The notes under the pieces: model-generated
Told to the model about the DNA's origin: nothing
The model's input: only the letters and a program-made list of their open reading frames with translations
Databases searched by the model: none
Made by a program: the position numbers and the translations under genes
In this document: positions 1 through 64,000 of the stretch, piece by piece
How the letters are laid out: every line of letters starts with the position of its first letter
Position numbering within the stretch: position 1 is the stretch's first letter
Assembly: GCF_003258595.1 (NCBI RefSeq)
Contig: NZ_QHHQ01000001.1
Location: 620,001 to 684,000, forward strand
Length of the DNA stretch: 64,000 bases
Source: Acuticoccus sediminis
GTDB taxonomy: Bacteria; Pseudomonadota; Alphaproteobacteria; Rhizobiales; Amorphaceae
Direction of reading: 5' to 3'

Positions 1-47
1 ATTAAAAGGCTGCAATCCAGCGCAAAAATGTTCGAATCTCGGGAAAA

Positions 48-374
48 GTGTTTCTCGAGAGTGCCGGACATCTGACCTTCGGTCGACAGGTGGATGAAGC
101 CGTCGCGGACGTCATCCTCCGATCCTTCAAAAGTCCATTTTGTGACGAATGTCGCAAGCTCTGTAGGGCGCAGGAGCTTGTAGATCGTTCCGGATTCTTC
201 CACGGGGATCCTAAGGGTCTGGAGAGGGCGTGGTTTGCGGCGGTCGAGCGGCAAACCCAGGTTCCTCGCACGCGTTACATATGCTACATCAATCCAGAAC
301 AAACTGAATTTTCGACGGGCGCTTTTACGTCGAGGAACCTTCTCGAGGTTACTCCAAGTGGTGTTCGCCTGTGA
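48..374 (+). CDS. possible small hypothetical protein (108 aa)
   Basis: An open frame with a GTG start and no convincing ribosome binding site ends 13 bases before the next gene, which has its own strong site. The product would be mildly acidic, with a Cys-rich patch (CDECRKLC) around residues 32-39. I recognise no domain. Base composition here is less GC-rich than in the flanking genes, and an antisense frame is also open over much of the stretch. It may be a real small gene, part of the leader of the downstream repressor, or non-coding. Confidence 0.22.
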   Translation: MFLESAGHLTFGRQVDEAVADVILRSFKSPFCDECRKLCRAQELVDRSGFFHGDPKGLERAWFAAVERQTQVPRTRYICYINPEQTEFSTGAFTSRNLLEVTPSGVRL

Positions 375-387
375 GCAGGAGGGGGCA

Positions 388-1023
388 ATGCTCGCTCATA
401 ACGACGTGTGGAACGCGATCGACGAGCTTGCGGCGAAGCACGGGATGTCCCCCTCAGGACTTGCCCGCCGTAGTGGACTTGATCCTACAACTTTTAATAA
501 GAGCAAGCGCTTCGCGTCGGATGGCCGGCCGCGCTGGCCCTCGACCGAATCGATCGCCAAGATCCTGAAGGCGACGAATACTTCGATCTCCCAGCTGTTC
601 GGCTTCGCGGACACCGGCCGTCAGGCGCCGCACGTGTCGATCCCGCTGATCGGCGAGGCCCACGCCGGGTTCGAAAGCTCGCTCCCCGCCGGGACGGACA
701 GTGTCGCCGTTCCCAGCCCGCCGCGCATCATCTCCTTCCCCGACCGCCGGCACGAGCCGCTCTACGCCCTGTCCGTCGTCGGCGATTCGATGCAGCCCCT
801 CTACCGTGATGGCGACGTGCTCTTCATCTCGCCGAACGCGGCGGCCAACGCCGGCGATCGCGTCGTGGTCAAGCTGACCAACAACGAGGTCGCGGTGAAG
901 GTGCTGAAGGAGATCCGCGACGACGGGTACGAGTTCCACGCCGTCAATCCGGACCATTCCGACGTGTCGCTGCGCACCTCCGACGTCGACTGGATCGCAC
1001 GGATCGTCTACGCGACCCAGTAA
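388..1023 (+). CDS. HTH / S24-family (LexA-like) transcriptional regulator
   Basis: A 211-residue repressor-type regulator. Residues 5-75 form an XRE/Cro-like helix-turn-helix. Residues 85-211 form a peptidase S24 (LexA/CI C-terminal) fold with the catalytic serine in VGDSMQPLYRDGD (Ser134) and a lysine in NEVAVK (Lys171). An Ala-Gly pair in GEAHAGF (residues 93-94) sits where LexA and CI repressors self-cleave, so autoproteolysis is possible. The ATG at 388 is chosen because AGGAGGGGG lies 4-7 bases upstream; the frame is open further 5' but without such a site. The target genes cannot be deduced. It faces the exonuclease gene convergently. Confidence 0.85.
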   Translation: MLAHNDVWNAIDELAAKHGMSPSGLARRSGLDPTTFNKSKRFASDGRPRWPSTESIAKILKATNTSISQLFGFADTGRQAPHVSIPLIGEAHAGFESSLPAGTDSVAVPSPPRIISFPDRRHEPLYALSVVGDSMQPLYRDGDVLFISPNAAANAGDRVVVKLTNNEVAVKVLKEIRDDGYEFHAVNPDHSDVSLRTSDVDWIARIVYATQ

Positions 1024-1058
1024 TCCGGCCTCCCAGCCACCCGTCGTCCGCACCGGCC

Positions 1059-2102
1059 TCAGGGCGCCGGCGCGTTGTCCTGCGTCAGCGTCTCCTCCGG
1101 GCCGTCGTCGCCGTCGCCGTAGCCGAGGAGGTGCAGCGGGCGGCAGTCGATGCCCTTGGTGCGCGCCCAGTGACACAGCGCATCCTCCTGACCGTGCGTG
1201 ACCCAGACCTGCTCGGCCCCGGTCTCCACGATCGTGGTGCAGAGGTCTTCCCAGTCCGCATGGTCGGAGATGACCAGCGGCAGCTCGACGCCGCGCTGCC
1301 GTGCCCTCGCCCGCACGCGCATCCAGCCCGATGCGAAGGCGGTCACCGCGTCGCCGAAGCGCTGCGCCCAGCGGTCGTTGAGCGAGCCGGGCGGGCACAG
1401 GACGATCTCTCCCGCGAGAGACTTGCGGTCGACGTCGCGCACCGGCAGCAGCGTGCCGAAGTCCTGCCCCTCGGACTCGTAGTGCGCCGTCAGCCGCTCC
1501 AGCGCGCCGTGCAGGTAGACGGGACGGTCGTAGCCGGCGGCCCGGATCAGCGCGAGGACGCGCTGCGCCTTCCCGAGCGCGTAGGCGCCGACGAGGTGCG
1601 GCCGGTCCGGGAACAGGCCGACGGACTGGAGCAGCGTCGCCACCTCGTCCGCCGCGTCGGGATGGCGGAACACCGGCAGCGCGAACGTCGCCTCCGTGAC
1701 GAAGTGATCGCACGGGACGAGCTCGAACGGCGCGCACGTCGGATCCGTCTGCCGCTTGTAGTCGCCGGAGACGACCGCGCGACGCCCTCCCGCCTCGAGC
1801 GAGATCTGCGCCGAGCCGAGCACGTGGCCGGCAGGGTGGAAGCGCACGGTGACGTCGCCGATCCGGACAGCCTCGCCGTAGCCGATCCCCTGGCGCGTGC
1901 CGGCGAAGGCCTCGCCGTAGCGAACGGCCATGATGCCCAGTGTCTCGGGCGTGGCGAGCACGGCGGCGTGGCCCGGTCGGGCGTGGTCGGCGTGACCGTG
2001 CGTGATCGCCGCGCGCGGCACGGGCCGGATGGGGTCGATGTGGAAGCCGCCGGCGGGGCAGTAGAGCCCCTCGGGCGTCAGGGCGAGAAGCGTTTCGGAC
2101 AT
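1059..2102 (-). CDS. ligase-associated DNA exonuclease (metallo-beta-lactamase/beta-CASP fold)
   Basis: A metallo-beta-lactamase fold protein of the family related to mRNA 3'-processing factors and annotated as ligase-associated (Lhr/LigD-type) DNA exonuclease. The zinc-binding motif THGHADHARPGH is near residues 37-48 from the chosen start. Further metal ligands are likely in HPAGHVLGSAQ, SGDYK and SDHADW. About 347 residues is normal for the family. The start is placed at the ATG beginning MSETLLALTPEGLYCP; another ATG 51 bases upstream has an AAGGA-like site and remains possible. No ligase or helicase partner is in the window. It probably processes DNA ends in the cytoplasm. Confidence 0.85.
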   Translation of the reverse strand: MSETLLALTPEGLYCPAGGFHIDPIRPVPRAAITHGHADHARPGHAAVLATPETLGIMAVRYGEAFAGTRQGIGYGEAVRIGDVTVRFHPAGHVLGSAQISLEAGGRRAVVSGDYKRQTDPTCAPFELVPCDHFVTEATFALPVFRHPDAADEVATLLQSVGLFPDRPHLVGAYALGKAQRVLALIRAAGYDRPVYLHGALERLTAHYESEGQDFGTLLPVRDVDRKSLAGEIVLCPPGSLNDRWAQRFGDAVTAFASGWMRVRARARQRGVELPLVISDHADWEDLCTTIVETGAEQVWVTHGQEDALCHWARTKGIDCRPLHLLGYGDGDDGPEETLTQDNAPAP

Positions 2103-2224
2103 CGCGTGCGATATAGGGCGTCCCCCGGCCGCCAATAAGGCTCGGACGGTCATCGGTCCTTGGGCGGCGCTCCGATCGGGGCCGCCGCGCTCAGGGTAAG
2201 CGCTTCACGTGAAACATTGTCCCG

Positions 2225-3151
2225 TCATGCGCCGCCGTCGCTTGCGGAAAAGGGGCGGGTCGAGGCCGAGGCGGCCGGGTGCCCGCGCCCGACCAGCGTC
2301 TCGCGCCACAGGGTATAGAGACCGGCGGCGACGACCAGACCGGCGCCGATGAAGGTCGGGCCGTCCGGCACCTCGTCGAACACGAAGTACCCCAGCAGCA
2401 TCGCCCAGAGGAGGCCGGTATAGCGGAACGGCGAGACGGCGGAGATGTCGCCCACCCGCATCGCCGTGATGCTGAGGATGTAGCCCACGAGGATGATCGT
2501 CGACGCGACGAGGATGACGATCGCCGTCGCCTGGTCCAGCCCGACGGTCCCCTGGGCGGGCATCAGCGCGCCGGCGAAGATGGTGACGGCGACGATGGTG
2601 ACGACGCTCGCGAAGACCGACGGGGTGTCCGGGTCGAGCGAGCGGGTGAGCATGTCGCGCACGGTGATGAAGGCGACCGTGCCGAGGGGGTAGAGGATGT
2701 TGGTGTCGAACGCCTCGCCGCCCGGACGGATCATCACCATCACGCCGACGAAGCCGACCGCGATCGCCGACCAGCGCCGCCAGCCCACGGGCTCCCTGAA
2801 CAGGAGCGCCGCGACCATCGTGACCGCCAGCGGGACGAACTGCAGCACGCTGCTGGCGGTGGCGAGCGGCATCACCGCGAGCGCCTGCAGGAATGTGATG
2901 GTGGAGCCGAGCTCGCATGCGCTGCGCAGCGCGATGACCACGGTGCCACGCCGGGTCGGGCGGTAGCCGAGGGCGCCGGTGCGCCACGCGAGAAGCAGGA
3001 TCAGGACGCCGCTCATCACGCCGCGTGCGAAGATCCCCTGGGCGACCGGGACGTTCTCGAACGCGAGCTTCATCGCCGCGTCGTTACAGGTGAACCCCGC
3101 CATGGCGGCGGTCATGATGAGCGCGCCACGGGCATTGTCGTTGAGGGGCAT
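2225..3151 (-). CDS. DMT-superfamily (EamA) transporter
   Basis: A 308-residue membrane protein with about ten hydrophobic helices in two EamA-type halves (roughly residues 10-140 and 155-285), as in drug/metabolite exporters. The substrate cannot be read from the sequence; relatives export amino acids, nucleosides or similar small molecules. The C-terminal 20 residues are a polar cytoplasmic tail. It lies downstream of leuB in the same direction, but the gap of about 160 bp contains a strong stem-loop, so separate transcription is likely. Confidence 0.85.
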   Translation of the reverse strand: MPLNDNARGALIMTAAMAGFTCNDAAMKLAFENVPVAQGIFARGVMSGVLILLLAWRTGALGYRPTRRGTVVIALRSACELGSTITFLQALAVMPLATASSVLQFVPLAVTMVAALLFREPVGWRRWSAIAVGFVGVMVMIRPGGEAFDTNILYPLGTVAFITVRDMLTRSLDPDTPSVFASVVTIVAVTIFAGALMPAQGTVGLDQATAIVILVASTIILVGYILSITAMRVGDISAVSPFRYTGLLWAMLLGYFVFDEVPDGPTFIGAGLVVAAGLYTLWRETLVGRGHPAASASTRPFSASDGGA

Positions 3152-3269
3152 TTTAGCCTCTAGTTATCGAGGCCCCGCCTTACACCCGAATGCCGGCAGG
3201 CGCATCGGGCGGACGCGGCGGTCAGAGGCGCACGGCATCCCGCAAGGCGCCTCCATAGGCGCGGTCAAT

Positions 3270-3295
3270 GGCGGCGTCCCGCGCGGGACGCCGCC
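3270..3295 (-). terminator. perfect GC-rich stem-loop downstream of leuB
   Basis: Two perfectly complementary 13-base arms (3270-3282 and 3283-3295) abut with no unpaired centre, 13 bases beyond the leuB stop codon. There is no following T-run. It could act as a transcript 3'-end stabiliser or weak terminator rather than a classical intrinsic terminator. Confidence 0.5.
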
Positions 3296-3308
3296 ACCGA
3301 TGGCTGGC

Positions 3309-4406
3309 TTAGGAGCGCTTCTCGAGCTGGGCGATGATCGCGTCTGTCATGCCCTCGGTGTCGATCGACGGGGCGCCGGCGGCGATGTCCGCCGTGCGCA
3401 GGCCGTCGGCGAGGGCGCCGGCGATGGCGTCATCCAGCGCGTTGGCCTCGTCGAGCATGCCGAAGGAGTACTTCAGCGCCATGCCGAAGGACGCGATCAT
3501 CGCGATCGGGTTGGCGATCCCCTGGCCGGCGATGTCCGGCGCCGAGCCGTGGACCGGCTCGTAGAGCGCGCGGCGGCGGCCGGTCTTCTCGTCGACCGCG
3601 CCCAGCGACGCGCTGGGCAGCATGCCGAGCGAGCCGGTGAGCTGGGCGGCGATGTCCGACAGCATGTCGCCGAAGAGGTTGTCGGTGACCACGACGTCGA
3701 ACTGCTTCGGATCACGAACGAGCTGCATGGCGCCGGCGTCGGCCAGCATGTGCTGCAGCTCGACGTCCTCGTAGCCCTGCTTGTGCGTGGCCTCGACGAC
3801 CTCGCGCCACAGGAGGCCCGACTTCATGACGTTGCGCTTCTCCATCGACGTCACCTTGCGCCGGCGGGCGCGGGCGAGGTCGAAGGCCGCGCGGGCGATG
3901 CGTTCGATCTCGTAGGTGTCGTAGATCTGGGTGTCGATGGCGCGCTTCTGGCCGTTGCCGATGTCCTCGATCGTCTTCGGCTCGCCGAAGTACACGCCGC
4001 CGGTCAGCTCGCGCACGATGATGATGTCGAGGCCTTCGACCACCTCTCGCTTGAGCGAGGAGGAGTCGGCGAGTGCCGGATAGCTGATCGCGGGGCGCAG
4101 GTTGGCGAAGAGCTCGAAGTGCTTGCGAAGCCCCAGGAGCCCCGCCTCCGGCCGCAGGTCGTACGCGAGGTTGTCCCACTTCGGACCACCGACCGCGCCG
4201 AACAGCATGGCGTCGGCCGCCTCGGCCTTCTCCAGCGTGGCCGGCGGCAAGGGCGTGCCGTCGGCGTCGTAGCCGGCCCCGCCGACGAGACCTTCGGTGA
4301 GCTCGAAGCCGGCGCCCTTGGCGTTGAAGTACTCGATCACCCGCTTCGTCGCGGCCATGATCTCGGGGCCGATTCCGTCACCGGGCAGGAGGAGAAGGGA
4401 GGGCAT
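3309..4406 (-). CDS. leuB: 3-isopropylmalate dehydrogenase
   Basis: A 365-residue NAD-dependent beta-decarboxylating dehydrogenase. It oxidises 3-isopropylmalate to 2-oxoisocaproate (after decarboxylation) in cytoplasmic leucine synthesis. It starts with the family signature [11 protein letters not shown]. The substrate and metal region [17 protein letters not shown] is in the second half, and the nucleotide-binding stretch [14 protein letters not shown] follows. [13 protein letters not shown] is the usual IPMDH active-site loop. Length and motifs are standard. No other leu gene is adjacent in the window. Confidence 0.97.
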
Positions 4407-4480
4407 GGGCGTCCTTTCGAATTTTTCGTCTTGCTAGACCCTTTCCGCCTGACGCGAAAGAACCATCGCGGCCTTCGTCG

Positions 4481-4888
4481 TCATCCGTCGGTCGCCACCA
4501 TGACCATCCAGTGCGTGCCGAAGCGGTCCTTGAGCATGCCGAATCCCTGCGACCAGTAGGTCGGGCCGTAGTCGACGATGACGGTTCCACCCTCGGACAG
4601 CTGGCCGAAGACGTCCCGGCCCTCGGGCTCGGTGTCGACGATCCGGCTGATTGTGACCGCCGCCTGGGGCGCGCCCTCCATCCCCTCGGGGAAGTCGCTC
4701 GCCATCAGCAGCGATCCCGTTTCGGTGAGGATGTCGGAGTGCATCACCCGGTCGGACCGGGGCACCGTCTGTCCCTCGGGGGCGTCGTTGTAGGTGATGA
4801 TGTTGAGTTTCGCGCCGAAGATCTCGGCGTAGCGGGTCATCGCCTCGCGGCAATTGCCCTGGAAGTGGATGTAGGGCGTGAAGCTCAT
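4481..4888 (-). CDS. VOC-family (PhnB-like) protein
   Basis: A 135-residue protein of the vicinal oxygen chelate superfamily, PhnB-like subgroup. Signatures are the start MSFTPYIHFQGNCREAM, then FGAKL, then the C-terminal YWSQGFGMLKDRFGTHWMV. Proteins of this subgroup are small cytoplasmic dimers of mostly unknown substrate, often annotated as glyoxalase or 3-demethylubiquinone methyltransferase-like. The start is the ATG at 4888, which has GGGAGGT four bases upstream; a GTG six bases earlier would lie on top of that site. Confidence 0.85.
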   Translation of the reverse strand: MSFTPYIHFQGNCREAMTRYAEIFGAKLNIITYNDAPEGQTVPRSDRVMHSDILTETGSLLMASDFPEGMEGAPQAAVTISRIVDTEPEGRDVFGQLSEGGTVIVDYGPTYWSQGFGMLKDRFGTHWMVMVATDG

Positions 4889-4916
4889 GGGCACCTCCCG
4901 TTTTGGGAGAACCCTA

Positions 4917-5855
4917 TCACCCCTCCTCGAGGACGTCTGCGAAGGTCGCGGGGTCGGTATTGGCGCCGCAGACGAGGACGCCGACGCGCTCGCCGTCCGC
5001 CGGCCGGTAGGCTCCGGAGAGGAGCGCGGCGTAGGCGGCGGCGCCGCCCGGCTCCGTGACGATGCGGGCCTGGCGCCAGAGGGTGCGCTGCGCGTCGCGG
5101 ATCGCCGCGTCGGTGACGAGCGCGACGTGGTCGACGTAGGCCTGTGCGAGCGCGAGGTTGAGCGCGCCGACGCTGCGCGAGCCCAGCGAGTCCGCCGCGA
5201 CCGACTCGACGTCGACGTCCACCGGCCGGCCCGCCTCCAGCGCGGCGGCGAGCGCCCTCGAGCCCTCCGGCTCGACGCCGACCACCTTCACGCGCCCGCC
5301 GAACCAGGCGGCGACGCCGGAGATGAGCCCGCCCCCGCCGACCGCGACCAGCACGGTGTCGAGCCCAGCGGTGTCCGCCTCCCACTCCGCGCCGACCGTG
5401 CCCTGGCCGGCCACCGTGAGCGGCGCGTCGTAGGCGTGGACGCCGATGGCGCCGGTCTCCGCGCGGTAGGCCTCGCAGGCCTCGAGCGCCTCGGCATAGC
5501 GGGCGCCGCCGATGGTGAGGTCCGCGCCGGCCTCGCGGATCACGCTGACCTTCGCGGGGCTGGAGATCGTCGGCACGAAGATCGCGGCCTTGTGGCCGAG
5601 GGTATGCGCCGCATAGGCGACGGCCGCGCCGTGGTTGCCGCCGGAGGCCGCCGCGACCCCGCCGTCCGGTACGTCGACCGACAGGAGCGTGTTGAAGGCG
5701 CCGCGCACCTTGAAGGAGCCCGTCGCCTGCAGCTGCTCGAGCTTCAGTTCGCACGGTACCGGCGCATCGAGCCGAAGGAGGGGCGTGCGCCGGACGTAGG
5801 GGGCGATGCGCTCGGCGGCGGCGGCGATGTCCGCCTGGGTGACGAGGTCCGTCAT
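4917..5855 (-). CDS. threonine/serine dehydratase-like PLP enzyme
   Basis: A fold-type II PLP enzyme of 312 residues. The PLP lysine is in ATGSFKVRGA (Lys49), the phosphate and substrate loops are SGGNHG (71-76) and VAVGGGGLISG, and no C-terminal ACT regulatory domain is present. This fits a catabolic serine/threonine dehydratase or a related serine racemase-like enzyme rather than the allosteric biosynthetic IlvA. The likely reaction is deamination of threonine or serine to a 2-oxo acid in the cytoplasm. It is 38 bases downstream of the TauE/SafE gene stop region, on the opposite side from the VOC gene, all on the minus strand. Confidence 0.85.
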   Translation of the reverse strand: MTDLVTQADIAAAAERIAPYVRRTPLLRLDAPVPCELKLEQLQATGSFKVRGAFNTLLSVDVPDGGVAAASGGNHGAAVAYAAHTLGHKAAIFVPTISSPAKVSVIREAGADLTIGGARYAEALEACEAYRAETGAIGVHAYDAPLTVAGQGTVGAEWEADTAGLDTVLVAVGGGGLISGVAAWFGGRVKVVGVEPEGSRALAAALEAGRPVDVDVESVAADSLGSRSVGALNLALAQAYVDHVALVTDAAIRDAQRTLWRQARIVTEPGGAAAYAALLSGAYRPADGERVGVLVCGANTDPATFADVLEEG

Positions 5856-5893
5856 GGCCTATCCTCCGGTGGCTGGGATGGTACCGGCGCGGG

Positions 5894-6649
5894 TCAGATC
5901 AGCTCCGACAGCGCGCGCAGGATGAGTTGGATGGCGATCAGCGTCAGGACGATGTTGAGCGCCTTCTTCAGCGTCGCCTCGGGCAGCTTGTGCAGGAGGC
6001 GCGCGCCGACGAGCGTGCCCGCGAACCCCGAGGCGATCATGGCGATCATCAACGGCGCCCAGTCGGCGAAGGCGAAGCCGAGAGCGGTGAAGGCCACCAC
6101 CTTGAGCCCGTGCTGGATGACCATCGCCATGGCGTGGGTCGCCACCAGCCGCGTGTGCGGCAGGCCCGACTGGCGCAGGATCATCATGACGAACGGTCCC
6201 GTGGCGCCGACGAACATGGTGAGGAACGTCGCGACCAGTCCGCCGCCCGCCAGCACGCCGGTCTCGCCCTTGCCGAGCGGCGGCATCTTCATCCACGTGG
6301 TGACGAGGATGGTGACGCCGATGGCGAGCAGGATCACCTCGCCGGGCAGCTCCACGACCAGCATGCCGCCGAGGATGGCGCCGACGATGGCGCCCAGCGC
6401 GTAGGGGACGATCAGCCGGAGCGCCACGTTGCGGGCGAGCACGATGGCGCGGCCGGTGTTGGAGCCGAGCTGGACCACGCCGTGGACCGGGACGAGCGCT
6501 GCCGGAGGCGCGACGAACGTCAACGCGGCGAGCAGCACGACGCCGCCGCCGATGCCGACGGCCGCCGTCAGCGCGCTCGTGAAGAAGCTGAGGATGATGA
6601 GGAAGAGCGCGCCCAGCGGCGCGACGGCGTCGGGAAGCAGCATGCTCAT
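5894..6649 (-). CDS. TauE/SafE-family membrane transporter
   Basis: A 251-residue membrane protein with about eight hydrophobic helices and the TauE/SafE family glycine-rich repeats (AVGIGGGVVLLA near residues 30-42 and the second half VGATGPFVMMIL). The family exports sulfite, sulfoacetate or similar organosulfur anions; the actual substrate is not evident. The start overlaps the stop of the aldo/keto reductase by four bases (ATGA), so the two are translationally coupled. Confidence 0.87.
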   Translation of the reverse strand: MSMLLPDAVAPLGALFLIILSFFTSALTAAVGIGGGVVLLAALTFVAPPAALVPVHGVVQLGSNTGRAIVLARNVALRLIVPYALGAIVGAILGGMLVVELPGEVILLAIGVTILVTTWMKMPPLGKGETGVLAGGGLVATFLTMFVGATGPFVMMILRQSGLPHTRLVATHAMAMVIQHGLKVVAFTALGFAFADWAPLMIAMIASGFAGTLVGARLLHKLPEATLKKALNIVLTLIAIQLILRALSELI

Positions 6650-7701
6650 GGTGCGACGTTGCCCCGCGAGCGATGCAGCGTGTCGATGGCCTCGAGGAGG
6701 TCGGCCGGGAGATTCACCTCAACGCTGCCGAGGACGGCTTCGAGCTGGCTCATCCGCGTGGCGCCCATGATCACGCTCGTCATGAAGGGGCGCGACATGG
6801 CGAATGCGAGGGCCATCTGCGCCGGATCGAGCCCGGCCTCCTCGGCCATCGCGACGTACATGTCGTTGACCTCCTCGGCGCCGGGACCCTCGTAGCGCTG
6901 GAGGCGGTCGAAGAGGGTCTTGCGCGCCCCCTCCGGCAGCGCGCCGTTGCGGTACTTGCCGGTGAGGTAGCCCTGCGCCAGCGCCGAGTAGCAGAGAAGG
7001 CCGATGTCCTCCCGCATGCACGCCTCGGCGAGGTTCACCTCGAACGTGCGGTTCAGCAGGCTGTAGGCATTCTGGATCGAGGCGATGCGCGGCAGGCCTT
7101 TCGTCTCGGATGCCCGCAGGTATTGCATCACGCCCCAGGTGGACTCGTTGGAGACGCCGATGTGGCGCACCTTGCCGGCGTCGACCAGCTTGCCGAGCGT
7201 GTCGAGCGTTTCCTCGATGGGCGTCTCGTCCTCGGCCTTCTTCGGCACGTTGAAGACGGTCGGGTTGCTGCCGAACTGCGGCACGACCCGGTCCGGCCAG
7301 TGCACCTGGTAGAGGTCGATGTAGTCGGTCTTTAGCCGCTTCAGCGAGCCGTCGACCGCCTCGTTGATGTCGGCCGCCTTGAGGCGCGGCTCGTGCCGGT
7401 CGGAGCGCATCCAGGTCATCGGCGAGCGACCGGCGACCTTCGTGGCGATCAGGACCTTCTGCCGCGCGCCGGGGCGGGCGGCGAACCAGTCGCCCATGAT
7501 CTCCTCGCAGCGGAACCTGGTCTCCTCCGCCGGCGGGATCGGGTACATCTCGGCGTTGTCGAAGAGGTTGACGCCCGCGTCGAGCGAGCGGTCCATGATC
7601 TCGAAGGCTTCTTCGGGCGTGTTCTGGCGGCCGAAGGTCATCGTGCCGAGGGAGAGCACCGACACGGTGAGATCCGTGCGGCCGAGTTTGCGGTAGTCCA
7701 T
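6646..7701 (-). CDS. aldo/keto reductase
   Basis: A 351-residue AKR-superfamily (beta/alpha)8 oxidoreductase using NADPH. The catalytic tetrad is visible: Asp48 and Tyr53 in FDNAEMYP, Lys88 in IATKVAG, and His134 in YQVHWPDRV. The extended Tyr-His spacing and the NADP(H)-dependent family signature SLGTMTFG match the Tas/YajO/PdxI-like group (AKR11-12). The substrate is unknown. It is the first gene of a two-gene operon with the TauE/SafE transporter. Confidence 0.9.
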   Translation of the reverse strand: MDYRKLGRTDLTVSVLSLGTMTFGRQNTPEEAFEIMDRSLDAGVNLFDNAEMYPIPPAEETRFRCEEIMGDWFAARPGARQKVLIATKVAGRSPMTWMRSDRHEPRLKAADINEAVDGSLKRLKTDYIDLYQVHWPDRVVPQFGSNPTVFNVPKKAEDETPIEETLDTLGKLVDAGKVRHIGVSNESTWGVMQYLRASETKGLPRIASIQNAYSLLNRTFEVNLAEACMREDIGLLCYSALAQGYLTGKYRNGALPEGARKTLFDRLQRYEGPGAEEVNDMYVAMAEEAGLDPAQMALAFAMSRPFMTSVIMGATRMSQLEAVLGSVEVNLPADLLEAIDTLHRSRGNVAP

Positions 7702-7779
7702 GAATGTCTCGCGTCAGGCGGGCGCCGGGAGGGTCGGGACGAGCGCGCCGTCGGATGCGACGCATCTACGCACCGTGCT

Positions 7780-8415
7780 CTATCCCGAGGATGGGTGCTG
7801 TGCCAAGCGTCCGAGCCCCCTGTCGGCCAGGACGACGAGCAGTCCCATCGCCGCGAAGGCGAACGCGAGACCTGCGGCGTTGCGCGCGTAGAGGGCGGGA
7901 CCGAGCGTCGCGAGGTCGAGGAACCAGTACGGCTCGAACCCGCCCAGGGTGGAGCGGAAGAGCACGTAGACGAGGTAGACGCCCGGCAGGACGATGGCCC
8001 AGAGCGCATCGCGCAGGGCGAGCCTGCCGTGGCGACCGGCGATCCAGGCGACGGTGAAGAGCGGCGGCACGACGTCGTGCAGCAGGTGGCTCGCGAAGCG
8101 CTGCAGGCCGTGGGACTGCTGGAGCTGGTAGCGCAGCAGCACGGCGTAGACGAGGCCGACGATGATGATGGCCGACAGCGTCGCGAGCCGCACCCGCGCG
8201 TCCGCGAACCAGCGTGCGGGCCGCAGCGCAACGGTGCCGCCGACCAGCGCGACCGCGATGTTGCCCCAGATCGTGAAGAAGCCGGCGAGGCGCCACAGCG
8301 CGTCGAGCGCGGTCTTGCCCTCTGCCGCGAAGTTCCAGGTCGTCGCGACGAACTGGAGGATTACGGCCGTGGCGGCGACGGCGGCAGCCAGACCGGCGAG
8401 CAGACGACCGGGCAT
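7780..8415 (-). CDS. Pr6Pr family integral membrane protein
   Basis: A 211-residue protein with six predicted hydrophobic helices. The typical features are an N-terminal NFAAEGKTALDALWRLAGFFT and a central HLLHDVVPPLF segment, which place it in the Pr6Pr (FAR-17a/AIG1-like) membrane family. The biochemical function of the bacterial members is not established. Its start lies just 7 bases beyond the end of the arylesterase gene, so the arylesterase is read first and this gene second. Confidence 0.75.
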   Translation of the reverse strand: MPGRLLAGLAAAVAATAVILQFVATTWNFAAEGKTALDALWRLAGFFTIWGNIAVALVGGTVALRPARWFADARVRLATLSAIIIVGLVYAVLLRYQLQQSHGLQRFASHLLHDVVPPLFTVAWIAGRHGRLALRDALWAIVLPGVYLVYVLFRSTLGGFEPYWFLDLATLGPALYARNAAGLAFAFAAMGLLVVLADRGLGRLAQHPSSG

Positions 8416-8422
8416 TGGAACC

Positions 8423-9046
8423 TCACGGGCGCTGGGAGGCCTTCGTGATGAGGGCCTCCACCTTGGGCAGGATGTTCTGCACGATCACCGCGACGCCCTC
8501 GGCCGTCGGGTGCATGCCGTCCGCGAGGTTCAGCGACGGGTTCGCCGCGACGCCGTCGAGGAAGAAGGGATAGTAGATGACGTCCCGCTTGGAGAGGTCG
8601 TCGTAGACCGCCTCGAACTCGGCGCCGTACTCCTCGCCGAGGTTGGGTGGGGCGAGCATCCCGGCGAGCAGCACCGGGAGGCCCCGCTCGTCGAGCCGGT
8701 CGAGAATGGCGGTGAGGTTCTTGCGCGTCGTCTCGGGGTCGAGGCCGCGCAGCGCGTCGTTGGCGCCGAGCTCGACGATGACGGCGCCGGCCTCCGGTCC
8801 GACCGACCAGTCGAGCCGGGCGAGGCCGCCGGATGTCGTGTCGCCGGAGACGCCGGCGTCGACCACCGTCACGTCGTGGCCCTTCTCCCGCAGCGCGGCC
8901 TGAAGCTGGGGCACGAAGCCCTTGCCGGGGTCGAGCTGGTAGCCCGCCGTGAGGCTGTCGCCCAGCGCCACGATGGCGAGCGGGTCGGCCTTCGCCGTCA
9001 CGGCGCCGATGACGGTGAGGGCGGAAAGGAAGAGGGCGAGGCGCAT
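8423..9046 (-). CDS. arylesterase (SGNH/GDSL hydrolase, TesA-like)
   Basis: A 207-residue secreted SGNH hydrolase. An N-terminal signal peptide of about 20 residues ends at VTAKA. Block I is ALGDSLTAGY with the nucleophile serine, block II is around SGDTTSGG, block III is ELGANDALRG, and block V is DGMHPTAEG with the catalytic Asp and His. It resembles periplasmic TesA/arylesterase enzymes that hydrolyse short acyl esters and thioesters. It heads a short operon with the Pr6Pr membrane protein. Confidence 0.92.
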   Translation of the reverse strand: MRLALFLSALTVIGAVTAKADPLAIVALGDSLTAGYQLDPGKGFVPQLQAALREKGHDVTVVDAGVSGDTTSGGLARLDWSVGPEAGAVIVELGANDALRGLDPETTRKNLTAILDRLDERGLPVLLAGMLAPPNLGEEYGAEFEAVYDDLSKRDVIYYPFFLDGVAANPSLNLADGMHPTAEGVAVIVQNILPKVEALITKASQRP

Positions 9047-9142
9047 CGGCGGAAGCTCTCCAGAACGCGGGGTACGGTATCCTTCGACGGGAGCGTCCTA
9101 CCCGGTCCGGGACGAAGCGCCAACCGCCCGCCGGCCCCGCGA

Positions 9143-10126
9143 TCAGATCCGTCGCAGGGCCACCTCGGTGATGCGGTGGTCGGCGCCTTTGCGCAGGATG
9201 AGGTCGGCGCGCATCTTCGTGGGGCCGACATTCTCCCGCAGGTTCTTGAGGTTGATCTTCTCCCACAGGTTCCGTGCGAAGGCGTCCGTCTCCTCGGCGG
9301 AGCGGCTCGCATAGCGGTGGAAGTAGGAGCGCGGATCGGTGAACCGCGTCTCCTTCAGCCGGTTGAAGCGGGTGAGGTACCACTCCTGGAGGAGGTCCTC
9401 GTCCGCGTCGAGGTAGATCGAGAAGTCGAAGAAGTCGGACACGAAGGGCACGCGCGGGCGGTCGCCGGAGAGGCGCTGCGTCTGCAGGACGTTGAGCCCC
9501 TCGACGATGAGGATGTCCGGCCGGTCCACCTCGATCGTCTCGCCCGGCACGCGGTCGTAGGTGAGGTGGGAGTAGACCGGCGCCTCGACGTGCCGCGCGC
9601 CCGACTTCACGTCGGACAGGAAGGCGATGAGGAGGCCGACGTCGTAGCTCTCCGGAAATCCCTTCCGCTCCATCAGCCCATGCTCCAGCAGGTGGGCGTT
9701 GGGGTAGAGGAAGCCGTCGGTGGTCACGAGGTCCACCGTGGGGTGCCCCGGCCAGCGGGACATCAGCGTCTGCAGGAGCTGTGCGGTGGTGGTCTTGCCC
9801 ACGGCCACGGAGCCGGCGATGCCGATGATGTACGTCGTTCGCTGCCCGTTGCGGCCGAGGAAGGCCTGTGTGGCACGGTGCAGCCCCTCCGTCGCCTCGA
9901 CGTAGAGGGAGAGGAGACGGGAGAGCGGCAGGTAGATCGTCTCCACCTGGGCCGGCTCGACGCGGTCGTTGAAGCCCTGCAGCTGGACGATTTCCTCGGC
10001 CGACAGGGTCATCGGCATACCGGCGCGGAGCTTCGCCCAGTCGTGCTCGCTGAACACGTCGAAGGGCGCGAATTCGTCGTGCGGGCGCCGCCCCGACGTC
10101 TCAACCAAATCGGGCATCGCATCCAT
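9143..10126 (-). CDS. coaA: type I pantothenate kinase
   Basis: A 327-residue kinase that phosphorylates pantothenate, the first and regulated step of coenzyme A synthesis. The Walker A motif [14 protein letters not shown] is near residue 100. [13 protein letters not shown] and [11 protein letters not shown] are the usual substrate and metal segments, and YFHRYASRS lies near the C-terminus. The start is uncertain: a GTG at 10135 and an ATG at 10117 are also in frame, and none has a clear ribosome binding site. Its place after hisE is the standard arrangement in rhizobial genomes. Confidence 0.95.
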
Positions 10127-10194
10127 GATCAGCACTGTTGCAGGACCCCGAGACCAAAAACAAGACGTTCACTTCACGCTGAAGCAAGCGGAAT

Positions 10195-10521
10195 TCATTG
10201 CGGTGCCTTTCGGCTGGCCTTCTCTTCGAGGCCGGATTGTGACGTCCGCCGCTCCAGCTCCGCCATGACGTCGGCCCAGGCCACGCCCTGCAGGGAGAGG
10301 AGCACGGTGAGGTGGAAGATGACGTCCGCCGTCTCCGAGATCAGCTCGTCGGAGGCGCGGCGGACGGCGGCGATGATCGTCTCGATCGCCTCCTCGCCGA
10401 ACTTCTCGGCGACCTTGTCGAGGCCCTTGTCCGCGAGGGTCTTGGTGTAGGAGGTCTCGTCGCCGTTGGCGAGGCGCGCGCGGACGACGCCTTCCAGGTC
10501 CTCGATGGTGAAGTCAGACAC
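10195..10521 (-). CDS. hisE: phosphoribosyl-ATP pyrophosphatase
   Basis: HisE hydrolyses phosphoribosyl-ATP to phosphoribosyl-AMP, step two of histidine synthesis. The all-alpha MazG-like fold is shown by [14 protein letters not shown] and [14 protein letters not shown], which carry the acidic Mg-binding residues. The GTG at 10521 gives 108 residues, the normal length, has GGGAGA six bases upstream and overlaps the hisF stop by eight bases. An ATG at 10545 gives eight more residues but lacks a site. It is the last his gene before coaA. Confidence 0.93.
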
Positions 10522-11308
10522 TGGTGTCTCCCAACGCGTGGTCATGGGCCGGCGTGAGCCGCACCGGGATCCCGGCGGCGGCCATGTGCGCCTTGGCCTC
10601 GGCGATCGAATAGGTGCCGAAGTGGAAGATGGAGGCGGCGAGCACCGCTTCCGCGTGACCCTCGGTCACCGCCTCGACCATGTGGTCGAGCGTGCCCGCG
10701 CCGCCGGAGGCGACGACCGGGATCGGCACGGCATCGGCGACGGCGCGGGTCAGGGCGGTGTCGAACCCGGCCTTGGTGCCGTCCGCGTCCATCGAGGTCA
10801 GAAGGATCTCGCCGGCACCGAGCGCGCACATCTTCTCCGCGAACTCGACGGCGTCCACGCCGGTGGCCCGGCGGCCGCCATGGGTGAAGATCTCCCAGTG
10901 GTCGTCGACGCGCTTGGCGTCGATCGCGACGACGATGCACTGGGCGCCGAACTTCTCGGCCGCGCGGCCGACGAAGGCCGGGTCGCGGACCGCCGCCGTG
11001 TTGATCGACACCTTGTCGGCGCCCGCCAGCAGCAGCGAGCGGATGTCGGAGATTGTGCGCACGCCGCCGCCCACGGTGAGCGGCATGAAGCACTGCTCGG
11101 CCGTGCGGTTGACGACGTCGAACAGGATGGAGCGCTCGTCCGAGGATGCGGTGATGTCGAGGAAGGTGAGCTCGTCGGCGCCGGCGGCGTCGTACGCCTT
11201 GGCCGCCTCCACGGGGTCGCCGGCGTCGCGCAGCTCCTGGAACTTCACGCCCTTGACGACACGTCCGCCGTGCACGTCGAGGCAGGGGATGATGCGTTTC
11301 TTCAGCAT
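10514..11308 (-). CDS. hisF: imidazole glycerol phosphate synthase, cyclase subunit
   Basis: A 264-residue (beta/alpha)8 barrel that, with HisH, turns PRFAR plus ammonia into imidazole glycerol phosphate and AICAR. The start [19 protein letters not shown] holds the catalytic aspartate (CLDV, Asp11 in the usual numbering). The second one is in [27 protein letters not shown] and [11 protein letters not shown] are phosphate-binding loops. It lies three bases after hisA and overlaps hisE. Confidence 0.98.
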
Positions 11309-11311
11309 GGG

Positions 11312-12052
11312 TCAGGCCGCCTGCGGAAGCGCGGCGAGGGCCGCTTCGGGGTCGAGCCGGCCGTCGTAGAGGGCGCGGCCGATGATGGCGCCGTCGAGCT
11401 TGCCCGCTTCGGGGGCGGCGAGACGGGCGATGTCGTCCATCCCCGAGAAACCGCCGGAGGCGATGACCGGCGTCGTCACCGCGTTGGCGATCTCGATGGT
11501 CTCGGGAAGGTTGAGGCCGGTCAGCATGCCGTCGCGGCCGATGTCGGTGTGGACGATGGCGGCGACGCCCGCGTCCTCGAACGCCATGGCGAGGTCGCGG
11601 GCCCGCATGTTCGTCTCGTCGGCCCAGCCGGCGACGGCGACCATGCCGTCGCGCGCGTCGATGCCGACGACGATGCGGCCCGGGAAGGCGCGGCACGCCT
11701 CGCGCACGAGGTCCGGATCCTTCGCGGCGGCGGTGCCGAGGATCACGCGGGCGATGCCCCGCTCGAGCCACCGGCCGATCGCCTCCATGGTGCGGATGCC
11801 GCCGCCGAGCTGGACCGGCACGTCGGTGCTGGCGAGGATCGCGTCGACCGCGTCCGCGTTGCGGCTCTCACCGGCGAAGGCGCCGTTGAGGTCGACCACG
11901 TGGAGCCGCTTGAAGCCGAGGCGTCTGAAGCGGGCGGCCATGTCACCCGGATCGTCGGAGAAGACGGTGGCCCGCTCCATCTCGCCCTGCTGCAGGCGGA
12001 CGCACTGCCCGTCCTTCAGGTCGATGGCGGGGTAGAGGATCATGTTCGCCAT
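11312..12052 (-). CDS. hisA: phosphoribosylformimino-5-aminoimidazole carboxamide ribotide isomerase
   Basis: A 246-residue barrel enzyme (ProFAR isomerase) of histidine synthesis. It shows [15 protein letters not shown] with the catalytic aspartate at the start, [10 protein letters not shown], and [12 protein letters not shown] with the second catalytic aspartate. The start is set at the ATG that overlaps the hisH stop in TAATG; further in-frame ATGs lie 12 bases upstream and 9 bases downstream. The coupling implies a single his transcript. Confidence 0.97.
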
Positions 12053-12699
12053 TAGGGGCGCCATTTCAGAAAGTTCGCGATCAGGGCGAGGCCGAGTTCC
12101 TGGCTCTTCTCGGGGTGGAACTGGGTGCCGACGATGTTGTCACGGCCGACGATGGCGGCGAACCGCCCGCCGTGGTCGGTCGTCGCGATGAGGTGGTCCT
12201 CGTTCTTCGGCGCGATGGCGTAGGAGTGCACGAAGTAGGCGTGCTGGCCCTTGTCGCCGAAGGGGATGCCCTCCAGCACGGGGTGGGGCCGGTTGAGCTC
12301 CATCGTGTTCCAGCCCATGTGCGGCACCTTCAGCGCCGGGTCGGACGGGTGGATGACGGCGACGTCGCCGGGGATCAGGTCGAGCCCGCCGGTCACGGTA
12401 TATTCGAGGCCGCGCGTGGCCATCAGCTGCATGCCGACGCACACGCCGAGCAGCGGCACGCCCCGCTCCACCGCGTCGAGGATCGCCTCGACCATGCCGT
12501 GGGTGGAGGACAGGCCCATCATGCAGTCGGCGAAGGCGCCCACGCCGGGCAGGAAGATCCGCTCGGCCTTGGCGACGCGCGCCGGGTCGGACGAGACGAC
12601 CACCGCGTCAGAGAGCCCGGCCTCGGTGGCCGCGCGGGCGACCGCCTTCTGCGCCGAGCGCAGGTTGCCGGAGCCGTAGTCCACTATGACGACACTCAT
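12052..12699 (-). CDS. hisH: imidazole glycerol phosphate synthase, glutaminase subunit
   Basis: A 215-residue class I glutamine amidotransferase supplying ammonia to HisF. The nucleophile cysteine is in [11 protein letters not shown], and the His/Glu pair is in [10 protein letters not shown]. The start [12 protein letters not shown] overlaps the stop of the DUF2628 gene by four bases (ATGA). The frame stays open far upstream, but the family's N-terminus fixes the start here. Confidence 0.98.
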
Positions 12700-13202
12700 C
12701 GCACACCTTCCGGCATCACGCCGATGATCGGAGCGCCCCAGGGCCCGGCGGCGGGGTCGGTGCCCGGGCCGGACGGTGCCGGCGGCAGCGGGGCGGAGGG
12801 AGTTGTGGGGCCCGACGGCAGGATGTCGGGCGGGATATCGTCGCGGCCGGCGAAGTAGCGCCGCTCGGCCTGCTCCAGCCGCTTCGCCTTGACGACGGCG
12901 GTCATCGTCCAGCCGCGCCGGGCCAGCGCCCAGCGCTTCAGCGCCCGCGCCTCGAAACCGAACCAGATGGAGAAGAGGAGCCAGGCCCACATGGCTGCCT
13001 CCTCGCCGAGCGTGACTTGGGCGAGGCCGATCAGTCCCATCTCCAGAATGGTGAAGGCGACGAAGACGAGCGGCATGCCCTGCAGCAGTGCCCAGAGCGG
13101 GCCGAGGATTGAGGCCCACCACGAAAAGGCGTCGCGCACGAAATGCGCCTTGAAAGCCGGGTCGTCGAACTTCTCGTGTTCCCAGACGGTCCAAACAGCC
13201 AT
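12696..13202 (-). CDS. DUF2628 membrane protein in the his operon
   Basis: A 168-residue protein of the DUF2628 family. The start MAVWTVWEHEKFDDP and the motif FVRDAFSWWASILGPLWALL are characteristic. Two or three hydrophobic helices lie between residues 30 and 90, and a proline-rich tail occupies residues 125-160. The function is unknown. It is commonly found inside rhizobial his operons, and here it overlaps hisH by four bases and follows hisB by 10 bases. GAGAGG upstream of the ATG at 13202 supports this start. Confidence 0.85.
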   Translation of the reverse strand: MAVWTVWEHEKFDDPAFKAHFVRDAFSWWASILGPLWALLQGMPLVFVAFTILEMGLIGLAQVTLGEEAAMWAWLLFSIWFGFEARALKRWALARRGWTMTAVVKAKRLEQAERRYFAGRDDIPPDILPSGPTTPSAPLPPAPSGPGTDPAAGPWGAPIIGVMPEGVR

Positions 13203-13212
13203 AAGCCTCTCG

Positions 13213-13815
13213 CTACAACGCGCCCTTGGTCGACGGGATCGCACCGCCGGGCGCCGTTATAGCAACGGCCGCACCCAGCGCTCGCGCCACGCCCTTGAAG
13301 CAGGACTCGGCAATATGGTGGTCGTTATCGCCATATAGGGTTTCAACGTGCAGGGTGAGCCTGCCGTTCATGGCGAGCGCGGTAAAAAACTCGCGTACGA
13401 GCTGGGTGTCGAACGTGCCGATCTTCGGCGTCGCGAACTCCGTCCGGAACACCAGGAAGGGCCGGCCGGAGATGTCGAGCGCGACGCGGGTCAGCGTTCC
13501 GTCCATCGGCAGCAGGCAGTCGGCGTAGCGGGTGATGCCGGCCTTGTTGCCCAGCGCTTCCAGCAGCGCCTGACCGAGCGCGATGCCGACGTCCTCCACG
13601 GTGTGGTGGTCGTCGATGTGCAGGTCGCCCCTGGCCTCGATCTCCATCGCGATGCCGGAGTGGCGCGCGAGCTGGTCGAGCATGTGGTCGAAGAAACCGA
13701 TCCCGGTGGCGATACGACGCTCTCCCGCTCCGTCGAGGTCGACGGAGACGGTGATCGCCGTCTCGTTCGTGGTTCTCACGATGCGGGCGTTTCGCGGAGG
13801 GAACGAATGTGTCAT
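13213..13815 (-). CDS. hisB: imidazoleglycerol-phosphate dehydratase
   Basis: A 200-residue monofunctional HisB that dehydrates imidazole glycerol phosphate to imidazole acetol phosphate. Mn-binding histidine motifs are [27 protein letters not shown], and [13 protein letters not shown]. The start is the ATG of [10 protein letters not shown]; the open frame upstream is not conserved sequence. It is the first gene of the his-coaA transcript, and about 148 bases separate it from divergent pyrF, so both promoters must lie there. Confidence 0.97.
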
Positions 13816-13963
13816 CTGGGTGTCTTCTAGAGCAAGGCCGCGCACGCTGTACACTGTCGGCCGCGGCCGCGTTGCTCGTCGATGGTCAAGACGAGGCGTT
13901 TTCCTTGGGGCGGCGGACCGTCCCGGCACGAAACGGCTCTAGCAAAACAGAGAGAATGCGCAA

Positions 13964-14662
13964 ATGAAGTTTAGAGCTGCGGAAGACCGGCTCATCCTGG
14001 CGCTCGACGTGCAGGACCGGGCTGCGGCCGAGCGGCTGGTCGAGGCGACCGACGGGATCGTCGGCGTCTACAAGGTCGGCCTGGAGTTCGCCATGGCCGG
14101 CGGACTGGCCTTCGCCGGCGAGATGGCGCGGGCGGGACGAAGCATTTTCCTCGACATGAAGCTCCTCGATATTCCCAACACGGTGGCCGGAGCGACGCGC
14201 AGCGCCGGTGCGCTGGGCGTCGACTTCCTGACCGTCCACGCCTACCCGCAGGCGCTGCGCGCGGCCGTCTCCGCCCGACCGGAGGGACTGGCGGTCGTGG
14301 CGGTCACGGTGCTGACCTCGCTCGCGGACGCCGACCTCAAGGAAGCCGGCTACGCCACCAAGGTGGACCGCCTGGTGTCCGAGCGGATCGCCAGCGCGGC
14401 GGCGGCGGGGGCGGACGCCATCGTCTGCGCCCCGTTTGAAGCGACGGCGGCCAAGCGCAGCGGCCTCACCGTGATCACCCCGGGCGTGCGCCTCGCCGAC
14501 GATCCGAGCGGCGATCAGAAGCGGGTCTCGACGCCGCAGGCCGCGATCATGGCCGGCGCCGACGCGATCGTCGTCGGCCGCCCGATCAACGCCGCGCCGG
14601 ACCCGCGCGAGGCTGCGATCCGCTACCGCGACGCGATCACCGAGGCGCTCGGCGCCCTCTGA
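13964..14662 (+). CDS. pyrF: orotidine 5'-phosphate decarboxylase
   Basis: A 232-residue barrel enzyme that converts OMP to UMP, the last step of pyrimidine synthesis. Active-site residues are seen in LILALDV, in FLDMKLLDIPNTV (the Asp-x-Lys-x-x-Asp motif) and in VVGRPI for the phosphate. Length and motifs are standard for the short bacterial class. It is monocistronic with its own terminator. Confidence 0.97.
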   Translation: MKFRAAEDRLILALDVQDRAAAERLVEATDGIVGVYKVGLEFAMAGGLAFAGEMARAGRSIFLDMKLLDIPNTVAGATRSAGALGVDFLTVHAYPQALRAAVSARPEGLAVVAVTVLTSLADADLKEAGYATKVDRLVSERIASAAAAGADAIVCAPFEATAAKRSGLTVITPGVRLADDPSGDQKRVSTPQAAIMAGADAIVVGRPINAAPDPREAAIRYRDAITEALGAL

Positions 14663-14690
14663 GGCCGGCACACCACCGACCGGACTTCGA

Positions 14691-14723
14691 CGCCCCGCCG
14701 ACCGGTTCGGCGGGGCGTTTTTT
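14691..14723 (+). terminator. intrinsic terminator of pyrF
   Basis: A perfect 10-bp GC-rich stem (CGCCCCGCCG at 14691-14700 with CGGCGGGGCG at 14708-14717) has a seven-base loop and is followed by six T residues. It begins 28 bases after the pyrF stop. Confidence 0.93.
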
Positions 14724-14752
14724 CGTTCAGCCTCGCCCGCCGCCCAAATCGT

Positions 14753-14808
14753 TCAACCAAATGGTTGACAATCTCCGGCGCGATGGCCACGTTCAACCAC
14801 ATGGTTGA
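14753..14808 (+). promoter_or_regulatory. paired palindromic operators of the ArsR-family gene
   Basis: TCAACCA-N2-TGGTTGA occurs twice, at 14753-14768 and 14793-14808, exactly 40 bp apart (about four helical turns). Each copy is a perfect 7+7 inverted repeat. The second copy covers one possible ATG (14801) of the ArsR gene. The arrangement fits autorepression by a winged-helix dimer pair. That ArsR binds here is inference. Confidence 0.7.
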
Positions 14809-15184
14809 ATGTGAAGCGCCCCAGCTCGATACCGTCTTTCATGCCCTCGGCGACGCCACGCGGCGGCGCATGCTCGCCGACCTCGTCGGCGGCGAGCGCT
14901 CCGTCGGCGAGCTCGCCGAGCCGTTCGCGATGTCGCTGGCGGCCGCCTCCAAGCACATCAAGGTGCTGGAGAAGGCCGGTCTGATCCGGCGCGAGGTGCG
15001 CGGGCGAACGCACATCTGCCATCTCGACCCCGGACCGCTGGCCAGCGCGCACGACTGGCTCTCTGTTTACGAGCGCTTCTGGACCGGGCGCCTCGACGTG
15101 CTCGAGCGGCTCCTCGTCGCGGACGATGCCGCCGGGAGCGCTCCCAAAACCTCAGCAGAACCCCCCGAAGGAGACGACCCATGA
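14783..15184 (+). CDS. ArsR-family winged-helix transcriptional regulator
   Basis: About 133 residues with an ArsR/SmtB-like winged helix: VFHALGDATRRRMLADL, then the recognition helix MSLAAASKHIKVLEKAGL and the wing RREVRGRTHICHL. No metal-binding cysteine motif is present. It belongs to the group that pairs with SRPBCC (AHSA1-like) proteins. Starts at TTG 14765, ATG 14783 and ATG 14801 are all possible; FNHMVE before the domain suggests 14783. The stop overlaps the next gene by four bases (ATGA). Regulation is probably by the two palindromes described separately. Confidence 0.88.
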   Translation: MATFNHMVECEAPQLDTVFHALGDATRRRMLADLVGGERSVGELAEPFAMSLAAASKHIKVLEKAGLIRREVRGRTHICHLDPGPLASAHDWLSVYERFWTGRLDVLERLLVADDAAGSAPKTSAEPPEGDDP

Positions 15185-15711
15185 GCGATACGACCACAAT
15201 CGGCGCCTACGGCGTGGTGACTGAGCCCGCCACCTTCACGATCGAGCGGCTCCTGCCCGGCCCGATCGAGCGCGTCTGGGACTACCTGACGAAGAGCGAG
15301 CTGCGCCGCCAGTGGCTCGCGGCCGGCGACATGACCCTCGCCGAAGGGGCGCCGTTCGAGTTCGTCTGGCGCAACGACACGCTGACGGAGCAGCCCGGCC
15401 GACGCCCGGCGGGGGCCGACGAGGAGCACCGCCTCGAGAGCCGGATCCTGGAGGTCGACCCGCCGTGCAAGCTGGTGTTCACGTGGATGCAGGGCGACGT
15501 CACCTTTGCGCTGGAGCCGAAGGGCGAGCGGGTCCTCCTGACGGTGATCCATCGCCGGGTCAGCGACCGGGAGAACCTCACCAAGGTGGGTGCCGGCTGG
15601 CACACGCACCTCGACATCCTGGTGGCCAAGCTCACCGGCGAGACGCCGGCGCCGTTCTGGGACACCTGGCCGGGCCTGCGCGACGAGTACGAGAAGCGCA
15701 TCCCGGCCTGA
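15181..15711 (+). CDS. SRPBCC (AHSA1-like) domain protein
   Basis: A 176-residue helix-grip fold protein of the activator-of-Hsp90-ATPase (AHSA1)/SRPBCC family. The hallmarks are FTIERLLPGPIERVWDYLT, then LRRQWLAAGDM, and the C-terminal helix GWHTHLDILVAKL. Such proteins bind hydrophobic ligands, and the ligand here is unknown. It is translationally coupled to the ArsR-type regulator, a frequent pairing in which the regulator controls this gene. Confidence 0.88.
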   Translation: MSDTTTIGAYGVVTEPATFTIERLLPGPIERVWDYLTKSELRRQWLAAGDMTLAEGAPFEFVWRNDTLTEQPGRRPAGADEEHRLESRILEVDPPCKLVFTWMQGDVTFALEPKGERVLLTVIHRRVSDRENLTKVGAGWHTHLDILVAKLTGETPAPFWDTWPGLRDEYEKRIPA

Positions 15712-15736
15712 CCAGCGATCCAGTGCGGGCGTGCCG

Positions 15737-17302
15737 TCAGCTTCGGCGGAACGCCCGCAGGATGTCCCTCACGCCCATCGCTCCCGACGCCTCGCACACC
15801 ATCGCGAACACGGCGGCGGAGCCCCCCACCAGGATGAGAAGGGCGAGGGCCGCCGACATCGTGTCGGAGGCGAAGAACCAGGCATCCAGCCCCTTGGCGA
15901 TGATGGTCGCGACGATCATCAGGGCGAACGCGGCGGCGAGGAAGCCGAGCGTGCGCCAGGCGAGCGTTGCGTCCGCCCGGAAGTCGCCCCGCCGCACCAG
16001 TCCGACGAAGAGCAGCACCGCGTTGATCCATCCCGCGAGGCTCGTCGCCGCGGCGATGCCCACATGCGGCAGACCCTGCGGCGCGAGCAGCATCGCGAAG
16101 CCGATCGAGCCGGCGACGTTCACGACCATCGAGATGCCGGCGAAGATCATCGGCGTCACGGTGTCCTCCCGGGCGAAGTAGCTCGGCGAGAACACCTTGA
16201 TGAGCACGAACGCGGGAAGGCCGAAGCCGTACGCGGAAAGGGCGGCCGCCGTCATCGCCGCGTCGTCGCGTCCGTAGGCGCCACGCTCGAACAGCGTGAC
16301 CACGATCTCGAACGGGACGACGATCAGCGCGGCCGCGGCGGGGAGGGTCAGCATCAGCGCGAACTCGAGCGCGCGGTTCTGCGTCCAGAGCGCCCCGCCG
16401 ACGTCGCCCTTGGAGAGGCGGCGCGACAGGTCCGGCAGCAACGCCACGCCGATCGCGACGCCGACGATGCCGAGGGGAAGCTGGTACAGCCGGTCGGCGT
16501 AGTAGAGGTGCGAGACCGCGCCCGGCCAGAACGAGGCGACGATGGTACCCGCGACGATGTTGATCTGAGTGATGCCGCCCGCAGCGACGCCGGGGATGCC
16601 GAGCTTCACGAGGCGCTTGATGCGCGGCGATGCCCTGGGGCGGGAGAGGCGTAGACGCATCCCCGTCCGCCGCACCGCGACGTAGAGGGCGAGCGCCTGG
16701 ACGATGCCCGCGACGAACACGCCGCCCGACAGCACCAGCGCGGACGTCTCCGGGTCGAGGCCGAGGTAGAGCGCGGCCGTCAGCGTCGCGATGAGGACCA
16801 CGTTGAGGAGGACCGGCGCGAAGGCGGCCATCGCGAAGTGGTTCAGCGTGTTCAGGATGCCGGAGAAGAACGCCACCAGCGACATCATCGCGAGGTAGGG
16901 CAGGCAGATCCGCGTGTAGAGCGTCGTGATCTGTATGCCGTCGTCCTGCGCGAAGCCCGGCGCGAGCGCCCAGATCAGGATCGGCGTGAAGATCTCCGCG
17001 GCGGCGGTGAACGCCAGGAGCGTCACCAGCAGCCAGGACAGGACGGAGGAGGCGAAGGCCTCGCCCCCTTCCGGGCCGTCCTCGTTGCGCGTTCGGGCGA
17101 ACAGCGGCACGAACGCGGAGTTGAACGCCCCTTCCGCGAACAGGCGGCGGAAGAGGTTCGGCAGCTTGAACGCCACGAAGAAGGCGTCGGCGATCGGGCC
17201 GGCACCGAGCGCTGCCGCGATGAGAATATCGCGGCCAAACCCCAGAAGGCGCGACGCGAGGGTGTAGCCACCGACGGTCGCGAAATTTCTGAGGAGCTGC
17301 AT
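15737..17302 (-). CDS. murJ: lipid II flippase MurJ
   Basis: A 521-residue polytopic membrane protein with about 14 helices of the MviN/MurJ family in the MOP superfamily. It flips lipid II across the inner membrane for peptidoglycan synthesis. Signatures are the start LLRNFATVGGYTLASRLLGFGRD, then FFVAFKLPNLFRRLFAEGAFNSAFVP split over residues 42-67, and later LVKLGIPGVAAGGITQIN. It follows glnD by 15 bases on the same strand, an arrangement common in Rhizobiales. Confidence 0.96.
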   Translation of the reverse strand: MQLLRNFATVGGYTLASRLLGFGRDILIAAALGAGPIADAFFVAFKLPNLFRRLFAEGAFNSAFVPLFARTRNEDGPEGGEAFASSVLSWLLVTLLAFTAAAEIFTPILIWALAPGFAQDDGIQITTLYTRICLPYLAMMSLVAFFSGILNTLNHFAMAAFAPVLLNVVLIATLTAALYLGLDPETSALVLSGGVFVAGIVQALALYVAVRRTGMRLRLSRPRASPRIKRLVKLGIPGVAAGGITQINIVAGTIVASFWPGAVSHLYYADRLYQLPLGIVGVAIGVALLPDLSRRLSKGDVGGALWTQNRALEFALMLTLPAAAALIVVPFEIVVTLFERGAYGRDDAAMTAAALSAYGFGLPAFVLIKVFSPSYFAREDTVTPMIFAGISMVVNVAGSIGFAMLLAPQGLPHVGIAAATSLAGWINAVLLFVGLVRRGDFRADATLAWRTLGFLAAAFALMIVATIIAKGLDAWFFASDTMSAALALLILVGGSAAVFAMVCEASGAMGVRDILRAFRRS

Positions 17303-17317
17303 AGAGGGTATCCTCCT

Positions 17318-20071
17318 TCAGGCCGCGGTGAGTGCGGCGGAGAACGGCGAGTTGTCGTAAGCCTGGCGCACGTCCTCGACGATCCGTGCGCGCAGTTCCG
17401 GGTCGGTGACCTGGCCGCCTTCCGGGCCGGTCACGTAGAAGACGTCGACGACGCGCTCGCCGAAGGTGGCGAGCTGGGCCGAGCGGACGTTGAGGTTCAG
17501 CGCCAGGAGAGCGTCGGCGAGGTCGCGGAAGAGGCCCGGCCGGTCGAGGCCGGAGACCTCGATTGCGGTATAGCCCTTCGACCAGTCGTTGGCGACGATG
17601 ACGTCCGTCGGGTGGTGGAACGCCTTCTGCCGGACCTGGCGCAGCGGACGGTCGCTCGGGCGCGGCACCGGTGCGCGGCCCGACAGCGCGTCGCGCACGA
17701 GCTGGCTGATACGGTCCGCACGCGCCGTCTCGTCGGAGGGATCGTCCGACATCGGGCGGATGTGGAAGACGTCGAGCGCCATCGCGTCGTTGGTGGTGAA
17801 GATCTCCGCCGACCGGACCGACGCCTGGACCGCCGCGCAGGCGGAGGCGACCACCGTGAGGAGGTTCGGGTAGTCCGGCGACAGCAGCGTGAGCTCGGTC
17901 GTCGTCGAGTCGATGACGCGGCAGCCGATGGTGACGTCGTCCGGCTTGGTCTTGGCCCAGAGCCTGGCGTGGTAGAGCGCGTCGTCCGCGCTGACCCGGA
18001 TCCAGTAGGGGCCGGCGTGCATCTGCAGCCACTCGTCGCGCTGCGCCGGGGTGAGGATGCCGGCGGCCTTCTCGGCGAAGGCGTCCTTGGAGGCGGCGAT
18101 CTTCGCCTCCCGCGGGCGGCGGGTGTGGCGCGCGGCGATCACCGACTCGGTCTCGTCGAACAGCGTGTGCAGCAGCGTCGACTTCCACCCGTTCCACACG
18201 TTCGGCCCGACGGCGGCGATGTCCGCCTCGGTCAGCACCTCGAGCAGCTTCAGCCGCTCGAAGCTCTGCACCTTGGCGGCGAAGTCCTCGATCGTCTTGG
18301 AGTCGGAGAGGTCGCGCGACTGGCCGGTGATCGACATCGTCAGATGCTCCTCGATCAGCCAGGCGACGAGCTCGGTCTCGGCCGCGCTGAGGCCGAAGCG
18401 GGGGCCGAGGCGGCGGGCGATGCGGGCGCCCTCGACGGAGTGGTCCTTCGGCCGCCCCTTGGCGATGTCGTGCAGGAACACGGCGATGTAGAGGGCGCGG
18501 CGGTTGTGCACGGTCGAGATCAGGTGGGAGGCGAGCGGGTGGTCCTGCTCCATCCGGCCGCGCTCGATCCGCGACAGCAGGCCGACCGTGCGGATGAGAT
18601 GCTCGTCCACCGTGTACGAGTGGTACATGTTGAACTGCATCATCGCGACGACCTTGCCGAAGTCCGGCACGAAGGCGCCGAGGACGCCGGTCTCGTTCAT
18701 GAGGCGCAGCAGGGTCTCGGGGTCCTGCGAGTCGCACAGGAGGTCGACGAAGATGCGGTTCGCCTCCTCGTTCATCCGCACGTCCGCGTTGATGAGCTTC
18801 AGCGAGCGGCGCATCTGGAACAGCAGGTCCGGATGGAGGCGCAGGTTGTGCGCGTCGGCGATCGCGAAGACGCGCAGCATGTTGACCGGGTCCTGCGTGA
18901 ACGCGTTCGGGTTCGAGAGGACGACGCGGTCGTGCTCGGCCGCGAAGTTCTCGTCGAGGATGCGGGTGGAGGCACCCGTCAGCGAGCGCATCATCCGCGA
19001 CAGGCCCATCGGCTGCACGGCATGCTGCGCCTCGAGGCCCGCACACAGGATGCGCGTCAGGTCGCCGACGTCCTTCGCGACGAGGAAGTAGTGCTTCATG
19101 AAGCGCTCGACGTCCGAGAGGCCCGGGCGCGGCGAGTAGCCGAGGCGCTGGGCGATCTCGCGCTGCAGGTCGAACGTCAGCCGCTCCTCGGCGCGGCCGG
19201 TGAGGAAGTGCAGGTGGCAGCGGACCGACCACAGGAAGTCGTCGCACTTGCGGAAAAGGCGGTAGTCCTTGGCCGAGAAGACGCCCTTGCCGACGAGCTC
19301 GGCCTCGGAGCGCACGCGGTAGAAGTACTTTGCGATCCAGAAGAGGGTCTGGAGGTCGCGCAGCCCGCCCTTGCCCTCCTTCACGTTGGGCTCGACGAGG
19401 TAGCGCGTCTGCCCCTGCCGGCGGTGCCGCTCGTCCCGCTCGGCGAGCTTGGCGGCGATGAACTTCTTGCCGGTGCCGCGCACGACGGCCTGATCGAACC
19501 GCTGGTAGAGCTGCTCGGCGAGGTTCTCGTCACCCTCGATGAGGCGGCACTCGAGGAGCGCGGTGCGGATCGTCACGTCGCCTCGCGCGAGCTTGATGCA
19601 CTCGTCGATGGAGCGGGCCGCGTGCCCGACCTTCAGGCCGAGGTCCCACATCATGTAGAGCATCGTCTCGACCATGGACTCGGTCCACGGCGTCGGCCGG
19701 TAGGGGTAGAGGAACAGGAGGTCGATGTCCGACCCCGGCGCGAGCAGTCCGCGCCCGTAGCCGCCCGTCGCGATGACGGCCAGCTTCTCGGCGACCGACC
19801 GGTTGGCGGTCGGGTACACATGCTCGGCGGTGAAGCGGTAGAACGCCTGGATGACCGCGTCCTGGCCGTTGGCGAGAACCTTGGCGGCCTTCACGCCCGA
19901 CTTCGTCGTCTCCAGCGCGTCCGAGCACGCCTTCAGCGCCTCGGCCCGTGCCTCCTTGAGGCGGGACAGGATCCCCGGGCGGGCGCGGCTGAAGTTTTCC
20001 CCGCTGTCGAGAAAGATGCGTTCGAGATCGGCGGCCAACGCTTCGGGTGTGGGGGGCACGGCTGCGATCAT
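17318..20071 (-). CDS. glnD: bifunctional PII uridylyltransferase / uridylyl-removing enzyme
   Basis: A 917-residue sensor of cellular glutamine. It adds UMP to PII proteins when glutamine is low and removes it when glutamine is high. The nucleotidyltransferase site is GGYGRG (103-108) with GSDID (113-117). The HD hydrolase domain contains FLHDIAKG with His534-Asp535. Two C-terminal ACT domains follow, around residues 720-790 and 830-910 (YPNLLTVVASACA and LDRPGLFRDLADALL). Its likely target GlnK is at 30307-30645. The start overlaps the hemW stop by four bases. Confidence 0.97.
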   Translation of the reverse strand: MIAAVPPTPEALAADLERIFLDSGENFSRARPGILSRLKEARAEALKACSDALETTKSGVKAAKVLANGQDAVIQAFYRFTAEHVYPTANRSVAEKLAVIATGGYGRGLLAPGSDIDLLFLYPYRPTPWTESMVETMLYMMWDLGLKVGHAARSIDECIKLARGDVTIRTALLECRLIEGDENLAEQLYQRFDQAVVRGTGKKFIAAKLAERDERHRRQGQTRYLVEPNVKEGKGGLRDLQTLFWIAKYFYRVRSEAELVGKGVFSAKDYRLFRKCDDFLWSVRCHLHFLTGRAEERLTFDLQREIAQRLGYSPRPGLSDVERFMKHYFLVAKDVGDLTRILCAGLEAQHAVQPMGLSRMMRSLTGASTRILDENFAAEHDRVVLSNPNAFTQDPVNMLRVFAIADAHNLRLHPDLLFQMRRSLKLINADVRMNEEANRIFVDLLCDSQDPETLLRLMNETGVLGAFVPDFGKVVAMMQFNMYHSYTVDEHLIRTVGLLSRIERGRMEQDHPLASHLISTVHNRRALYIAVFLHDIAKGRPKDHSVEGARIARRLGPRFGLSAAETELVAWLIEEHLTMSITGQSRDLSDSKTIEDFAAKVQSFERLKLLEVLTEADIAAVGPNVWNGWKSTLLHTLFDETESVIAARHTRRPREAKIAASKDAFAEKAAGILTPAQRDEWLQMHAGPYWIRVSADDALYHARLWAKTKPDDVTIGCRVIDSTTTELTLLSPDYPNLLTVVASACAAVQASVRSAEIFTTNDAMALDVFHIRPMSDDPSDETARADRISQLVRDALSGRAPVPRPSDRPLRQVRQKAFHHPTDVIVANDWSKGYTAIEVSGLDRPGLFRDLADALLALNLNVRSAQLATFGERVVDVFYVTGPEGGQVTDPELRARIVEDVRQAYDNSPFSAALTAA

Positions 20072-21270
20072 TGGGCAAGCTCCCGGACGACGGCGTTGGT
20101 GAGGAGGCGCGCGGTATCCGGTACGATGATGCGCCGGCCCTGGCGCGCGAGAAAGCCGCCCGCCACCAGCGCGTCGACGCGCTCCTCCGGCAGCGGTGCG
20201 CCGGAGCGGCGGGCGTAGGCGTCGAGATCCATCCCCTCGGAAAGGCGCAGCGCCATGAGCAGGTATTCGTCCGCCCGCGCGTCGGCGTCCAGGCCCTCCC
20301 GCTCGGCGAGGCCGTGGCCGTCCGCCTCGACGGCGGCGAGCCAGGTCTCCGGATGGCGGTGGGTGGAGGTGGCGGTGCGGGTGCCGGCGATGTCGATCCG
20401 GCCGTGCGCGCCGGGGCCGATCCCGACGTAGGTTCCGCCGCGCCAGTAGACCAGGTTGTGCTTCGCCTCGCCGCCGGGACGGGCGTGGTTGGAGATCTCG
20501 TAGCGGGTGAAGCCGGCGGCCCGCGTCATCTCGCCGGTCAGCTCGAAGAGGTCGGCGGCGGCGTCGTCCTCCGGAACGATCAGCTTGCCGGCCTCGGCGA
20601 GGTCGAAGAAGCGCGTGCCGGGCTCGATGGTGAGCTGGTAGAGCGAGAGGTGGTCGCCGGCGAGGTCCAGCATCTCGGAGAGCTCGTCCGCCCAGGCCGC
20701 CGTCGTCTGCTTCGGACGGGCGTAGATGAGGTCGGCCGAGACGTGCGGGAAGATCCGCTTCGCGAGGGCGAGCGCGGCGCGTGCGGTGGCGGCGTCGTGC
20801 AGGCGGCCGAGCGACGCAAGCTCCGCGTCAGACAGCGACTGTACCCCGAGCGAGACGCGGTTGACGCCGGCGGCCCGGTACTCCTCGAAGCGCGCCTGCT
20901 CGACCGAGGTGGGGTTGGCTTCCAGCGTGATCTCGGCGTCGGACGGGAGGCCGAGGCTCGTGTCGATGGCACAGAGGACGGCCTCGACGGTGGACGGCTC
21001 CATCAGCGACGGGGTGCCGCCGCCGAAGAAGACGGACAGCGGGCGCCGCGCGCCGGTCCAGGCGGCGAACGTCTCGATTTCCCGCGCCATCGCGGCGGCG
21101 AAGCGGGACTGGTCCACCGGCTTGTGTCGCACGTGGCTGTTGAAGTCGCAGTAAGGGCACTTGGCCTGGCAGAACGGCCAATGCACATAGACCGCGAAGC
21201 CGCCATCGACCGTGGTACGGTCGTCGTCGCGCACTGGTGACTCAACGTGTGCGGCATTCATCGGGCACAT
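20068..21270 (-). CDS. hemW: radical SAM heme chaperone HemW
   Basis: A 400-residue radical-SAM protein. The iron-sulfur cluster cysteines are Cys34, Cys38 and Cys41 in CQAKCPYC, and SVFFGGGTPSLM is the SAM-binding glycine motif. The C-terminal HemN domain is present (LMALRLSEGMDLDAYARRSG). The CxxxCxxC motif without an extra downstream cysteine is typical of HemW, a heme chaperone often misannotated as oxygen-independent coproporphyrinogen III oxidase. The start could be the ATG nine bases downstream. It is coupled to glnD. Confidence 0.92.
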   Translation of the reverse strand: MCPMNAAHVESPVRDDDRTTVDGGFAVYVHWPFCQAKCPYCDFNSHVRHKPVDQSRFAAAMAREIETFAAWTGARRPLSVFFGGGTPSLMEPSTVEAVLCAIDTSLGLPSDAEITLEANPTSVEQARFEEYRAAGVNRVSLGVQSLSDAELASLGRLHDAATARAALALAKRIFPHVSADLIYARPKQTTAAWADELSEMLDLAGDHLSLYQLTIEPGTRFFDLAEAGKLIVPEDDAAADLFELTGEMTRAAGFTRYEISNHARPGGEAKHNLVYWRGGTYVGIGPGAHGRIDIAGTRTATSTHRHPETWLAAVEADGHGLAEREGLDADARADEYLLMALRLSEGMDLDAYARRSGAPLPEERVDALVAGGFLARQGRRIIVPDTARLLTNAVVRELAQ

Positions 21271-21584
21271 GTTCCTTCCTACGGCGTGTCGTGGTTCGAA
21301 AGAAGCACGCTGCGCTGGACCGAGGCGGACGAGGCTCTCGGTTGTCGGTCAGTGTGACCGGAACGCCGCTGTTCTTCCCGTACGTATCGCTTGCAGTCGC
21401 GGAACCGGACCGTCGCCGCATGGCCGGGTGTCCGCGCCAAGCCGGCATCGTACCAGCCACTTAGGGATTTCGGCACCCCGCCCACAGGTCGCGCCGCGCG
21501 CGCCGCGGCACCCGGCCGCACGCATCCGGCGCGGCCGCCCGGCCGAGGCCGGGCATCCGCGCCGTCATGCGCAGGGGTCGGTGG
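21271..21584. other. intergenic gap between rdgB and hemW, no gene recognised
   Basis: This 314-bp stretch is GC-rich in its rdgB-proximal half. The short open frames in it resemble no family, and no strong terminator was found. It probably carries a promoter for hemW-glnD-murJ, but I cannot point to a convincing one. Confidence 0.4.
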
Positions 21585-22226
21585 TCAGGAGGGGTCCGCC
21601 ACTCCGAGCTTGCCCATGAATGTGGCGACGGCACGGGCCCGATGCGAGAGGGGCGACGGCCCGCCGTGCTTTTCCTCGGCGTCCATCTCGCCGAAGGTGC
21701 GCCCGTCCCCGTCGTCGGGCACGAACAGGGGGTCGTAGCCGAAGCCGTTGGCACCGCGCGGCGCGGCGGCGAGGATCCCCTCGCAGCGCCCCTCGACGAA
21801 GGTCGTCGGGCGGTCGGGGAGCGACAGCGCCAGGACCGCGACGAACGCGCCGCGACGCCGCTCCGCCGCCGTGGCGCCGGCGGCCTCGAGGCCGTCCAGC
21901 ACGCGCTGCATGGCGTGGCCGAAGTCCTTGCCGGGACCGGCCCAGCGGGCCGAGTAGATCCCCGGGTCGCCGCCGAGCGCGTCGACGGTGAGGCCGGAGT
22001 CGTCGGCGAGGGCGGGAAGCCCCGTCGCCGCCGTCGCCGCTTCCGCCTTCAGCGCGGCGTTGGCCTCGAAGGTGGTCCCGGTCTCGTCCGGCTCCGGCAG
22101 GCCGAGCGCGCCGGCGGACACCACCTCGATGCCGAGCGGCGCCAGCAGCGTGTTGAACTCGGCGAGCTTGCCCTTGTTGTGGCTCGCGAGGACGAGGCGG
22201 GGGCCGATGTCGTCCAGCAGGCTCAT
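21585..22226 (-). CDS. rdgB: XTP/dITP diphosphatase (RdgB/HAM1)
   Basis: A 213-residue nucleotide pool sanitiser that hydrolyses XTP, dITP and ITP to the monophosphates. The HAM1 signatures are [14 protein letters not shown] at the N-terminus, [14 protein letters not shown] with catalytic acids, [11 protein letters not shown], and the C-terminal [10 protein letters not shown]. Its start overlaps the rph stop by four bases, as is typical of the rph-rdgB-hemW cluster. Confidence 0.97.
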
Positions 22227-22936
22227 GCCACGGTGAGCTTCTGCAGGTCGACGAGGCGCGAGATGCCGCCCGAGGCGAGGTCGAGGAGCGCGGTCAGCTC
22301 GTCCCGCGAGAAGGGGGCGCCCTCGGCGGTGCCCTGCACCTCGACGATGCCGCCGGACCCGGTCATCACGAAGTTCGCGTCCGTATGCGCCGAGGAATCC
22401 TCGATGTAGTCGAGGTCGAGCACCGGTGCGCCGTCGACGATGCCGCAGGAGATCGCCGCGACGTGGTCGGTCAGCGGGTTGGCCGTGATCATCCCGGCGG
22501 ACATCATGTACGTCATGCAGTCCGACAGGGCGACCCAGGCGCCCGTGATCGCCGCGGTGCGGGTGCCGCCGTCGGCCTGGATGACGTCGCAGTCGACGGA
22601 GATCTGCCGCTCACCGAGCGCGGCCCGATCGACCACGGCGCGCAGCGAGCGGCCGATCAGGCGCTGAATCTCCTGCGTGCGGCCGGACTGCTTGCCAGCC
22701 GAGGCTTCGCGACGCATCCTCTCTTTCGTGGCGCGGGGGAGCATCCCATATTCGGCGGTGACCCAGCCCTCGCCGCCACCCCGCAGCCAGGGCGGAACCC
22801 GCTCCTCGAGCGAGGCCGTGCAGAGGACGTGAGTGTCGCCGAATTTCACGAGGCACGAGCCTTCAGCGTGCCGCGAGACCGCACGCTCCATGGAAATGGC
22901 GCGCATCTCGTCGCTTCGGCGGCCATCGTGTCGCAT
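22223..22936 (-). CDS. rph: ribonuclease PH
   Basis: A 237-residue phosphorolytic 3'-5' exoribonuclease that trims tRNA precursors. Signatures are [15 protein letters not shown], then [14 protein letters not shown], then [14 protein letters not shown], and the phosphate-binding [15 protein letters not shown]. The start is the ATG at 22936 with AAAGGA six bases upstream; the longer open frame is antisense to hrcA and not conserved. It diverges from hrcA across 84 bases. Confidence 0.97.
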
Positions 22937-23020
22937 ATCATATCCTTTGTCCCATGTCGGGGCTTCCGTTGGCATATTAAATGCGACCGCGATAGTCCCG
23001 AGGCAGGAGGCCGACTCGCG

Positions 23021-24082
23021 ATGAACTTGGTGGACGTGACAGGCGAAGCAATCGAGCTCGACGAGCGCTCGCGCGACATCTTTCGCCAGATCGTCGAAGC
23101 CTATCTCGCCACCGGCGAGCCGATCGGCTCGCGCTCGATCTCCCGCAACCTGCCGCACAAGCTGTCGCCGGCGTCCGTGCGCAACGTGATGAGCGACCTC
23201 GAACACCTCGGCCTGATCTTCGCGCCGCACACCTCCGCGGGGCGCCTCCCGACCGACCGTGGCCTGCGCTTCTTCGTCGATGCGCTTCTGTCGGTGGGCG
23301 AGCTGTCGGCCGAGGAACGTTCGGGAATCGAGGCCGTCGCGCAGGGCGCCGACGCGGTGGACACGGCGCTGACCCGCGCCTCGCAGGTCCTCTCCGGCCT
23401 GTCGAGCGGGGCGGGCGTCGTCCTGACCGCCACCCACGACCTGCGGCTGAAGCACATCGAGTTCGTGTCCCTCGACCCGGGCAAGGCGCTGGTGGTGCTC
23501 GTCTCCGACGACGGGTCGGTCGAAAACCGCATCATGGACCTGCCGCCCGGCCTGCCGCCCTCGGCCCTCCAGGAGGCGTCGAACTACCTCAACGCCCACA
23601 TCCGCGGCGCCACGGTCAGCGAGGCGCGGTCGATCATCGCACTGCGGGCGGAGGAGGAACGCGAGCAGCTCGACCGGCTGACGTCGAAGCTGATCGAGCA
23701 GGGCATCGCGTCATGGTCGGACGCGTCGGCGAAGGACACCGGCTCGCTCATCGTCCACGGCCGGGCGAACCTCCTGCAGAACGTCGGCGTGCGCGAGGAC
23801 CTCGACCGCGTGCGGCAGCTCCTGGACGATCTGGAGACCAAGCGCGAGCTTATGCAGCTCCTCTCGCTGACGGAGGACGGCGAAGGCGTGCGGATCTTCA
23901 TCGGCTCCGAGAACAAGCTGTTTTCACTCTCGGGGTCGTCCCTGATCATGTCGCCATACCGCGATCCGAACCACCGGACGGTCGGAGTCCTTGGAATCAT
24001 TGGCCCGACGCGTCTCAACTACGCCAAGATCATCCCCGCGGTGGACTACACGGCGCAGGTGGTTTCGCGATTAATCAAGTGA
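23021..24082 (+). CDS. hrcA: heat-inducible transcription repressor HrcA
   Basis: A 353-residue repressor of the groE/dnaK heat-shock class. The N-terminal winged helix includes [18 protein letters not shown], then [18 protein letters not shown] and [19 protein letters not shown]. The family's C-terminal domain ends [20 protein letters not shown]. The start follows AGGAGG by ten bases. Unusually for the gene, grpE is not immediately downstream. I found no CIRCE element in the 84-bp divergent region, so the gene does not look self-controlled through one there. Confidence 0.96.
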
Positions 24083-24253
24083 CAAGCAACCCATGGGCAG
24101 GCTTGCGAGTTTATTCGCTTTGATGCGCCATCTGGGTTATGGGTATTGCGTGTCAGTATGGCGTCGGAGGCCCGGCGGGGCATCGCGCTAGGTTTGCGCC
24201 GGTGGGCGGCCATGGACGAAAAGCAGGCGGATGAGCCGCCGGAGGACGGAACG

Positions 24254-24562
24254 ATGAGAACCATTCTGGCAGCGCTTCTGGTCTTGGGAGCCGTTGGCAC
24301 GGCATCGGCGCAGACCTCGATCACGGTGCGACCCTATGGGGACGGCGCCGGCGGGTCGGGCTACGTCGGTCCCTATGGGCCTAACCTGCCGGGTGTGGCG
24401 ATGTTCCGCGGCCGGGCGGTCCCCGTCTCGCCCAGCTTTGCCGCAGGTGGTGTCAAGGTTCCGTCGTACCAGAAGATCGAGAACGAGCAGACCTACTCGC
24501 AGTCCCAGCTCCCGATCCTCGACGCCTGGCACGCCACGCTCTCCCCCGGTCTGCCCTTCTAG
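24254..24562 (+). CDS. small secreted hypothetical protein (102 aa)
   Basis: A short protein with a clear signal peptide (MRTILAALLVLGAVGTASA, cleavage probably after residue 19) and a mature part of about 83 residues rich in Gly, Pro and Ser. The ATG at 24254 has GGAGGA about seven bases upstream, and an earlier open frame adds only unlikely sequence. I recognise no domain. It is probably periplasmic. The gap from hrcA (171 bp) suggests its own promoter. Confidence 0.7.
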   Translation: MRTILAALLVLGAVGTASAQTSITVRPYGDGAGGSGYVGPYGPNLPGVAMFRGRAVPVSPSFAAGGVKVPSYQKIENEQTYSQSQLPILDAWHATLSPGLPF

Positions 24563-24676
24563 GACCGGTCTCCATCCTGACAGTTCCGACGACGCTGGCG
24601 CTTCGTGCGCCGGCGCGTGATCGCATGTCTGCACGGCCGCTTGCAGAGCGCCCGGCGCGCCGGAGGACGGACCGCG

Positions 24677-25354
24677 CTAGCTGCGGGCGGCCTTGCGCGA
24701 GACGCGCGTGCCGCTCGGCAGCGTGCCGATGAGGTCGAGCTCCGGACGGTTCGCCGGCGGGCGCTCCCAGGACGGCTCCCAGGTCGCGTACGTCTCGTCC
24801 TGCGGCTCGCGGCGGATGACGCCGGCGGCGATATCCTTCACCGTCCGCTCCAGAAGCGTCAGCCCCAGCGGAAAGAGCTTCTCCCGCCAGAGACTGTCGA
24901 CCGTCTCGCCGGGGGCGACGAAGACGTAGTCCTGCGCGGCGATGTCCCCACCGTCCATCCGCTCCGACAGCCAGTAGACCGTCCCGCCGGCGAGGGGATC
25001 CTTCATGTGGATCGTCCAGCGCACCGCGTCGCGCCCGCGGTGGCGCGGCAGGAGCGAGGGGTGGTAGCCGATGGCGCCGTACGTCGTCGCCATGCGCGTG
25101 CGCCGGCCCACGAAATCGTGACTGTGCGCCGCGAGGATGAGGTCGGTCCCCGCCGGCACGGTCTCAGGTCGCAGGGTGCCGGGGTGGATCCAGGGGACGC
25201 CGGCCCGCTCGGCGGCCGCGCGCAGGCGGTCCTCGCGCACGCCGTCCTCGCGCAGAGCCGGCGCGGACACCGCACAGACGGTGCATCCCATGCGCTGGAG
25301 CATCTCGAACACCGCGGCGCCGAACGCCTTCTGTCCGGTGAGGAGGACGTTCAT
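24677..25354 (-). CDS. formyltransferase-domain protein (Fmt/FDH-hydrolase-like)
   Basis: A 225-residue protein with the formyltransferase fold of methionyl-tRNA formyltransferase and the N-terminal domain of 10-formyl-THF dehydrogenase. The folate-binding/catalytic stretch is IGYHPSLLPRHRGRDAVRW, and GGTVYWLSERMDGGDIAAQD follows. It lacks the C-terminal Fmt domain, so it is not the housekeeping Fmt. Its acceptor, perhaps an amino sugar or free formyl-THF, is unknown. The ATG at 25354 is preferred over a GTG at 25384 because the family begins at MNVLLTG. Confidence 0.82.
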   Translation of the reverse strand: MNVLLTGQKAFGAAVFEMLQRMGCTVCAVSAPALREDGVREDRLRAAAERAGVPWIHPGTLRPETVPAGTDLILAAHSHDFVGRRTRMATTYGAIGYHPSLLPRHRGRDAVRWTIHMKDPLAGGTVYWLSERMDGGDIAAQDYVFVAPGETVDSLWREKLFPLGLTLLERTVKDIAAGVIRREPQDETYATWEPSWERPPANRPELDLIGTLPSGTRVSRKAARS

Positions 25355-25507
25355 CCGCCCACTTCCAATTCTTGTTCGGGCCACGCCTTAGCACTGGCGC
25401 GGCACACGTAGCACCCGTCGGCTCGACCCAAAATGGCAAAGCTGCAATCTTGGTGAAACGTATCGTGTTCCATCGGCCCTTGCAGGGGCCGCCGGATGCG
25501 CAGATAA

Positions 25508-26740
<1,233 letters not shown>

Positions 26741-26781
26741 GGCTGAACAGCGTTTCTCGGTCGTCTGAACGGAGAACTACC

Positions 26782-27279
26782 ATGCGGAAATACCTAGTTG
26801 GCGTCCTCGCAATGCTGGGCCTTGCGATGACCGCGCCGTCGGCGAACGCGTATTTCGGCGTTCGCGTCGGGGTGCTGACCTGCGACGTGGCCGGCGGTGC
26901 CGGGCTGCTCGTCGGCTCGCGCAAGCCGCTGGCCTGCTACTTCAACCGGCTCGGCGGGCAGGACGAGGCCTACGACGGCGCGATTACCAAGATCGGCCTC
27001 GACGCCGGCATCACCACCGGGAGCAAGATCGCCTGGGTGGTGTTCGCCCCGACGACCCAGATCGACCCGGGCGCGCTCGAAGGGCGCTACTACGGTATTT
27101 CCGCGGAGGCGACCTGGGCACTGGGCCTCGGCGCGAACGTCTTGGTCGGCGGCTTCGACCGCTCGATCAACCTGCAGCCGCTGTCGGTGCAGGGTCAGGC
27201 GGGCGCGAACATCGCGGGCGGCATCGGCTACCTGCGCCTGAAGAGCCCGCCGCCGGTCCAGATCTACTACAAGAAGTAG
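26782..27279 (+). CDS. DUF992 secreted protein
   Basis: A 165-residue protein with a signal peptide of about 23 residues (ending PSANA) and one DUF992 domain: VGVLTCDVAGGAGLLVGS, then LACYFN, then IGLDAGITTG and IAWVVFAPT. The two cysteines in the mature part probably form a disulfide. The family is frequent in Hyphomicrobiales, is presumably periplasmic, and has no known function. Confidence 0.85.
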   Translation: MRKYLVGVLAMLGLAMTAPSANAYFGVRVGVLTCDVAGGAGLLVGSRKPLACYFNRLGGQDEAYDGAITKIGLDAGITTGSKIAWVVFAPTTQIDPGALEGRYYGISAEATWALGLGANVLVGGFDRSINLQPLSVQGQAGANIAGGIGYLRLKSPPPVQIYYKK

Positions 27280-27333
27280 TCTTCGGACGGACAGGCCGGG
27301 CGTCGACGGGACGTCAGCGCGAAGACGATCGAA

Positions 27334-27363
27334 CGGGCGGGACAACTCCGGTTGTCGCGCCCG
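27334..27363. terminator. stem-loop between convergent DUF992 and WecG/TagA genes
   Basis: Arms of 13 bases (27334-27346 and 27351-27363) pair with a single mismatch around a four-base loop. The plus-strand side is followed by a weakly T-rich stretch. It sits between convergent genes and could end transcription from either side. Confidence 0.55.
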
Positions 27364-27402
27364 TTGTCGTTTGCGGCGGTGCCACGGGCGCCATCGCGGG
27401 CG

Positions 27403-28446
27403 CTATGCCCGGCGGGAGCGGGGTTCGGCGGCGGACGGGGTCATGGCGTCGTAGGTGGCGGCGGACTCGGCGGCGATCGCCTGCTGGCGCAGCAGCGCGT
27501 CGTATCTCGCCCGGTCGCTCTTGTGCATCCGGTAGAGCGAGGGCAGCGCCCAGATGATCTTCACGTAGCGCGGGCCGAGGCGGCGCGGCTCCGTGAAGGC
27601 GCGCCACAGCCACTCGGTGCCGGTGCGGCGCATGAACGGCGGGGCCCGGCGGATCTCGCCCGACAGGAAGTCCAGTGCTCCGCCGATGCACACGAAGACG
27701 CCATGGCGCACCGCATGGGACATGGCGCGCGACCACACCTCCTGCTTGGGCGCGCCGAGCGCGACGAGGACGATGTCCGGCCGGGCGGTGCGCAGGATCT
27801 CCAGCACCTCGGCGTGGAGGTCCGGGTCGCGCTCGAAGCCGAAGGGGGGCGCGTAGGCGCCGCGGAACTCGAGCTGCGGATAGCGCTCCTTGAGGATCTT
27901 CGCCGCGCCGTGCAGGCGGTCCATCGTCGAGCCGAAGAGGAAGACGGAGCGTCCCTCGCGCGCGGCCGCGGCCACCAGCGGCTCGACGAGGTCCGACCCC
28001 GTGACGCGCTCTTTCAGCGGTTCTCCCTCGTGCTTCGCGAGCCAGACGAAGGGCATCCCGTCGGCGGTGACGAGGTCGGCCTCCTCGTAGCATAGGCGGA
28101 ACAGCGGATCGCTCCGCAGCTTCATCACGTGATCGAGGTTGGTGGTGACGACCGTGCGGGCGGGCGTGGTGCGCGACCAGGCGATGATGCGCTCGATGGC
28201 CTGGTTGAAGGTGATGGCGGCGACGCTGACGCCGAAGAGCCGCTGCTTCGGGAACGGGGGGAGGCCGGTGTCGGCCGCGTCGGGGGCGGGCGGGGGTGTC
28301 ATCGGCTCGTCCATCTCTCGGGCGGTCGGTTCGTCGTTGCGGCGCGGGGCCGGGTCGCCGGTTACAGCGGCCGGGCCGGTCCGCTCCGACAGACTGCGCG
28401 CGATGAGATACCCGGCGTAGGCCCGCCTCAGAGTTGGGTGTCCCAT
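27403..28446 (-). CDS. WecG/TagA/CpsF-family glycosyltransferase
   Basis: A 347-residue glycosyltransferase of family GT26, which transfers N-acetylmannosaminuronic acid, ManNAc or related sugars to a lipid-linked acceptor. Family motifs are VVTTNLDHVMKLRSDP, then ADLVTADGMPFVWLA, then SVFLFGSTMDRL, VALGAPKQEVWS and GVFVCIGGALDFLSG. The first 60 residues are an unconserved polar extension. The start at 28446 is chosen because GAGGA lies six bases upstream; an ATG at 28314 would give the bare domain. No other polysaccharide gene is nearby. Confidence 0.88.
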   Translation of the reverse strand: MGHPTLRRAYAGYLIARSLSERTGPAAVTGDPAPRRNDEPTAREMDEPMTPPPAPDAADTGLPPFPKQRLFGVSVAAITFNQAIERIIAWSRTTPARTVVTTNLDHVMKLRSDPLFRLCYEEADLVTADGMPFVWLAKHEGEPLKERVTGSDLVEPLVAAAAREGRSVFLFGSTMDRLHGAAKILKERYPQLEFRGAYAPPFGFERDPDLHAEVLEILRTARPDIVLVALGAPKQEVWSRAMSHAVRHGVFVCIGGALDFLSGEIRRAPPFMRRTGTEWLWRAFTEPRRLGPRYVKIIWALPSLYRMHKSDRARYDALLRQQAIAAESAATYDAMTPSAAEPRSRRA

Positions 28447-28496
28447 GCTTGTCCTCGCCTGTCGTCGACCGGGTCGAGGTGCACATAGAGTTCCCA

Positions 28497-28526
28497 CGAA
28501 AAAAGGCCCGGGAATACCCGAGCCTT
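28497..28526 (-). terminator. intrinsic terminator downstream of amtB
   Basis: On the minus strand a 10-bp stem (28526-28517 with 28512-28503, one G-U pair) has a four-base loop and is followed by six T residues (28504-28499). It lies about 140 bases after the amtB stop and just before the WecG/TagA start, so it most likely ends the glnK-amtB transcript. Confidence 0.8.
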
Positions 28527-28668
28527 AATCGCGGACCGCATTTGGGAACTGAGCGCGCCGGGGGCCACACCCTGGTTGGCTCAGCCTCCTCGGGGCGCGC
28601 TCTCGGACAAGCCTCGAGCCACCCCGGTGAGGTGCGGGCCGGACCGGTGTCCGGACCGCCCTCGAAGG

Positions 28669-30273
28669 TTAGACGCGGCCGGACCCGAATTCGGGGTAGG
28701 CGAGCACGCCCACCTCGCTGGAGTCGAGGCCGACGGCTTCTTCCTCCGGCGTGGCGCGCAGGCCGATGACCGCAGCCAGGATCAGCCAGACGATCAGGCT
28801 CGAGAAGAACGCCAGGGCACCGATCGAGACCACGCCGATGAACTGGACGTAGTAGGTCGGGTCGCCCTCAGCGCCGGTGTAGGAGAACGGCACGATCATC
28901 GTGCCCCAGATGCCGGCGCACAGGTGCACCGGGATCGCGCCGACCACGTCGTCGATGCGCATCTTGTCGAGCAGCGGGACGAAGACCACGACGATCAGAC
29001 CGCCGATACCGCCGATGAAGCAGGCCGTCGCGACGGAGGGCATCAGCGGCTCGGCCGTGATGGACACGAGACCGGCGAGGGCGCCGTTCATGGCCATCGT
29101 GACGTCCACCTTGCGGTAGAAGATCTGCGTCAGGAAGACGGTGACGATCACACCGGCCGCGGCAGCCGCGTTGGTGTTCACGAAGATCTTGGCGACCGAG
29201 GAGGCGTCGACCATCGAGCCCAGGGCGAGCTGCGAGCCGCCGTTGAAGCCGAACCAGCCGAGCCACAGGATGAACGTGCCGAGCGTGGCGAGCGGGATCG
29301 AGGAGCCCGGCATCGGGTGGATCACGCCGTTCGCGCCGAACTTGCCGGCACGCGCACCGACGACGAGAGCGCCGGCGAGAGCGGCCCAGCCACCGACCGA
29401 GTGCACCAGCGTCGAACCGGCGAAGTCGGAGAAGCCCATCTGGTCGAGCCAGCCCGTGCCCCACTCCCAGGACCCCGTGATCGGGTACAGGATGCCGGTC
29501 AGGAAGACGCAGAAGATCAGGAACGGCCAGAGGCGCATGCGCTCGGCGATCGTACCGGAGACGATCGAGCAGGTCGTGGCGCAGAACACCATCTGGAAGA
29601 ACCAGTCGGAGTAGGCCGAGTAGTTACCCGTGTCGGCATCCGTCGCCGGGAACGCCTTCACCGAGAAGGTGCCCATGTAGTTGGCGAGGGCCTGGATGTT
29701 GTTCGCCGTATCGACGTTCTCGTACATCAGGTTGTAGCCGACGAGCCAGAACATGATGCCAGCGATGGCGTAGAGGGCGAGGTTCTTCAGGCACTGCATC
29801 GCCGCGTTCTTGGAACGGACGAGACCGGCCTCGAGCATGGCGAAGCCGGCGGCCATGAACATGACCAGGAAGCCTGCCATCAGGAAGAGCAGGGTGTTGA
29901 AGATGTAGGCGACGTCGGAGGAGACCGCGGGCGTCGGCGCGGCGGCTTCCTGGCTGGCGGCGGTCGGCTCTTTCGGGCTGCCCTCTGCGCCATCGGTCGG
30001 GATGGCCTGAGCGACGGCGTCGACGGCCTTCTCCGCCTCGGCGGCGACGCCTTCAGCGGCGCTCTTCACCTCGTCGGTCACCGACGGGGTGGTGGTGGTC
30101 GTCGTCGTGTCGGTCGTGGTCGTCGTTGTCGTGGAGTCGGCCTGCGCAAGCTGGATGAGCGCTGGCTCCGCCATGGGCTGGGTCGACGTGTCGGCCTTCG
30201 CCCACACGGTCGTCGCCGAGAGGGCGAGCGCAAGGCCCGCTCCGGCGAGCTTCAGGAGCATTGAGTTCTTCAT
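28669..30273 (-). CDS. amtB: ammonium transporter AmtB
   Basis: A 534-residue inner-membrane ammonium channel with about 11 helices after a signal-like N-terminus (cleavage near ATTVWA, residue 25). The paired pore histidines are in STLVHSVGGWAAL and VHLCAGIWGT. Between residues 48 and 62 lies a run of 14 threonines broken by one aspartate, then an Ala/Glu-rich linker up to about residue 118. This makes the protein roughly 100 residues longer than E. coli AmtB. It is 33 bases after the glnK stop, and GlnK is expected to block the channel when nitrogen is ample. Confidence 0.96.
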   Translation of the reverse strand: MKNSMLLKLAGAGLALALSATTVWAKADTSTQPMAEPALIQLAQADSTTTTTTTDTTTTTTTPSVTDEVKSAAEGVAAEAEKAVDAVAQAIPTDGAEGSPKEPTAASQEAAAPTPAVSSDVAYIFNTLLFLMAGFLVMFMAAGFAMLEAGLVRSKNAAMQCLKNLALYAIAGIMFWLVGYNLMYENVDTANNIQALANYMGTFSVKAFPATDADTGNYSAYSDWFFQMVFCATTCSIVSGTIAERMRLWPFLIFCVFLTGILYPITGSWEWGTGWLDQMGFSDFAGSTLVHSVGGWAALAGALVVGARAGKFGANGVIHPMPGSSIPLATLGTFILWLGWFGFNGGSQLALGSMVDASSVAKIFVNTNAAAAAGVIVTVFLTQIFYRKVDVTMAMNGALAGLVSITAEPLMPSVATACFIGGIGGLIVVVFVPLLDKMRIDDVVGAIPVHLCAGIWGTMIVPFSYTGAEGDPTYYVQFIGVVSIGALAFFSSLIVWLILAAVIGLRATPEEEAVGLDSSEVGVLAYPEFGSGRV

Positions 30274-30306
30274 GTGGCTGTGCTGTCCGCGATGGTTGGG
30301 AACTTT

Positions 30307-30645
30307 TTAAAGGGCTTCTGCATCCACTTCGCCCGTACGCACGCGCACCGCGCTGTCGAGCGTGTAGACGAAGATCTTGCCGTCGCCGATCTGGCCGGTC
30401 TTGGCGCTGGTCTGAATCGCCTCGATGACGCGCGGTGTCATCTCCGAAGGGACGGCGACTTCGATCTTGAGCTTGGGCAGGAAGCTCACGGCGTACTCGG
30501 TACCACGGTAGACCTCGGTGTGACCCTTCTGCCTCCCGTAGCCCTTTACTTCAGTCACCGTCAGCCCGGCGACGCCGATGGACGAAAGCGCGTCACGCAC
30601 CTCATCCAACTTGAACGGCTTGATGATCGCCATCACAATTTTCAT
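30307..30645 (-). CDS. glnK: nitrogen regulatory PII protein
   Basis: A 112-residue trimeric signal protein that binds ATP/ADP and 2-oxoglutarate. The T-loop EVKGYGRQKGHTEVYRGTEY carries Tyr51, the site that GlnD uridylylates. The C-terminal IGDGKIFV is the B-loop-linked signature. The ATG at 30645 gives the canonical start MKIVMAIIKP; an ATG six bases earlier is also possible. Being next to amtB, it is called GlnK rather than GlnB. Transcription probably starts at the sigma-54-like promoter upstream. Confidence 0.96.
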   Translation of the reverse strand: MKIVMAIIKPFKLDEVRDALSSIGVAGLTVTEVKGYGRQKGHTEVYRGTEYAVSFLPKLKIEVAVPSEMTPRVIEAIQTSAKTGQIGDGKIFVYTLDSAVRVRTGEVDAEAL

Positions 30646-30709
30646 TGGCATTCCCTATATCTCCCCCGTGGGCTGATGGGTGCCCGACGGCGGTCAACAC
30701 CGGTGCCCT

Positions 30710-30724
30710 TCAAAAGCCGTGCCA
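30710..30724 (-). promoter_or_regulatory. sigma-54 type -24/-12 promoter of glnK-amtB
   Basis: On the minus strand TGGCACGGCTTTTGA matches the RpoN consensus TGGCAC-N5-TTGC except that the final C of the -12 GC is A. The -24 GG and the G at -12 are spaced correctly. It lies about 65 bases before the glnK start, as expected for an NtrC-activated nitrogen operon. I could not identify a clear NtrC site upstream. Confidence 0.65.
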
Positions 30725-30834
30725 ACCGCTGGGCTCCCTTTTGCTCGCTTGGTGTACAACGGGCATGCCTAAAGAAAAAGCAAATGCTTTTTGTGACAGC
30801 GGCCTTATCCCAAGGCCGAAACGAGAGGACCGCG

Positions 30835-31248
30835 ATGCGCTATTGGCTGTTCAAGTCCGAGCCGGGGACTTGGAGTTGGGACGATCAGGTGAATGCAGGA
30901 AAAACCGGCACGGAATGGGACGGCGTGCGCAATTATATGGCACGCAACCAGATGCGTGAGATGAAGAAGGGCGACAAGGGCTTCTTCTACCACTCCGTCA
31001 ACGCGAAGGAGATCGTCGGAACGGTGAAGGTGGTGAAGACCGCCCACCCGGATTCCACCGACGATTCCGGCACATGGGAGTGCGTCGACATCGCGGCCGA
31101 CAAGCCGCTCGCACGCCCCGTGACACTCGCCGAGGTGAAGGAGGAGCCGGCGCTTGCCGAGATGGCGCTGATCAAGAACTCCCGCCTTTCGGTGCAGCCC
31201 GTCACCGAGGAGGAGTGGACGACGATCATGGCGATGGCCAAGCGCTGA
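30835..31248 (+). CDS. EVE-domain protein
   Basis: A 137-residue single-domain EVE (PUA-like) protein. Signatures are the start MRYWLFKSEPGTWSWDDQ, then WDGVRNYMARNQMREMKKGD, then FYHSVNAKEIVGTVKV. EVE domains recognise modified bases in DNA or RNA, and bacterial stand-alone members are close to eukaryotic THYN1. GAGAGGA six bases upstream sets the start. The following methyltransferase is 14 bases away in the same direction. Confidence 0.92.
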   Translation: MRYWLFKSEPGTWSWDDQVNAGKTGTEWDGVRNYMARNQMREMKKGDKGFFYHSVNAKEIVGTVKVVKTAHPDSTDDSGTWECVDIAADKPLARPVTLAEVKEEPALAEMALIKNSRLSVQPVTEEEWTTIMAMAKR

Positions 31249-31262
31249 CAGGCACCCATCCG

Positions 31263-31901
31263 ATGGATCGCGCTGCGTTCATCAAGGCCAACACACTCCT
31301 CACCGCACCCTCGCACGTCCCCGAGATCGTGCTGCATCTCGCCGACGAGGCGCTGCCCCTGTGGCAGAAGACCGAGGAGGAACTCGGGGAGGCGGGACTG
31401 CCGCCTCCTTTTTGGGCATTTGCCTGGGCAGGTGGGCAGGCGCTCGCCCGCTACATCCTCGACGACCCGTCGCTGGTGGCGGGGCGGCGGGTGCTCGACG
31501 TCGGCGCCGGCGGCGGGATCGCGGCGATCGCCGCGGCGCGTTCCGGCGCGTCCTCGGTGCGGGCGAACGAGATCGACGCGTTCGCCCTCGAGGCGATCGC
31601 GCTCAACGTCGCTGCCAACGGGGTGAGCGTCGACGTGGTGAGCGGCGACCTGCTCGGCGGGGAGGCGGATGCCGACGTCGTCCTGGCGGGTGACATCTTC
31701 TACGAGCGTTCCCTCGCCGACCGGGCGTTCGCGTTCCTGCGCCGGGCCCAGGCGGCGGGCGCGACCGTTCTCATCGGCGACCCGAAGCGGACCTACCTGC
31801 CGGCGGATTCGCTCATCGTTGTGGCGACCTACGAGGTGCCGGTGCCGCTCGCCCTCGAGGACGCGGACGTCAAGCGGACCCGCGTCTGGCGCCTCGCCTG
31901 A
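31263..31901 (+). CDS. class I SAM-dependent methyltransferase (Nnt1/ETFB lysine methyltransferase-like)
   Basis: A 212-residue Rossmann-fold methyltransferase. Motif I is VLDVGAGGGIAAIAAA, the acidic residue after strand 2 is in ANEIDAFALEA, and VVLAGDIFYERSL matches the D-x-F-Y motif of the METTL20/Nnt1 family. PPFWAFAWAGGQALARY precedes the SAM site as in electron-transfer flavoprotein lysine methyltransferases. The target is likely a protein lysine. It is probably co-transcribed with the EVE gene. Confidence 0.85.
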   Translation: MDRAAFIKANTLLTAPSHVPEIVLHLADEALPLWQKTEEELGEAGLPPPFWAFAWAGGQALARYILDDPSLVAGRRVLDVGAGGGIAAIAAARSGASSVRANEIDAFALEAIALNVAANGVSVDVVSGDLLGGEADADVVLAGDIFYERSLADRAFAFLRRAQAAGATVLIGDPKRTYLPADSLIVVATYEVPVPLALEDADVKRTRVWRLA

Positions 31902-31927
31902 GCGAACCGGCCCTGTGTGGCGCGCCG

Positions 31928-32656
31928 CTAGAAGCGCTCCACCCAGGGCCGCACCTCGGTCTCCCACGACCACGCGCTACGCGGCAGGTCGAGCGCGGCG
32001 AGGGCGGCGTCGGCGATGGCGTCCGGATCGAGGTGGGCGTCGGGCGAGGCGGGCGTGCGGGCCGGGCTCGCGATGGCGCCGTCGATGACGACGTGCAGCG
32101 TGTGGATTCCTTGCGGCTGGAGCTCGCGCGCCATCGATTGCGCCAGTCCCCTGAGCGCAAACTTGCCCATTGCGAAGGCAGCCGACTGCGGCATGCCCTT
32201 CACGCTGGCAGTGGCGCCGGTCAGCAGGATGCGCCCGCCGCCAAGGGGGAGCATGCGCTTCACCGCCTCCTGCGCCACCAGGAAGCCACCGAACGCCGTG
32301 ACGCGGATCGCCCGCTCCACCTCGTCGGGCACGAGGTCCACCAGCGGCGCGCGGACACGGGCGGAGGGGTTGTACATGACGAAGCTCGGCGGCCCGAGGT
32401 CGCGCTCGACCTCGGCGAATAGCCGGGCGGTCGCGGCCGCGTCCCCGGCGTCGAAGGCGTAGCTCCGGGCGGCGATCGCCTCGGCCTCCTGCGGCTTCGG
32501 CTTGCGGGAGGCGAGTGCGATGGACATCCCGCGTGCCGCGAGCTTGCGCGCGACGGAGCCCGAGAACCCTGGACCCGCCCCCACGATCAGCGCCACGCCC
32601 GGATCCGCCGCGCCCCGATCCACCGCGTTCCGTTCCGAATCGTCCCGTTCCGGCAT
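31928..32656 (-). CDS. SDR-family protein lacking the catalytic tyrosine
   Basis: A 242-residue short-chain dehydrogenase/reductase fold. The nucleotide loop is VGAGPGFSGSVARKL. The region that should hold YxxxK reads FAMGKFALRG, so Phe replaces the catalytic tyrosine while the lysine is kept. The upstream serine may be in LLTGATASVKG. Relatives of this subgroup appear to share the change, so it may be a non-canonical reductase or a binding protein. GGAGGTGA upstream supports the start. Confidence 0.83.
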   Translation of the reverse strand: MPERDDSERNAVDRGAADPGVALIVGAGPGFSGSVARKLAARGMSIALASRKPKPQEAEAIAARSYAFDAGDAAATARLFAEVERDLGPPSFVMYNPSARVRAPLVDLVPDEVERAIRVTAFGGFLVAQEAVKRMLPLGGGRILLTGATASVKGMPQSAAFAMGKFALRGLAQSMARELQPQGIHTLHVVIDGAIASPARTPASPDAHLDPDAIADAALAALDLPRSAWSWETEVRPWVERF

Positions 32657-32811
32657 GGCTCACCTCCGCGTGTTCCGCCCGGGGAGATGCGTGCCGCGAG
32701 CGGCTGTGACAAGTCCACGGCAGCGCTCACCAATTCGCGGCGATGACGGGGACGTGACCTGCCCTGGCGAGCGGCAGCGTGCTACGCAGGGGTCCCAGGG
32801 AGGAACGCCGC

Positions 32812-33630
32812 ATGTTCAATCGTCTCTTCGCGCCCCTGGTCCTCACCATGCTTCTGAGCGTTTTCGCCGATGCCGGCCCAGCGCTCGCCTGTGGCGCGGA
32901 CAGCGACTGCACGGTCAGCGGCCGCACCTACCGGATCGCCCTGCCGAAGGGCGAAGGCCCCTTTCCGGCGATCCTCTACTTTCATGGCTACGGCGGCTCC
33001 GCCGAGGGCGTGATGGACTTCACGGCGCTTCGCGAGACGGCGGACCGGCTCGGCGCCGCGCTGATCGCGATGGACAGCGCCGGCAAGGGGTGGCTCATCC
33101 GCAACGCTCCGCGCCGCGGCCTCGAGGACAGCGACATCGAGCTCGATGCCGTCGACGCCGTCCTGGCGGACGTGACGAAGCGGTTCGAGATCGACCCGAA
33201 GCGCATCATGGCGGCCGGCTTCTCCGGCGGTGCGATGATGACGTGGACACTGGCGTGCCGGCGTGGCGCTGACTTTGTCGGGTTCGTGCCAATCGCAGGG
33301 ACGTTCTGGGCGCCAATCCCGACGGATTGCGACAATCCACCGGTCGACATCCTGCACTTCCACGGAACTTCCGACACCGTGGTGCCGCTGGCCGGGCGGG
33401 CGATCGGCGACACGCGGCAGGGAAACGTTGAGGAAGCGGTGGCGGCCTTCCGCAAGGCGGCCCACCACGGCGCACCGGAGACCGTCGACGCGCCGGAGGG
33501 GCTGGCGCTGACGTGCGACGGGTCGTCCGGCGACGACGGCACGCGCATCATCGTCTGCCTTCACGACGGGGGCCACGAGGTGCGTCCCGGCTGGATCGCC
33601 TGGGGCTGGCACCTCTTCATGGACGACTGA
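32812..33630 (+). CDS. secreted PHB-depolymerase-like alpha/beta hydrolase
   Basis: A 272-residue alpha/beta hydrolase of the LpqC / polyhydroxybutyrate depolymerase-like esterase family with a signal peptide of about 27 residues. The nucleophile is Ser138 in AAGFSGGAMMT, the acid is probably in HGTSDTVVPL, and the histidine is in HDGGHEVR. The oxyanion loop is YFHGYGGS. It probably hydrolyses extracytoplasmic esters. GGAGG about eight bases before the ATG fixes the start. mepA follows three bases later. Confidence 0.85.
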   Translation: MFNRLFAPLVLTMLLSVFADAGPALACGADSDCTVSGRTYRIALPKGEGPFPAILYFHGYGGSAEGVMDFTALRETADRLGAALIAMDSAGKGWLIRNAPRRGLEDSDIELDAVDAVLADVTKRFEIDPKRIMAAGFSGGAMMTWTLACRRGADFVGFVPIAGTFWAPIPTDCDNPPVDILHFHGTSDTVVPLAGRAIGDTRQGNVEEAVAAFRKAAHHGAPETVDAPEGLALTCDGSSGDDGTRIIVCLHDGGHEVRPGWIAWGWHLFMDD

Positions 33631-33633
33631 GCG

Positions 33634-34671
33634 ATGCGTCCCCACGACGCGGCCGCCGCCCTTGTGCTTCTGGTCACGCTCGCCGTAGCGCCGGCCGCCC
33701 GATCGGCAGATGCGTCGGCGGCGACCGGCACGCCGAGGACAGGCGAGGGGATCGTCGTCGCTGACAGCCGGGCGAAGGTGAAGCCCGTGGCGCGGACGAC
33801 GGCGCGCAAGGCCGATCCCGACCCGTCACTGGCGAAGGTCCGCTTCGCCGCCGTCACCGGGCCCACCGCGCCTCCCGCCGAGCCGCTCGGGCGCTACGGC
33901 AAGGGTTGCATCGCCGGCGCGGTTCAACTCGCGGCGGAGGGGGCGCATCATTCGGCGATGCGTCTGTCACGCGGGCGGCGCTGGGGGCACCCGGCGACGA
34001 TCGCCTTCGTGGAGGACCTCGCCGCGGCGGCGGCCGGCGGCGGCCTCAACGGCATCCTGGTCGGCGACATCAGCCAGGCGCGCGGGGGGCCGATGCTGTT
34101 CGGCCATTCGAGCCATCAGGTGGGGCTCGACGTCGACATCTGGTACGCCCGCCGACCCGAGACGCCGCTCACCGACGAGGAGCGCGAGACAAGGCCATTC
34201 GAGTCGGTCCTCAACGCGGACGGCACGACCGTGGACCCGGCGAAGTTCACGCCGGAGATTGCGGCCCTCGTGCGCGAGGCGGCCAGCGACCGCCGGGTGG
34301 CGCGCGTCTTCGTCCACCCGCACATCAAGAAGGCCATGTGCGCGATGAGCCGGCCGCACCGCCGGTTCCTGCGCCGGATCCGCCCCTGGTACGGCCACGA
34401 CGAGCATTTCCATGTGCGGCTGAAGTGCCCCAGGGGCGCGCGCGGGTGTGATCCGCAGCCCGACCCGCCGAAGGGCGACGGATGCGGGGCGGACCTCGAC
34501 TACTGGTATACGCCCGCCCCGTGGACGCCCGACCCCAAGGCCCGGCCCGGTGAGCCGCTCACCGTCGAGCGGATGCCGCCGGCGTGCCAGCGGCTCCTCG
34601 ACGAGCCGGACTACGCCGCGGCGCCGGTGCCGACGGGACAACTGACGCCGGTACCGCCCAGTCCGCAGTAG
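33634..34671 (+). CDS. mepA: penicillin-insensitive murein endopeptidase
   Basis: A 345-residue periplasmic LAS-family metallopeptidase that cuts D-Ala-meso-DAP cross-links in peptidoglycan. The signal peptide runs to about residue 24. Zinc ligands are in [13 protein letters not shown] and [10 protein letters not shown], and a cysteine-rich region ([11 protein letters not shown]) follows as usual. The C-terminal tail overlaps the convergent msrA gene by 61 bases. The distance of three bases to the upstream hydrolase suggests one transcript. Confidence 0.93.
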
Positions 34672-35270
34672 CCGTTCGGCACCTTGTGCAGGTACTGCTG
34701 GTGCTCGGTCTCGGCGTAGTAGAACGGCGCGGATCCGCGGATTTCGGTGGTGATCGGCCCGTAGCCTCTGGCCTTCAGCGACGCGTCGTAGCGCGCCTTG
34801 ACCGCCTCGGCGGTGGCGCGCTCCTCGTCCGACCCGACGAAGATCGCCGAACGGTACTGCGTGCCGACGTCGTTGCCCTGGCGCATGCCCTGCGTGGGAT
34901 CGTGCGACTCGAAGAACGTCTTCACCAGTGTCTCGAACGAGACGACCTTCGGGTCGTAGACGATGAGGACCCCCTCGGTATGGCCGGTGCGGCCGGTGCA
35001 GACTTCGCGGTAGGTCGCGTTCGGCGTGTGTCCGCCGACGTAGCCGACGGCCGTCACCTTGACGCCCTTGGTCCTCCAGAAGATCCGCTCGGCGCCCCAG
35101 AAGCAGCCGAGCGCGAAGACGACGGTCCGCAACCCCGTCCAGTCGCCCTTGAGGGGCTCGCCGCTGACGGCGTGGACCGCGGCGGTAGCGATCGGTTCCG
35201 GGCGCCCGGGCAGTGCGTCCTCGGCCGTCGGGATCTCGAGAGATTTTCCGAAAAGCTGCATGAGGTTCAT
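34611..35270 (-). CDS. msrA: peptide-methionine (S)-S-oxide reductase
   Basis: A 219-residue repair enzyme that reduces methionine-S-sulfoxide. The catalytic cysteine is in [30 protein letters not shown] and the C-terminal [15 protein letters not shown] with the recycling cysteines are typical. AAGGAG about eight bases upstream of the ATG at 35270 supports the start. Its 3' end overlaps mepA on the other strand. It follows a small membrane-protein gene by 15 bases. Confidence 0.96.
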
Positions 35271-35285
35271 AGCGCCACTCCTTGG

Positions 35286-35612
35286 TTACCGGACCCTATA
35301 GATGAGTTGTCCGATGAGCAGGCACAATGCGGCGAGGATGATCAGGCCGAGCCAGCTCGGCAGGAGCAGGAAGGTGAGGATGCCCGGATCCCAGATGGCG
35401 GGGTGGAGGTAGCGCTGCACTGCCGGCTGGGCGAGCTGCAGCGTTTCGGGCGAGAGGCGGAACCAGAGGTCGCCGAGCTGCATGCCGGCCGCGTTTTCGT
35501 CCTGGATCATTCGCCAGATGCTCAGGGAGCCGGTGACGAGGGCGCCGAGGAAGAAGACGTAGCCGAGGATCTGGAACGGCAGCGAGATCAGCCACCGGAG
35601 TGTACGGAACAT
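35286..35612 (-). CDS. small hypothetical membrane protein
   Basis: A 108-residue protein with two strong hydrophobic helices, near residues 10-32 and 80-103, and a short polar loop between them. The ATG at 35612 has TGGAGG about nine bases upstream; in-frame ATGs upstream lack such a site. I do not recognise a family. It is co-directional with msrA and 15 bases upstream of it, so the two are probably co-transcribed. Confidence 0.65.
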   Translation of the reverse strand: MFRTLRWLISLPFQILGYVFFLGALVTGSLSIWRMIQDENAAGMQLGDLWFRLSPETLQLAQPAVQRYLHPAIWDPGILTFLLLPSWLGLIILAALCLLIGQLIYRVR

Positions 35613-35713
35613 GGGAAAAAGCCTCCAGGCGCGCATCGGCCTTGTGTCATCGTGTGTGATCCACACATCCCCTCTTAACGCGGCCGAAGTCTTCTGCTAA
35701 GCGGGGTCCGTCC

Positions 35714-35803
35714 GGAGGGGTGGCCGAGTGGTCGAAGGCGCACGCCTGGAAAGTGTGTAGGCGGGAAACCGTCTCGAGGGTTCGAATCCCTCTCCCTCCG
35801 CCA
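35714..35803 (+). tRNA. tRNA-Ser(GGA)
   Basis: The 90-nt gene has a 7-bp acceptor stem (GGAGGGG with TCCCTCC), the anticodon loop CTGGAAA with anticodon GGA, a long variable arm as in class II tRNAs, the T-arm GGTTCGAATCC, and an encoded CCA end. Its 3' 16 bases plus one flanking T (35788-35804) are the sequence repeated downstream at 44788 and 47140. Confidence 0.97.
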
Positions 35804-35804
35804 T
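35788..35804 (+). repeat. tRNA-Ser 3'-end direct repeat, copy A (putative att site)
   Basis: CCCTCTCCCTCCGCCAT spans the end of the T-arm, the 3' acceptor strand and the CCA of tRNA-Ser. It is identical to 44788-44804 and differs by one base from 47140-47156. The following bases (ACTCAAGCGAGAGGATCTG) also match those after the copy at 44788 with one difference. Confidence 0.85.
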
Positions 35805-35901
35805 ACTCAAGCGAGAGGATCTGGGGTCGAACTGTTCTCCGCTGCAGTCAGGCGCGCTGTCCAACGCGTTGAAGTTGTCCCCGGCCGTTGATTTGCCCCG
35901 C

Positions 35902-36195
35902 ATGCTTTGCTCAGTGGAATGGCGCGGCGGCGGGCTGATGCGGTACGATGAGACTGCGAGTTGAGATTGCGGTCGTTCGCATCGAGTTCGCGCTCGTCAG
36001 GGCTTTCTGGCTTGAAGTTAAGCTCCAAGCTGCGACCGAAGTCGACCACTCTGCATTTGAGGGTCGTTTCAAGAGCGCGACTCGGTCCAGCGAGGATATG
36101 CTGCTCACGCATCTCGGCACGCTGGGCCGCGCCAGGGCATTCTTCCGAGCATCGACGTCGCGTCACAGGAGACGCTGGCTGAGTGGGATCGCGAT
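35902..36195 (+). pseudogene. degraded 5' copy of the MuF-toxin gene
   Basis: The reading MLCSVEWRGGGLMRYDETA parallels the 5' end of the intact toxin gene at 44901, then hits a stop. In another frame IEFALVRAFWLEVKLQAATE matches FEFALVKASWLETKRQ of the intact protein. In a third, ASQETLAEWDRD matches AQQETMAEWDRR. At least two frameshifts and a stop make it non-functional. Similarity ends near 36195, before the MuF motif. It starts 98 bases after the tRNA end, the same spacing as the intact copy has from its repeat. Confidence 0.8.
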
Positions 36196-36459
36196 GTTGC
36201 CGACTGCCGCCTGGGCGCTAACGCCCCTGCTTGTCCTCTACCTAGCTGAGGAGTTCGGCCGGCAGCATCGTCGGCGGCCCATTTAGCGGCATTGCCATGG
36301 TCGCCGGCGGGGTCGAGCAGACCGTCGCCCATCCGCCGTGCCGCCTCAATTGATCCGAGGGAGGTCATCGAGGGGCAGGTCAGCGCAACAGGCGGCGAGC
36401 CGGACGCGCCCCATGAACCGGCTGTCAACGCCATGCGCGCTCTCGTACCAAGCGGCAAC

Positions 36460-36721
36460 GACAAATGCCGGCCGGGTGCGTCGCGAGGCCATTGAAGCGC
36501 TGGCGAGCGCGTGCGGTATCCCGGTCGAACAGGCGAGGGCGCAAGTCGCCGAACTCGAAGCCAGCTACGAGTGCACCGTCAACCGAGTCGCGGCCGCAGC
36601 CGCGCGGGCTGCGAATGCGGCGGCGACCTGGTGTTGACCGGGCCACTACTCGCGTTCGCGGGGCTCGTCCTCAGCGTCATCGCCGGTTGGCTCAGCGGTC
36701 TGTCGGGCGTCACGCAAGTTA
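36460..36721 (+). pseudogene. frameshifted remnant of a helical membrane-anchored protein
   Basis: One frame reads REAIEALASACGIPVEQAR and an alanine-rich helix ending AANAAATW then stop. The +1 frame continues with a hydrophobic segment (LVLTGPLLAFAGLVLSVIAG). Joined, they resemble the C-terminus of a protein with an amphipathic helix and one membrane anchor. The boundaries are approximate, the parent family is not recognised, and it may be chance. Confidence 0.35.
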
Positions 36722-36727
36722 GCATCC

Positions 36728-37597
36728 TCACCGCACGCGGAGCACGGCGACCTCCACTTCCATCGACGTCTGTGCTGCGCCGTCGAGGGAAAGGTAGGTG
36801 CCGCTGACGGGCACCGCCTGCGCAGGCGTACGGGTCGTCGCCACGCGCACGAGGCTTCGGCTCGCGACGATCCGGTTGGTCGGATCGAACTCGACCCACC
36901 CGGCCCCCGGCAGGAACACGTCAGCCCAGGCGTGCGTCGCGCCGCCGCCGGTCATAGTATCGGCGTCCGCGGTGTCCACAGCCGGGTCGTAAAGGTATCC
37001 GGTGACGAACCGCGCCGCATAGCCGAGGGATCGCGCCGCTTCCATGAAGAGGAAAGCGAAATCTCGACAGGAGCCGCTTCCCGCGGCGATGGTCTCGGCC
37101 GGAGACTGCACGCCCATCTCGTCTCGGCGCCGGTACAGGAAACTGCGGTTGACCGCCGTCGACAGGGCCTCCAGCACCTCGGCGCTCCCTTCCGGCAGTT
37201 TCGGCAGAACCGACGACACCCAAGTCTTCACGACCTCGGTATCGCGAGGCCGGTCGATCGCGACGAGGGGGGCGAGATCAAACGCCTCGTCCGGTTCATA
37301 CCGCGGCGGATAGGCGCCCGCGCGGCGGCCGATGCGCGGCAGCGGATCGTCGAGAGCGTATCGCCGCAGTCGCAGTTGGCTGGCAATAACGAGTTCCTGT
37401 GCCCGATCGTGGAACGTCAGCCGCGCCACGGAGTTTCCGAATGCGTCGTAGGCCCATCCGACATCCGCCGGTGGCGAGACGGTCAGGCTCGATGCCAGGA
37501 TTCGCATGTCGTGTCCGTCACGGGGCCTGAGCATCAGGTCGTGTGGGCCAAATTCCACGGGTCGGTCGTATGAGTACACCGTCTTGTGAGATACCAT
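36728..37597 (-). CDS. transglutaminase-like cysteine peptidase family protein
   Basis: A 289-residue protein with an N-terminal beta-rich domain (YSYDRPVEFGPHDLMLRPRD) and a transglutaminase-like core. Catalytic residues are Cys in GSGSCRDFAFLFMEAAR, His in THAWADVFLPGAGW and Asp in VEFDPTNR. The family includes bacterial proteins of unknown substrate often encoded near peptide ligases. The start is uncertain between ATG 37597 and GTG 37609. It diverges from a second transglutaminase gene across 140 AT-rich bases. Confidence 0.88.
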   Translation of the reverse strand: MVSHKTVYSYDRPVEFGPHDLMLRPRDGHDMRILASSLTVSPPADVGWAYDAFGNSVARLTFHDRAQELVIASQLRLRRYALDDPLPRIGRRAGAYPPRYEPDEAFDLAPLVAIDRPRDTEVVKTWVSSVLPKLPEGSAEVLEALSTAVNRSFLYRRRDEMGVQSPAETIAAGSGSCRDFAFLFMEAARSLGYAARFVTGYLYDPAVDTADADTMTGGGATHAWADVFLPGAGWVEFDPTNRIVASRSLVRVATTRTPAQAVPVSGTYLSLDGAAQTSMEVEVAVLRVR

Positions 37598-37737
37598 CAG
37601 CGCACTCACGATCGTAATTCCACGTAGTTCGTCCTTTTATTTTATTTAATCGACGCTATATTTGCACTGTTCATTGATATAACAATGCCCAAGAGCGCAG
37701 AATTATTTGTTCAGTTTGCGGGTGTAGAAAGGTGCGA

Positions 37738-38649
37738 ATGTATATCCGCTTCGGATTTGAAATCGCGTTGAATTGCAAGACGCCCACGACGCTCATTCTC
37801 GGGTTGTCGCCTCACTCCACCCATTCCGATCGCATTATCGGCTCCGACCGTCTGGAGGTTGAGCCCGAGCTCGCGATGGACGATATCCTCGATCCGTTCG
37901 GCAACCGGCTCATACGGCTGAGGGCCCCCACCGGTCGTCTTACACTGAATTCGGACTGCGTCGTGGAGGTCGAGGGGGAGCCCGACCCGTTCAACTGGAA
38001 CGCGCAGCAGCGGGAGGTCGCGGACCTGCCGCCCGAAACGCTGCCCTTCCTGATGGCGAGCCGCTATTGCGAGTCGGACATCCTGCGCGATGACGCGTGG
38101 CGCCTTTTCGGTGGGACGCCGATGGGCTGGGCGCGCGTGCAGGCGATCTGCAACTTCGTGCATAATCACCTGACGTTCGGCTACGGTTTCGGCCGTCCGA
38201 CGAAGACGGCGGCGGACGCGTTCAAGGAGCGCACCGGCGTCTGCCGGGACTTCGCGCATCTTACGACCGCGCTTTGCCGCGCCATGAGCATCCCGGCCCG
38301 GTACGCGAGTGGCTATCTCGGCGACATCGGCGTTCCCCCGTCGGGCCCCGGCGACTTCAGCGCGTGGACGGAGGTTTACGTCGGCGATCGCTGGTACACC
38401 TTTGATGCGCGCCACAACATCCCTCGCATCGGACGCATCCTGATGGTCCGTGGACGGGACGCGGCGGACGGCGCTATGATGACCACGTTCGGGGCATACG
38501 ACCTGGAGCTGTTCAAGGTGTGGACCGAAGAGGTGCAGGGCCGCGGCGACGACGACCTGAAGGCGCTGTTGAGCCGCCATCCGGACGCCGAGGCGTTGAC
38601 GCTCAAGCCCGTGGAATCGGCGCTACCGGCGCAGGTCGGGATCGGATAG
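37738..38649 (+). CDS. transglutaminase-like family protein
   Basis: A 303-residue relative of the divergent upstream gene. It has an N-terminal beta domain and a core with Cys in RTGVCRDFAHLTTALCR, His/Trp replaced by DFSAWTEVYVGDRWYTFDAR (Ala-Trp-Thr-Glu, so no His at the usual HAW position) and Asp in TFDARHN. Family members of this SMc-type subgroup often read SAWTEVY. AAGG five bases before the ATG at 37738 supports this start over a GTG six bases earlier. An intrinsic terminator follows. Confidence 0.85.
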   Translation: MYIRFGFEIALNCKTPTTLILGLSPHSTHSDRIIGSDRLEVEPELAMDDILDPFGNRLIRLRAPTGRLTLNSDCVVEVEGEPDPFNWNAQQREVADLPPETLPFLMASRYCESDILRDDAWRLFGGTPMGWARVQAICNFVHNHLTFGYGFGRPTKTAADAFKERTGVCRDFAHLTTALCRAMSIPARYASGYLGDIGVPPSGPGDFSAWTEVYVGDRWYTFDARHNIPRIGRILMVRGRDAADGAMMTTFGAYDLELFKVWTEEVQGRGDDDLKALLSRHPDAEALTLKPVESALPAQVGIG

Positions 38650-38717
38650 CGACAGCAATTGCGGTGTCCCGCGCAGGAGACGTCGCAGCGATGGAACGCC
38701 CGTTCCCGACCTTTGTT

Positions 38718-38744
38718 GCGCACCGGGATCCGTGCGCGTTTTTT
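38718..38744 (+). terminator. intrinsic terminator after the plus-strand transglutaminase gene
   Basis: A 6-bp outer stem (GCGCAC with GTGCGC) around a small inner pairing is followed by one G and six T residues, 69 bases after the stop codon. Confidence 0.75.
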
Positions 38745-38874
38745 CAATGACGGCGCTGAATGTGATCTGTCAGTTGGTCTCGGGCTTAGCGGGACTGGGC
38801 TCGTCCCTGGCCGAGGGCGAACCTGAGCGGATGTAGGCCCACCGCTTCGACTATAATATTGAAAGGATAACTTC

Positions 38875-39171
38875 GTGACCGAACGACGTGAGCTGTACCG
38901 AAGTCCCAACGGCGACGCCTGGTTTCTGGGCCGCGAGCCCCGCGACGGGCAGGCTTTCGTCATCCATCAGCCGAACGCGCCGTCTGGCGGTCGGTTGTCA
39001 CACATTGATCTCCGGAGCTTCCTCAAGGAAGGGGCGGACGGCCCTGAGCATCGCGCTCTGCTGAGGCTGATCGCAACACTCGTCGACGTACCGCCGTATG
39101 CGCAGCGCGCCGATGAGAGCGCCCCGCGGGATCTTGCCGATCGTCGCCCGGCCAACCCCCGGGGCCTGTAA
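38875..39171 (+). CDS. small hypothetical protein (98 aa)
   Basis: A polar cytoplasmic protein with a GTG start and AAAGGA about eight bases upstream. The N-terminal 70 residues (RELYRSPNGDAWFLGREP, then QPNAPSGGRLSHIDLRSFL, then HRALLRLIATLV) have the look of a conserved small family of Hyphomicrobiales hypothetical proteins. The last 25 residues are disordered. I know of no function. It ends four bases before the convergent esterase stop. Confidence 0.65.
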   Translation: MTERRELYRSPNGDAWFLGREPRDGQAFVIHQPNAPSGGRLSHIDLRSFLKEGADGPEHRALLRLIATLVDVPPYAQRADESAPRDLADRRPANPRGL

Positions 39172-39175
39172 AGGA

Positions 39176-40357
39176 CTAAGTCGGTCCGTCCGCGGCGAGG
39201 AAGAAGCGGATCATTGCGGCCGAAGCATCGGGGCCGACCGGGTCGGTGTAGGAACCGGCCTCCGATCCCCCCGCCCACGCGTGACCCATCCCCTCCACAA
39301 TTCGCATCTCGGCGACGACGACGCCGTCCCGCTCGAGCCGATGCACGGTCTCCGGTCGCCCGTTCGGCGAGCCAGCGATCCGCTCGACGCTGCGTCGACC
39401 CACGGGCAACAGGTCCTCCATCGCGTCGAAGATCGACGCGGCGTTGCTGGGGACCACGGTCGTGTCGGCAGTGCCGTGGACGATGATCAGCCGCGGCTGC
39501 GCGTCCGTCGCCGGCCCGGCTCGGAGCGGGCCGCCGCTGCCATTCATTGCCGAGAACGCCGACATCACGTCGGATGCGGCACCGTAGCCGAGCCCGGAGT
39601 GGATCCCGATCGCATCGTAAATCTCCGGATAGGTCGCCGCCACCACCGCCGCCATCGCACCGCCGGCTGACAGCCCGGCGACGAAGACCCGTCCGGAAGG
39701 GATGCCGAACTCGTCCCGCAGCGCCGTCGTGAGATCCGCGAGAATGGCGGGCTCGCCACCGCCGCGGCGTTGATGGTTCGGGTCGAACCAGTTCCAGCAC
39801 CCGGACATATTGGCCCGCCGCGACTGGCCCGGGTACGCGACGAGGAGCCCATGTGCCGCCGCAAGGCGGTTCATATCCGTTCCGGCGGCAAAGTCGTCCG
39901 GATCCTGGTTGCAGCCGTGCAGCATGACGACGAGGCCGTTTGGCACGCCCGACGTCGTTGCGGGGACGTAGAGGCGGTAGTCACGGCTCCCCGCGCGCCC
40001 TTGGAACGTGCGCGAGATGAACCGCGCGTCGGCGGGGGATGTCCGTGGCGCAGCGGGGGCGTGGGGGGCAGGGCTTCGGGCACGTCGCGCCTTGAGCATC
40101 TCGACGACCTTGCCGAGCGGGTAGGTCGGCCGCCCGGATGACTGGGGCTCGCCGCGCGGGACCCGCGCCGTCGCAAGCTGCGTGTGACGCGGCGCGACGA
40201 TGCCGGGCGGCACTGGTGCCGCCTCTGCGTCGGGCGTGAACGCACTTGTGCCGCCGAGGTTGAGGGCGGAACGGATGATCGCCGTCGCCTGTTGAGGCTG
40301 TCCGTCGCGCACGGCGGCAGTCGCCTGACGCATGGCCGAGGCCAGGTGTTTGTTCAT
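39176..40357 (-). CDS. PHB-family esterase (short-chain-length PHA depolymerase type)
   Basis: A 393-residue hydrolase. Residues 1-110 are a polar N-terminal region beginning MNKHLASAMRQATAAVRDGQ. The Esterase_PHB catalytic domain spans about 118-390: oxyanion loop VVMLHGCNQDPDDF, nucleophile Ser230 in FVAGLSAGGAMAAV, Asp in IVHGTADTTV and His in GMGHAWAGG. No signal peptide is seen, so it may act inside the cell on PHB oligomers or similar esters. GAAGG upstream supports the start. A CopG-type regulator gene lies 42 bases before it. Confidence 0.88.
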   Translation of the reverse strand: MNKHLASAMRQATAAVRDGQPQQATAIIRSALNLGGTSAFTPDAEAAPVPPGIVAPRHTQLATARVPRGEPQSSGRPTYPLGKVVEMLKARRARSPAPHAPAAPRTSPADARFISRTFQGRAGSRDYRLYVPATTSGVPNGLVVMLHGCNQDPDDFAAGTDMNRLAAAHGLLVAYPGQSRRANMSGCWNWFDPNHQRRGGGEPAILADLTTALRDEFGIPSGRVFVAGLSAGGAMAAVVAATYPEIYDAIGIHSGLGYGAASDVMSAFSAMNGSGGPLRAGPATDAQPRLIIVHGTADTTVVPSNAASIFDAMEDLLPVGRRSVERIAGSPNGRPETVHRLERDGVVVAEMRIVEGMGHAWAGGSEAGSYTDPVGPDASAAMIRFFLAADGPT

Positions 40358-40399
40358 GGAGGTCCTTCGCCGACGATGGCCGGCAGTACGAGTGTCCCG

Positions 40400-40783
40400 T
40401 CAGGCAATGCGGTCGGCGATCGCCGCCTTCACGTCCCGGCTCGCGTGGAGCGTCCCGAGAACGGTGATCGAAGCGATTGTGGCCGCGGCGAGATCCGGCG
40501 TGACGTCGGCTGCGATCCGCATCAGCCCGACGACCTTGATGTGAAGCCGTTCGCCTGCCGCCAGCGCCGCTTCCAGTTCTCGCCTCGTGACGTCGCGCAG
40601 GCCGAGATCGAGCATGTGGCGATCGATCGCTCTCGAGACCTCACCAGCGTGCCCCGTGATCTGGTTGCGGATCGCTGTGCGAATGAAATCGGTCCGGTTC
40701 TGGTAGAACCCTTCCTGGACGAGCAGATCGATCCGGCCAAGGTCGACCGGCCCGAGGTTGATCGTGATCTTTTCCGTCTCCAT
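40400..40783 (-). CDS. CopG-family (ribbon-helix-helix) regulator
   Basis: A 127-residue protein whose first 45 residues (METEKITINLGPVDLGRIDL, then QNRTDFIRTAIRNQI) form a ribbon-helix-helix DNA-binding domain. The C-terminal 70 residues may mediate oligomerisation or ligand binding, as in NikR-like layouts, but no metal site is evident. It precedes the PHB esterase on the same strand and probably represses both. A palindrome and a repeated half-site lie 28-60 bases upstream. Confidence 0.85.
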   Translation of the reverse strand: METEKITINLGPVDLGRIDLLVQEGFYQNRTDFIRTAIRNQITGHAGEVSRAIDRHMLDLGLRDVTRRELEAALAAGERLHIKVVGLMRIAADVTPDLAAATIASITVLGTLHASRDVKAAIADRIA

Positions 40784-40810
40784 CCGCGCTCGACCAAAGG
40801 TCGCCTCTCG

Positions 40811-40848
40811 CCATCCATATGGATGGTTTATGGATGGCGAATGGAAGG
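40811..40848 (-). promoter_or_regulatory. putative CopG operator
   Basis: A perfect 16-bp palindrome CCATCCATATGGATGG occupies 40811-40826. A further CCATCC(ATA) half-site lies 11 bases away on the minus strand. Tandem half-sites one helical turn apart are typical of ribbon-helix-helix operators. Binding by the adjacent CopG protein is inference. Confidence 0.6.
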
Positions 40849-41013
40849 TCGGCAAGAGCAGTGCGAGGCGCGCAAAGTTGGGACAGCCAACCCCTACCGG
40901 TGGTCAAGCCATAGGCACGAGTTCGCTCGTCGGCACGAAGGTGAGAGCGGGCGCGATAGGGCGGGTCCACAGCAGGCTCCGCGTCTCCAGCTCCGACAAT
41001 CCGCTCGCGTGCT

Positions 41014-41250
41014 CGTCGCGACGGTCACGGGTGGCGCGACGCACGCTTGGGCGGATATTGTCGTCCCGGGGTGCCGGCTGGATCGAGGTTGACCGGACGA
41101 GCAACACGCTCGCGAGCCGCAATCGCATTTGCCTCGCGGCGGCGTGTTCGCCCGCACACGCTGTTCCGCTTAACGGCTTCTTCCAGCCGAGCGACCAGCG
41201 TCTCCTCGGGGTGTTCGTGAACGTTCCCGTCGCGCGTCCAGGCGACGGAA
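41014..41250 (+). pseudogene. truncated, frameshifted transglutaminase 3' fragment
   Basis: VTGGATHAWADIVVPG in one frame and GAGWIEVDRTSNTLASRN in the next together match the C-terminal catalytic part of the minus-strand transglutaminase (GGATHAWADVFLPGAGW and DPTNRIVASRS). A single-base frameshift near 41075 separates them, and everything upstream of the His motif, including the catalytic cysteine region, is missing. It is a third, dead copy of the family in 5 kb. Confidence 0.78.
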
Positions 41251-41280
41251 GTGCATCGCCGGCATCTATCGGGTCATGTG

Positions 41281-41308
41281 AAAAAGGAGAGCCCTGGGAC
41301 TCTCCTTT
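41281..41308 (-). terminator. intrinsic terminator of the cold-shock gene
   Basis: A perfect 9-bp stem (AAAGGAGAG with CTCTCCTTT), an eight-base loop and a five-T run on the minus strand lie 22 bases beyond the cold-shock gene stop. Confidence 0.88.
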
Positions 41309-41330
41309 CGCGTCGTCAGTTGGTGCTCGC

Positions 41331-41531
41331 TCAGTCGACGAGCTGGAGGTTCGCGGCCGACTCGCGGCCGTCGCGACCGCGTTCGACATCGAAGGTCACC
41401 TTCTGGCCTTCACCGACGCCGCCGCGCTCGACGGCGGAGATGTGAAGGAAGACATCCCGCGAACCCGTCTCCGGCTGGATGAAGCCGAAGCCCTTTTGAG
41501 AGTTGAACCACTTCACGGTGCCATTGGTCAT
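41331..41531 (-). CDS. cold-shock protein (CspA family)
   Basis: A 66-residue single-stranded nucleic-acid-binding OB-fold protein and RNA chaperone. RNP1 is KGFGFIQPE and RNP2 is DVFLHIS. GGAG seven bases before the ATG is a good site. The upstream 430 bp contains no other gene on this strand, leaving room for the long structured 5' leader usual for cold-shock genes, though I cannot show one. Confidence 0.95.
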
Positions 41532-41962
41532 CGTGTTTCTCCATAGAAAGATGCTGCCCGCCGGATGCGGCAGCCTGGCTGCAGTCTGAGCAAAAATCGC
41601 GAACTGAAGCCGCTTGGAGACAGTGTTCGATTATTGTAACTTAGCCAAACGCAGATGTACCTCCCGCTATGCAATTGCAAGCAAAAGATTTTCTGCCATA
41701 GAGCCGCCGCCACCACATCGGTGGGCGGTCGAATTTGGCCTGCGAGAACGGGAGGTAATCCCGATCCAAAGATTGGTCATTGCGCTTTGTCCTTTTCGCC
41801 CTGGCTATAGAACTAGGTAGGAGCCGATCTGGCTTGCCGATCTTCTTCGTTTAATCTTCATCGTTCGGAACGGCAGCCTTCGGTCGCGCCTGACGGGCTG
41901 CGTTCTTCGCATGCCTACGCAAAGGAATTCGTGTGGCGAAAAACCAGAAACGAGCAGAATCG
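41532..41962. other. intergenic region between the divergent cold-shock and desaturase operons
   Basis: About 430 bp, AT-richer than the surroundings near 41600-41830. Short open frames here resemble nothing known. It must hold both promoters, and an extended leader for the cold-shock gene is plausible. Confidence 0.4.
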
Positions 41963-42106
41963 ATGCCGAAGACCGCAGACCCAGCCGCCAAGAAGGCGAA
42001 GAAGGCTGCCGGCCCGAAGTACCTCCGTGACTCCATGACCTCCGTCCCCACCGCGACCAACATGATCGGCAAGGGCAAGACACCGCGCGGGGGCAGCAAG
42101 GCATGA
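41963..42106 (+). CDS. 47-aa lysine-rich hypothetical protein
   Basis: A very short basic protein starting MPKTADPAAKKAKKAAGP, with eleven lysines in 47 residues and no hydrophobic segment. The ribosome binding site is weak (GAGCAG). Evidence that it is real is the ATGA overlap with the next gene and the codon structure. It could bind nucleic acid or a membrane surface, but the function is unknown. It is the first gene of a three-gene coupled set ending with a desaturase. Confidence 0.5.
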   Translation: MPKTADPAAKKAKKAAGPKYLRDSMTSVPTATNMIGKGKTPRGGSKA

Positions 42107-42393
42107 CCGGCTCTCGCCCCACCGACGCCATGGAGACCATGAGCGGGGCCGACCATCAATTGCCGGCAGAACTCTTCGTCGCCCGGCGTATGAATTCCAA
42201 GTGCGGCGGGCTTCACCACCACCGCTTCGTGACCGCCGTCGAAGCGATCGAAGTCGCGGGCGCGAATTACTCCTCTCTGCGGCCTGACGACCTCGTCATG
42301 TCGGTCGGCAACAAGCGCTTCGACGTTTCTGCGGTGAAGTTGATGCGCCATCGCGCGAACGAGCAGCTGAACGCTGCGGAACCGGACCTGTGA
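42103..42393 (+). CDS. hypothetical protein (96 aa) upstream of a desaturase
   Basis: A 96-residue soluble protein of unknown family with a hint of a His-rich stretch (CGGLHHHRFVTAVEAIEV) and a C-terminal NKRFDVSAVKLMRH. Its start overlaps the preceding small gene (ATGA) and its end overlaps the desaturase start (GTGA), so the three are translationally coupled. No signal peptide or membrane helix is visible. DUF3892-like proteins show a similar pattern, but I cannot confirm that assignment. Confidence 0.55.
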   Translation: MTGSRPTDAMETMSGADHQLPAELFVARRMNSKCGGLHHHRFVTAVEAIEVAGANYSSLRPDDLVMSVGNKRFDVSAVKLMRHRANEQLNAAEPDL

Positions 42394-43505
42394 ACGACAG
42401 AACGATCGGCGCCGGCGGCTCCCCGGCCGAGCCAGGATGGCAGGCGGCACCGGCGATGGTAGCCCCGCGCCGGCCTCCCGCACTCGATCGTTCGGAGGCA
42501 CGGGATCCGCGCGCGCTCAGCCGGGCGCTGAAAGCCTATGCCGCGCCCGACGTGGGCCGAAGCCTCTTCGAGGTCGCAATCTCGGTCGCGCCGTTCGTCG
42601 GGCTATGGTTCGCCATGTGGCTGGCTCTGAGCGCCGTCGGCTACGCCCTGACGCTAGTGCTGGCTGTGCCGGCGGCCGGCTTCCTCGTGCGCATCTTCCT
42701 CATCCAGCATGACTGCGGCCATGGCGCCGTGTTCAACCGGCAATCTGTCAACAACTGGCTCGGCCGGGTGCTCGGTGTGGTGACGCCGACACCATACGAC
42801 CACTGGCGCCGCACGCACGCGCTCCATCACGCCGGTTCCGGCAACCTCGATCGCCGCGGCATCGGTGACGTCGAGACGCTGACCGTGCACGAATATCTTG
42901 CACTGGGCCGGTGGGGCAGGCTCCGGTACCGCCTTTATCGGCATCCGCTCATTCTGTTCGGCGGCGGGCCGTTCTTCGTCTTCTTGCTGCATCATCGGCT
43001 GCCGATCGGCTTCATGCGCGCCGGCCGCATTCACTGGGTGAGCACGATGGGCACCAACCTCGCCATCGCCGGTGCGGTCGGCGGGATGGCGTGGGCCATC
43101 GGCATCGTGCCGTTCCTGATGATCCACCTGCCGATCGTCCTCCTCGCCTCCGCGGCCGGTGTCTGGCTGTTCTACGTCCAGCATCAGTTCGAAGAGACCC
43201 AATGGGACACGTCGGACCGCTGGACGCATCCGACGGCTGCACTGGGGGGAAGCTCGCACTACGATCTGCCCACAGTCCTGCGATGGGTCACGGCGAATAT
43301 CGGAATCCATCACGTCCACCACCTGTCGAGCCGGATCCCGCACTATCGACTGCCTGAGGTACTGCGTGACTTTCCCGAGCTTCGCGAGATCAACCGCCTG
43401 ACATTCGCGGACAGCCTGAAATGTGTCCGCCTGATGCTGTGGGACGAAGGCCATCGGCGCTTGGTGTCGCTGCGATCCATCCGCCAGGGCCCGGCGAAGC
43501 CGTAA
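42390..43505 (+). CDS. fatty acid desaturase family protein
   Basis: A 371-residue membrane di-iron desaturase. The three histidine boxes are HDCGH (107-111), HALHH (143-147) and HHVHH (307-311), which hold the two irons. Four membrane helices lie around residues 60-105 and 190-265. It introduces a double bond into an acyl chain, with unknown regiospecificity, and belongs to the omega-6/delta-12-like group. The GTG start lies inside the previous gene's stop. Proximity to a cold-shock gene hints at temperature adaptation, which is inference. Confidence 0.9.
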   Translation: MNDRTIGAGGSPAEPGWQAAPAMVAPRRPPALDRSEARDPRALSRALKAYAAPDVGRSLFEVAISVAPFVGLWFAMWLALSAVGYALTLVLAVPAAGFLVRIFLIQHDCGHGAVFNRQSVNNWLGRVLGVVTPTPYDHWRRTHALHHAGSGNLDRRGIGDVETLTVHEYLALGRWGRLRYRLYRHPLILFGGGPFFVFLLHHRLPIGFMRAGRIHWVSTMGTNLAIAGAVGGMAWAIGIVPFLMIHLPIVLLASAAGVWLFYVQHQFEETQWDTSDRWTHPTAALGGSSHYDLPTVLRWVTANIGIHHVHHLSSRIPHYRLPEVLRDFPELREINRLTFADSLKCVRLMLWDEGHRRLVSLRSIRQGPAKP

Positions 43506-43579
43506 GATTTGGCGACGTCATCTGGCCGGCGGTCCCTGTCACGCAAGCGTTCCGACGCACGAAAACGTAAGGGATTCTC

Positions 43580-44380
43580 ATGACAAGCCTGTTCAGACTG
43601 AGGTGGGGTTTCGCCTGGCCGACCGCAGTCGCAGTTTCGCTTGCGTGTTTTGCCGTCGCCATCGCCTCCGACGCTTGGGCGCAGGACGGCAGTCAGCGAA
43701 GGTCGGTCACGCATTCGGATGGAACCGGCGCGCCGTGCGATGCCGGATACCGGGCCGATCCCCAAGGTGGTGCGTGCGCCCCGATCGTTCTCCCCGAAAA
43801 CGCCTTTGCAACGGGCCTGGCGTATGGTGAGGGGCGGGCGTGCAAACACGGCTACCTTCCGTCGAATGGCGGCGATGAGTGCGTTGCAGTAAATCTACCG
43901 GACAACGCCTATCTGACCGAACGCGGCGATCGGTGGGAGTGCGATCGCGGGTTCGCCCGTCGAGAGGGCAATTGCCTGCCGATTGCGATCCCGGAGAACG
44001 GGTACCTTACGACCAACACCTACGATGGTGGATGGGACTGCGAGCGCGGATTTCGCAAGGAGTCCAGCGCGTGTGTCGCGATCGCAGTGCCGGAGTTCGG
44101 GTACCCCACGAACACCGACTATGGCAGAGGCTGGGAATGCGACCGCGGTTATCGGGAGGTCGACGGCGCATGCGTCGCGGTTCGGGTGCCCGAGAACGCA
44201 TATCTCTCCGATCGCTCGTACGGACGGGGCTGGATGTGTGAGCGCGGCTACAGCGAGACGACCGACTCGTGCAGCGCCATCGTTCTGCCGGAGAACGCGC
44301 ATCTCGACCACAACGGCAACCGTTGGACCTGCGATCGCGGATTTGAGCGACGTGGCGACGCCTGCGTCCTGCGCGACTGA
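43580..44380 (+). CDS. secreted cysteine-rich tandem-repeat protein
   Basis: A 266-residue exported protein with a signal peptide ending near DAWA (residue 34). The mature part is about six repeats of 30-34 residues. Each has two cysteines and the pattern C-x-R-G-[FY] ... C-x-[AP]-I-x-[VL]-P-[ED]-N-[AG]-[YHF]-L, for example WECDRGYREVDGACVAVRVP. The spacing suggests EGF-like small disulfide modules and an extracellular or periplasmic role. I know no function for the family. Confidence 0.75.
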   Translation: MTSLFRLRWGFAWPTAVAVSLACFAVAIASDAWAQDGSQRRSVTHSDGTGAPCDAGYRADPQGGACAPIVLPENAFATGLAYGEGRACKHGYLPSNGGDECVAVNLPDNAYLTERGDRWECDRGFARREGNCLPIAIPENGYLTTNTYDGGWDCERGFRKESSACVAIAVPEFGYPTNTDYGRGWECDRGYREVDGACVAVRVPENAYLSDRSYGRGWMCERGYSETTDSCSAIVLPENAHLDHNGNRWTCDRGFERRGDACVLRD

Positions 44381-44659
44381 TGTGAAGGACGCGCGTGTAT
44401 GAAGCGGACACGTGCGTTTCGGCCTTTGTCCTCGGTTAGTGTTTGTAGCAAGAAAGATGCCTGCGGTCCGCACTGGGGACCTGGTGCCGCCCCAACTGGC
44501 ACAGCCCGGCGTCGAGATGGCGGAAGACATTCAAGACGTTGATGCCTAAGAGATCGACGCGGCTCTTCGCGAGGGGCTGCCGATCCTCACCGAGAATCTC
44601 GTTGTCGAATGTGAGGGCCGTTGGCTCCTGCGCACCTGTGTGGTGGACCGTGCCGAGAC

Positions 44660-44745
44660 CCTCGGACGCACCTCGGTGATCTCGCAATCGCCCTCCGCAC
44701 CCCGATCAAGGCCAGCCGCGCCGCCGGAAAGCACCGAAACACTGG
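44660..44745 (+). pseudogene. 3' remnant resembling the CdiI immunity gene
   Basis: One frame reads LGDLAIALRTPIKASRAAGK, resembling ELGAAIRAAIEVSRAVGK at the end of the intact immunity protein. The DNA from 44711 to the repeat at 44804 aligns with 47063-47156 without gaps and with most bases matching. The upstream part of the gene is missing or unrecognisable. It marks the right end of the first cassette. Boundaries are approximate. Confidence 0.6.
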
Positions 44746-44787
44746 CGCTTTTGTCGCGGGATGAAGTGGAGAATATTCGCTCCCAGA

Positions 44788-44804
44788 CCCTCTCCCTCCG
44801 CCAT
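44788..44804 (+). repeat. tRNA-Ser 3'-end direct repeat, copy B (internal junction)
   Basis: CCCTCTCCCTCCGCCAT is identical to the tRNA copy 9,000 bases upstream. Sequence to its left resembles what lies left of copy C, and sequence to its right resembles what lies right of copy A. This is what is expected at a junction between two tandem elements. Confidence 0.85.
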
Positions 44805-44936
44805 ACCCAAGCGAGAGGATCTGCGGTCGAAATGTTCTCCGCTGGCAGCATTGACGCCGTGAGCCGCCCGGAAGTTGTCCCCGCTCATTGAATTGGCCGC
44901 ATGCTTTGCTCCGACGAATGGAGCAGCGGCGGAACG

Positions 44937-46565
44937 ATGAGGCATGACGAAGCAGAACTCGCAAGATTGCGGGCGGACATGGCGTTCACCCGCTTCGAGT
45001 TCGCGCTCGTCAAGGCATCGTGGCTCGAAACAAAGCGCCAGTCTGCCGCTGCGGCCGAGCACGTCGCGCGGCGCGCCAGCTTCGAAGCGCGCCTTCAAGC
45101 GGCGATCGAGGCGAACAGCGCGATGCTGCTTGAGCGGCTCGGAGTCATATCGCTGCGCCCCGCCGACATTCCGAGCGCCAAGGGCGCGCAACAGGAGACA
45201 ATGGCAGAATGGGACCGCCGAGGGCCGACCCTAACCGAGGAGTGGTCCGACGATCCCGCTCGCGCTGCCGCCGCACTTCAGATCACGGAAGAGGTACACG
45301 CGCGACGCTTCGCGGGTCGCATCAACGCCGAGCGGCAACAAGCGCTCGGTGTCGACCGATACATCTGGCGCAGTCGCGACGACGCCGTCGTTCGGGATCT
45401 CCACGCCGATCACGATGACAAGGTCTTCTTCTGGGGTGAGCCGCCGGAGGGTGGGCATCCCGGCGAAGCCTGGAATTGCCGCTGCTTTGCCGAGCCGTTC
45501 GTCGCCGACGGAGCGGAGTGGCGTCCGACGATCGATGCCGGCTTCGACCGGGCCATTTTCGATGCCAATCTCGAGGGCGCGCGTGTCGGCGCCGTGGACT
45601 TTCTGTCCGATCTCGTCCCGTCACTCGATGACCTGTGGGCGCTGCTGGACGCGATCGGCGCCCTGGCCGAGACGGGGAGCGCCGCGGCGGAGCTCGCTTA
45701 TCTCGTCGTCAAGGAACAGGCGCTCGGGCTCGACGACCGGGAACGCGCCCGGCGCGATGCGCTCCGCGGCGATGCGCAGTCATGGGTGGACGGCCTCGCC
45801 GCCTCGCTCGGCGACGCGCCTGATCTGGCGCGCGCGCTGTTCGAATATGTGCGCGGGGTCGAGGCACGGCCCGAGGCGCTGGAAGGGGCCCACCGCAACG
45901 GTCTCGCCACTCAGGCCGATGTCGAGGCCGCGTACCGCGAGCGGGCCCGCATGCGGACCCTCGTCGCGCTCTACGGCCTGTCGGCCGTCCTCTCGGGTGG
46001 CGCGGCGGCGCGCGGTCTGGTCAAGCGGCTGCTGCGCAGGCCCGATGGTCTTTCCGACGACGCGGCAGCGGACGATCTCGCCGCACTCGCGAGCCGCGCG
46101 CGCAAGCTGTCCCCGGACGGCGAGTGGAACCGCATCCCCAATCCCGGCATCGTCTGGGGAAGGGGTATCAAGGCACAGGGCGATCCATGGGAGCGCCACC
46201 TTGCCGAGCAAGGTGTTCTCGGCGACTGGCTCGGGGAGCGCGCGCCGAACTTAAAGACGTTCGACTTCTTTAGCCGAAACTCGCGCGTCGCAATCATTGG
46301 CAAGACACTCAACACCGCTGCCCCCGGCTACACCCGTCGGCCGCGTAGTATCTTCAGCCGCATCAAGGGCTACCTCGACGAGATCGCTGAGTTCGAGGGG
46401 GATGATCGGAAGGGCTACCGGATCCGGCAAGGCGAAATCGAGCTCCGGCGCATGGAGCTTGCCATTCCGTCCAGGACGACGGCAGAGCAGATGGACGAGA
46501 TCAACCGCGCAAGGACCTATGCCGAAAGCCTCGGGATCGAGTTGGAGGTGACGATCATCGAATGA
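44937..46565 (+). CDS. MuF-like minor head protein fused to a CdiA-CT-type endonuclease toxin
   Basis: A 542-residue modular protein. Residues 1-120 are a charged helical region. Residues 125-187 match the phage Mu gpF (minor head / SPP1 gp7) C-terminal signature: GVDRYIWRSRDDAVVRDLHA, then GGHPGEAWNCRCFAEP. Residues 220-395 are helical with a hydrophobic stretch near 341-362. Residues 405-542 resemble the endonuclease-type CdiA C-terminal toxin domain: IVWGRGIKAQGDPWERHL, NLKTFDFF, SIFSRIKGYLDEIAEF, MELAIPSRTTAEQMDEINRA. There is no signal peptide. An ATG at 44901 is an alternative start. It overlaps its putative immunity gene by four bases. Toxin activity is inferred. Confidence 0.82.
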   Translation: MRHDEAELARLRADMAFTRFEFALVKASWLETKRQSAAAAEHVARRASFEARLQAAIEANSAMLLERLGVISLRPADIPSAKGAQQETMAEWDRRGPTLTEEWSDDPARAAAALQITEEVHARRFAGRINAERQQALGVDRYIWRSRDDAVVRDLHADHDDKVFFWGEPPEGGHPGEAWNCRCFAEPFVADGAEWRPTIDAGFDRAIFDANLEGARVGAVDFLSDLVPSLDDLWALLDAIGALAETGSAAAELAYLVVKEQALGLDDRERARRDALRGDAQSWVDGLAASLGDAPDLARALFEYVRGVEARPEALEGAHRNGLATQADVEAAYRERARMRTLVALYGLSAVLSGGAAARGLVKRLLRRPDGLSDDAAADDLAALASRARKLSPDGEWNRIPNPGIVWGRGIKAQGDPWERHLAEQGVLGDWLGERAPNLKTFDFFSRNSRVAIIGKTLNTAAPGYTRRPRSIFSRIKGYLDEIAEFEGDDRKGYRIRQGEIELRRMELAIPSRTTAEQMDEINRARTYAESLGIELEVTIIE

Positions 46566-47089
46566 CGAGGAAACCGTTCAATCCACCGCCCCCGAAGGAG
46601 CGGAAAGAAGCGACCGTGGTTGCGTTCCGGGCTTTCTACTGGATCCACTCCTGGGCCGTCTATGGCGCATCGCTGCTCGACCCCGATGGCATCGATGCTG
46701 ACTATCCGCCCGACCTTGGCGATTCAGAACTCGGCGCTGCCGCGCGCGAAGCGCTTCTTGCAAGCCGCTTCATCGGACCGGACCATCCGGACTGGGACCG
46801 CGTCGGTGCGTATTTCACTCGCGAGAAGGACAAGGAGCTTTCGGCACGCTTTCTCGCGCGCGCCGGGGTGAAGACCGAAGCGACCCTCTACAAGGGCGCC
46901 GCGAACGTCGCTCTCACGCTCCGCGACGGGACGATCAGCCTCGAGCCCTGGAAATACGAGGGACGGGGAGGCTTCGGCGGCATCAGGGGCGTGGAGCCCA
47001 CCGAGCTTCCCGAAACGATATCCGACGAGGAACTCGGCGCCGCCATCCGCGCCGCTATCGAGGTGAGCCGCGCCGTCGGAAAGCGCTGA
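46562..47089 (+). CDS. CdiI-type immunity protein
   Basis: A 175-residue cytoplasmic protein resembling the contact-dependent growth inhibition immunity family CdiI_2. It opens with FNPPPPKERKEATVVAFRAF, has SWAVYGASLLDPDG, and twice carries the pattern D-x-E-L-G-x-A-x-R-x-A-[LI]-x-x-S-R (DSELGAAAREALLASRF and DEELGAAIRAAIEVSRA). It should bind and block the preceding toxin's C-terminal nuclease domain. The ATG overlaps the toxin stop (ATGA), as expected for a toxin-immunity pair. Pairing specificity is inferred from position. Confidence 0.8.
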   Translation: MTRKPFNPPPPKERKEATVVAFRAFYWIHSWAVYGASLLDPDGIDADYPPDLGDSELGAAAREALLASRFIGPDHPDWDRVGAYFTREKDKELSARFLARAGVKTEATLYKGAANVALTLRDGTISLEPWKYEGRGGFGGIRGVEPTELPETISDEELGAAIRAAIEVSRAVGKR

Positions 47090-47139
47090 AACGCTGGCGT
47101 TTTCAGCGAGAGGCGGAGCGGAGAACGTTGGCCCCCAGA

Positions 47140-47156
47140 CCCTCTACCTCCGCCAT
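47140..47156 (+). repeat. tRNA-Ser 3'-end direct repeat, copy C
   Basis: CCCTCTACCTCCGCCAT differs from copies A and B by one base (A for C at position 7). It lies 51 bases after the immunity gene and closes the second cassette. About 40 bases further on, an IS3 element interrupts the flank. Confidence 0.78.
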
Positions 47157-47249
47157 CACATGAGTTCGAACGATTCTCCCCGGTTCCAGCGAGGGTCTGG
47201 AGTTCCCCCGGTTTCGTGGACACACTTGCCCTAAGAGGAGAGTGCCGCG

Positions 47250-47564
47250 ATGCCGAGAACGAGAAGTCCCTACCCGCCGGAGTTTCGAGAACAGATGGTT
47301 GCGTTGGCGCGTGCCGGTCGCAGCGTCGAGGATCTGGCGCGCGAGTTCGAGCCGTGTGCCCACACGATCCACGGCTGGGTTCGTCAGGCCGATCGTGACG
47401 GCGGCAGCCGCAGCGACGGGCTGACGGGCGAGGAGCGCGAGGAGCTTCGGCGCCTTCGCCGCGAGAACCGCCAGCTGAGGCAGGAGAGAGATATCCTCTC
47501 AAAGGCCGCAGCCTGGTTCGCACAGGAGAGCGGCGCGATGCGCTCTCGGTCTTCCGATTCATGA
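47250..47564 (+). CDS. IS3-family transposase OrfA
   Basis: A 104-residue helix-turn-helix protein (PRTRSPYPPEFREQMVALAR, then SVEDLAREFEPCAHTIHGWV) followed by a leucine-zipper-like coiled coil (RRLRRENRQLRQERDILSKA), as in IS3 OrfA. It overlaps orfB in the -1 frame by four bases. It binds the element ends; the frameshift fusion OrfAB would be the active transposase. Confidence 0.92.
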   Translation: MPRTRSPYPPEFREQMVALARAGRSVEDLAREFEPCAHTIHGWVRQADRDGGSRSDGLTGEEREELRRLRRENRQLRQERDILSKAAAWFAQESGAMRSRSSDS

Positions 47565-48133
47565 CTGCGAACCAGGCCGTGTACCCGATCCAGACGATGT
47601 GCCGTGCGTTCGGCGTGTCCCGTGCCGGCTTCTACGCCTGGCGGGATCGAGAGCCCAGCCGGCGGGCGCGCAGCGATGCCGCCCTCGCGGCCCGCATCCG
47701 CACGATCCACAAGGCGTCGAGGGAGAGTTATGGCGCCCCGCGCATCCACGCCGAGCTCAAGGAGGCCGGCGTCGGTGTCGGCCGCAAGCGCATCGCACGG
47801 CTGATGAAGGAGGAGGGCCTTGCCGGCGTCAGCCGCCGAAGAGGAACGCGGACGACGTTCCGCGACGAACGGGTGCGGCCAGCCGCGGACCTCGTCGACC
47901 GGAACTTCCGCGCCGAGGCGCCCGACCGGCTGTGGGTGGCCGACATCACCTACGTCCCGACCTGGGCCGGCTTCCTCTATCTCGCCGTCGTTCTCGACGC
48001 CTTCTCGCGCCGGATCGTCGGCTGGTCCATGGGGCTCGACCTGAAGACCCAGCTCGTCCTCGACGCGTTGAACATGGCGCTGACGCAGAGGCGGCCCACC
48101 GGCGTCATCCATCACTCCGACCAGGGGTCGCAA

Positions 48134-49590
48134 CTTGGTCTCAAACGGTCGTTGCAACGCTCTGCTGAACGAGGTTGCAATGGCAGGAAGGCGGCGCTCG
48201 GAGCGATCGACACGGAAGGCTCTTCGTTCGCCGGGGCGGCCACCGGTTGCGCGGCGGGAGCATCGGCAGGCGTTCTGGTCGGCGATCGCAGGTGGACGTT
48301 CGAGCGAGGACGCCGCCACCGATGCAGGCGTATCCGTTCCGGTGGGAGCCAGGTGGTTCCGGGAGGCCGGCGGCATGCCACCATCGCACTTCGCTTCGTC
48401 GGCAAGACCGCCGTCTGAGCGGTACCTGTCCTTCGCTGAGCGTGAGGAGATCGCGGTGCTGCGCGCAAAGGGGCACGGCGTGCGCGAGATCGCACGGCGC
48501 CTCGGGCGGGCGGCCTCCACGCTCTCGCGCGAGCTGCGGCGTAATTCGGCCACGCGCAGCGGCGGTTTCGAGTATCGGGCGACAACCGCACAGTGGCACG
48601 CCGACCGCGCAGCGCTTCGTCCCAAGCCGGCGAAGCTAGCCACGAACGTGAAGCTGAGGGATTATGTGCAGGAGCGGCTTGCCGGCCGGATCGCCACGCC
48701 AGACGGTAAGAAGGTCGCCGGCCCGAACGTGGCTTGGAAGGGTCGCCGGACCGGGCCGCGGCAGGATCGGCGTTGGGCCCGCGCCTGGAGCCCGGAGCAG
48801 ATCGCGCGCCGTCTGAGGCTCGACTTCCCGCAGGATGAGAGCATGCGCATCAGCCACGAAGCCATCTATCAGTCGCTCTACATCCAAGGGCGGGGCGCGC
48901 TGAAGCGAGAGCTGACCGCCTGCCTTCGAACGGGGCGGGCTCTGCGCATGCCGCGCTCGCGTGTGAGCGGCCGAGGCAAGTCCTTCGTCACGCCCGAGAT
49001 CAGGATCAGCGAGCGCCCGGCCGAAGTTGCCGACCGTGCGGTTCCGGGCCATTGGGAAGGCGATCTGATCATTGGGCTCAACCGTTCAGCGATCGGCACG
49101 CTCGTCGAGCGCACCACGCGCTTTACGATGTTGCTGCACCTGCCGCCTCTTCCCGGGCACCGGGACACGCCGCGAGCAAAGAACGGACCCGCTCTCGCCG
49201 GCCATGGTGCAGAGGCGGTACGCGATGCGATCGCAAGCGCGATGACCACGCTGCCCGAGCAGCTGCGTCGGTCGCTGACTTGGGATCAGGGTGCGGAAAT
49301 GGCGAAACATGCGGAGCTACGCGTGGAGGTCGGACTCGAGGTTTACTTCTGCGATCCTCAAAGCCCTTGGCAACGCGGCAGCAACGAGAACACTAACGGT
49401 CTTCTGCGACAGTATTTCCCAAAGGGCACCGATCTCAGTGTCCATGGCATAGATGAACTCGCAGCAGTCGCCTGCGCCCTCAACAGTCGGCCCCGCAAAA
49501 CCCTCGACTGGAGAACACCCGCTGAGGTCCTCGACCAGCTCCTTCGAGCCGGTCATATTGAAACTGTTGCGACGACCGATTGAGTCCACC
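48134..49590 (+). mobile_element. IS30-family insertion sequence nested in IS3 orfB
   Basis: Imperfect inverted repeats of 23 bases (48136-48158 and 49566-49588, three mismatches) bound one large transposase gene. A 3-bp duplication CAA (48131-48133 and 49591-49593) flanks it. At about 1.46 kb it is longer than classical IS30, as the transposase has an extended N-terminus. Confidence 0.9.
48180..49583 (+). CDS. IS30-family transposase
   Basis: A 467-residue DDE transposase. Residues 1-70 are a basic extension. The IS30 helix-turn-helix is YLSFAEREEIAVLRAKGHGV then REIARRLGRAASTLSRELRR. The catalytic core has Asp in GHWEGDLIIG, Asp in LTWDQGAEMAKH and Glu in RGSNENTNGLLRQYFPKG. The gene is intact, so the element may be active. 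The ATG at 48180 follows a GAGG site. Confidence 0.93.
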   Translation: MAGRRRSERSTRKALRSPGRPPVARREHRQAFWSAIAGGRSSEDAATDAGVSVPVGARWFREAGGMPPSHFASSARPPSERYLSFAEREEIAVLRAKGHGVREIARRLGRAASTLSRELRRNSATRSGGFEYRATTAQWHADRAALRPKPAKLATNVKLRDYVQERLAGRIATPDGKKVAGPNVAWKGRRTGPRQDRRWARAWSPEQIARRLRLDFPQDESMRISHEAIYQSLYIQGRGALKRELTACLRTGRALRMPRSRVSGRGKSFVTPEIRISERPAEVADRAVPGHWEGDLIIGLNRSAIGTLVERTTRFTMLLHLPPLPGHRDTPRAKNGPALAGHGAEAVRDAIASAMTTLPEQLRRSLTWDQGAEMAKHAELRVEVGLEVYFCDPQSPWQRGSNENTNGLLRQYFPKGTDLSVHGIDELAAVACALNSRPRKTLDWRTPAEVLDQLLRAGHIETVATTD

Positions 49591-49910
49591 CAATACACGT
49601 CCGTGGCCTTCGGCCTCAGATGCAAGGAGGCCGGCGTGCGCCCGTCCATGGGGTCGGTCGGCGACGCCTACGACAACGCGATGTGCGAGAGCTTCTTCGC
49701 CACCCTCGAGTGCGAGCTCCTCGACCGGCGCAAGTTCCGCACCAAGGCCGAGGCCAAGATGGCCGTCTTCCAGTTCATCGAGGGCTGGTACAACCCCGGC
49801 CGCCGCCACTCCGCGCTCGCCTACCTGTCGCCCGTCAACTACGAACGTGCCGCAAAGCAGCGGCTACAATCTGTAAGCCCTTAACTGTCCGCCCAACCGG
49901 GGCAACTCCA

Positions 49911-50081
49911 GTCAACAAACACCAAGAGCCGCGCGCCGCCGCGCGAGAGCTGTTGACCGCGGAGGTGCCGGACATGCGCGAGTTCGTTCTCCCAACGGCT
50001 TCATTCTCTGAAGCTGTTGACTACAAGAGCTTAGTCAACAGCATCAAACTGTCCAGAATGTCTGAGGTTTTCGGCGATTGA
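49911..50081 (+). pseudogene. 3' remnant of an unidentified gene cut by the IS3 element
   Basis: From the IS3 junction an open frame of about 56 residues continues to a stop at 50081, including EPRAAARELLTAEVPDMREF and VDYKSLVNSIKLSRMSEVFG. Its start would have lain upstream of the insertion. I do not recognise the family. The following 144 bases to the next IS hold no gene. Confidence 0.35.
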
Positions 50082-50243
50082 TCCGCGGCGGTTCTGTGTG
50101 CTCGAGCGATAAGCGTTCGACGCCCACATCGAATTCAAGGCCGAGCTGCGGTCCAAAATGACCCACTCCGAGGGTGGGTCAGATTTGGAGCGGTGTTGGC
50201 AACTCCGACAACACTCGAGCTTGACTGACCTGCCACTGAACGT

Positions 50244-51170
50244 TCATCCAGCGACGACTGGAGCCTCGATTGTTGATGCGCCATTTGGCTCGGCGTGAGC
50301 AATCGGCGCCGCCGCGGAGCTTTCATCCGGCGGAGCGTCGGTGCCGATTGCGGTGATGGTGGTCGCGAACTGGGCCGGAGTGGCGTAGCCCAAGGCGGAG
50401 TGAGGCCTCTCGGTGTTGTAATCGCTAACCCACTCGGAGATGGCATTGCGGGCGTGATCGAGGCCGAAGAACAGGCTCTCGTTGAGCAGCTCGTCGCGCA
50501 TCCTGCCGTTGAAGCTCTCTATGAAGCCATTCTGCATCGGCTTGCCCGGCGCGATGTAGTGCCAGTCGACCTTGTGATCCTTTGACCATGCTAGGATGGC
50601 GTTCGAGGTGAACTCGGTGCCGTGGTCGGAGACGATGACGCCAGGCTTGCCGCGGCTGGAGATCAGATCCGTGAGCTCGCGCGAGACGCGCCGGCCGGAG
50701 ATCGAGGTGTCCGGGGTCGCCGCCAGGCACTCCCGCGTCACGTCGTCGACGATGTTGAGCACGCGGAAGCGCCGGCCGCAGGCAAACTGGTCGTGGACGA
50801 AGTCGAGCGACCATCGCGCGTTGCGCTTGGCCTCGACCAGGATCGGCGCCCTTGTTCCGACAGCGCGACGCCGGGCGCGGCGCTTGCGGACGGTGAGGCC
50901 TTCCTCGCGATAGACGCGGTAGATTCGGTTGATGCCCGAGGGCTCGCCCTCCCGCCGCAGCAGAATGAACAGCCTTCGGTAGCCGAAGCGACGCCGCTCG
51001 TTGGCGATCTCGCGTAGCCGGCCGCGGAGCTCGGCTTCGTCGGGCCGACGCGACCGGTAGCGGATCATCTTGCGGTCGGCGCCGACGATGAGGCAGGCCC
51101 GACGCTCCGACAGGTTCATCGCGGCCTGCAGGTGAGCGACGGCTTCGCGCTTGGCGGCGGGCCCTACCAT
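50244..51170 (-). CDS. IS3-family transposase OrfB
   Basis: An integrase-core DDE protein of about 308 residues from the in-frame ATG, made mainly as an OrfAB fusion by -1 frameshifting on the A7 run at 51170-51176. Catalytic Asp in [15 protein letters not shown], Asp in [13 protein letters not shown] and Glu in [16 protein letters not shown] are intact. [16 protein letters not shown] is the usual HTH_21 region. The C-terminal 40 residues are an Ala-rich tail longer than usual. Confidence 0.92.
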
Positions 51171-51430
51171 TTTTTTGACAGAAGCTCTCGGAGCGCGGCC
51201 GCATCGAGCATCTGCTCGGCGAGGAGCTTCTTCAGCTTCGTGTTCTCCTCCTCTAGCGCCTTCAGTCGCTTTGCGTCGGACACGTCCATCCCGCCGTACT
51301 TCGACTTCCAATTATACAGCGTCGCCTCGGAGACCCCGTGCTTGCGGGCGAGATCCCCTGTCTTCGCTCCCGCCTCATGCTCGCGCAGAACCGTAATGAT
51401 CTGCTCTTCCGTGAACCGCTTCCGCTTCAT
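51164..51430 (-). CDS. IS3-family transposase OrfA
   Basis: An 88-residue helix-turn-helix/coiled-coil protein ([20 protein letters not shown], then [20 protein letters not shown], then [20 protein letters not shown]), a typical IS407/IS51-group OrfA. It ends LLSKKW at the A7 slippery site, where ribosomes shift into orfB. Confidence 0.93.
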
Positions 51431-51494
51431 CCGTCCGTCCTTCCCTCGGGTCGGACTCTAATCGCTCCTGGAGGAAAAACTCAGTAGCAGGTCA

Positions 51495-51871
51495 TGACGC
51501 TTCTACCGCTATCGCGACGGTTTTGATGTGACCGAGAGCGGTATGCCCTCCACCGTCTTGAGATGGGCAACAAGCGCGAACAGATTATCGGCCCGCGGAT
51601 TGCCTGACGAGGCCAGGATGGGCCGAGGACAACAACAAAATCTATCCCATTCATCGCTCAGAACGCGCTCCGCGCGGGAGTTCATCGGAGCTCAGGCTCA
51701 ATAGCCGGCCTGTCCGGTGAAACGGGGATCATTCCACGCGTTGGCGTGGGCGGCACTGCCGCCCTCATGTCGGCCACCGCACCGTCGCCTAAAATATGGG
51801 CTCGCCTAACTTGACGGCAGAAATTTAATTGCTTTACAAAAGCAATTAACGGAGCACTGCCGGACTTGCTT
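51495..51871. other. intergenic region between the IS element and the ROK regulator
   Basis: About 370 bp without a recognisable gene. The IS-proximal half looks like degraded coding DNA of unknown origin, with no frame I can assign. The ROK-proximal end is AT-rich and carries a perfect palindrome listed separately. Confidence 0.4.
51825..51849 (+). promoter_or_regulatory. perfect inverted repeat, putative ROK operator
   Basis: TTAATTGCTTT and AAAGCAATTAA are perfect 11-base arms around ACA, ending 22 bases before the ROK start. The AT-rich outer parts resemble operators of NagC/Mlc-type ROK repressors. Autoregulation of the ROK-TctCBA operon through it is inference. Confidence 0.65.
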
Positions 51872-53146
51872 ATGCGTGCCATGTCCCCCACCACCACGGT
51901 GCTGCAGGTTCTGTTCACGCAGGGGCCCCTGTCGCGGTCGCAGATCGCTGCCGCCACGGGGCTGAACCCCGCCACTGTGACGCGTCTCACCCAGGCGCTG
52001 ATCGACGAGGGGATGGTCGAGGAAGGGCGGACCCGCGTCGAGGCTCGCCAGCCCGGTCGGCGCGCCATCGAGCTGCATCTGCGCACGGATCGGACCTTCG
52101 TCGCCGGCCTCGTCGTGAACGCCTACGCCCAGACCGTCGCCATCGCCGATATCGTCGGCCGCACCGTCGCAGAGTGCGACGTGCCGCGCCTCGCTGGTGC
52201 GTCCGCCCGTGAGACCTTGATGGCGCTCGCCGCCGCTGCGGTCGACCTTGCCGCCGCCAACGCCGTTCCACGCGAACGTATCGTCGGCACGGGGGTCCTC
52301 GCTGCCGGCCTCGTCACCCAGGACCCCAATGTGGTGCTGAAATCACCCGACATCGGCTGGTTCGACGTCGCCGTCGACGACCCGGTGCGCGCCGTGCTCG
52401 ACGTGCCGGTGGTGCTGGAGACGATGCAGAACGGCCTCAACCTTGCCGAATGCGCTTACGGCCGGGCTGCGGGCACCGCGCACGCGATGCTGGTTTCCGT
52501 GGCGCTTGGTATCGGCAGCAGCCTCATCGTCGATGATCGCCTGATCCGCGGTGCCGGCCAGGCCGCATCCGGCTTCGGCCATATGCCCGTCGCAGGCGCG
52601 GAGAGACCGTGCAACTGCGGCCGGCGCGGCTGCCTCACCACACTGGCCGCCGGGTACGCTGTGCTGTGCAGCCTCGGCCTTGTCGAACCCTACCGCACGG
52701 CGCGCGACCACGATCCGGCTTACGCTCCGCTACTCGCCGATGTCCTCGCGCGTGCCGAGACCGGTGACCCCGACGCCAGCGAAGCACTCGGCGCCGCCGG
52801 CGAGGCGCTCGGCGAGGCGCTGAAGGCCGCGAGCGCGGTCGCCGCGCCCGAAGTCATCATCCTGTCCGGCCCCGTGCCGCGCGCCGCCAGCTATCGCGAG
52901 GGCGTCGAGCGCGGCCTCGCCCCGTCACCTCGCGACCCGTTCGGCTGGGGCGGCCGCCTACTCGTCAGCGACACGCCCCTGGCCTCGGCCGCGGCCCGTC
53001 TGGCGCTGGAGCGCTTCGTCTACGGCCGCATTCCCGAGCTGCCGCCGGCTGCGTCCCGCCACCTCCCCCGCTCTGTCCCGGGCGACCGATCCGCGTCCGG
53101 CCCGAGACGCCCCCCTCGCCCCCTCCGAGAAGGACCGTCCCTATGA
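51872..53146 (+). CDS. ROK-family transcriptional regulator
   Basis: About 424 residues. An N-terminal MarR-like winged helix (VLQVLFTQGPLSRSQIAAAT, then LNPATVTRLTQALIDEGMVE) is followed by a ROK kinase-like domain with the zinc site CNCGRRGCL and the preceding GFGHMPV histidine. The DGxTK-like kinase aspartate motif is not evident, fitting a sensor rather than a kinase. The last 40 residues are disordered and Pro/Arg-rich. The start is uncertain (TTG 51866 or ATG 51881 possible). Its stop overlaps the TctC gene (ATGA), so it likely controls this transporter operon. Confidence 0.88.
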   Translation: MRAMSPTTTVLQVLFTQGPLSRSQIAAATGLNPATVTRLTQALIDEGMVEEGRTRVEARQPGRRAIELHLRTDRTFVAGLVVNAYAQTVAIADIVGRTVAECDVPRLAGASARETLMALAAAAVDLAAANAVPRERIVGTGVLAAGLVTQDPNVVLKSPDIGWFDVAVDDPVRAVLDVPVVLETMQNGLNLAECAYGRAAGTAHAMLVSVALGIGSSLIVDDRLIRGAGQAASGFGHMPVAGAERPCNCGRRGCLTTLAAGYAVLCSLGLVEPYRTARDHDPAYAPLLADVLARAETGDPDASEALGAAGEALGEALKAASAVAAPEVIILSGPVPRAASYREGVERGLAPSPRDPFGWGGRLLVSDTPLASAAARLALERFVYGRIPELPPAASRHLPRSVPGDRSASGPRRPPRPLREGPSL

Positions 53147-54162
53147 TCGTGACAATGCACCATACGGCCGCCCGTCCCCGCCGGCGCCGCAGCGCCCTGG
53201 CCGCAGCCGCGTTCGGTCTCGCGGCCTCAGTGCTCAGCCTCGCGCCCGCAGAGGCGCAGGACTATCCGAATAAGCCTATCCGCCTGATCGTCCCCTACGG
53301 ACCCGGTGGGGCCACCGACCTCGCCGGCCGCGCCCTCGCCGGCGTGCTGCCGGAATTCCTCGGCCAGGCGGTCGTGGTAGTGAACGTGCCGGGAGCGGGT
53401 GGCGCGGTCGGCGCCAACCAGGTGAAGGAGGCCACGCCCGACGGCTACACCATGCTGATGACGGCGATCGGCGCCAACGCCCTGCGCCCGGCGCTCACCA
53501 GCGATCTCCCCTACGAGCCTGGCGACTTCGACTACATCGCCCGCACCCAGATCAACCCAAACGTCCTCGTGGTCCCGGCGAACGCGCCCTACCAGACCTA
53601 CGAGGACTTCGCCGCAGCACTGACGTCGGGCGACAACGACCTCAAGTACGGCACCGCCGGGCCCGGCAACGTCACCCACCTCGGCCCGATCATGCTGATG
53701 AGCGAGCTCGGCCTGCCGAGCGACGCCGCCACACCCGTGCACTACGATTCCGACGGCGCGGCGCTGCTCGCCATGCTCCAGGGCGAGGTGGATTTCGCCC
53801 AGGGCAACCTCGCCTCGTTCGCCTCCGCGCTGCAGAACGGGGCCATCAAGGGCCTCGCGATGACCACGCCCGAGCCGGTCGAGGGGTTCGAGGACATCCC
53901 GACCTACACCTCGCTCGGCCTGCCCGAGGTCTCGATCGTCGGCTGGCGCGGGGTCGCCGGTCCCCCGGGGCTGCCCGAGGAGGTCGAGACGGCCTGGGGC
54001 GATGCGGTCGCCAAGGCGGTGGAGTCGCCGTCCTGGATCGGCCTCATCCGAAAGCTGGGTGACGAGCCGGGCTACCTCGCCAAGGCCGACTACGACGCCT
54101 TCGTCGAGAAGGACGCCTCGCGCTACCGTGCGATGGCCGAGGACCTCGGCCTGCGCAAGTAG
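53143..54162 (+). CDS. tripartite tricarboxylate transporter substrate-binding protein (TctC/Bug)
   Basis: A 339-residue periplasmic solute receptor. The signal peptide has a twin-arginine-like basic start (RRRR) and is cleaved near APAEAQ (residue 39). The Bug-family fold is shown by YPNKPIRLIVPYGPGGATD, VVVVNVPGAGGAVGANQV and TPDGYTMLM. The two beta-strand loops that hold a ligand carboxylate are in place. It delivers a carboxylate to TctBA. GAAGGA upstream of the ATG supports the start. It overlaps the ROK gene by four bases. Confidence 0.92.
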   Translation: MIVTMHHTAARPRRRRSALAAAAFGLAASVLSLAPAEAQDYPNKPIRLIVPYGPGGATDLAGRALAGVLPEFLGQAVVVVNVPGAGGAVGANQVKEATPDGYTMLMTAIGANALRPALTSDLPYEPGDFDYIARTQINPNVLVVPANAPYQTYEDFAAALTSGDNDLKYGTAGPGNVTHLGPIMLMSELGLPSDAATPVHYDSDGAALLAMLQGEVDFAQGNLASFASALQNGAIKGLAMTTPEPVEGFEDIPTYTSLGLPEVSIVGWRGVAGPPGLPEEVETAWGDAVAKAVESPSWIGLIRKLGDEPGYLAKADYDAFVEKDASRYRAMAEDLGLRK

Positions 54163-54319
54163 CGCCCAACGCGCCGCGCGGTGCCGGAGCCAGTCAGGGC
54201 TTCGGCATCATCGGCGAACCCGCCGACCGCGATCCCACCTCCGGCGCGCCGTGTCCAATACGACCCGACGCCCGGGATGACGCGCACCCGATCAACCCTG
54301 CGGATCCCCCGAGACGACC

Positions 54320-54889
54320 ATGCCACTCGACGCTCCGTCCCCCGCATCACCATCTGCCACGCGTCCCGCCAAGGCCCTGCTGCGTGGGCTGGCGCTGCCG
54401 ATCGCCGTTCTGGCCTTCGCTGCGCTCCTCGTCCTGTGGCTGATCCCGGCCGAGGTGCCGGCGGCCGATCCCGGCGGTCGTGGTCTCGGAGGTCGCTTCT
54501 TCCCCACGCTGATCGCTGCCGTCCTCGCCGCCCTCGCCCTTGCTCAGATCGGTCTCGTCCTCAGCGGCGGCCAGAGCACGGCACCCGCCACGGCTGCTGG
54601 CGATGACAATCCCGCAAGCGATGAGGGCGCGGACGAGGACACTCCGCTCGACCCGCGCACCCTCCTCGCCGCCGCAGGGCTGTTCGTCTACGCCGCGCTC
54701 GTCCCGGTCGTCGGCATGCTGCCGGCGACCTTCCTCGCGGTCGTCGCCTACATGCGCGCGCTGCACGTCGGGGCGTGGTGGAAGGCGGCGCTGTTTGCGC
54801 TGGCATTCGTTGCCGTCGTCGCCGGCTTCTTCGAAGGGGTCGCCGCCGTCCCCCTGCCGCGCGGCCTCCTCGGTGCCGCGCTCGGCTGA
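54320..54889 (+). CDS. tripartite tricarboxylate transporter small membrane subunit (TctB)
   Basis: A 189-residue protein with four hydrophobic helices, split two-plus-two by an acidic loop (residues about 92-115, rich in Asp/Glu). The pattern GGRFFPTLIAAVLAALALAQ after the first helix is typical of TctB. It lies 157 bases after TctC and 46 before TctA. Confidence 0.85.
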   Translation: MPLDAPSPASPSATRPAKALLRGLALPIAVLAFAALLVLWLIPAEVPAADPGGRGLGGRFFPTLIAAVLAALALAQIGLVLSGGQSTAPATAAGDDNPASDEGADEDTPLDPRTLLAAAGLFVYAALVPVVGMLPATFLAVVAYMRALHVGAWWKAALFALAFVAVVAGFFEGVAAVPLPRGLLGAALG

Positions 54890-54935
54890 GCCGCCCCCTG
54901 CGCCTTTCCGCAACCCGCTCCATGAGGACTGTCCC

Positions 54936-56519
54936 ATGCAGACCGTGATCGCGTTCTTCGTGGCGATGCCGGACTATTTCGGCGCCATCGCCTCCGGCCT
55001 CGCGGGCGGAGCGACGCTGTTCTTTACGCTAGATAATATCGTCGCCGTGTTCGCCGGGGTCGCGGTCGGCTGCCTGTTCGGCGCGCTGCCGGGTCTCAGC
55101 ATCACCCTGTCGGTGGCTCTCGTCATGCCCTTCACTTTCGGCATGGATCCCCTGACCGGCCTCTCCCTCCTCGTCGCCGTCTACGTCGGCGCGATCTACG
55201 GCGGCTCGATCTCGGCGATCCTGTTCAACACACCCGGGACCCCGGCCGCCGCCTGCACCACGATCGACGGTCACGCCCTCGCCCGCCAGGGCAAGGCAGG
55301 TAAGGCGTTGCACCTTGCCAACTGGGCTTCCATGGTGGGCGACCTCACGAGCACCGTCCTCGTCATCCTCCTCTTCCCGCTGCTCGCCCAGCTGGCGATC
55401 ATGTTCCGCTCACCGGAATACTTCGCGCTCATCGTCTTCGCGGTGACCGTGGTCGGCGGCGTCGCCGGCAAGTCGCTGGTGCTGGGGCTGATCTCCGGCG
55501 CGCTAGGCTTCTTGTTTGCCACCGTCGGCATGGATCCGGTCGAGGGCACCGGCCGGTTCGACTTCGGCTCGCTGGAGCTCCTGAAGGGGCTCGCATTCGT
55601 GCCGCTCCTCATCGGCCTGTTCGCGATCCCGGAGTTCCTGCGCCAGATCGACCGCGCCGGCCGCGCCGCGCGTCCGGTGCGCATCTCCCAGGTGGACGCC
55701 GTGCCGGATGGCGACCGCCTCACCTTCGCCGAGTTCCGCTACTGCTTCCGCCACATGGTCCGCGGCGGCATCATCGGCCTTGTCATGGGGGTGATTCCGG
55801 GCCTCGGCGCCACGCCCGCCGCCTTCGTCTCCTACGACCGGGCCCGGCGCACCGCGAGGAAGCCGCACCTGTTCGGCCGCGGCTCGCTGGAGGGGATCGC
55901 CGCCGCGGAGGCCGGCAACAACGGCGTCAACGGCGCCACCCTCGCGCCGCTTCTCACCCTCGGCATCCCTGGCGACGTGGTGACGGCAGTGATGCTCGGG
56001 GCGCTGATGATCTTCAACCTTCAGCCGGGACCGATGCTGTTCATCACCCACGCCGACATCGTTTACGGCCTGTTCTGCGCGCTCCTGTTCTGCGACGTGG
56101 CGCTGCGCGTCGTCGGCGTCGCCTTCATCCATGTCGGCAAGCACGTCACGCGGGTTCCGACGGGTTACGTGTTTCCGGCGATCCTCGGCCTGTGCGTGGT
56201 CGGCGCCTACAGCATCAACAATTCGATGTTCGACGTGTGGGTGATGATGGCGTTCGGCGTCGGCGGCCTGCTGATGCAGAAGGTGGGCCTGCCGACGGTG
56301 CCCTTCCTCATCGCCTTCGTGCTGGGGCCGATGCTCGAGAAGGGGCTGCGCCGGTCCCTCGTCATCTCCGACGGGGATCCAATGATCCTCGTTCAAAGCC
56401 CGATCGCGCTGGTCTTCTACGCCCTCACAGTCATTGCCGTGATCGCCATCGTGCGCGGCCGCCTCACCCCGCCGGTCGCCCCCCCGCCGGCCGGCGAGCC
56501 GCCGCTCCCCGCGCGCTGA
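54936..56519 (+). CDS. tripartite tricarboxylate transporter large membrane subunit (TctA)
   Basis: A 527-residue permease with about 11-12 helices. Family signatures are FGALPGLSITLSVALVMPFT, then YGGSISAILFNTPGTPAAA with IDGHALARQGKAGKAL, and in the second half GVIPGLGATPAAFVSY and EAGNNGVNGATLAPLLTLGI. It moves the carboxylate across the inner membrane using the ion gradient. GAGG eight bases before ATG 54936 fixes the start; the longer open frame is antisense-biased sequence. Confidence 0.93.
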   Translation: MQTVIAFFVAMPDYFGAIASGLAGGATLFFTLDNIVAVFAGVAVGCLFGALPGLSITLSVALVMPFTFGMDPLTGLSLLVAVYVGAIYGGSISAILFNTPGTPAAACTTIDGHALARQGKAGKALHLANWASMVGDLTSTVLVILLFPLLAQLAIMFRSPEYFALIVFAVTVVGGVAGKSLVLGLISGALGFLFATVGMDPVEGTGRFDFGSLELLKGLAFVPLLIGLFAIPEFLRQIDRAGRAARPVRISQVDAVPDGDRLTFAEFRYCFRHMVRGGIIGLVMGVIPGLGATPAAFVSYDRARRTARKPHLFGRGSLEGIAAAEAGNNGVNGATLAPLLTLGIPGDVVTAVMLGALMIFNLQPGPMLFITHADIVYGLFCALLFCDVALRVVGVAFIHVGKHVTRVPTGYVFPAILGLCVVGAYSINNSMFDVWVMMAFGVGGLLMQKVGLPTVPFLIAFVLGPMLEKGLRRSLVISDGDPMILVQSPIALVFYALTVIAVIAIVRGRLTPPVAPPPAGEPPLPAR

Positions 56520-56584
56520 CGTCGCCCTGCGCCACCGCCCACACTCTCCGGCCGCCCGCGCCGACTTTACGAAAGGACCGACCC

Positions 56585-58534
56585 ATGAACGCTGAGGACG
56601 GCGCGCTGTTTCGCTTCGCCATCGTCTCCGACACCCACATCCGCCCGAAGGAGAGCGACCAGTCCTCGCCCTGGATCGTCAACACCTACGCCAACGGGCG
56701 CGCCCGGCGGCTGGTGTCGCTCCTGCGTGCGCAAGCGCCCGAGTTCGTCATCCACCTCGGCGACATGGTCCACCCGCTGCCCTCGCTGCCCTCCTACGGT
56801 GACGCCGTCGCCGAGGCGAAGCGGATCTTCTCGCCGCTCGAGGCGCCGATGTACCTGATCCCCGGTAATCACGACGTCGGCGACAAGCCGATGCCGGGGA
56901 TGCCCGCCGCCCCCGCCACCGCCGAGGACGTCGCCAAATACCGCGAGGCGTTCGGGCCCGACTGGCAGGTGTTCGAGCACGGCGGCTGCCGCTTCGTGCT
57001 GCTCGACGCGGCGGTCATCAACACCGGCCTCGAAGCCGAGGCCGAGCAGCGCGCCTTCGCCGAGGCAACGCTTTCGGCCCCGTTCGACGGACGCACGCTC
57101 GTGTTCATCCACTACCCGCCCTTCATCCTCGCCCCAGACGAGCCGTCCAACTACGACAACCTCGACGAACCGGGCCGCAGCTGGCTCGTCGATCTCCTGA
57201 AGCGCACCGGAGTCAGCGCGGTGTTCTCCGGTCACGTCCACAACTTCTTCTACAATCGGCTCGAGGGGATGGAGCTTTACGTACTGCCCGCCCTTTCGTT
57301 CGTGCGGCAGGACTATTCCGAACTCTTCCGTGGCGGCCCGGGCCCCGAGTTCGGCCGCGACGACGCCGACAAGCTCGGCTTCGTGGTTGTCGACGTCTAC
57401 CCCGACCGGATCGTGCCGCGCCTGGTGCGCACCTTCGGGGACCAGGACGAGGAGGGCGCGCCTGTCCCGGCCCTGCCGCCGCTGCCGGCGACGCCGACCC
57501 CCTCCGCCCCGCTCGGCCTCCACCTCAGGGACGATTGGCGGGAGGTCGTGACGATGCCCTACCAAGGCTCGATGGACGAGTTCCTTCGCAAGGAGGCGCG
57601 CAACGACTATCACCTCCTCGCCCTGATGGAGCTCGGCACGCGTCATCTCAGGATCCCGCTGCGCGACCTGACCCTGCCGTCCTTCCGCGACCGCGCGGCC
57701 GACTTCGCTCACCTCGGCTTCACCTTCACGGTGTTCCACTTCGGCCTGCCGGGGGCGGCGGAGCTCGCCGCGGTGGAGGCCAACGCGGCGCTGATCGAGA
57801 CCTTCGAGGTGGTGATCCCCTGGGCCGAGCGGGACGCCTTCGCCACCGCCGCGCCGGGATGGCGGCTCCCCGTGCCGGTATCGCTGACGCGGGTCGCGAG
57901 TTCGGCCGACCGCAAGGCCGCCGGCAGCACCTTCCATCACTACGTCAGCTACGGCTTCGCGCCCGAGGCATGGGACGAGGTGGCGTCCTTCGCGCGAGGG
58001 CTCGGCGGCGCCGTCGCCTCGCTCGCCTTCACGCTGGGCTGGGAGGTCGCGCTGGCCGAAACGGTCCCCGATCTTGCCGCCAAGGCCGAGGCGCTTGGCT
58101 TGTCGCTGGTGGCGAACGTGCGCCTGCAGTCGGAAAACCCTGCCGAAGCGGCGGACGACCAAGCGGCGATCGCCGCACGCGTCGCGGAAGCGATGGTGGT
58201 CGCACACGCGGTCCCGTCGGCGCAGCTCTTCCTCGACACGTTCATCGACCACGACCGTGGCTACTTCCCACGCGGCGGGCTCTACGATCGCCGGCTCAAC
58301 CCCAACCCGGCCGCCAAGGTCTATCGTCACCTCGACGCGACGCTTGCCGGGCATGCCGTCGCACTCGCCGCGCCTGCGATCGCCAAGGGGCTCGCCTTCA
58401 CCCTGGATGGCCGTCCGGCCAGCCTTGCCACCGCGCCCTGCACGGCGGCGGCAACCGGCCGCGTGATCGATCTCGTCACGGGCTTGACCCCGGAGAGGGC
58501 AACGTCGGCAGGGCCGCTGCTCGTTCTTCCATAG
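56585..58534 (+). CDS. metallophosphoesterase with an extra C-terminal domain
   Basis: A 649-residue cytoplasmic protein. Residues 8-290 are a calcineurin-like phosphoesterase with all metal motifs: SDTHI (Asp16, His18), HLGDMVH (Asp60), PGNHD (94-97), FIHYPP and GHVH. Residues about 325-645 form a second domain of alternating strands and helices (for example HLRIPLRDLTLPSFRD, then FTFTVFHFGLPGAAEL, then AQLFLDTFIDHDRGYFPRGG) that looks barrel-like; I do not recognise the family. It follows TctA by 65 bases, suggesting it acts on the imported compound or a derivative, perhaps a phosphodiester. Confidence 0.8.
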   Translation: MNAEDGALFRFAIVSDTHIRPKESDQSSPWIVNTYANGRARRLVSLLRAQAPEFVIHLGDMVHPLPSLPSYGDAVAEAKRIFSPLEAPMYLIPGNHDVGDKPMPGMPAAPATAEDVAKYREAFGPDWQVFEHGGCRFVLLDAAVINTGLEAEAEQRAFAEATLSAPFDGRTLVFIHYPPFILAPDEPSNYDNLDEPGRSWLVDLLKRTGVSAVFSGHVHNFFYNRLEGMELYVLPALSFVRQDYSELFRGGPGPEFGRDDADKLGFVVVDVYPDRIVPRLVRTFGDQDEEGAPVPALPPLPATPTPSAPLGLHLRDDWREVVTMPYQGSMDEFLRKEARNDYHLLALMELGTRHLRIPLRDLTLPSFRDRAADFAHLGFTFTVFHFGLPGAAELAAVEANAALIETFEVVIPWAERDAFATAAPGWRLPVPVSLTRVASSADRKAAGSTFHHYVSYGFAPEAWDEVASFARGLGGAVASLAFTLGWEVALAETVPDLAAKAEALGLSLVANVRLQSENPAEAADDQAAIAARVAEAMVVAHAVPSAQLFLDTFIDHDRGYFPRGGLYDRRLNPNPAAKVYRHLDATLAGHAVALAAPAIAKGLAFTLDGRPASLATAPCTAAATGRVIDLVTGLTPERATSAGPLLVLP

Positions 58535-58940
58535 GGGCGCCGAGACTGCACGCGCGGTCCGCGGCGCGTGCGCTTAAGCAGCGCGAGGCGCGATAACACC
58601 TTAAGAGATCACCCACGAGAGCTCACTATGGGTCGTTTTCGCGAATGCCGAACGTCCGCTTCGAACGACCCTGACCTGCGCCACCTGCGGCCGGAACTGG
58701 CACGGTTTGGATCGGCATAACGGAGCCAGACCGTCACGGGCCGGTCAGCTGCGAGCGTAACGGATGGTGTCGACTCGGAGGACCGCCGGGTCCCGATTGT
58801 GGAGGCCGGTCAACGCAACGGCATCTCGCCAGGATCCACCCGGTCCGGGCGAGAGGACGTTCCTCACGCAATCGCACGGACCCCCACACTCTGCGCTGAT
58901 GCTCTCTCGCGGTGCGCCCGCGTAGTGGAACGGGGGGACG
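58535..58940. other. 406-bp gap between convergent transporter operons
   Basis: It contains a hairpin near the plus-strand side (listed separately) and no open frame with coding character or recognisable family on either strand. No terminator with a T-run was found for the aconitase gene. Confidence 0.5.
58548..58571 (+). terminator. GC-rich stem-loop after the metallophosphoesterase gene
   Basis: Perfect 8-base arms GCACGCGC (58548-58555) and GCGCGTGC (58564-58571) with an eight-base loop start 13 bases after the stop codon. No T-run follows, so it is at best a weak or factor-assisted terminator. Confidence 0.5.
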
Positions 58941-61538
58941 TCAGCGTGCATCCTCTTGCCGCGCAAGGGTATCGGCGACGATGGAAGGGAGCACACCGCC
59001 GCGGCGCAGGAGCTCGGCCTCCTGAAGGGTCTCGACGGCGGCGCGGCAGCGGATCTGTGCGTGCGTGCCGTCAGGGCAGCGTCGCTCGACGGTGATCTCG
59101 ATTCGCGGTGAGAGCACATCGGCCGGGGCCGCGATATGGAAGCGATCGCCGGGGCCGATGCCGGCGGCATTCGGCACGAAGCCGTCCGCGATGACTATGG
59201 GCAGCACGCCCATGCCGATGAGATTGGTCCGATGGATGCGCTCGAAGCTCCGCGCGATCACCGCGCGCACGCCGAGGAGGGCCACGCCCTTGGCGGCCCA
59301 GTCGCGGCTTGACCCCATGCCGTAGCGCTCACCGGCGAGCAGGACGACGGCGCGACCGGCCACCGCGAGCCGTTCGGCGGCCTCGAAGTGCGGGAGCTGA
59401 CTGCCGTCTTCGAGCACGGTGAACGACGGCGGCAGGTCGTCCGCCAGGTAGTTCTTCGCCAGACGATTGGTGAATAGGCCACGCAGCATGACCTCCCAGT
59501 TGCCGCGGTAGGCGGCATAGACGTTGAGATCGCGCGGATCGCCGCCGCGCTCGATGAGCCAGCGACCGGCCCGGCTCTTCGGATCGATCCAGCCTGCCGG
59601 TGAAATGTGGTCGGTCGTCATGTCGTCGCCGAGCACCATCAGCGCCTGCGCGTCGTAGCGGCCGAGGCGCGTCTCGCTGGGGCCGGCGAATTTCGGCCGG
59701 CGCAGGTTGCGCGAGGCGGGGTCCCACGGAAAGCGCGGCGATCGCGGGGCGGGGATCGCCTGCCACGGGGCGCTTGCGGCCGCGGCGGCGAAATCGGCCG
59801 GCACGTCGGCGGCGCGAAAGCCGGCCGCCATCGCGGCGTCGATCTCGCCCGGCGTCGGCCAGAGGTCGCGCAGACGCACGGGGGCGCCCGATGGGTCTTG
59901 CCCGAGCGGGTCGTCGAGGATGTCGCCGTGGATCGTGCCCCGGATGGCGTAGGCGATCACGAGCGGCGGCGATGCGAGGAAGCCGAGGTCGAGCTTCGGG
60001 TGGACGCGGCCGGGAAAATTGCGGTTGCCGGAGAGGACCGCGGCGACGGCGCGCCCGTTCGCGAGCGCCTCCTCGATGATGTCCGGCAGCGGACCGGAGT
60101 TGCCGATGCAGGTGGTGCAGCCGAAGCCGACGATCTCGAAGCCGAGCGCGGCGAGGTCGTCAGCGAGGTCGGCCCGGTCGAGCAGGCTGCGGGCCGAGGG
60201 CGAGCCCGGCGCGAGGGATGTCTTCACCCAGGGCGCCGCGGAAAGGCCCCGCGCCCGCGCGTTTCGGGCCAGAAGGCCGGCGGCGATCAGCAGGCGCGGG
60301 TCCGAGGTGTTGGTGCAACTCGTGATCGCGGCAATGCCGACCGCGCCGTCGGGCACCTCTCCCGCCGCGGCAGGCGCGAGGGGGCGGCCGATGGCGGCCT
60401 CGACCGATGCGGCCGCCTCGGCGGGCACGATGCGGTCCTGCGGCCGCCGCGGGCCGGCGAGGAGCGGGCCGAGGGCGGACAGGTCGATCGTGATCTCGCG
60501 GTCGAAGCGCGGGTGGGCGTCCGGCTCGAACCATAGCCCCATCGCGCGAAGGACCGGTTCGACCGCATCGGTCAAGGCCGGCGGCCGGCCGGTGCGGACG
60601 AGGTAGGCGACGGTTTCGCCGTCGACCGGGAAGAAGCCGGTGGAGGCGCCGTATTCCGGCGCCATGTTGGCGACGACCGCCCGTTCGTCGGCCGACAATG
60701 TCGCGACGCCAGGGCCGAAGAATTCGACGAAGTCGCCGGTCACACCGAGAACGCGAAGGCGGTGCGTGACCTCGAGCGCGAGGTCGGTGGCGAGCGCGCC
60801 CGGCCGGAGCGCGCCCGTCAGGCGGACGCCGACGACTGACGGCATCGCGAGTGAGGCGGGTTGGCCGAACATCACGCTCTCCGCCTCCAGCCCGCCGACT
60901 CCCCAGGCGAGGACGCCGATGCCGTTCACCATCGGCGTATGGCTGTCGGTTCCGAGCAACATGTCGGGATGGGCCGTGCCGTCGGGGGTGAGCACGACGA
61001 CGGTCGCCAGCTGCTCGAGGTTGAGGGTGTGCATGATCCCGGTGCCGGGCGGGTTCACGTGGACGCCGGAGAGACTTTGGGAGGCCCACTTCATGAACGC
61101 ATACCGCTCGGTGTTGCGGGCGATTTCGTTGTCCATATTGGTCGCGGCCGCGCCCGGCACGGCGTGGCGGTCGACGGCGACGGAGTGGTCCACCGACACC
61201 TCCACCGGCAGCTGCGGGGCCAGCGTTGCCGGGTCGCCGCCGGCCTCGGCGACCGTGTCCCTGAGGCCGGCGATGTCGGCAAGGGCCGGGGTGCAGGTGG
61301 TATCGTGCATCAAGAGGCGGTTGGGGCGGAAGACGAGCTCGAAGTCGTCCTTGTGCCCCGCGAGCCAGGCATCCAGCGCGGCCAGCAGCGGGTCGGCGTC
61401 ACGGGTGCTGCGGACATGGTTCTCGGCAAGGAGACGCACGACATGCGGCAGGCGCTGCAGCCGCGCGCCGAGGAGGACGCGCAGGTCAATCGCCCGGACG
61501 GACGAGGGACCGAACTGGACAGTGGTCTCCGACATCAT
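58941..61538 (-). CDS. acnA: aconitase-family hydratase (AcnA-like)
   Basis: An 865-residue hydro-lyase with a [4Fe-4S] cluster held by Cys408 (ITSCTNTSDP), Cys474 and Cys477 (GFGCTTCIGNSG). The swivelling C-terminal domain has GDDMTTDHISPAG and the active-site serine loop YGMGSSRDWAAKG. At the position where housekeeping AcnA reads DFTGVPA, this protein has HDTTCTPALADI, so it is a divergent paralogue. It could isomerise citrate or hydrate a related tricarboxylate. It is 58 bases downstream of TctA in a transporter operon. Confidence 0.85.
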   Translation of the reverse strand: MMSETTVQFGPSSVRAIDLRVLLGARLQRLPHVVRLLAENHVRSTRDADPLLAALDAWLAGHKDDFELVFRPNRLLMHDTTCTPALADIAGLRDTVAEAGGDPATLAPQLPVEVSVDHSVAVDRHAVPGAAATNMDNEIARNTERYAFMKWASQSLSGVHVNPPGTGIMHTLNLEQLATVVVLTPDGTAHPDMLLGTDSHTPMVNGIGVLAWGVGGLEAESVMFGQPASLAMPSVVGVRLTGALRPGALATDLALEVTHRLRVLGVTGDFVEFFGPGVATLSADERAVVANMAPEYGASTGFFPVDGETVAYLVRTGRPPALTDAVEPVLRAMGLWFEPDAHPRFDREITIDLSALGPLLAGPRRPQDRIVPAEAAASVEAAIGRPLAPAAAGEVPDGAVGIAAITSCTNTSDPRLLIAAGLLARNARARGLSAAPWVKTSLAPGSPSARSLLDRADLADDLAALGFEIVGFGCTTCIGNSGPLPDIIEEALANGRAVAAVLSGNRNFPGRVHPKLDLGFLASPPLVIAYAIRGTIHGDILDDPLGQDPSGAPVRLRDLWPTPGEIDAAMAAGFRAADVPADFAAAAASAPWQAIPAPRSPRFPWDPASRNLRRPKFAGPSETRLGRYDAQALMVLGDDMTTDHISPAGWIDPKSRAGRWLIERGGDPRDLNVYAAYRGNWEVMLRGLFTNRLAKNYLADDLPPSFTVLEDGSQLPHFEAAERLAVAGRAVVLLAGERYGMGSSRDWAAKGVALLGVRAVIARSFERIHRTNLIGMGVLPIVIADGFVPNAAGIGPGDRFHIAAPADVLSPRIEITVERRCPDGTHAQIRCRAAVETLQEAELLRRGGVLPSIVADTLARQEDAR

Positions 61539-61596
61539 GATCTGCGGTGGTGCTCCTCGATGCGGTGGCGGGACGCTGCGCCCCGGTCGTTGTCAA

Positions 61597-63138
61597 TCAG
61601 TCGCCCGTGGCGACCTCATCGGCTGGTCGGTTGGCCTCGATGCGCGCCCTCATGCGCCGGCCGAGGACGATCGGCAGCACGAAGCCGGTGATCGCGATGA
61701 TCCACAGGATGATCGCAAGGGGGCTGCCGACGAGGATCGACCAGTCGCCGTCCGAGATCTGGAGCGCGCGGCGAAGGTTCACCTCCATCTCGTTGCCGAG
61801 CAGGATGCCGAGGATCACCGGCACGAGCGGCACTTCGAGCTTCCTCAATACCCAGCCGAGGATGCCGAAGCCGACCATCAGCATCACGTCGAAGGTCGAT
61901 CCGGTGATGCCGTAGATGCCGACGAAGGAGATCATCGCGACGACCGGCATCAGGATCCGCGTCGGCACGAGAAGAACGCGCGTGAAGAGGCCGACGAGGG
62001 GAATATTCAGCGTCAACAGCATGAGGTTGCCGATGAACAGCGCCGCGATGAGCCCCCACACGACGTCCGGATTGCGCTGGAACAACAGCGGCCCGGGCGT
62101 GATGTTGAGCTGCAGCAGCACGGCGAGGAGCACTGCGGTGGTGCCCGACCCCGGCACGCCGAGCGACAGCATCGGCACCAGCGCGCCGCCGGCGGCGGCA
62201 TTGTTGCCGACCTCGGGCGCGACAACGCCGCGCGGATCGCCTTTGCCGAAGCTATCGCCGGCCCGGTCGACCGTCGCCTTCTCAAGCGAGTAGGACAGGA
62301 ACGACCCGAGCGAGGCGCCCGCCCCCGGCAGCACCCCGGCGAGGAAGCCGATGACGGTCGAGCGCCCCATGGTTGGGATGCACCGCTTCAGGACGTTCCA
62401 GCTCGGCAGCAGGCGGCCGATCTTCGCGCCCGAGTGGCCGGCGGCGCCGCCGCGGTGATGCTCGAGGAAGACGAACACCTCCGACAGCGCGAACAGCCCG
62501 ACGATCGCGATCAGGAAGTCGATCCCGTCGTAGAGGTGGATCTCGCCGAAGGTGAAGCGTTCCGATCCGGTCTGCGAGTCGGAGCCGATCATCGCGACGC
62601 CAAGCCCCAGTGCCGCGGCAAAGGCGGACTTCGCCTGGTTGGACGAGGAGATCCCGCCGAGCGTCGCGAAGGCGAGTGTGAAGAGGACGAAGTATTCCGC
62701 CGGTCCGAACAGGAGCGCGATCTTGACGAGCTGCGGTGCCAGGAGGACGAGCCCGCAGGTGGCAAAGAAGGAGCCGACGAACGAGGCAATCCCCGACAGC
62801 GCGAGCGCCTCGCCGGCCCGCCCCTGCCGTGCCATCGGGTAGCCGTCGAGGCAGGTCATCATCGCCGGCTCGTCGCCGGGGATGTTGAGGAGGATCGAGG
62901 AGATCCGCCCGCCATACATGCAGCCGTAGTAGACGCTCGTCAGCAAGATGAGCGCGGGCGTTGGACCGAGCCCCAGCGAGAAGGCGATCGGAATGAGGAC
63001 GGCCACACCATTGGCGGGACCGAGCCCCGGCAATGCGCCCATCATCGTGCCGAGGAAGCAGCCGAGGAAAGCGAGCAGGAGGTTCTGGGCGGAGAGGGCG
63101 ACGGCGAACCCGTCGGCGAGCGACGACAAGGTTTCCAT
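61597..63138 (-). CDS. tripartite tricarboxylate transporter large membrane subunit (TctA)
   Basis: A 513-residue permease of the second transporter set. Signatures are GTMMGALPGLGPANGVAVLI, YYGCMYGGRISSILLNIPGD, DGYPMARQGRAGEAL, and in the second half FLAGVLPGAGASLGSFLSY with EVGNNAAAGGALVPMLSLGV. About 11 helices are visible. It starts three bases after the TctB stop, so the two are co-translated. Confidence 0.94.
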   Translation of the reverse strand: METLSSLADGFAVALSAQNLLLAFLGCFLGTMMGALPGLGPANGVAVLIPIAFSLGLGPTPALILLTSVYYGCMYGGRISSILLNIPGDEPAMMTCLDGYPMARQGRAGEALALSGIASFVGSFFATCGLVLLAPQLVKIALLFGPAEYFVLFTLAFATLGGISSSNQAKSAFAAALGLGVAMIGSDSQTGSERFTFGEIHLYDGIDFLIAIVGLFALSEVFVFLEHHRGGAAGHSGAKIGRLLPSWNVLKRCIPTMGRSTVIGFLAGVLPGAGASLGSFLSYSLEKATVDRAGDSFGKGDPRGVVAPEVGNNAAAGGALVPMLSLGVPGSGTTAVLLAVLLQLNITPGPLLFQRNPDVVWGLIAALFIGNLMLLTLNIPLVGLFTRVLLVPTRILMPVVAMISFVGIYGITGSTFDVMLMVGFGILGWVLRKLEVPLVPVILGILLGNEMEVNLRRALQISDGDWSILVGSPLAIILWIIAITGFVLPIVLGRRMRARIEANRPADEVATGD

Positions 63139-63141
63139 GGG

Positions 63142-63573
63142 TCAATAGCCGAATGGGCCGCGCGCCAGCGACAGGCCTAGAATGAGATGAAAGACGACGT
63201 AGATGCCACCCGAGGTCAGAACGCCGGTCGTGAGCGCGCCAAGGGGGCGCGAGCCGAGCCGCCACGTCAGGTAGGCGGTCGCGAACACCGTGCCGATCAG
63301 GAAGCCGACCTTCGGCAGCGTCCATGCGTAGAGGAACATCACGGCGGCCGCGAAGGCGAGCTCGACGAGGTCGCGCAGGCCGGGCCATTTCGGTTCCGGG
63401 TCGGGCCGCAGGATGAATACGGCCGACGTGATCGCGAGCACCGCCCCGACGATGTACGGGAAGGTGCGCGGGCCGACGACGTCGACCATGAAGCTGTCGG
63501 GAATGATCCACGCCGCCCAGAGATAGAACGCGGCGAGCAGCAGGCCGATGCAGCCGAAGATCCGGTCACTCAT
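63142..63573 (-). CDS. tripartite tricarboxylate transporter small membrane subunit (TctB)
   Basis: A 143-residue protein with four hydrophobic helices and the TctB start MSDRIFGCIGLLLAAFYLWA, then VGPRTFPYIVGAVLAITSA. GAGGA six bases upstream fixes the ATG at 63573; the frame is open a little further 5' without a site. It lies between TctC and TctA. Confidence 0.88.
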   Translation of the reverse strand: MSDRIFGCIGLLLAAFYLWAAWIIPDSFMVDVVGPRTFPYIVGAVLAITSAVFILRPDPEPKWPGLRDLVELAFAAAVMFLYAWTLPKVGFLIGTVFATAYLTWRLGSRPLGALTTGVLTSGGIYVVFHLILGLSLARGPFGY

Positions 63574-63632
63574 GCGATGTCCTCGCGCAAGCGCGGCGGG
63601 AGGCTGCCCGGCGTCGGGCAGCCTCGCAACCG

Positions 63633-64000
63633 TCACTGCAGGATGCCGAGCTCTTTCGACATGGTCTCGACGTCGGCGATGTTCTTCTTGACGAACGCCT
63701 GCATGTCGTCGCCGAAGTTGTTGAACTGCTCGATGGAGGCATCGTCCAACGCCTGCTGGAACTCTGGCGACTCGGTCATCTTCTGGATGGCGTCGCTCCA
63801 GAATGCCTTTGCCGCGTCGGACGCGCCGGCGGGCATGTAGAGGCCGCGCCAGTTCAGGCCATCGACGTCGTAGCCCTGCTCGACGGCGGTCGGAATGTCC
63901 GGAAATGCCTTGAGGCGCTTCGGCCCGAGCACCGCCAGGACGCGCACGTCACCGGACTCGTAGAAGCCGCGCACCTCGGAGAAGTCGCCGGAGAAGACCT
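63633..64000 (-). CDS. tripartite tricarboxylate transporter substrate-binding protein (TctC/Bug), partial
   Basis: Only the C-terminal part (about 122 residues) is in the window; the 5' end lies beyond position 64000. The segment FSEVRGFYESGDVRVLAVLG, then FPDIPTAVEQGYDVDGLNW and RGLYMPAGASD, matches the second lobe of Bug receptors. It is the first known gene of the minus-strand TctC-TctB-TctA-aconitase set. Confidence 0.88.
   Translation of the reverse strand, partial: VFSGDFSEVRGFYESGDVRVLAVLGPKRLKAFPDIPTAVEQGYDVDGLNWRGLYMPAGASDAAKAFWSDAIQKMTESPEFQQALDDASIEQFNNFGDDMQAFVKKNIADVETMSKELGILQ

Follow-up and report, generated by a model that had tools for sequence, protein, structure and literature searches.

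The window, the whole 64,000-nucleotide stretch of DNA that was analysed, carries an operon in which, by Pfam assignment, a ROK regulator, TctC, TctB and TctA precede a metallophosphoesterase-barrel fusion gene, all in one direction (Table 1), in keeping with the earlier note's placement of this gene in a transporter operon. The ROK/NagC-type regulator and tctC share 4 bp, and a gap of 65 bp separates tctA from the fusion gene. Consensus searches over positions 51300-58950 returned no promoters or terminators, and no neighbour gene within the window's operon names a phosphodiester product.

Table 1. Coordinates of the fusion gene, its domains and the upstream genes of the operon, in window positions
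Feature	Position	Strand	Basis
Metallophosphoesterase-barrel fusion gene	56585..58534	+	Open frame, 649 aa
N-terminal calcineurin-type phosphoesterase domain (predicted), residues 1-285	56585..57439	+	PF00149, conservation, GpdQ structural match
(beta/alpha)8 barrel domain (predicted), residues 306-592, clan GH-A type fold	57500..58360	+	Predicted structure, conservation
C-terminal beta tail (predicted), residues 593-649, poorly conserved	58361..58531	+	Alignment, predicted structure
tctA, large membrane subunit, tripartite tricarboxylate transporter	54930..56519	+	PF01970, E 1.5e-142
tctB, small membrane subunit	54320..54889	+	PF07331, E 3.8e-16
tctC, solute-binding protein	53143..54162	+	PF03401, E 1.5e-42
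ROK/NagC-type regulator	51866..53146	+	PF00480, E 1.7e-29, and N-terminal winged-helix matches

The longest open reading of the fusion frame begins at a GTG at 56192, within tctA. Judged from the sequence, translation more probably starts at the ATG at 56585, because a purine-rich gaaagga lies immediately 5' of it and the alignments of relatives begin mostly at residues 1-9. Directly 5' of the ROK gene, at about 47561-51311, several frames resemble IS transposases by eye, so the operon may adjoin mobile elements. An aconitase of AcnA kind (PRK12881, 1084 bits, cut-off 905) and a probable second TctA frame, recognised by eye and by BLAST matches in common with TctA, converge on the operon, and a frame weakly resembling TctC (26%) lies beyond the window end (window 58941-63138, minus strand, and L091:634-1668 for this set).

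The N-terminal part of the fusion protein matches PF00149 (Metallophos) at residues 9-220 with an E value of 1.1e-15 and 59 bits against a cut-off of 21.5. Along the 649-aa protein, Pfam returns nothing past residue 229, and NCBIfam returns only matches far below cut-off, all in the N-terminal part. Calcineurin-type metal sites follow the motif DxH...GDxx...GNHD...H...GHxH. An alignment of 31 rows, composed of the window protein, 29 of the 32 loci from a peptide-pattern scan (without L037, L046 and L053) and L009, reveals that D16, H18, D60, N95, H176, H217 and H219 are invariant in all rows and that H96 is kept in 30. With this conservation the residue set of a calcineurin-type metal site is complete, as the earlier note had claimed for the N-terminal half, and phosphoesterase function is predicted. 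K101, N146, Q155, E186, Y190, D191, R198, R241 and K263 are further invariant residues of the fusion family.

AlphaFold2 models the whole protein with a mean pLDDT of 88.0 and a pTM of 0.90. Its N-terminal domain finds the best structural match in the PDB in GpdQ of Enterobacter aerogenes (2dxl, 2zo9, 3d03), with Z 26.0 over 233 residues at 2.8 A, followed by Rv0805 (Z 23.9), a zebrafish dimetal phosphatase and purple acid phosphatases. GpdQ likewise heads the Foldseek ranking and a PDB search with the single sequence (E 2.3e-6); a family profile places purple acid phosphatases first and GpdQ next. The two proteins share the calcineurin-type metal domain but are only 23% identical, and the GpdQ chains, at 271-274 residues, have no barrel. 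Assignment to the CpdA/SpdA cyclic-nucleotide phosphodiesterase equivalogs was rejected (CpdA, 19.7 vs 225 bits; SpdA, 28.4 vs 400 bits for the closest relative, L022).

The second domain, composed of the barrel and the beta tail, spans about residues 306-649. The earlier note could not assign it, and it remains without a family here: neither Pfam nor NCBIfam matches the C-terminal part of the window protein, and a profile of it finds nothing among PDB sequences at E values up to 10. Scanned singly against Pfam, the C-terminal parts of 31 members give only five single-member matches, at E 0.04-0.12, and none matches a known non-enzymatic family. Identity with a known family was rejected, as there is no credible Pfam match and no PDB sequence match to E 10.

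Folded alone with 31 aligned sequences, the C-terminal domain reaches a pLDDT of 88.1 and a pTM of 0.88. In this model it is a (beta/alpha)8 barrel followed by a beta tail and is nearest to clan GH-A type glycosidases, so that the alpha/beta barrel guessed earlier from the sequence is borne out by AlphaFold2 and the fold search. All 50 entries listed by VIA-align for the barrel are glycoside hydrolases (Z 16.8-22.9), the families of which are presumably mainly clan GH-A. The Bacteroides GH39 enzyme 5jvk aligns at Z 22.9 over 301 residues at 3.3 A with 12% identity, PslG (5bx9, 4zn2, 9g17) at Z 20.6, GH51 arabinofuranosidases at Z about 18-19, beta-glucuronidase/heparanase at about 18, and GH30 and GH10 at about 17. 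Foldseek places PslG first (E 2.5e-9), and the fold match to glycosidases is not exclusive because its hits include non-glycosidase barrels, namely Sul3 (E 5.4e-4) and, more weakly, homocitrate synthase, dihydropteroate synthase and others. An hhalign comparison of the barrel with five proteins matching the GH39 model gave a probability of 0.2%, a weak test since the shallow alignment holds five rows only, two of them sharing 18-19% identity with the first, with no positive control between GH-A families.

Clan GH-A enzymes carry two catalytic glutamates, the acid/base where strand 4 ends and the nucleophile where strand 7 ends. Within strand limits taken from the AlphaFold2 model, the strand 4 end of the fusion barrel is acidic in none of the 31 rows at positions 409-412, in five at 413, eight at 414 and 17 at 415; E408 is kept in 30 rows but lies mid-strand. 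The strand 7 end is likewise acidic in no row at 510-515, in two at 516, 15 at 517 and eight at 518. The fusion barrel resembles the GH39, PslG, GH51, beta-glucuronidase/heparanase and GH30 enzymes in its predicted (beta/alpha)8 fold with a beta domain, but differs from them where strands 4 and 7 end, as no acidic residue is conserved there. On this ground assignment as a canonical GH-A glycosidase was rejected; the modelled barrel is glycosidase-like in fold and is not a canonical GH-A enzyme.

Conservation in the barrel is concentrated elsewhere. The invariant residues include R335, K336, R339, D341, R356, D361, R370 and R558, and R, K or D occupy nine of thirteen such positions. Conserved polar residues, each shared by 29 or more of the 31 rows, sit at or just after three strands: R335, K336, R339 and D341 at strand 1 and its end, R356 and D361 at strand 2 and its end, and D551, D557, R558, Y560 and D568 after strand 8. 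In barrels of this kind the active face usually lies near these positions; that face, like the pocket discussed below, is derived here from strand ends and conservation. In PLC-like/GDPD barrel phosphodiesterases, catalytic histidines are conserved at strands 1 and 2; no histidine occurs among the C-domain polar positions kept in at least 26 of 31 rows. The barrel is less conserved than the N-terminal domain, with a mean majority frequency of 0.49 vs 0.60 and 13 vs 32 invariant positions, and the last 57 residues (593-649) are poorly conserved and missing in several shorter relatives.

The peptide-pattern scan of the genome collection yielded 32 loci, 31 of which cover most of the fusion protein. 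The relatives belong to Alpha- and Gammaproteobacteria, Verticiella and Candidimonas (both of which we take to be Betaproteobacteria), Streptomyces, Nocardioides, Agromyces, Chloroflexota and others, and large plasmids of Variovorax and Cupriavidus carry the fusion as well. The Cupriavidus plasmid copy adjoins IS21 and IS91 genes. The closest relative, from Afifella, is 62% identical and has the same gene order of ROK, TctC, TctB, TctA and fusion gene. With the window genome included in each count, a profile of the C-terminal domain has matches in eight of 385 genomes of the class and in two of 398 genomes of a phylum sample, and a two-domain match is present in three of eight genomes of the window's own genus; in one family, six of 11 genomes match, all within a single genus. 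By sequence, the fusion is thus a rare, patchy and genuine protein family, scattered sparsely over Pseudomonadota, Actinomycetota and Chloroflexota.

The two domains were found together throughout. A set of 49 loci was assembled from the window, 31 of the 32 pattern-scan loci (L053, a cut fragment, was dropped) and 17 others, with the duplicates L062, L063 and L065 dropped. In all 49, matches to the N- and C-terminal parts lie in the same frame and at most 600 bases apart, so that the C-terminal part, whose absence from homologues had been considered, is present in every case. A free-standing C-terminal domain was rejected, since each of the 49 loci tested carries the N-terminal domain in frame. 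Matches to the C-domain profile sit in open frames of at least 682 residues. Among 61 genomes, no match to the N-terminal domain alone comes near the fused ones, the best being 34% identical over residues 9-220 in a 282-aa frame. L012 (G003:C1:422465-422971), from the window's genus, has a 643-aa frame with a weak match to the N-terminal domain only (35%, E 1.5e-12), which may be a different phosphoesterase fusion.

The earlier note had suggested a survey for the same fusion next to Tct genes, and the association proved recurrent. With the window TctA and TctC as queries, a Tct homologue is present on either strand at 23 of 49 family loci vs 1 of 20 control loci, and a sulfatase akin to the neighbour sulfatases at 16 of 49 vs 1 of 20; the 49 loci are not independent, because six come from one genus and all six have both Tct and sulfatase. 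Counting this genus once gives 18/44 for Tct and 11/44 for the sulfatase. The controls are other metallophosphoesterase genes (matches to the N-terminal domain only), three of them shortened by contig ends, and mean locus size is 15.2 kb for the family vs 15.7 kb for the controls. A single control locus, L126, accounts for both the Tct and the sulfatase match. Neither gene was found at 20 of the 49 family loci, in some owing to short contigs, and the neighbour counts are lowered because several contigs are short.

Other genes were found at fewer loci. ROK regulators are present at nine of 49 family loci, TauD-type dioxygenases at five, DUF3604 at four, LamB/YcsF at three, and a short-chain fatty acid (SCFA) transporter with a phosphotriesterase-family protein at two, each vs none of the 20 controls; SDR-type genes occur at 13/49 vs 1/20, and a PbfA-like match at 1/49 vs 1/20, the control match scoring only 145 bits. 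Pfam or NCBIfam was run on neighbour proteins selected by hand from the surroundings of the loci. Frames chosen by length may be spurious, and two likely antisense frames of 864 aa were left out. In Streptomyces and Agromyces (L027:8341-10915 and L045:10001-12430), the fusion gene is followed by the short-chain fatty acid transporter and the phosphotriesterase-family protein, unlike the Tct context. In the Cupriavidus plasmid and genome G740, TctC and a SulP-type anion transporter follow the fusion gene, the G740 transporter scoring 312.8 bits on the sulP model (cut-off 380). At L042, two copies of the fusion gene (7971-9989 and 13060-15171) flank polyamine-type ABC transporter genes in the same direction. 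On taurine, polyamine and phosphonate models the tested ABC components score unevenly, some above and some below cut-off, so that the neighbouring transporters point to no single substrate, and a substrate reading from them was rejected.

The neighbour sulfatases that were tested resemble choline-sulfatase. TIGR03417 is the top NCBIfam match of all five scored, three lying above its cut-off of 433 (552-590 bits) and two below (268 and 282), and the nearest PDB sequences of both sulfatases tested are solved choline-sulfatases. The CxPxR motif is kept in 12 of 13 sulfatase ORFs examined. The reference sequences for the locus counts were drawn from the family loci themselves, and a further sulfatase at L048, found by Pfam, stands outside the count. 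The likeness to choline-sulfatase BetC belongs to these neighbours in relatives, not to the fusion protein, and the surroundings of the window gene (48585-64000) hold no such sulfatase. The neighbour sulfatases may have another substrate, because the window genome's own BetC is located elsewhere and scores 843.9 bits.

One genome, G436 (L074, L107, L108), places the fusion gene beside genes of aminophosphonate breakdown. Next after the fusion gene come PbfA and an FAD oxidoreductase; the latter matches the aminophosphonate oxidoreductase model weakly (120.5 bits, cut-off 632.8) and is closer to the L-pipecolate oxidase model (146 bits, cut-off 600). Upstream, on the other strand, lie phnC (313 bits vs cut-off 266) and a phosphonate-associated Fe-ADH (458 bits vs cut-off 424), with phosphonoacetate hydrolase-like and aldehyde dehydrogenase-like frames farther out by eye. 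The other side carries TctA and, by eye, TctC, a DUF3604 relative, two sulfatases and an aminotransferase. The words phosphoesterase, phosphodiesterase, calcineurin and sulfatase do not occur in the phosphonate papers searched for them.

We propose that the fusion protein is a binuclear-metal phosphodiesterase of the GpdQ/purple-acid-phosphatase kind with a role in nutrition, probably cytoplasmic since no signal peptide is apparent by eye; this reading, in which the barrel would provide a substrate pocket, could equally well prove right or wrong. The Tct transporter, or another importer in relatives, would bring in a small anionic ester, and the N-terminal domain would hydrolyse the P-O bond of this phosphodiester or phosphonate monoester, probably one of a head-group-like amine or of a sugar or glycerol. 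The charged pocket of the barrel (R339, D341, R356, D361, D551 and R558) would bind the organic part and set specificity. Tct systems are best known for carboxylates, which counts against phosphoester import. The substrate may also vary between members or be no phosphoester, because the neighbour systems vary and include Tct, the SCFA transporter, polyamine-type ABC, TRAP, LamB/YcsF and sulfatase. CpdB and UshA are periplasmic or wall-bound enzymes with a second domain that is nucleotidase-type, not a GH-A barrel. In these two-domain nucleotidases a metallophosphoesterase domain is described as preceding another domain, which determines specificity (PMC7922932, PMC10454023), the arrangement proposed here for the fusion protein.

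The earlier note went further and suggested a two-step enzyme acting on an imported phosphodiester or a lipid head group. The fused two-domain architecture on which that idea drew is present, while the two-step function is unproven; with neither catalytic glutamate of clan GH-A conserved, any second reaction would have to take place at another site. A bifunctional enzyme in which the barrel's own site, at the ends of strands 1, 2 and 8, acts on the product of the phosphoesterase strikes us as rather unlikely. The preponderance of R, K or D among the invariant barrel positions, near the usual catalytic face, argues for such a site, and the absence of any solved sequence relative of the barrel leaves room for one of an unknown kind. 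The lack of conserved GH-A glutamates, the lower conservation of the barrel relative to the N-terminal domain and its constant company with the phosphoesterase domain, in all 49 loci, argue against it. The first two of these observations, together with the absence of the beta tail from several shorter relatives, would also suit a barrel that is a dead structural or oligomerisation module of glycosidase origin attached to an ordinary phosphodiesterase of broad specificity. We regard this as improbable: scaffolding alone hardly explains strictly conserved charged residues at three barrel strands, and the best match to an N-terminal domain alone among the 61 genomes falls below the fused ones.

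A class III cyclic-nucleotide phosphodiesterase serving signalling rather than nutrition appears very improbable. The N-terminal domain does resemble Rv0805 and, weakly, the CpdA and SpdA models, but the scores on both models are far below the cut-offs given above, and the neighbours are catabolic and transporter genes. The GpdQ-like nutritional diesterase is the likeliest of these readings. The choline-sulfatase-like enzymes, the TauD-type dioxygenases and, once, the aminophosphonate genes are parts of the context that would fit the putative phosphodiester or lipid head-group substrate raised in the earlier note. A more specific version, inspired by the single example of the G436 locus, is in our view doubtful: a glycosidase-derived barrel and a phosphodiesterase would together release amine head groups (choline-like, aminoethylphosphonate or hydroxy-aminoethylphosphonate) as a single enzyme. 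Its imported substrates would be phosphate or phosphonate esters linked to sugar or glycerol, with the sugar recognised by the barrel, and the reaction would be the missing first step that leads into the known phosphonate (PbfA) and sulfonate/sulfate-ester pathways.

Membership of the phosphoesterase superfamily is known ground; the joining of a calcineurin-type phosphoesterase to an unmodelled domain of GH-A fold is new, and searches of an open-access library turned up no title or abstract opening that describes a metallophosphoesterase-barrel fusion. Nearly half of the protein is a domain without a Pfam or NCBIfam model, fused to a phosphoesterase at every locus examined, and the neighbourhood links the family to Tct transporters, choline-sulfatase-like enzymes and, once, aminophosphonate breakdown. 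To our knowledge, the substrates of Tct transporters are mostly unknown. Finding the substrate of the fusion protein would tell what one group of Tct binding proteins binds, and it might reveal how complex phosphate or phosphonate esters enter catabolism. At L028, L032, L033 and L037, a DUF3604 protein adjoins the sulfatase and the fusion gene, with a TauD-type dioxygenase nearby in two of the four, and this protein is possibly a further enzyme of the same pathway.
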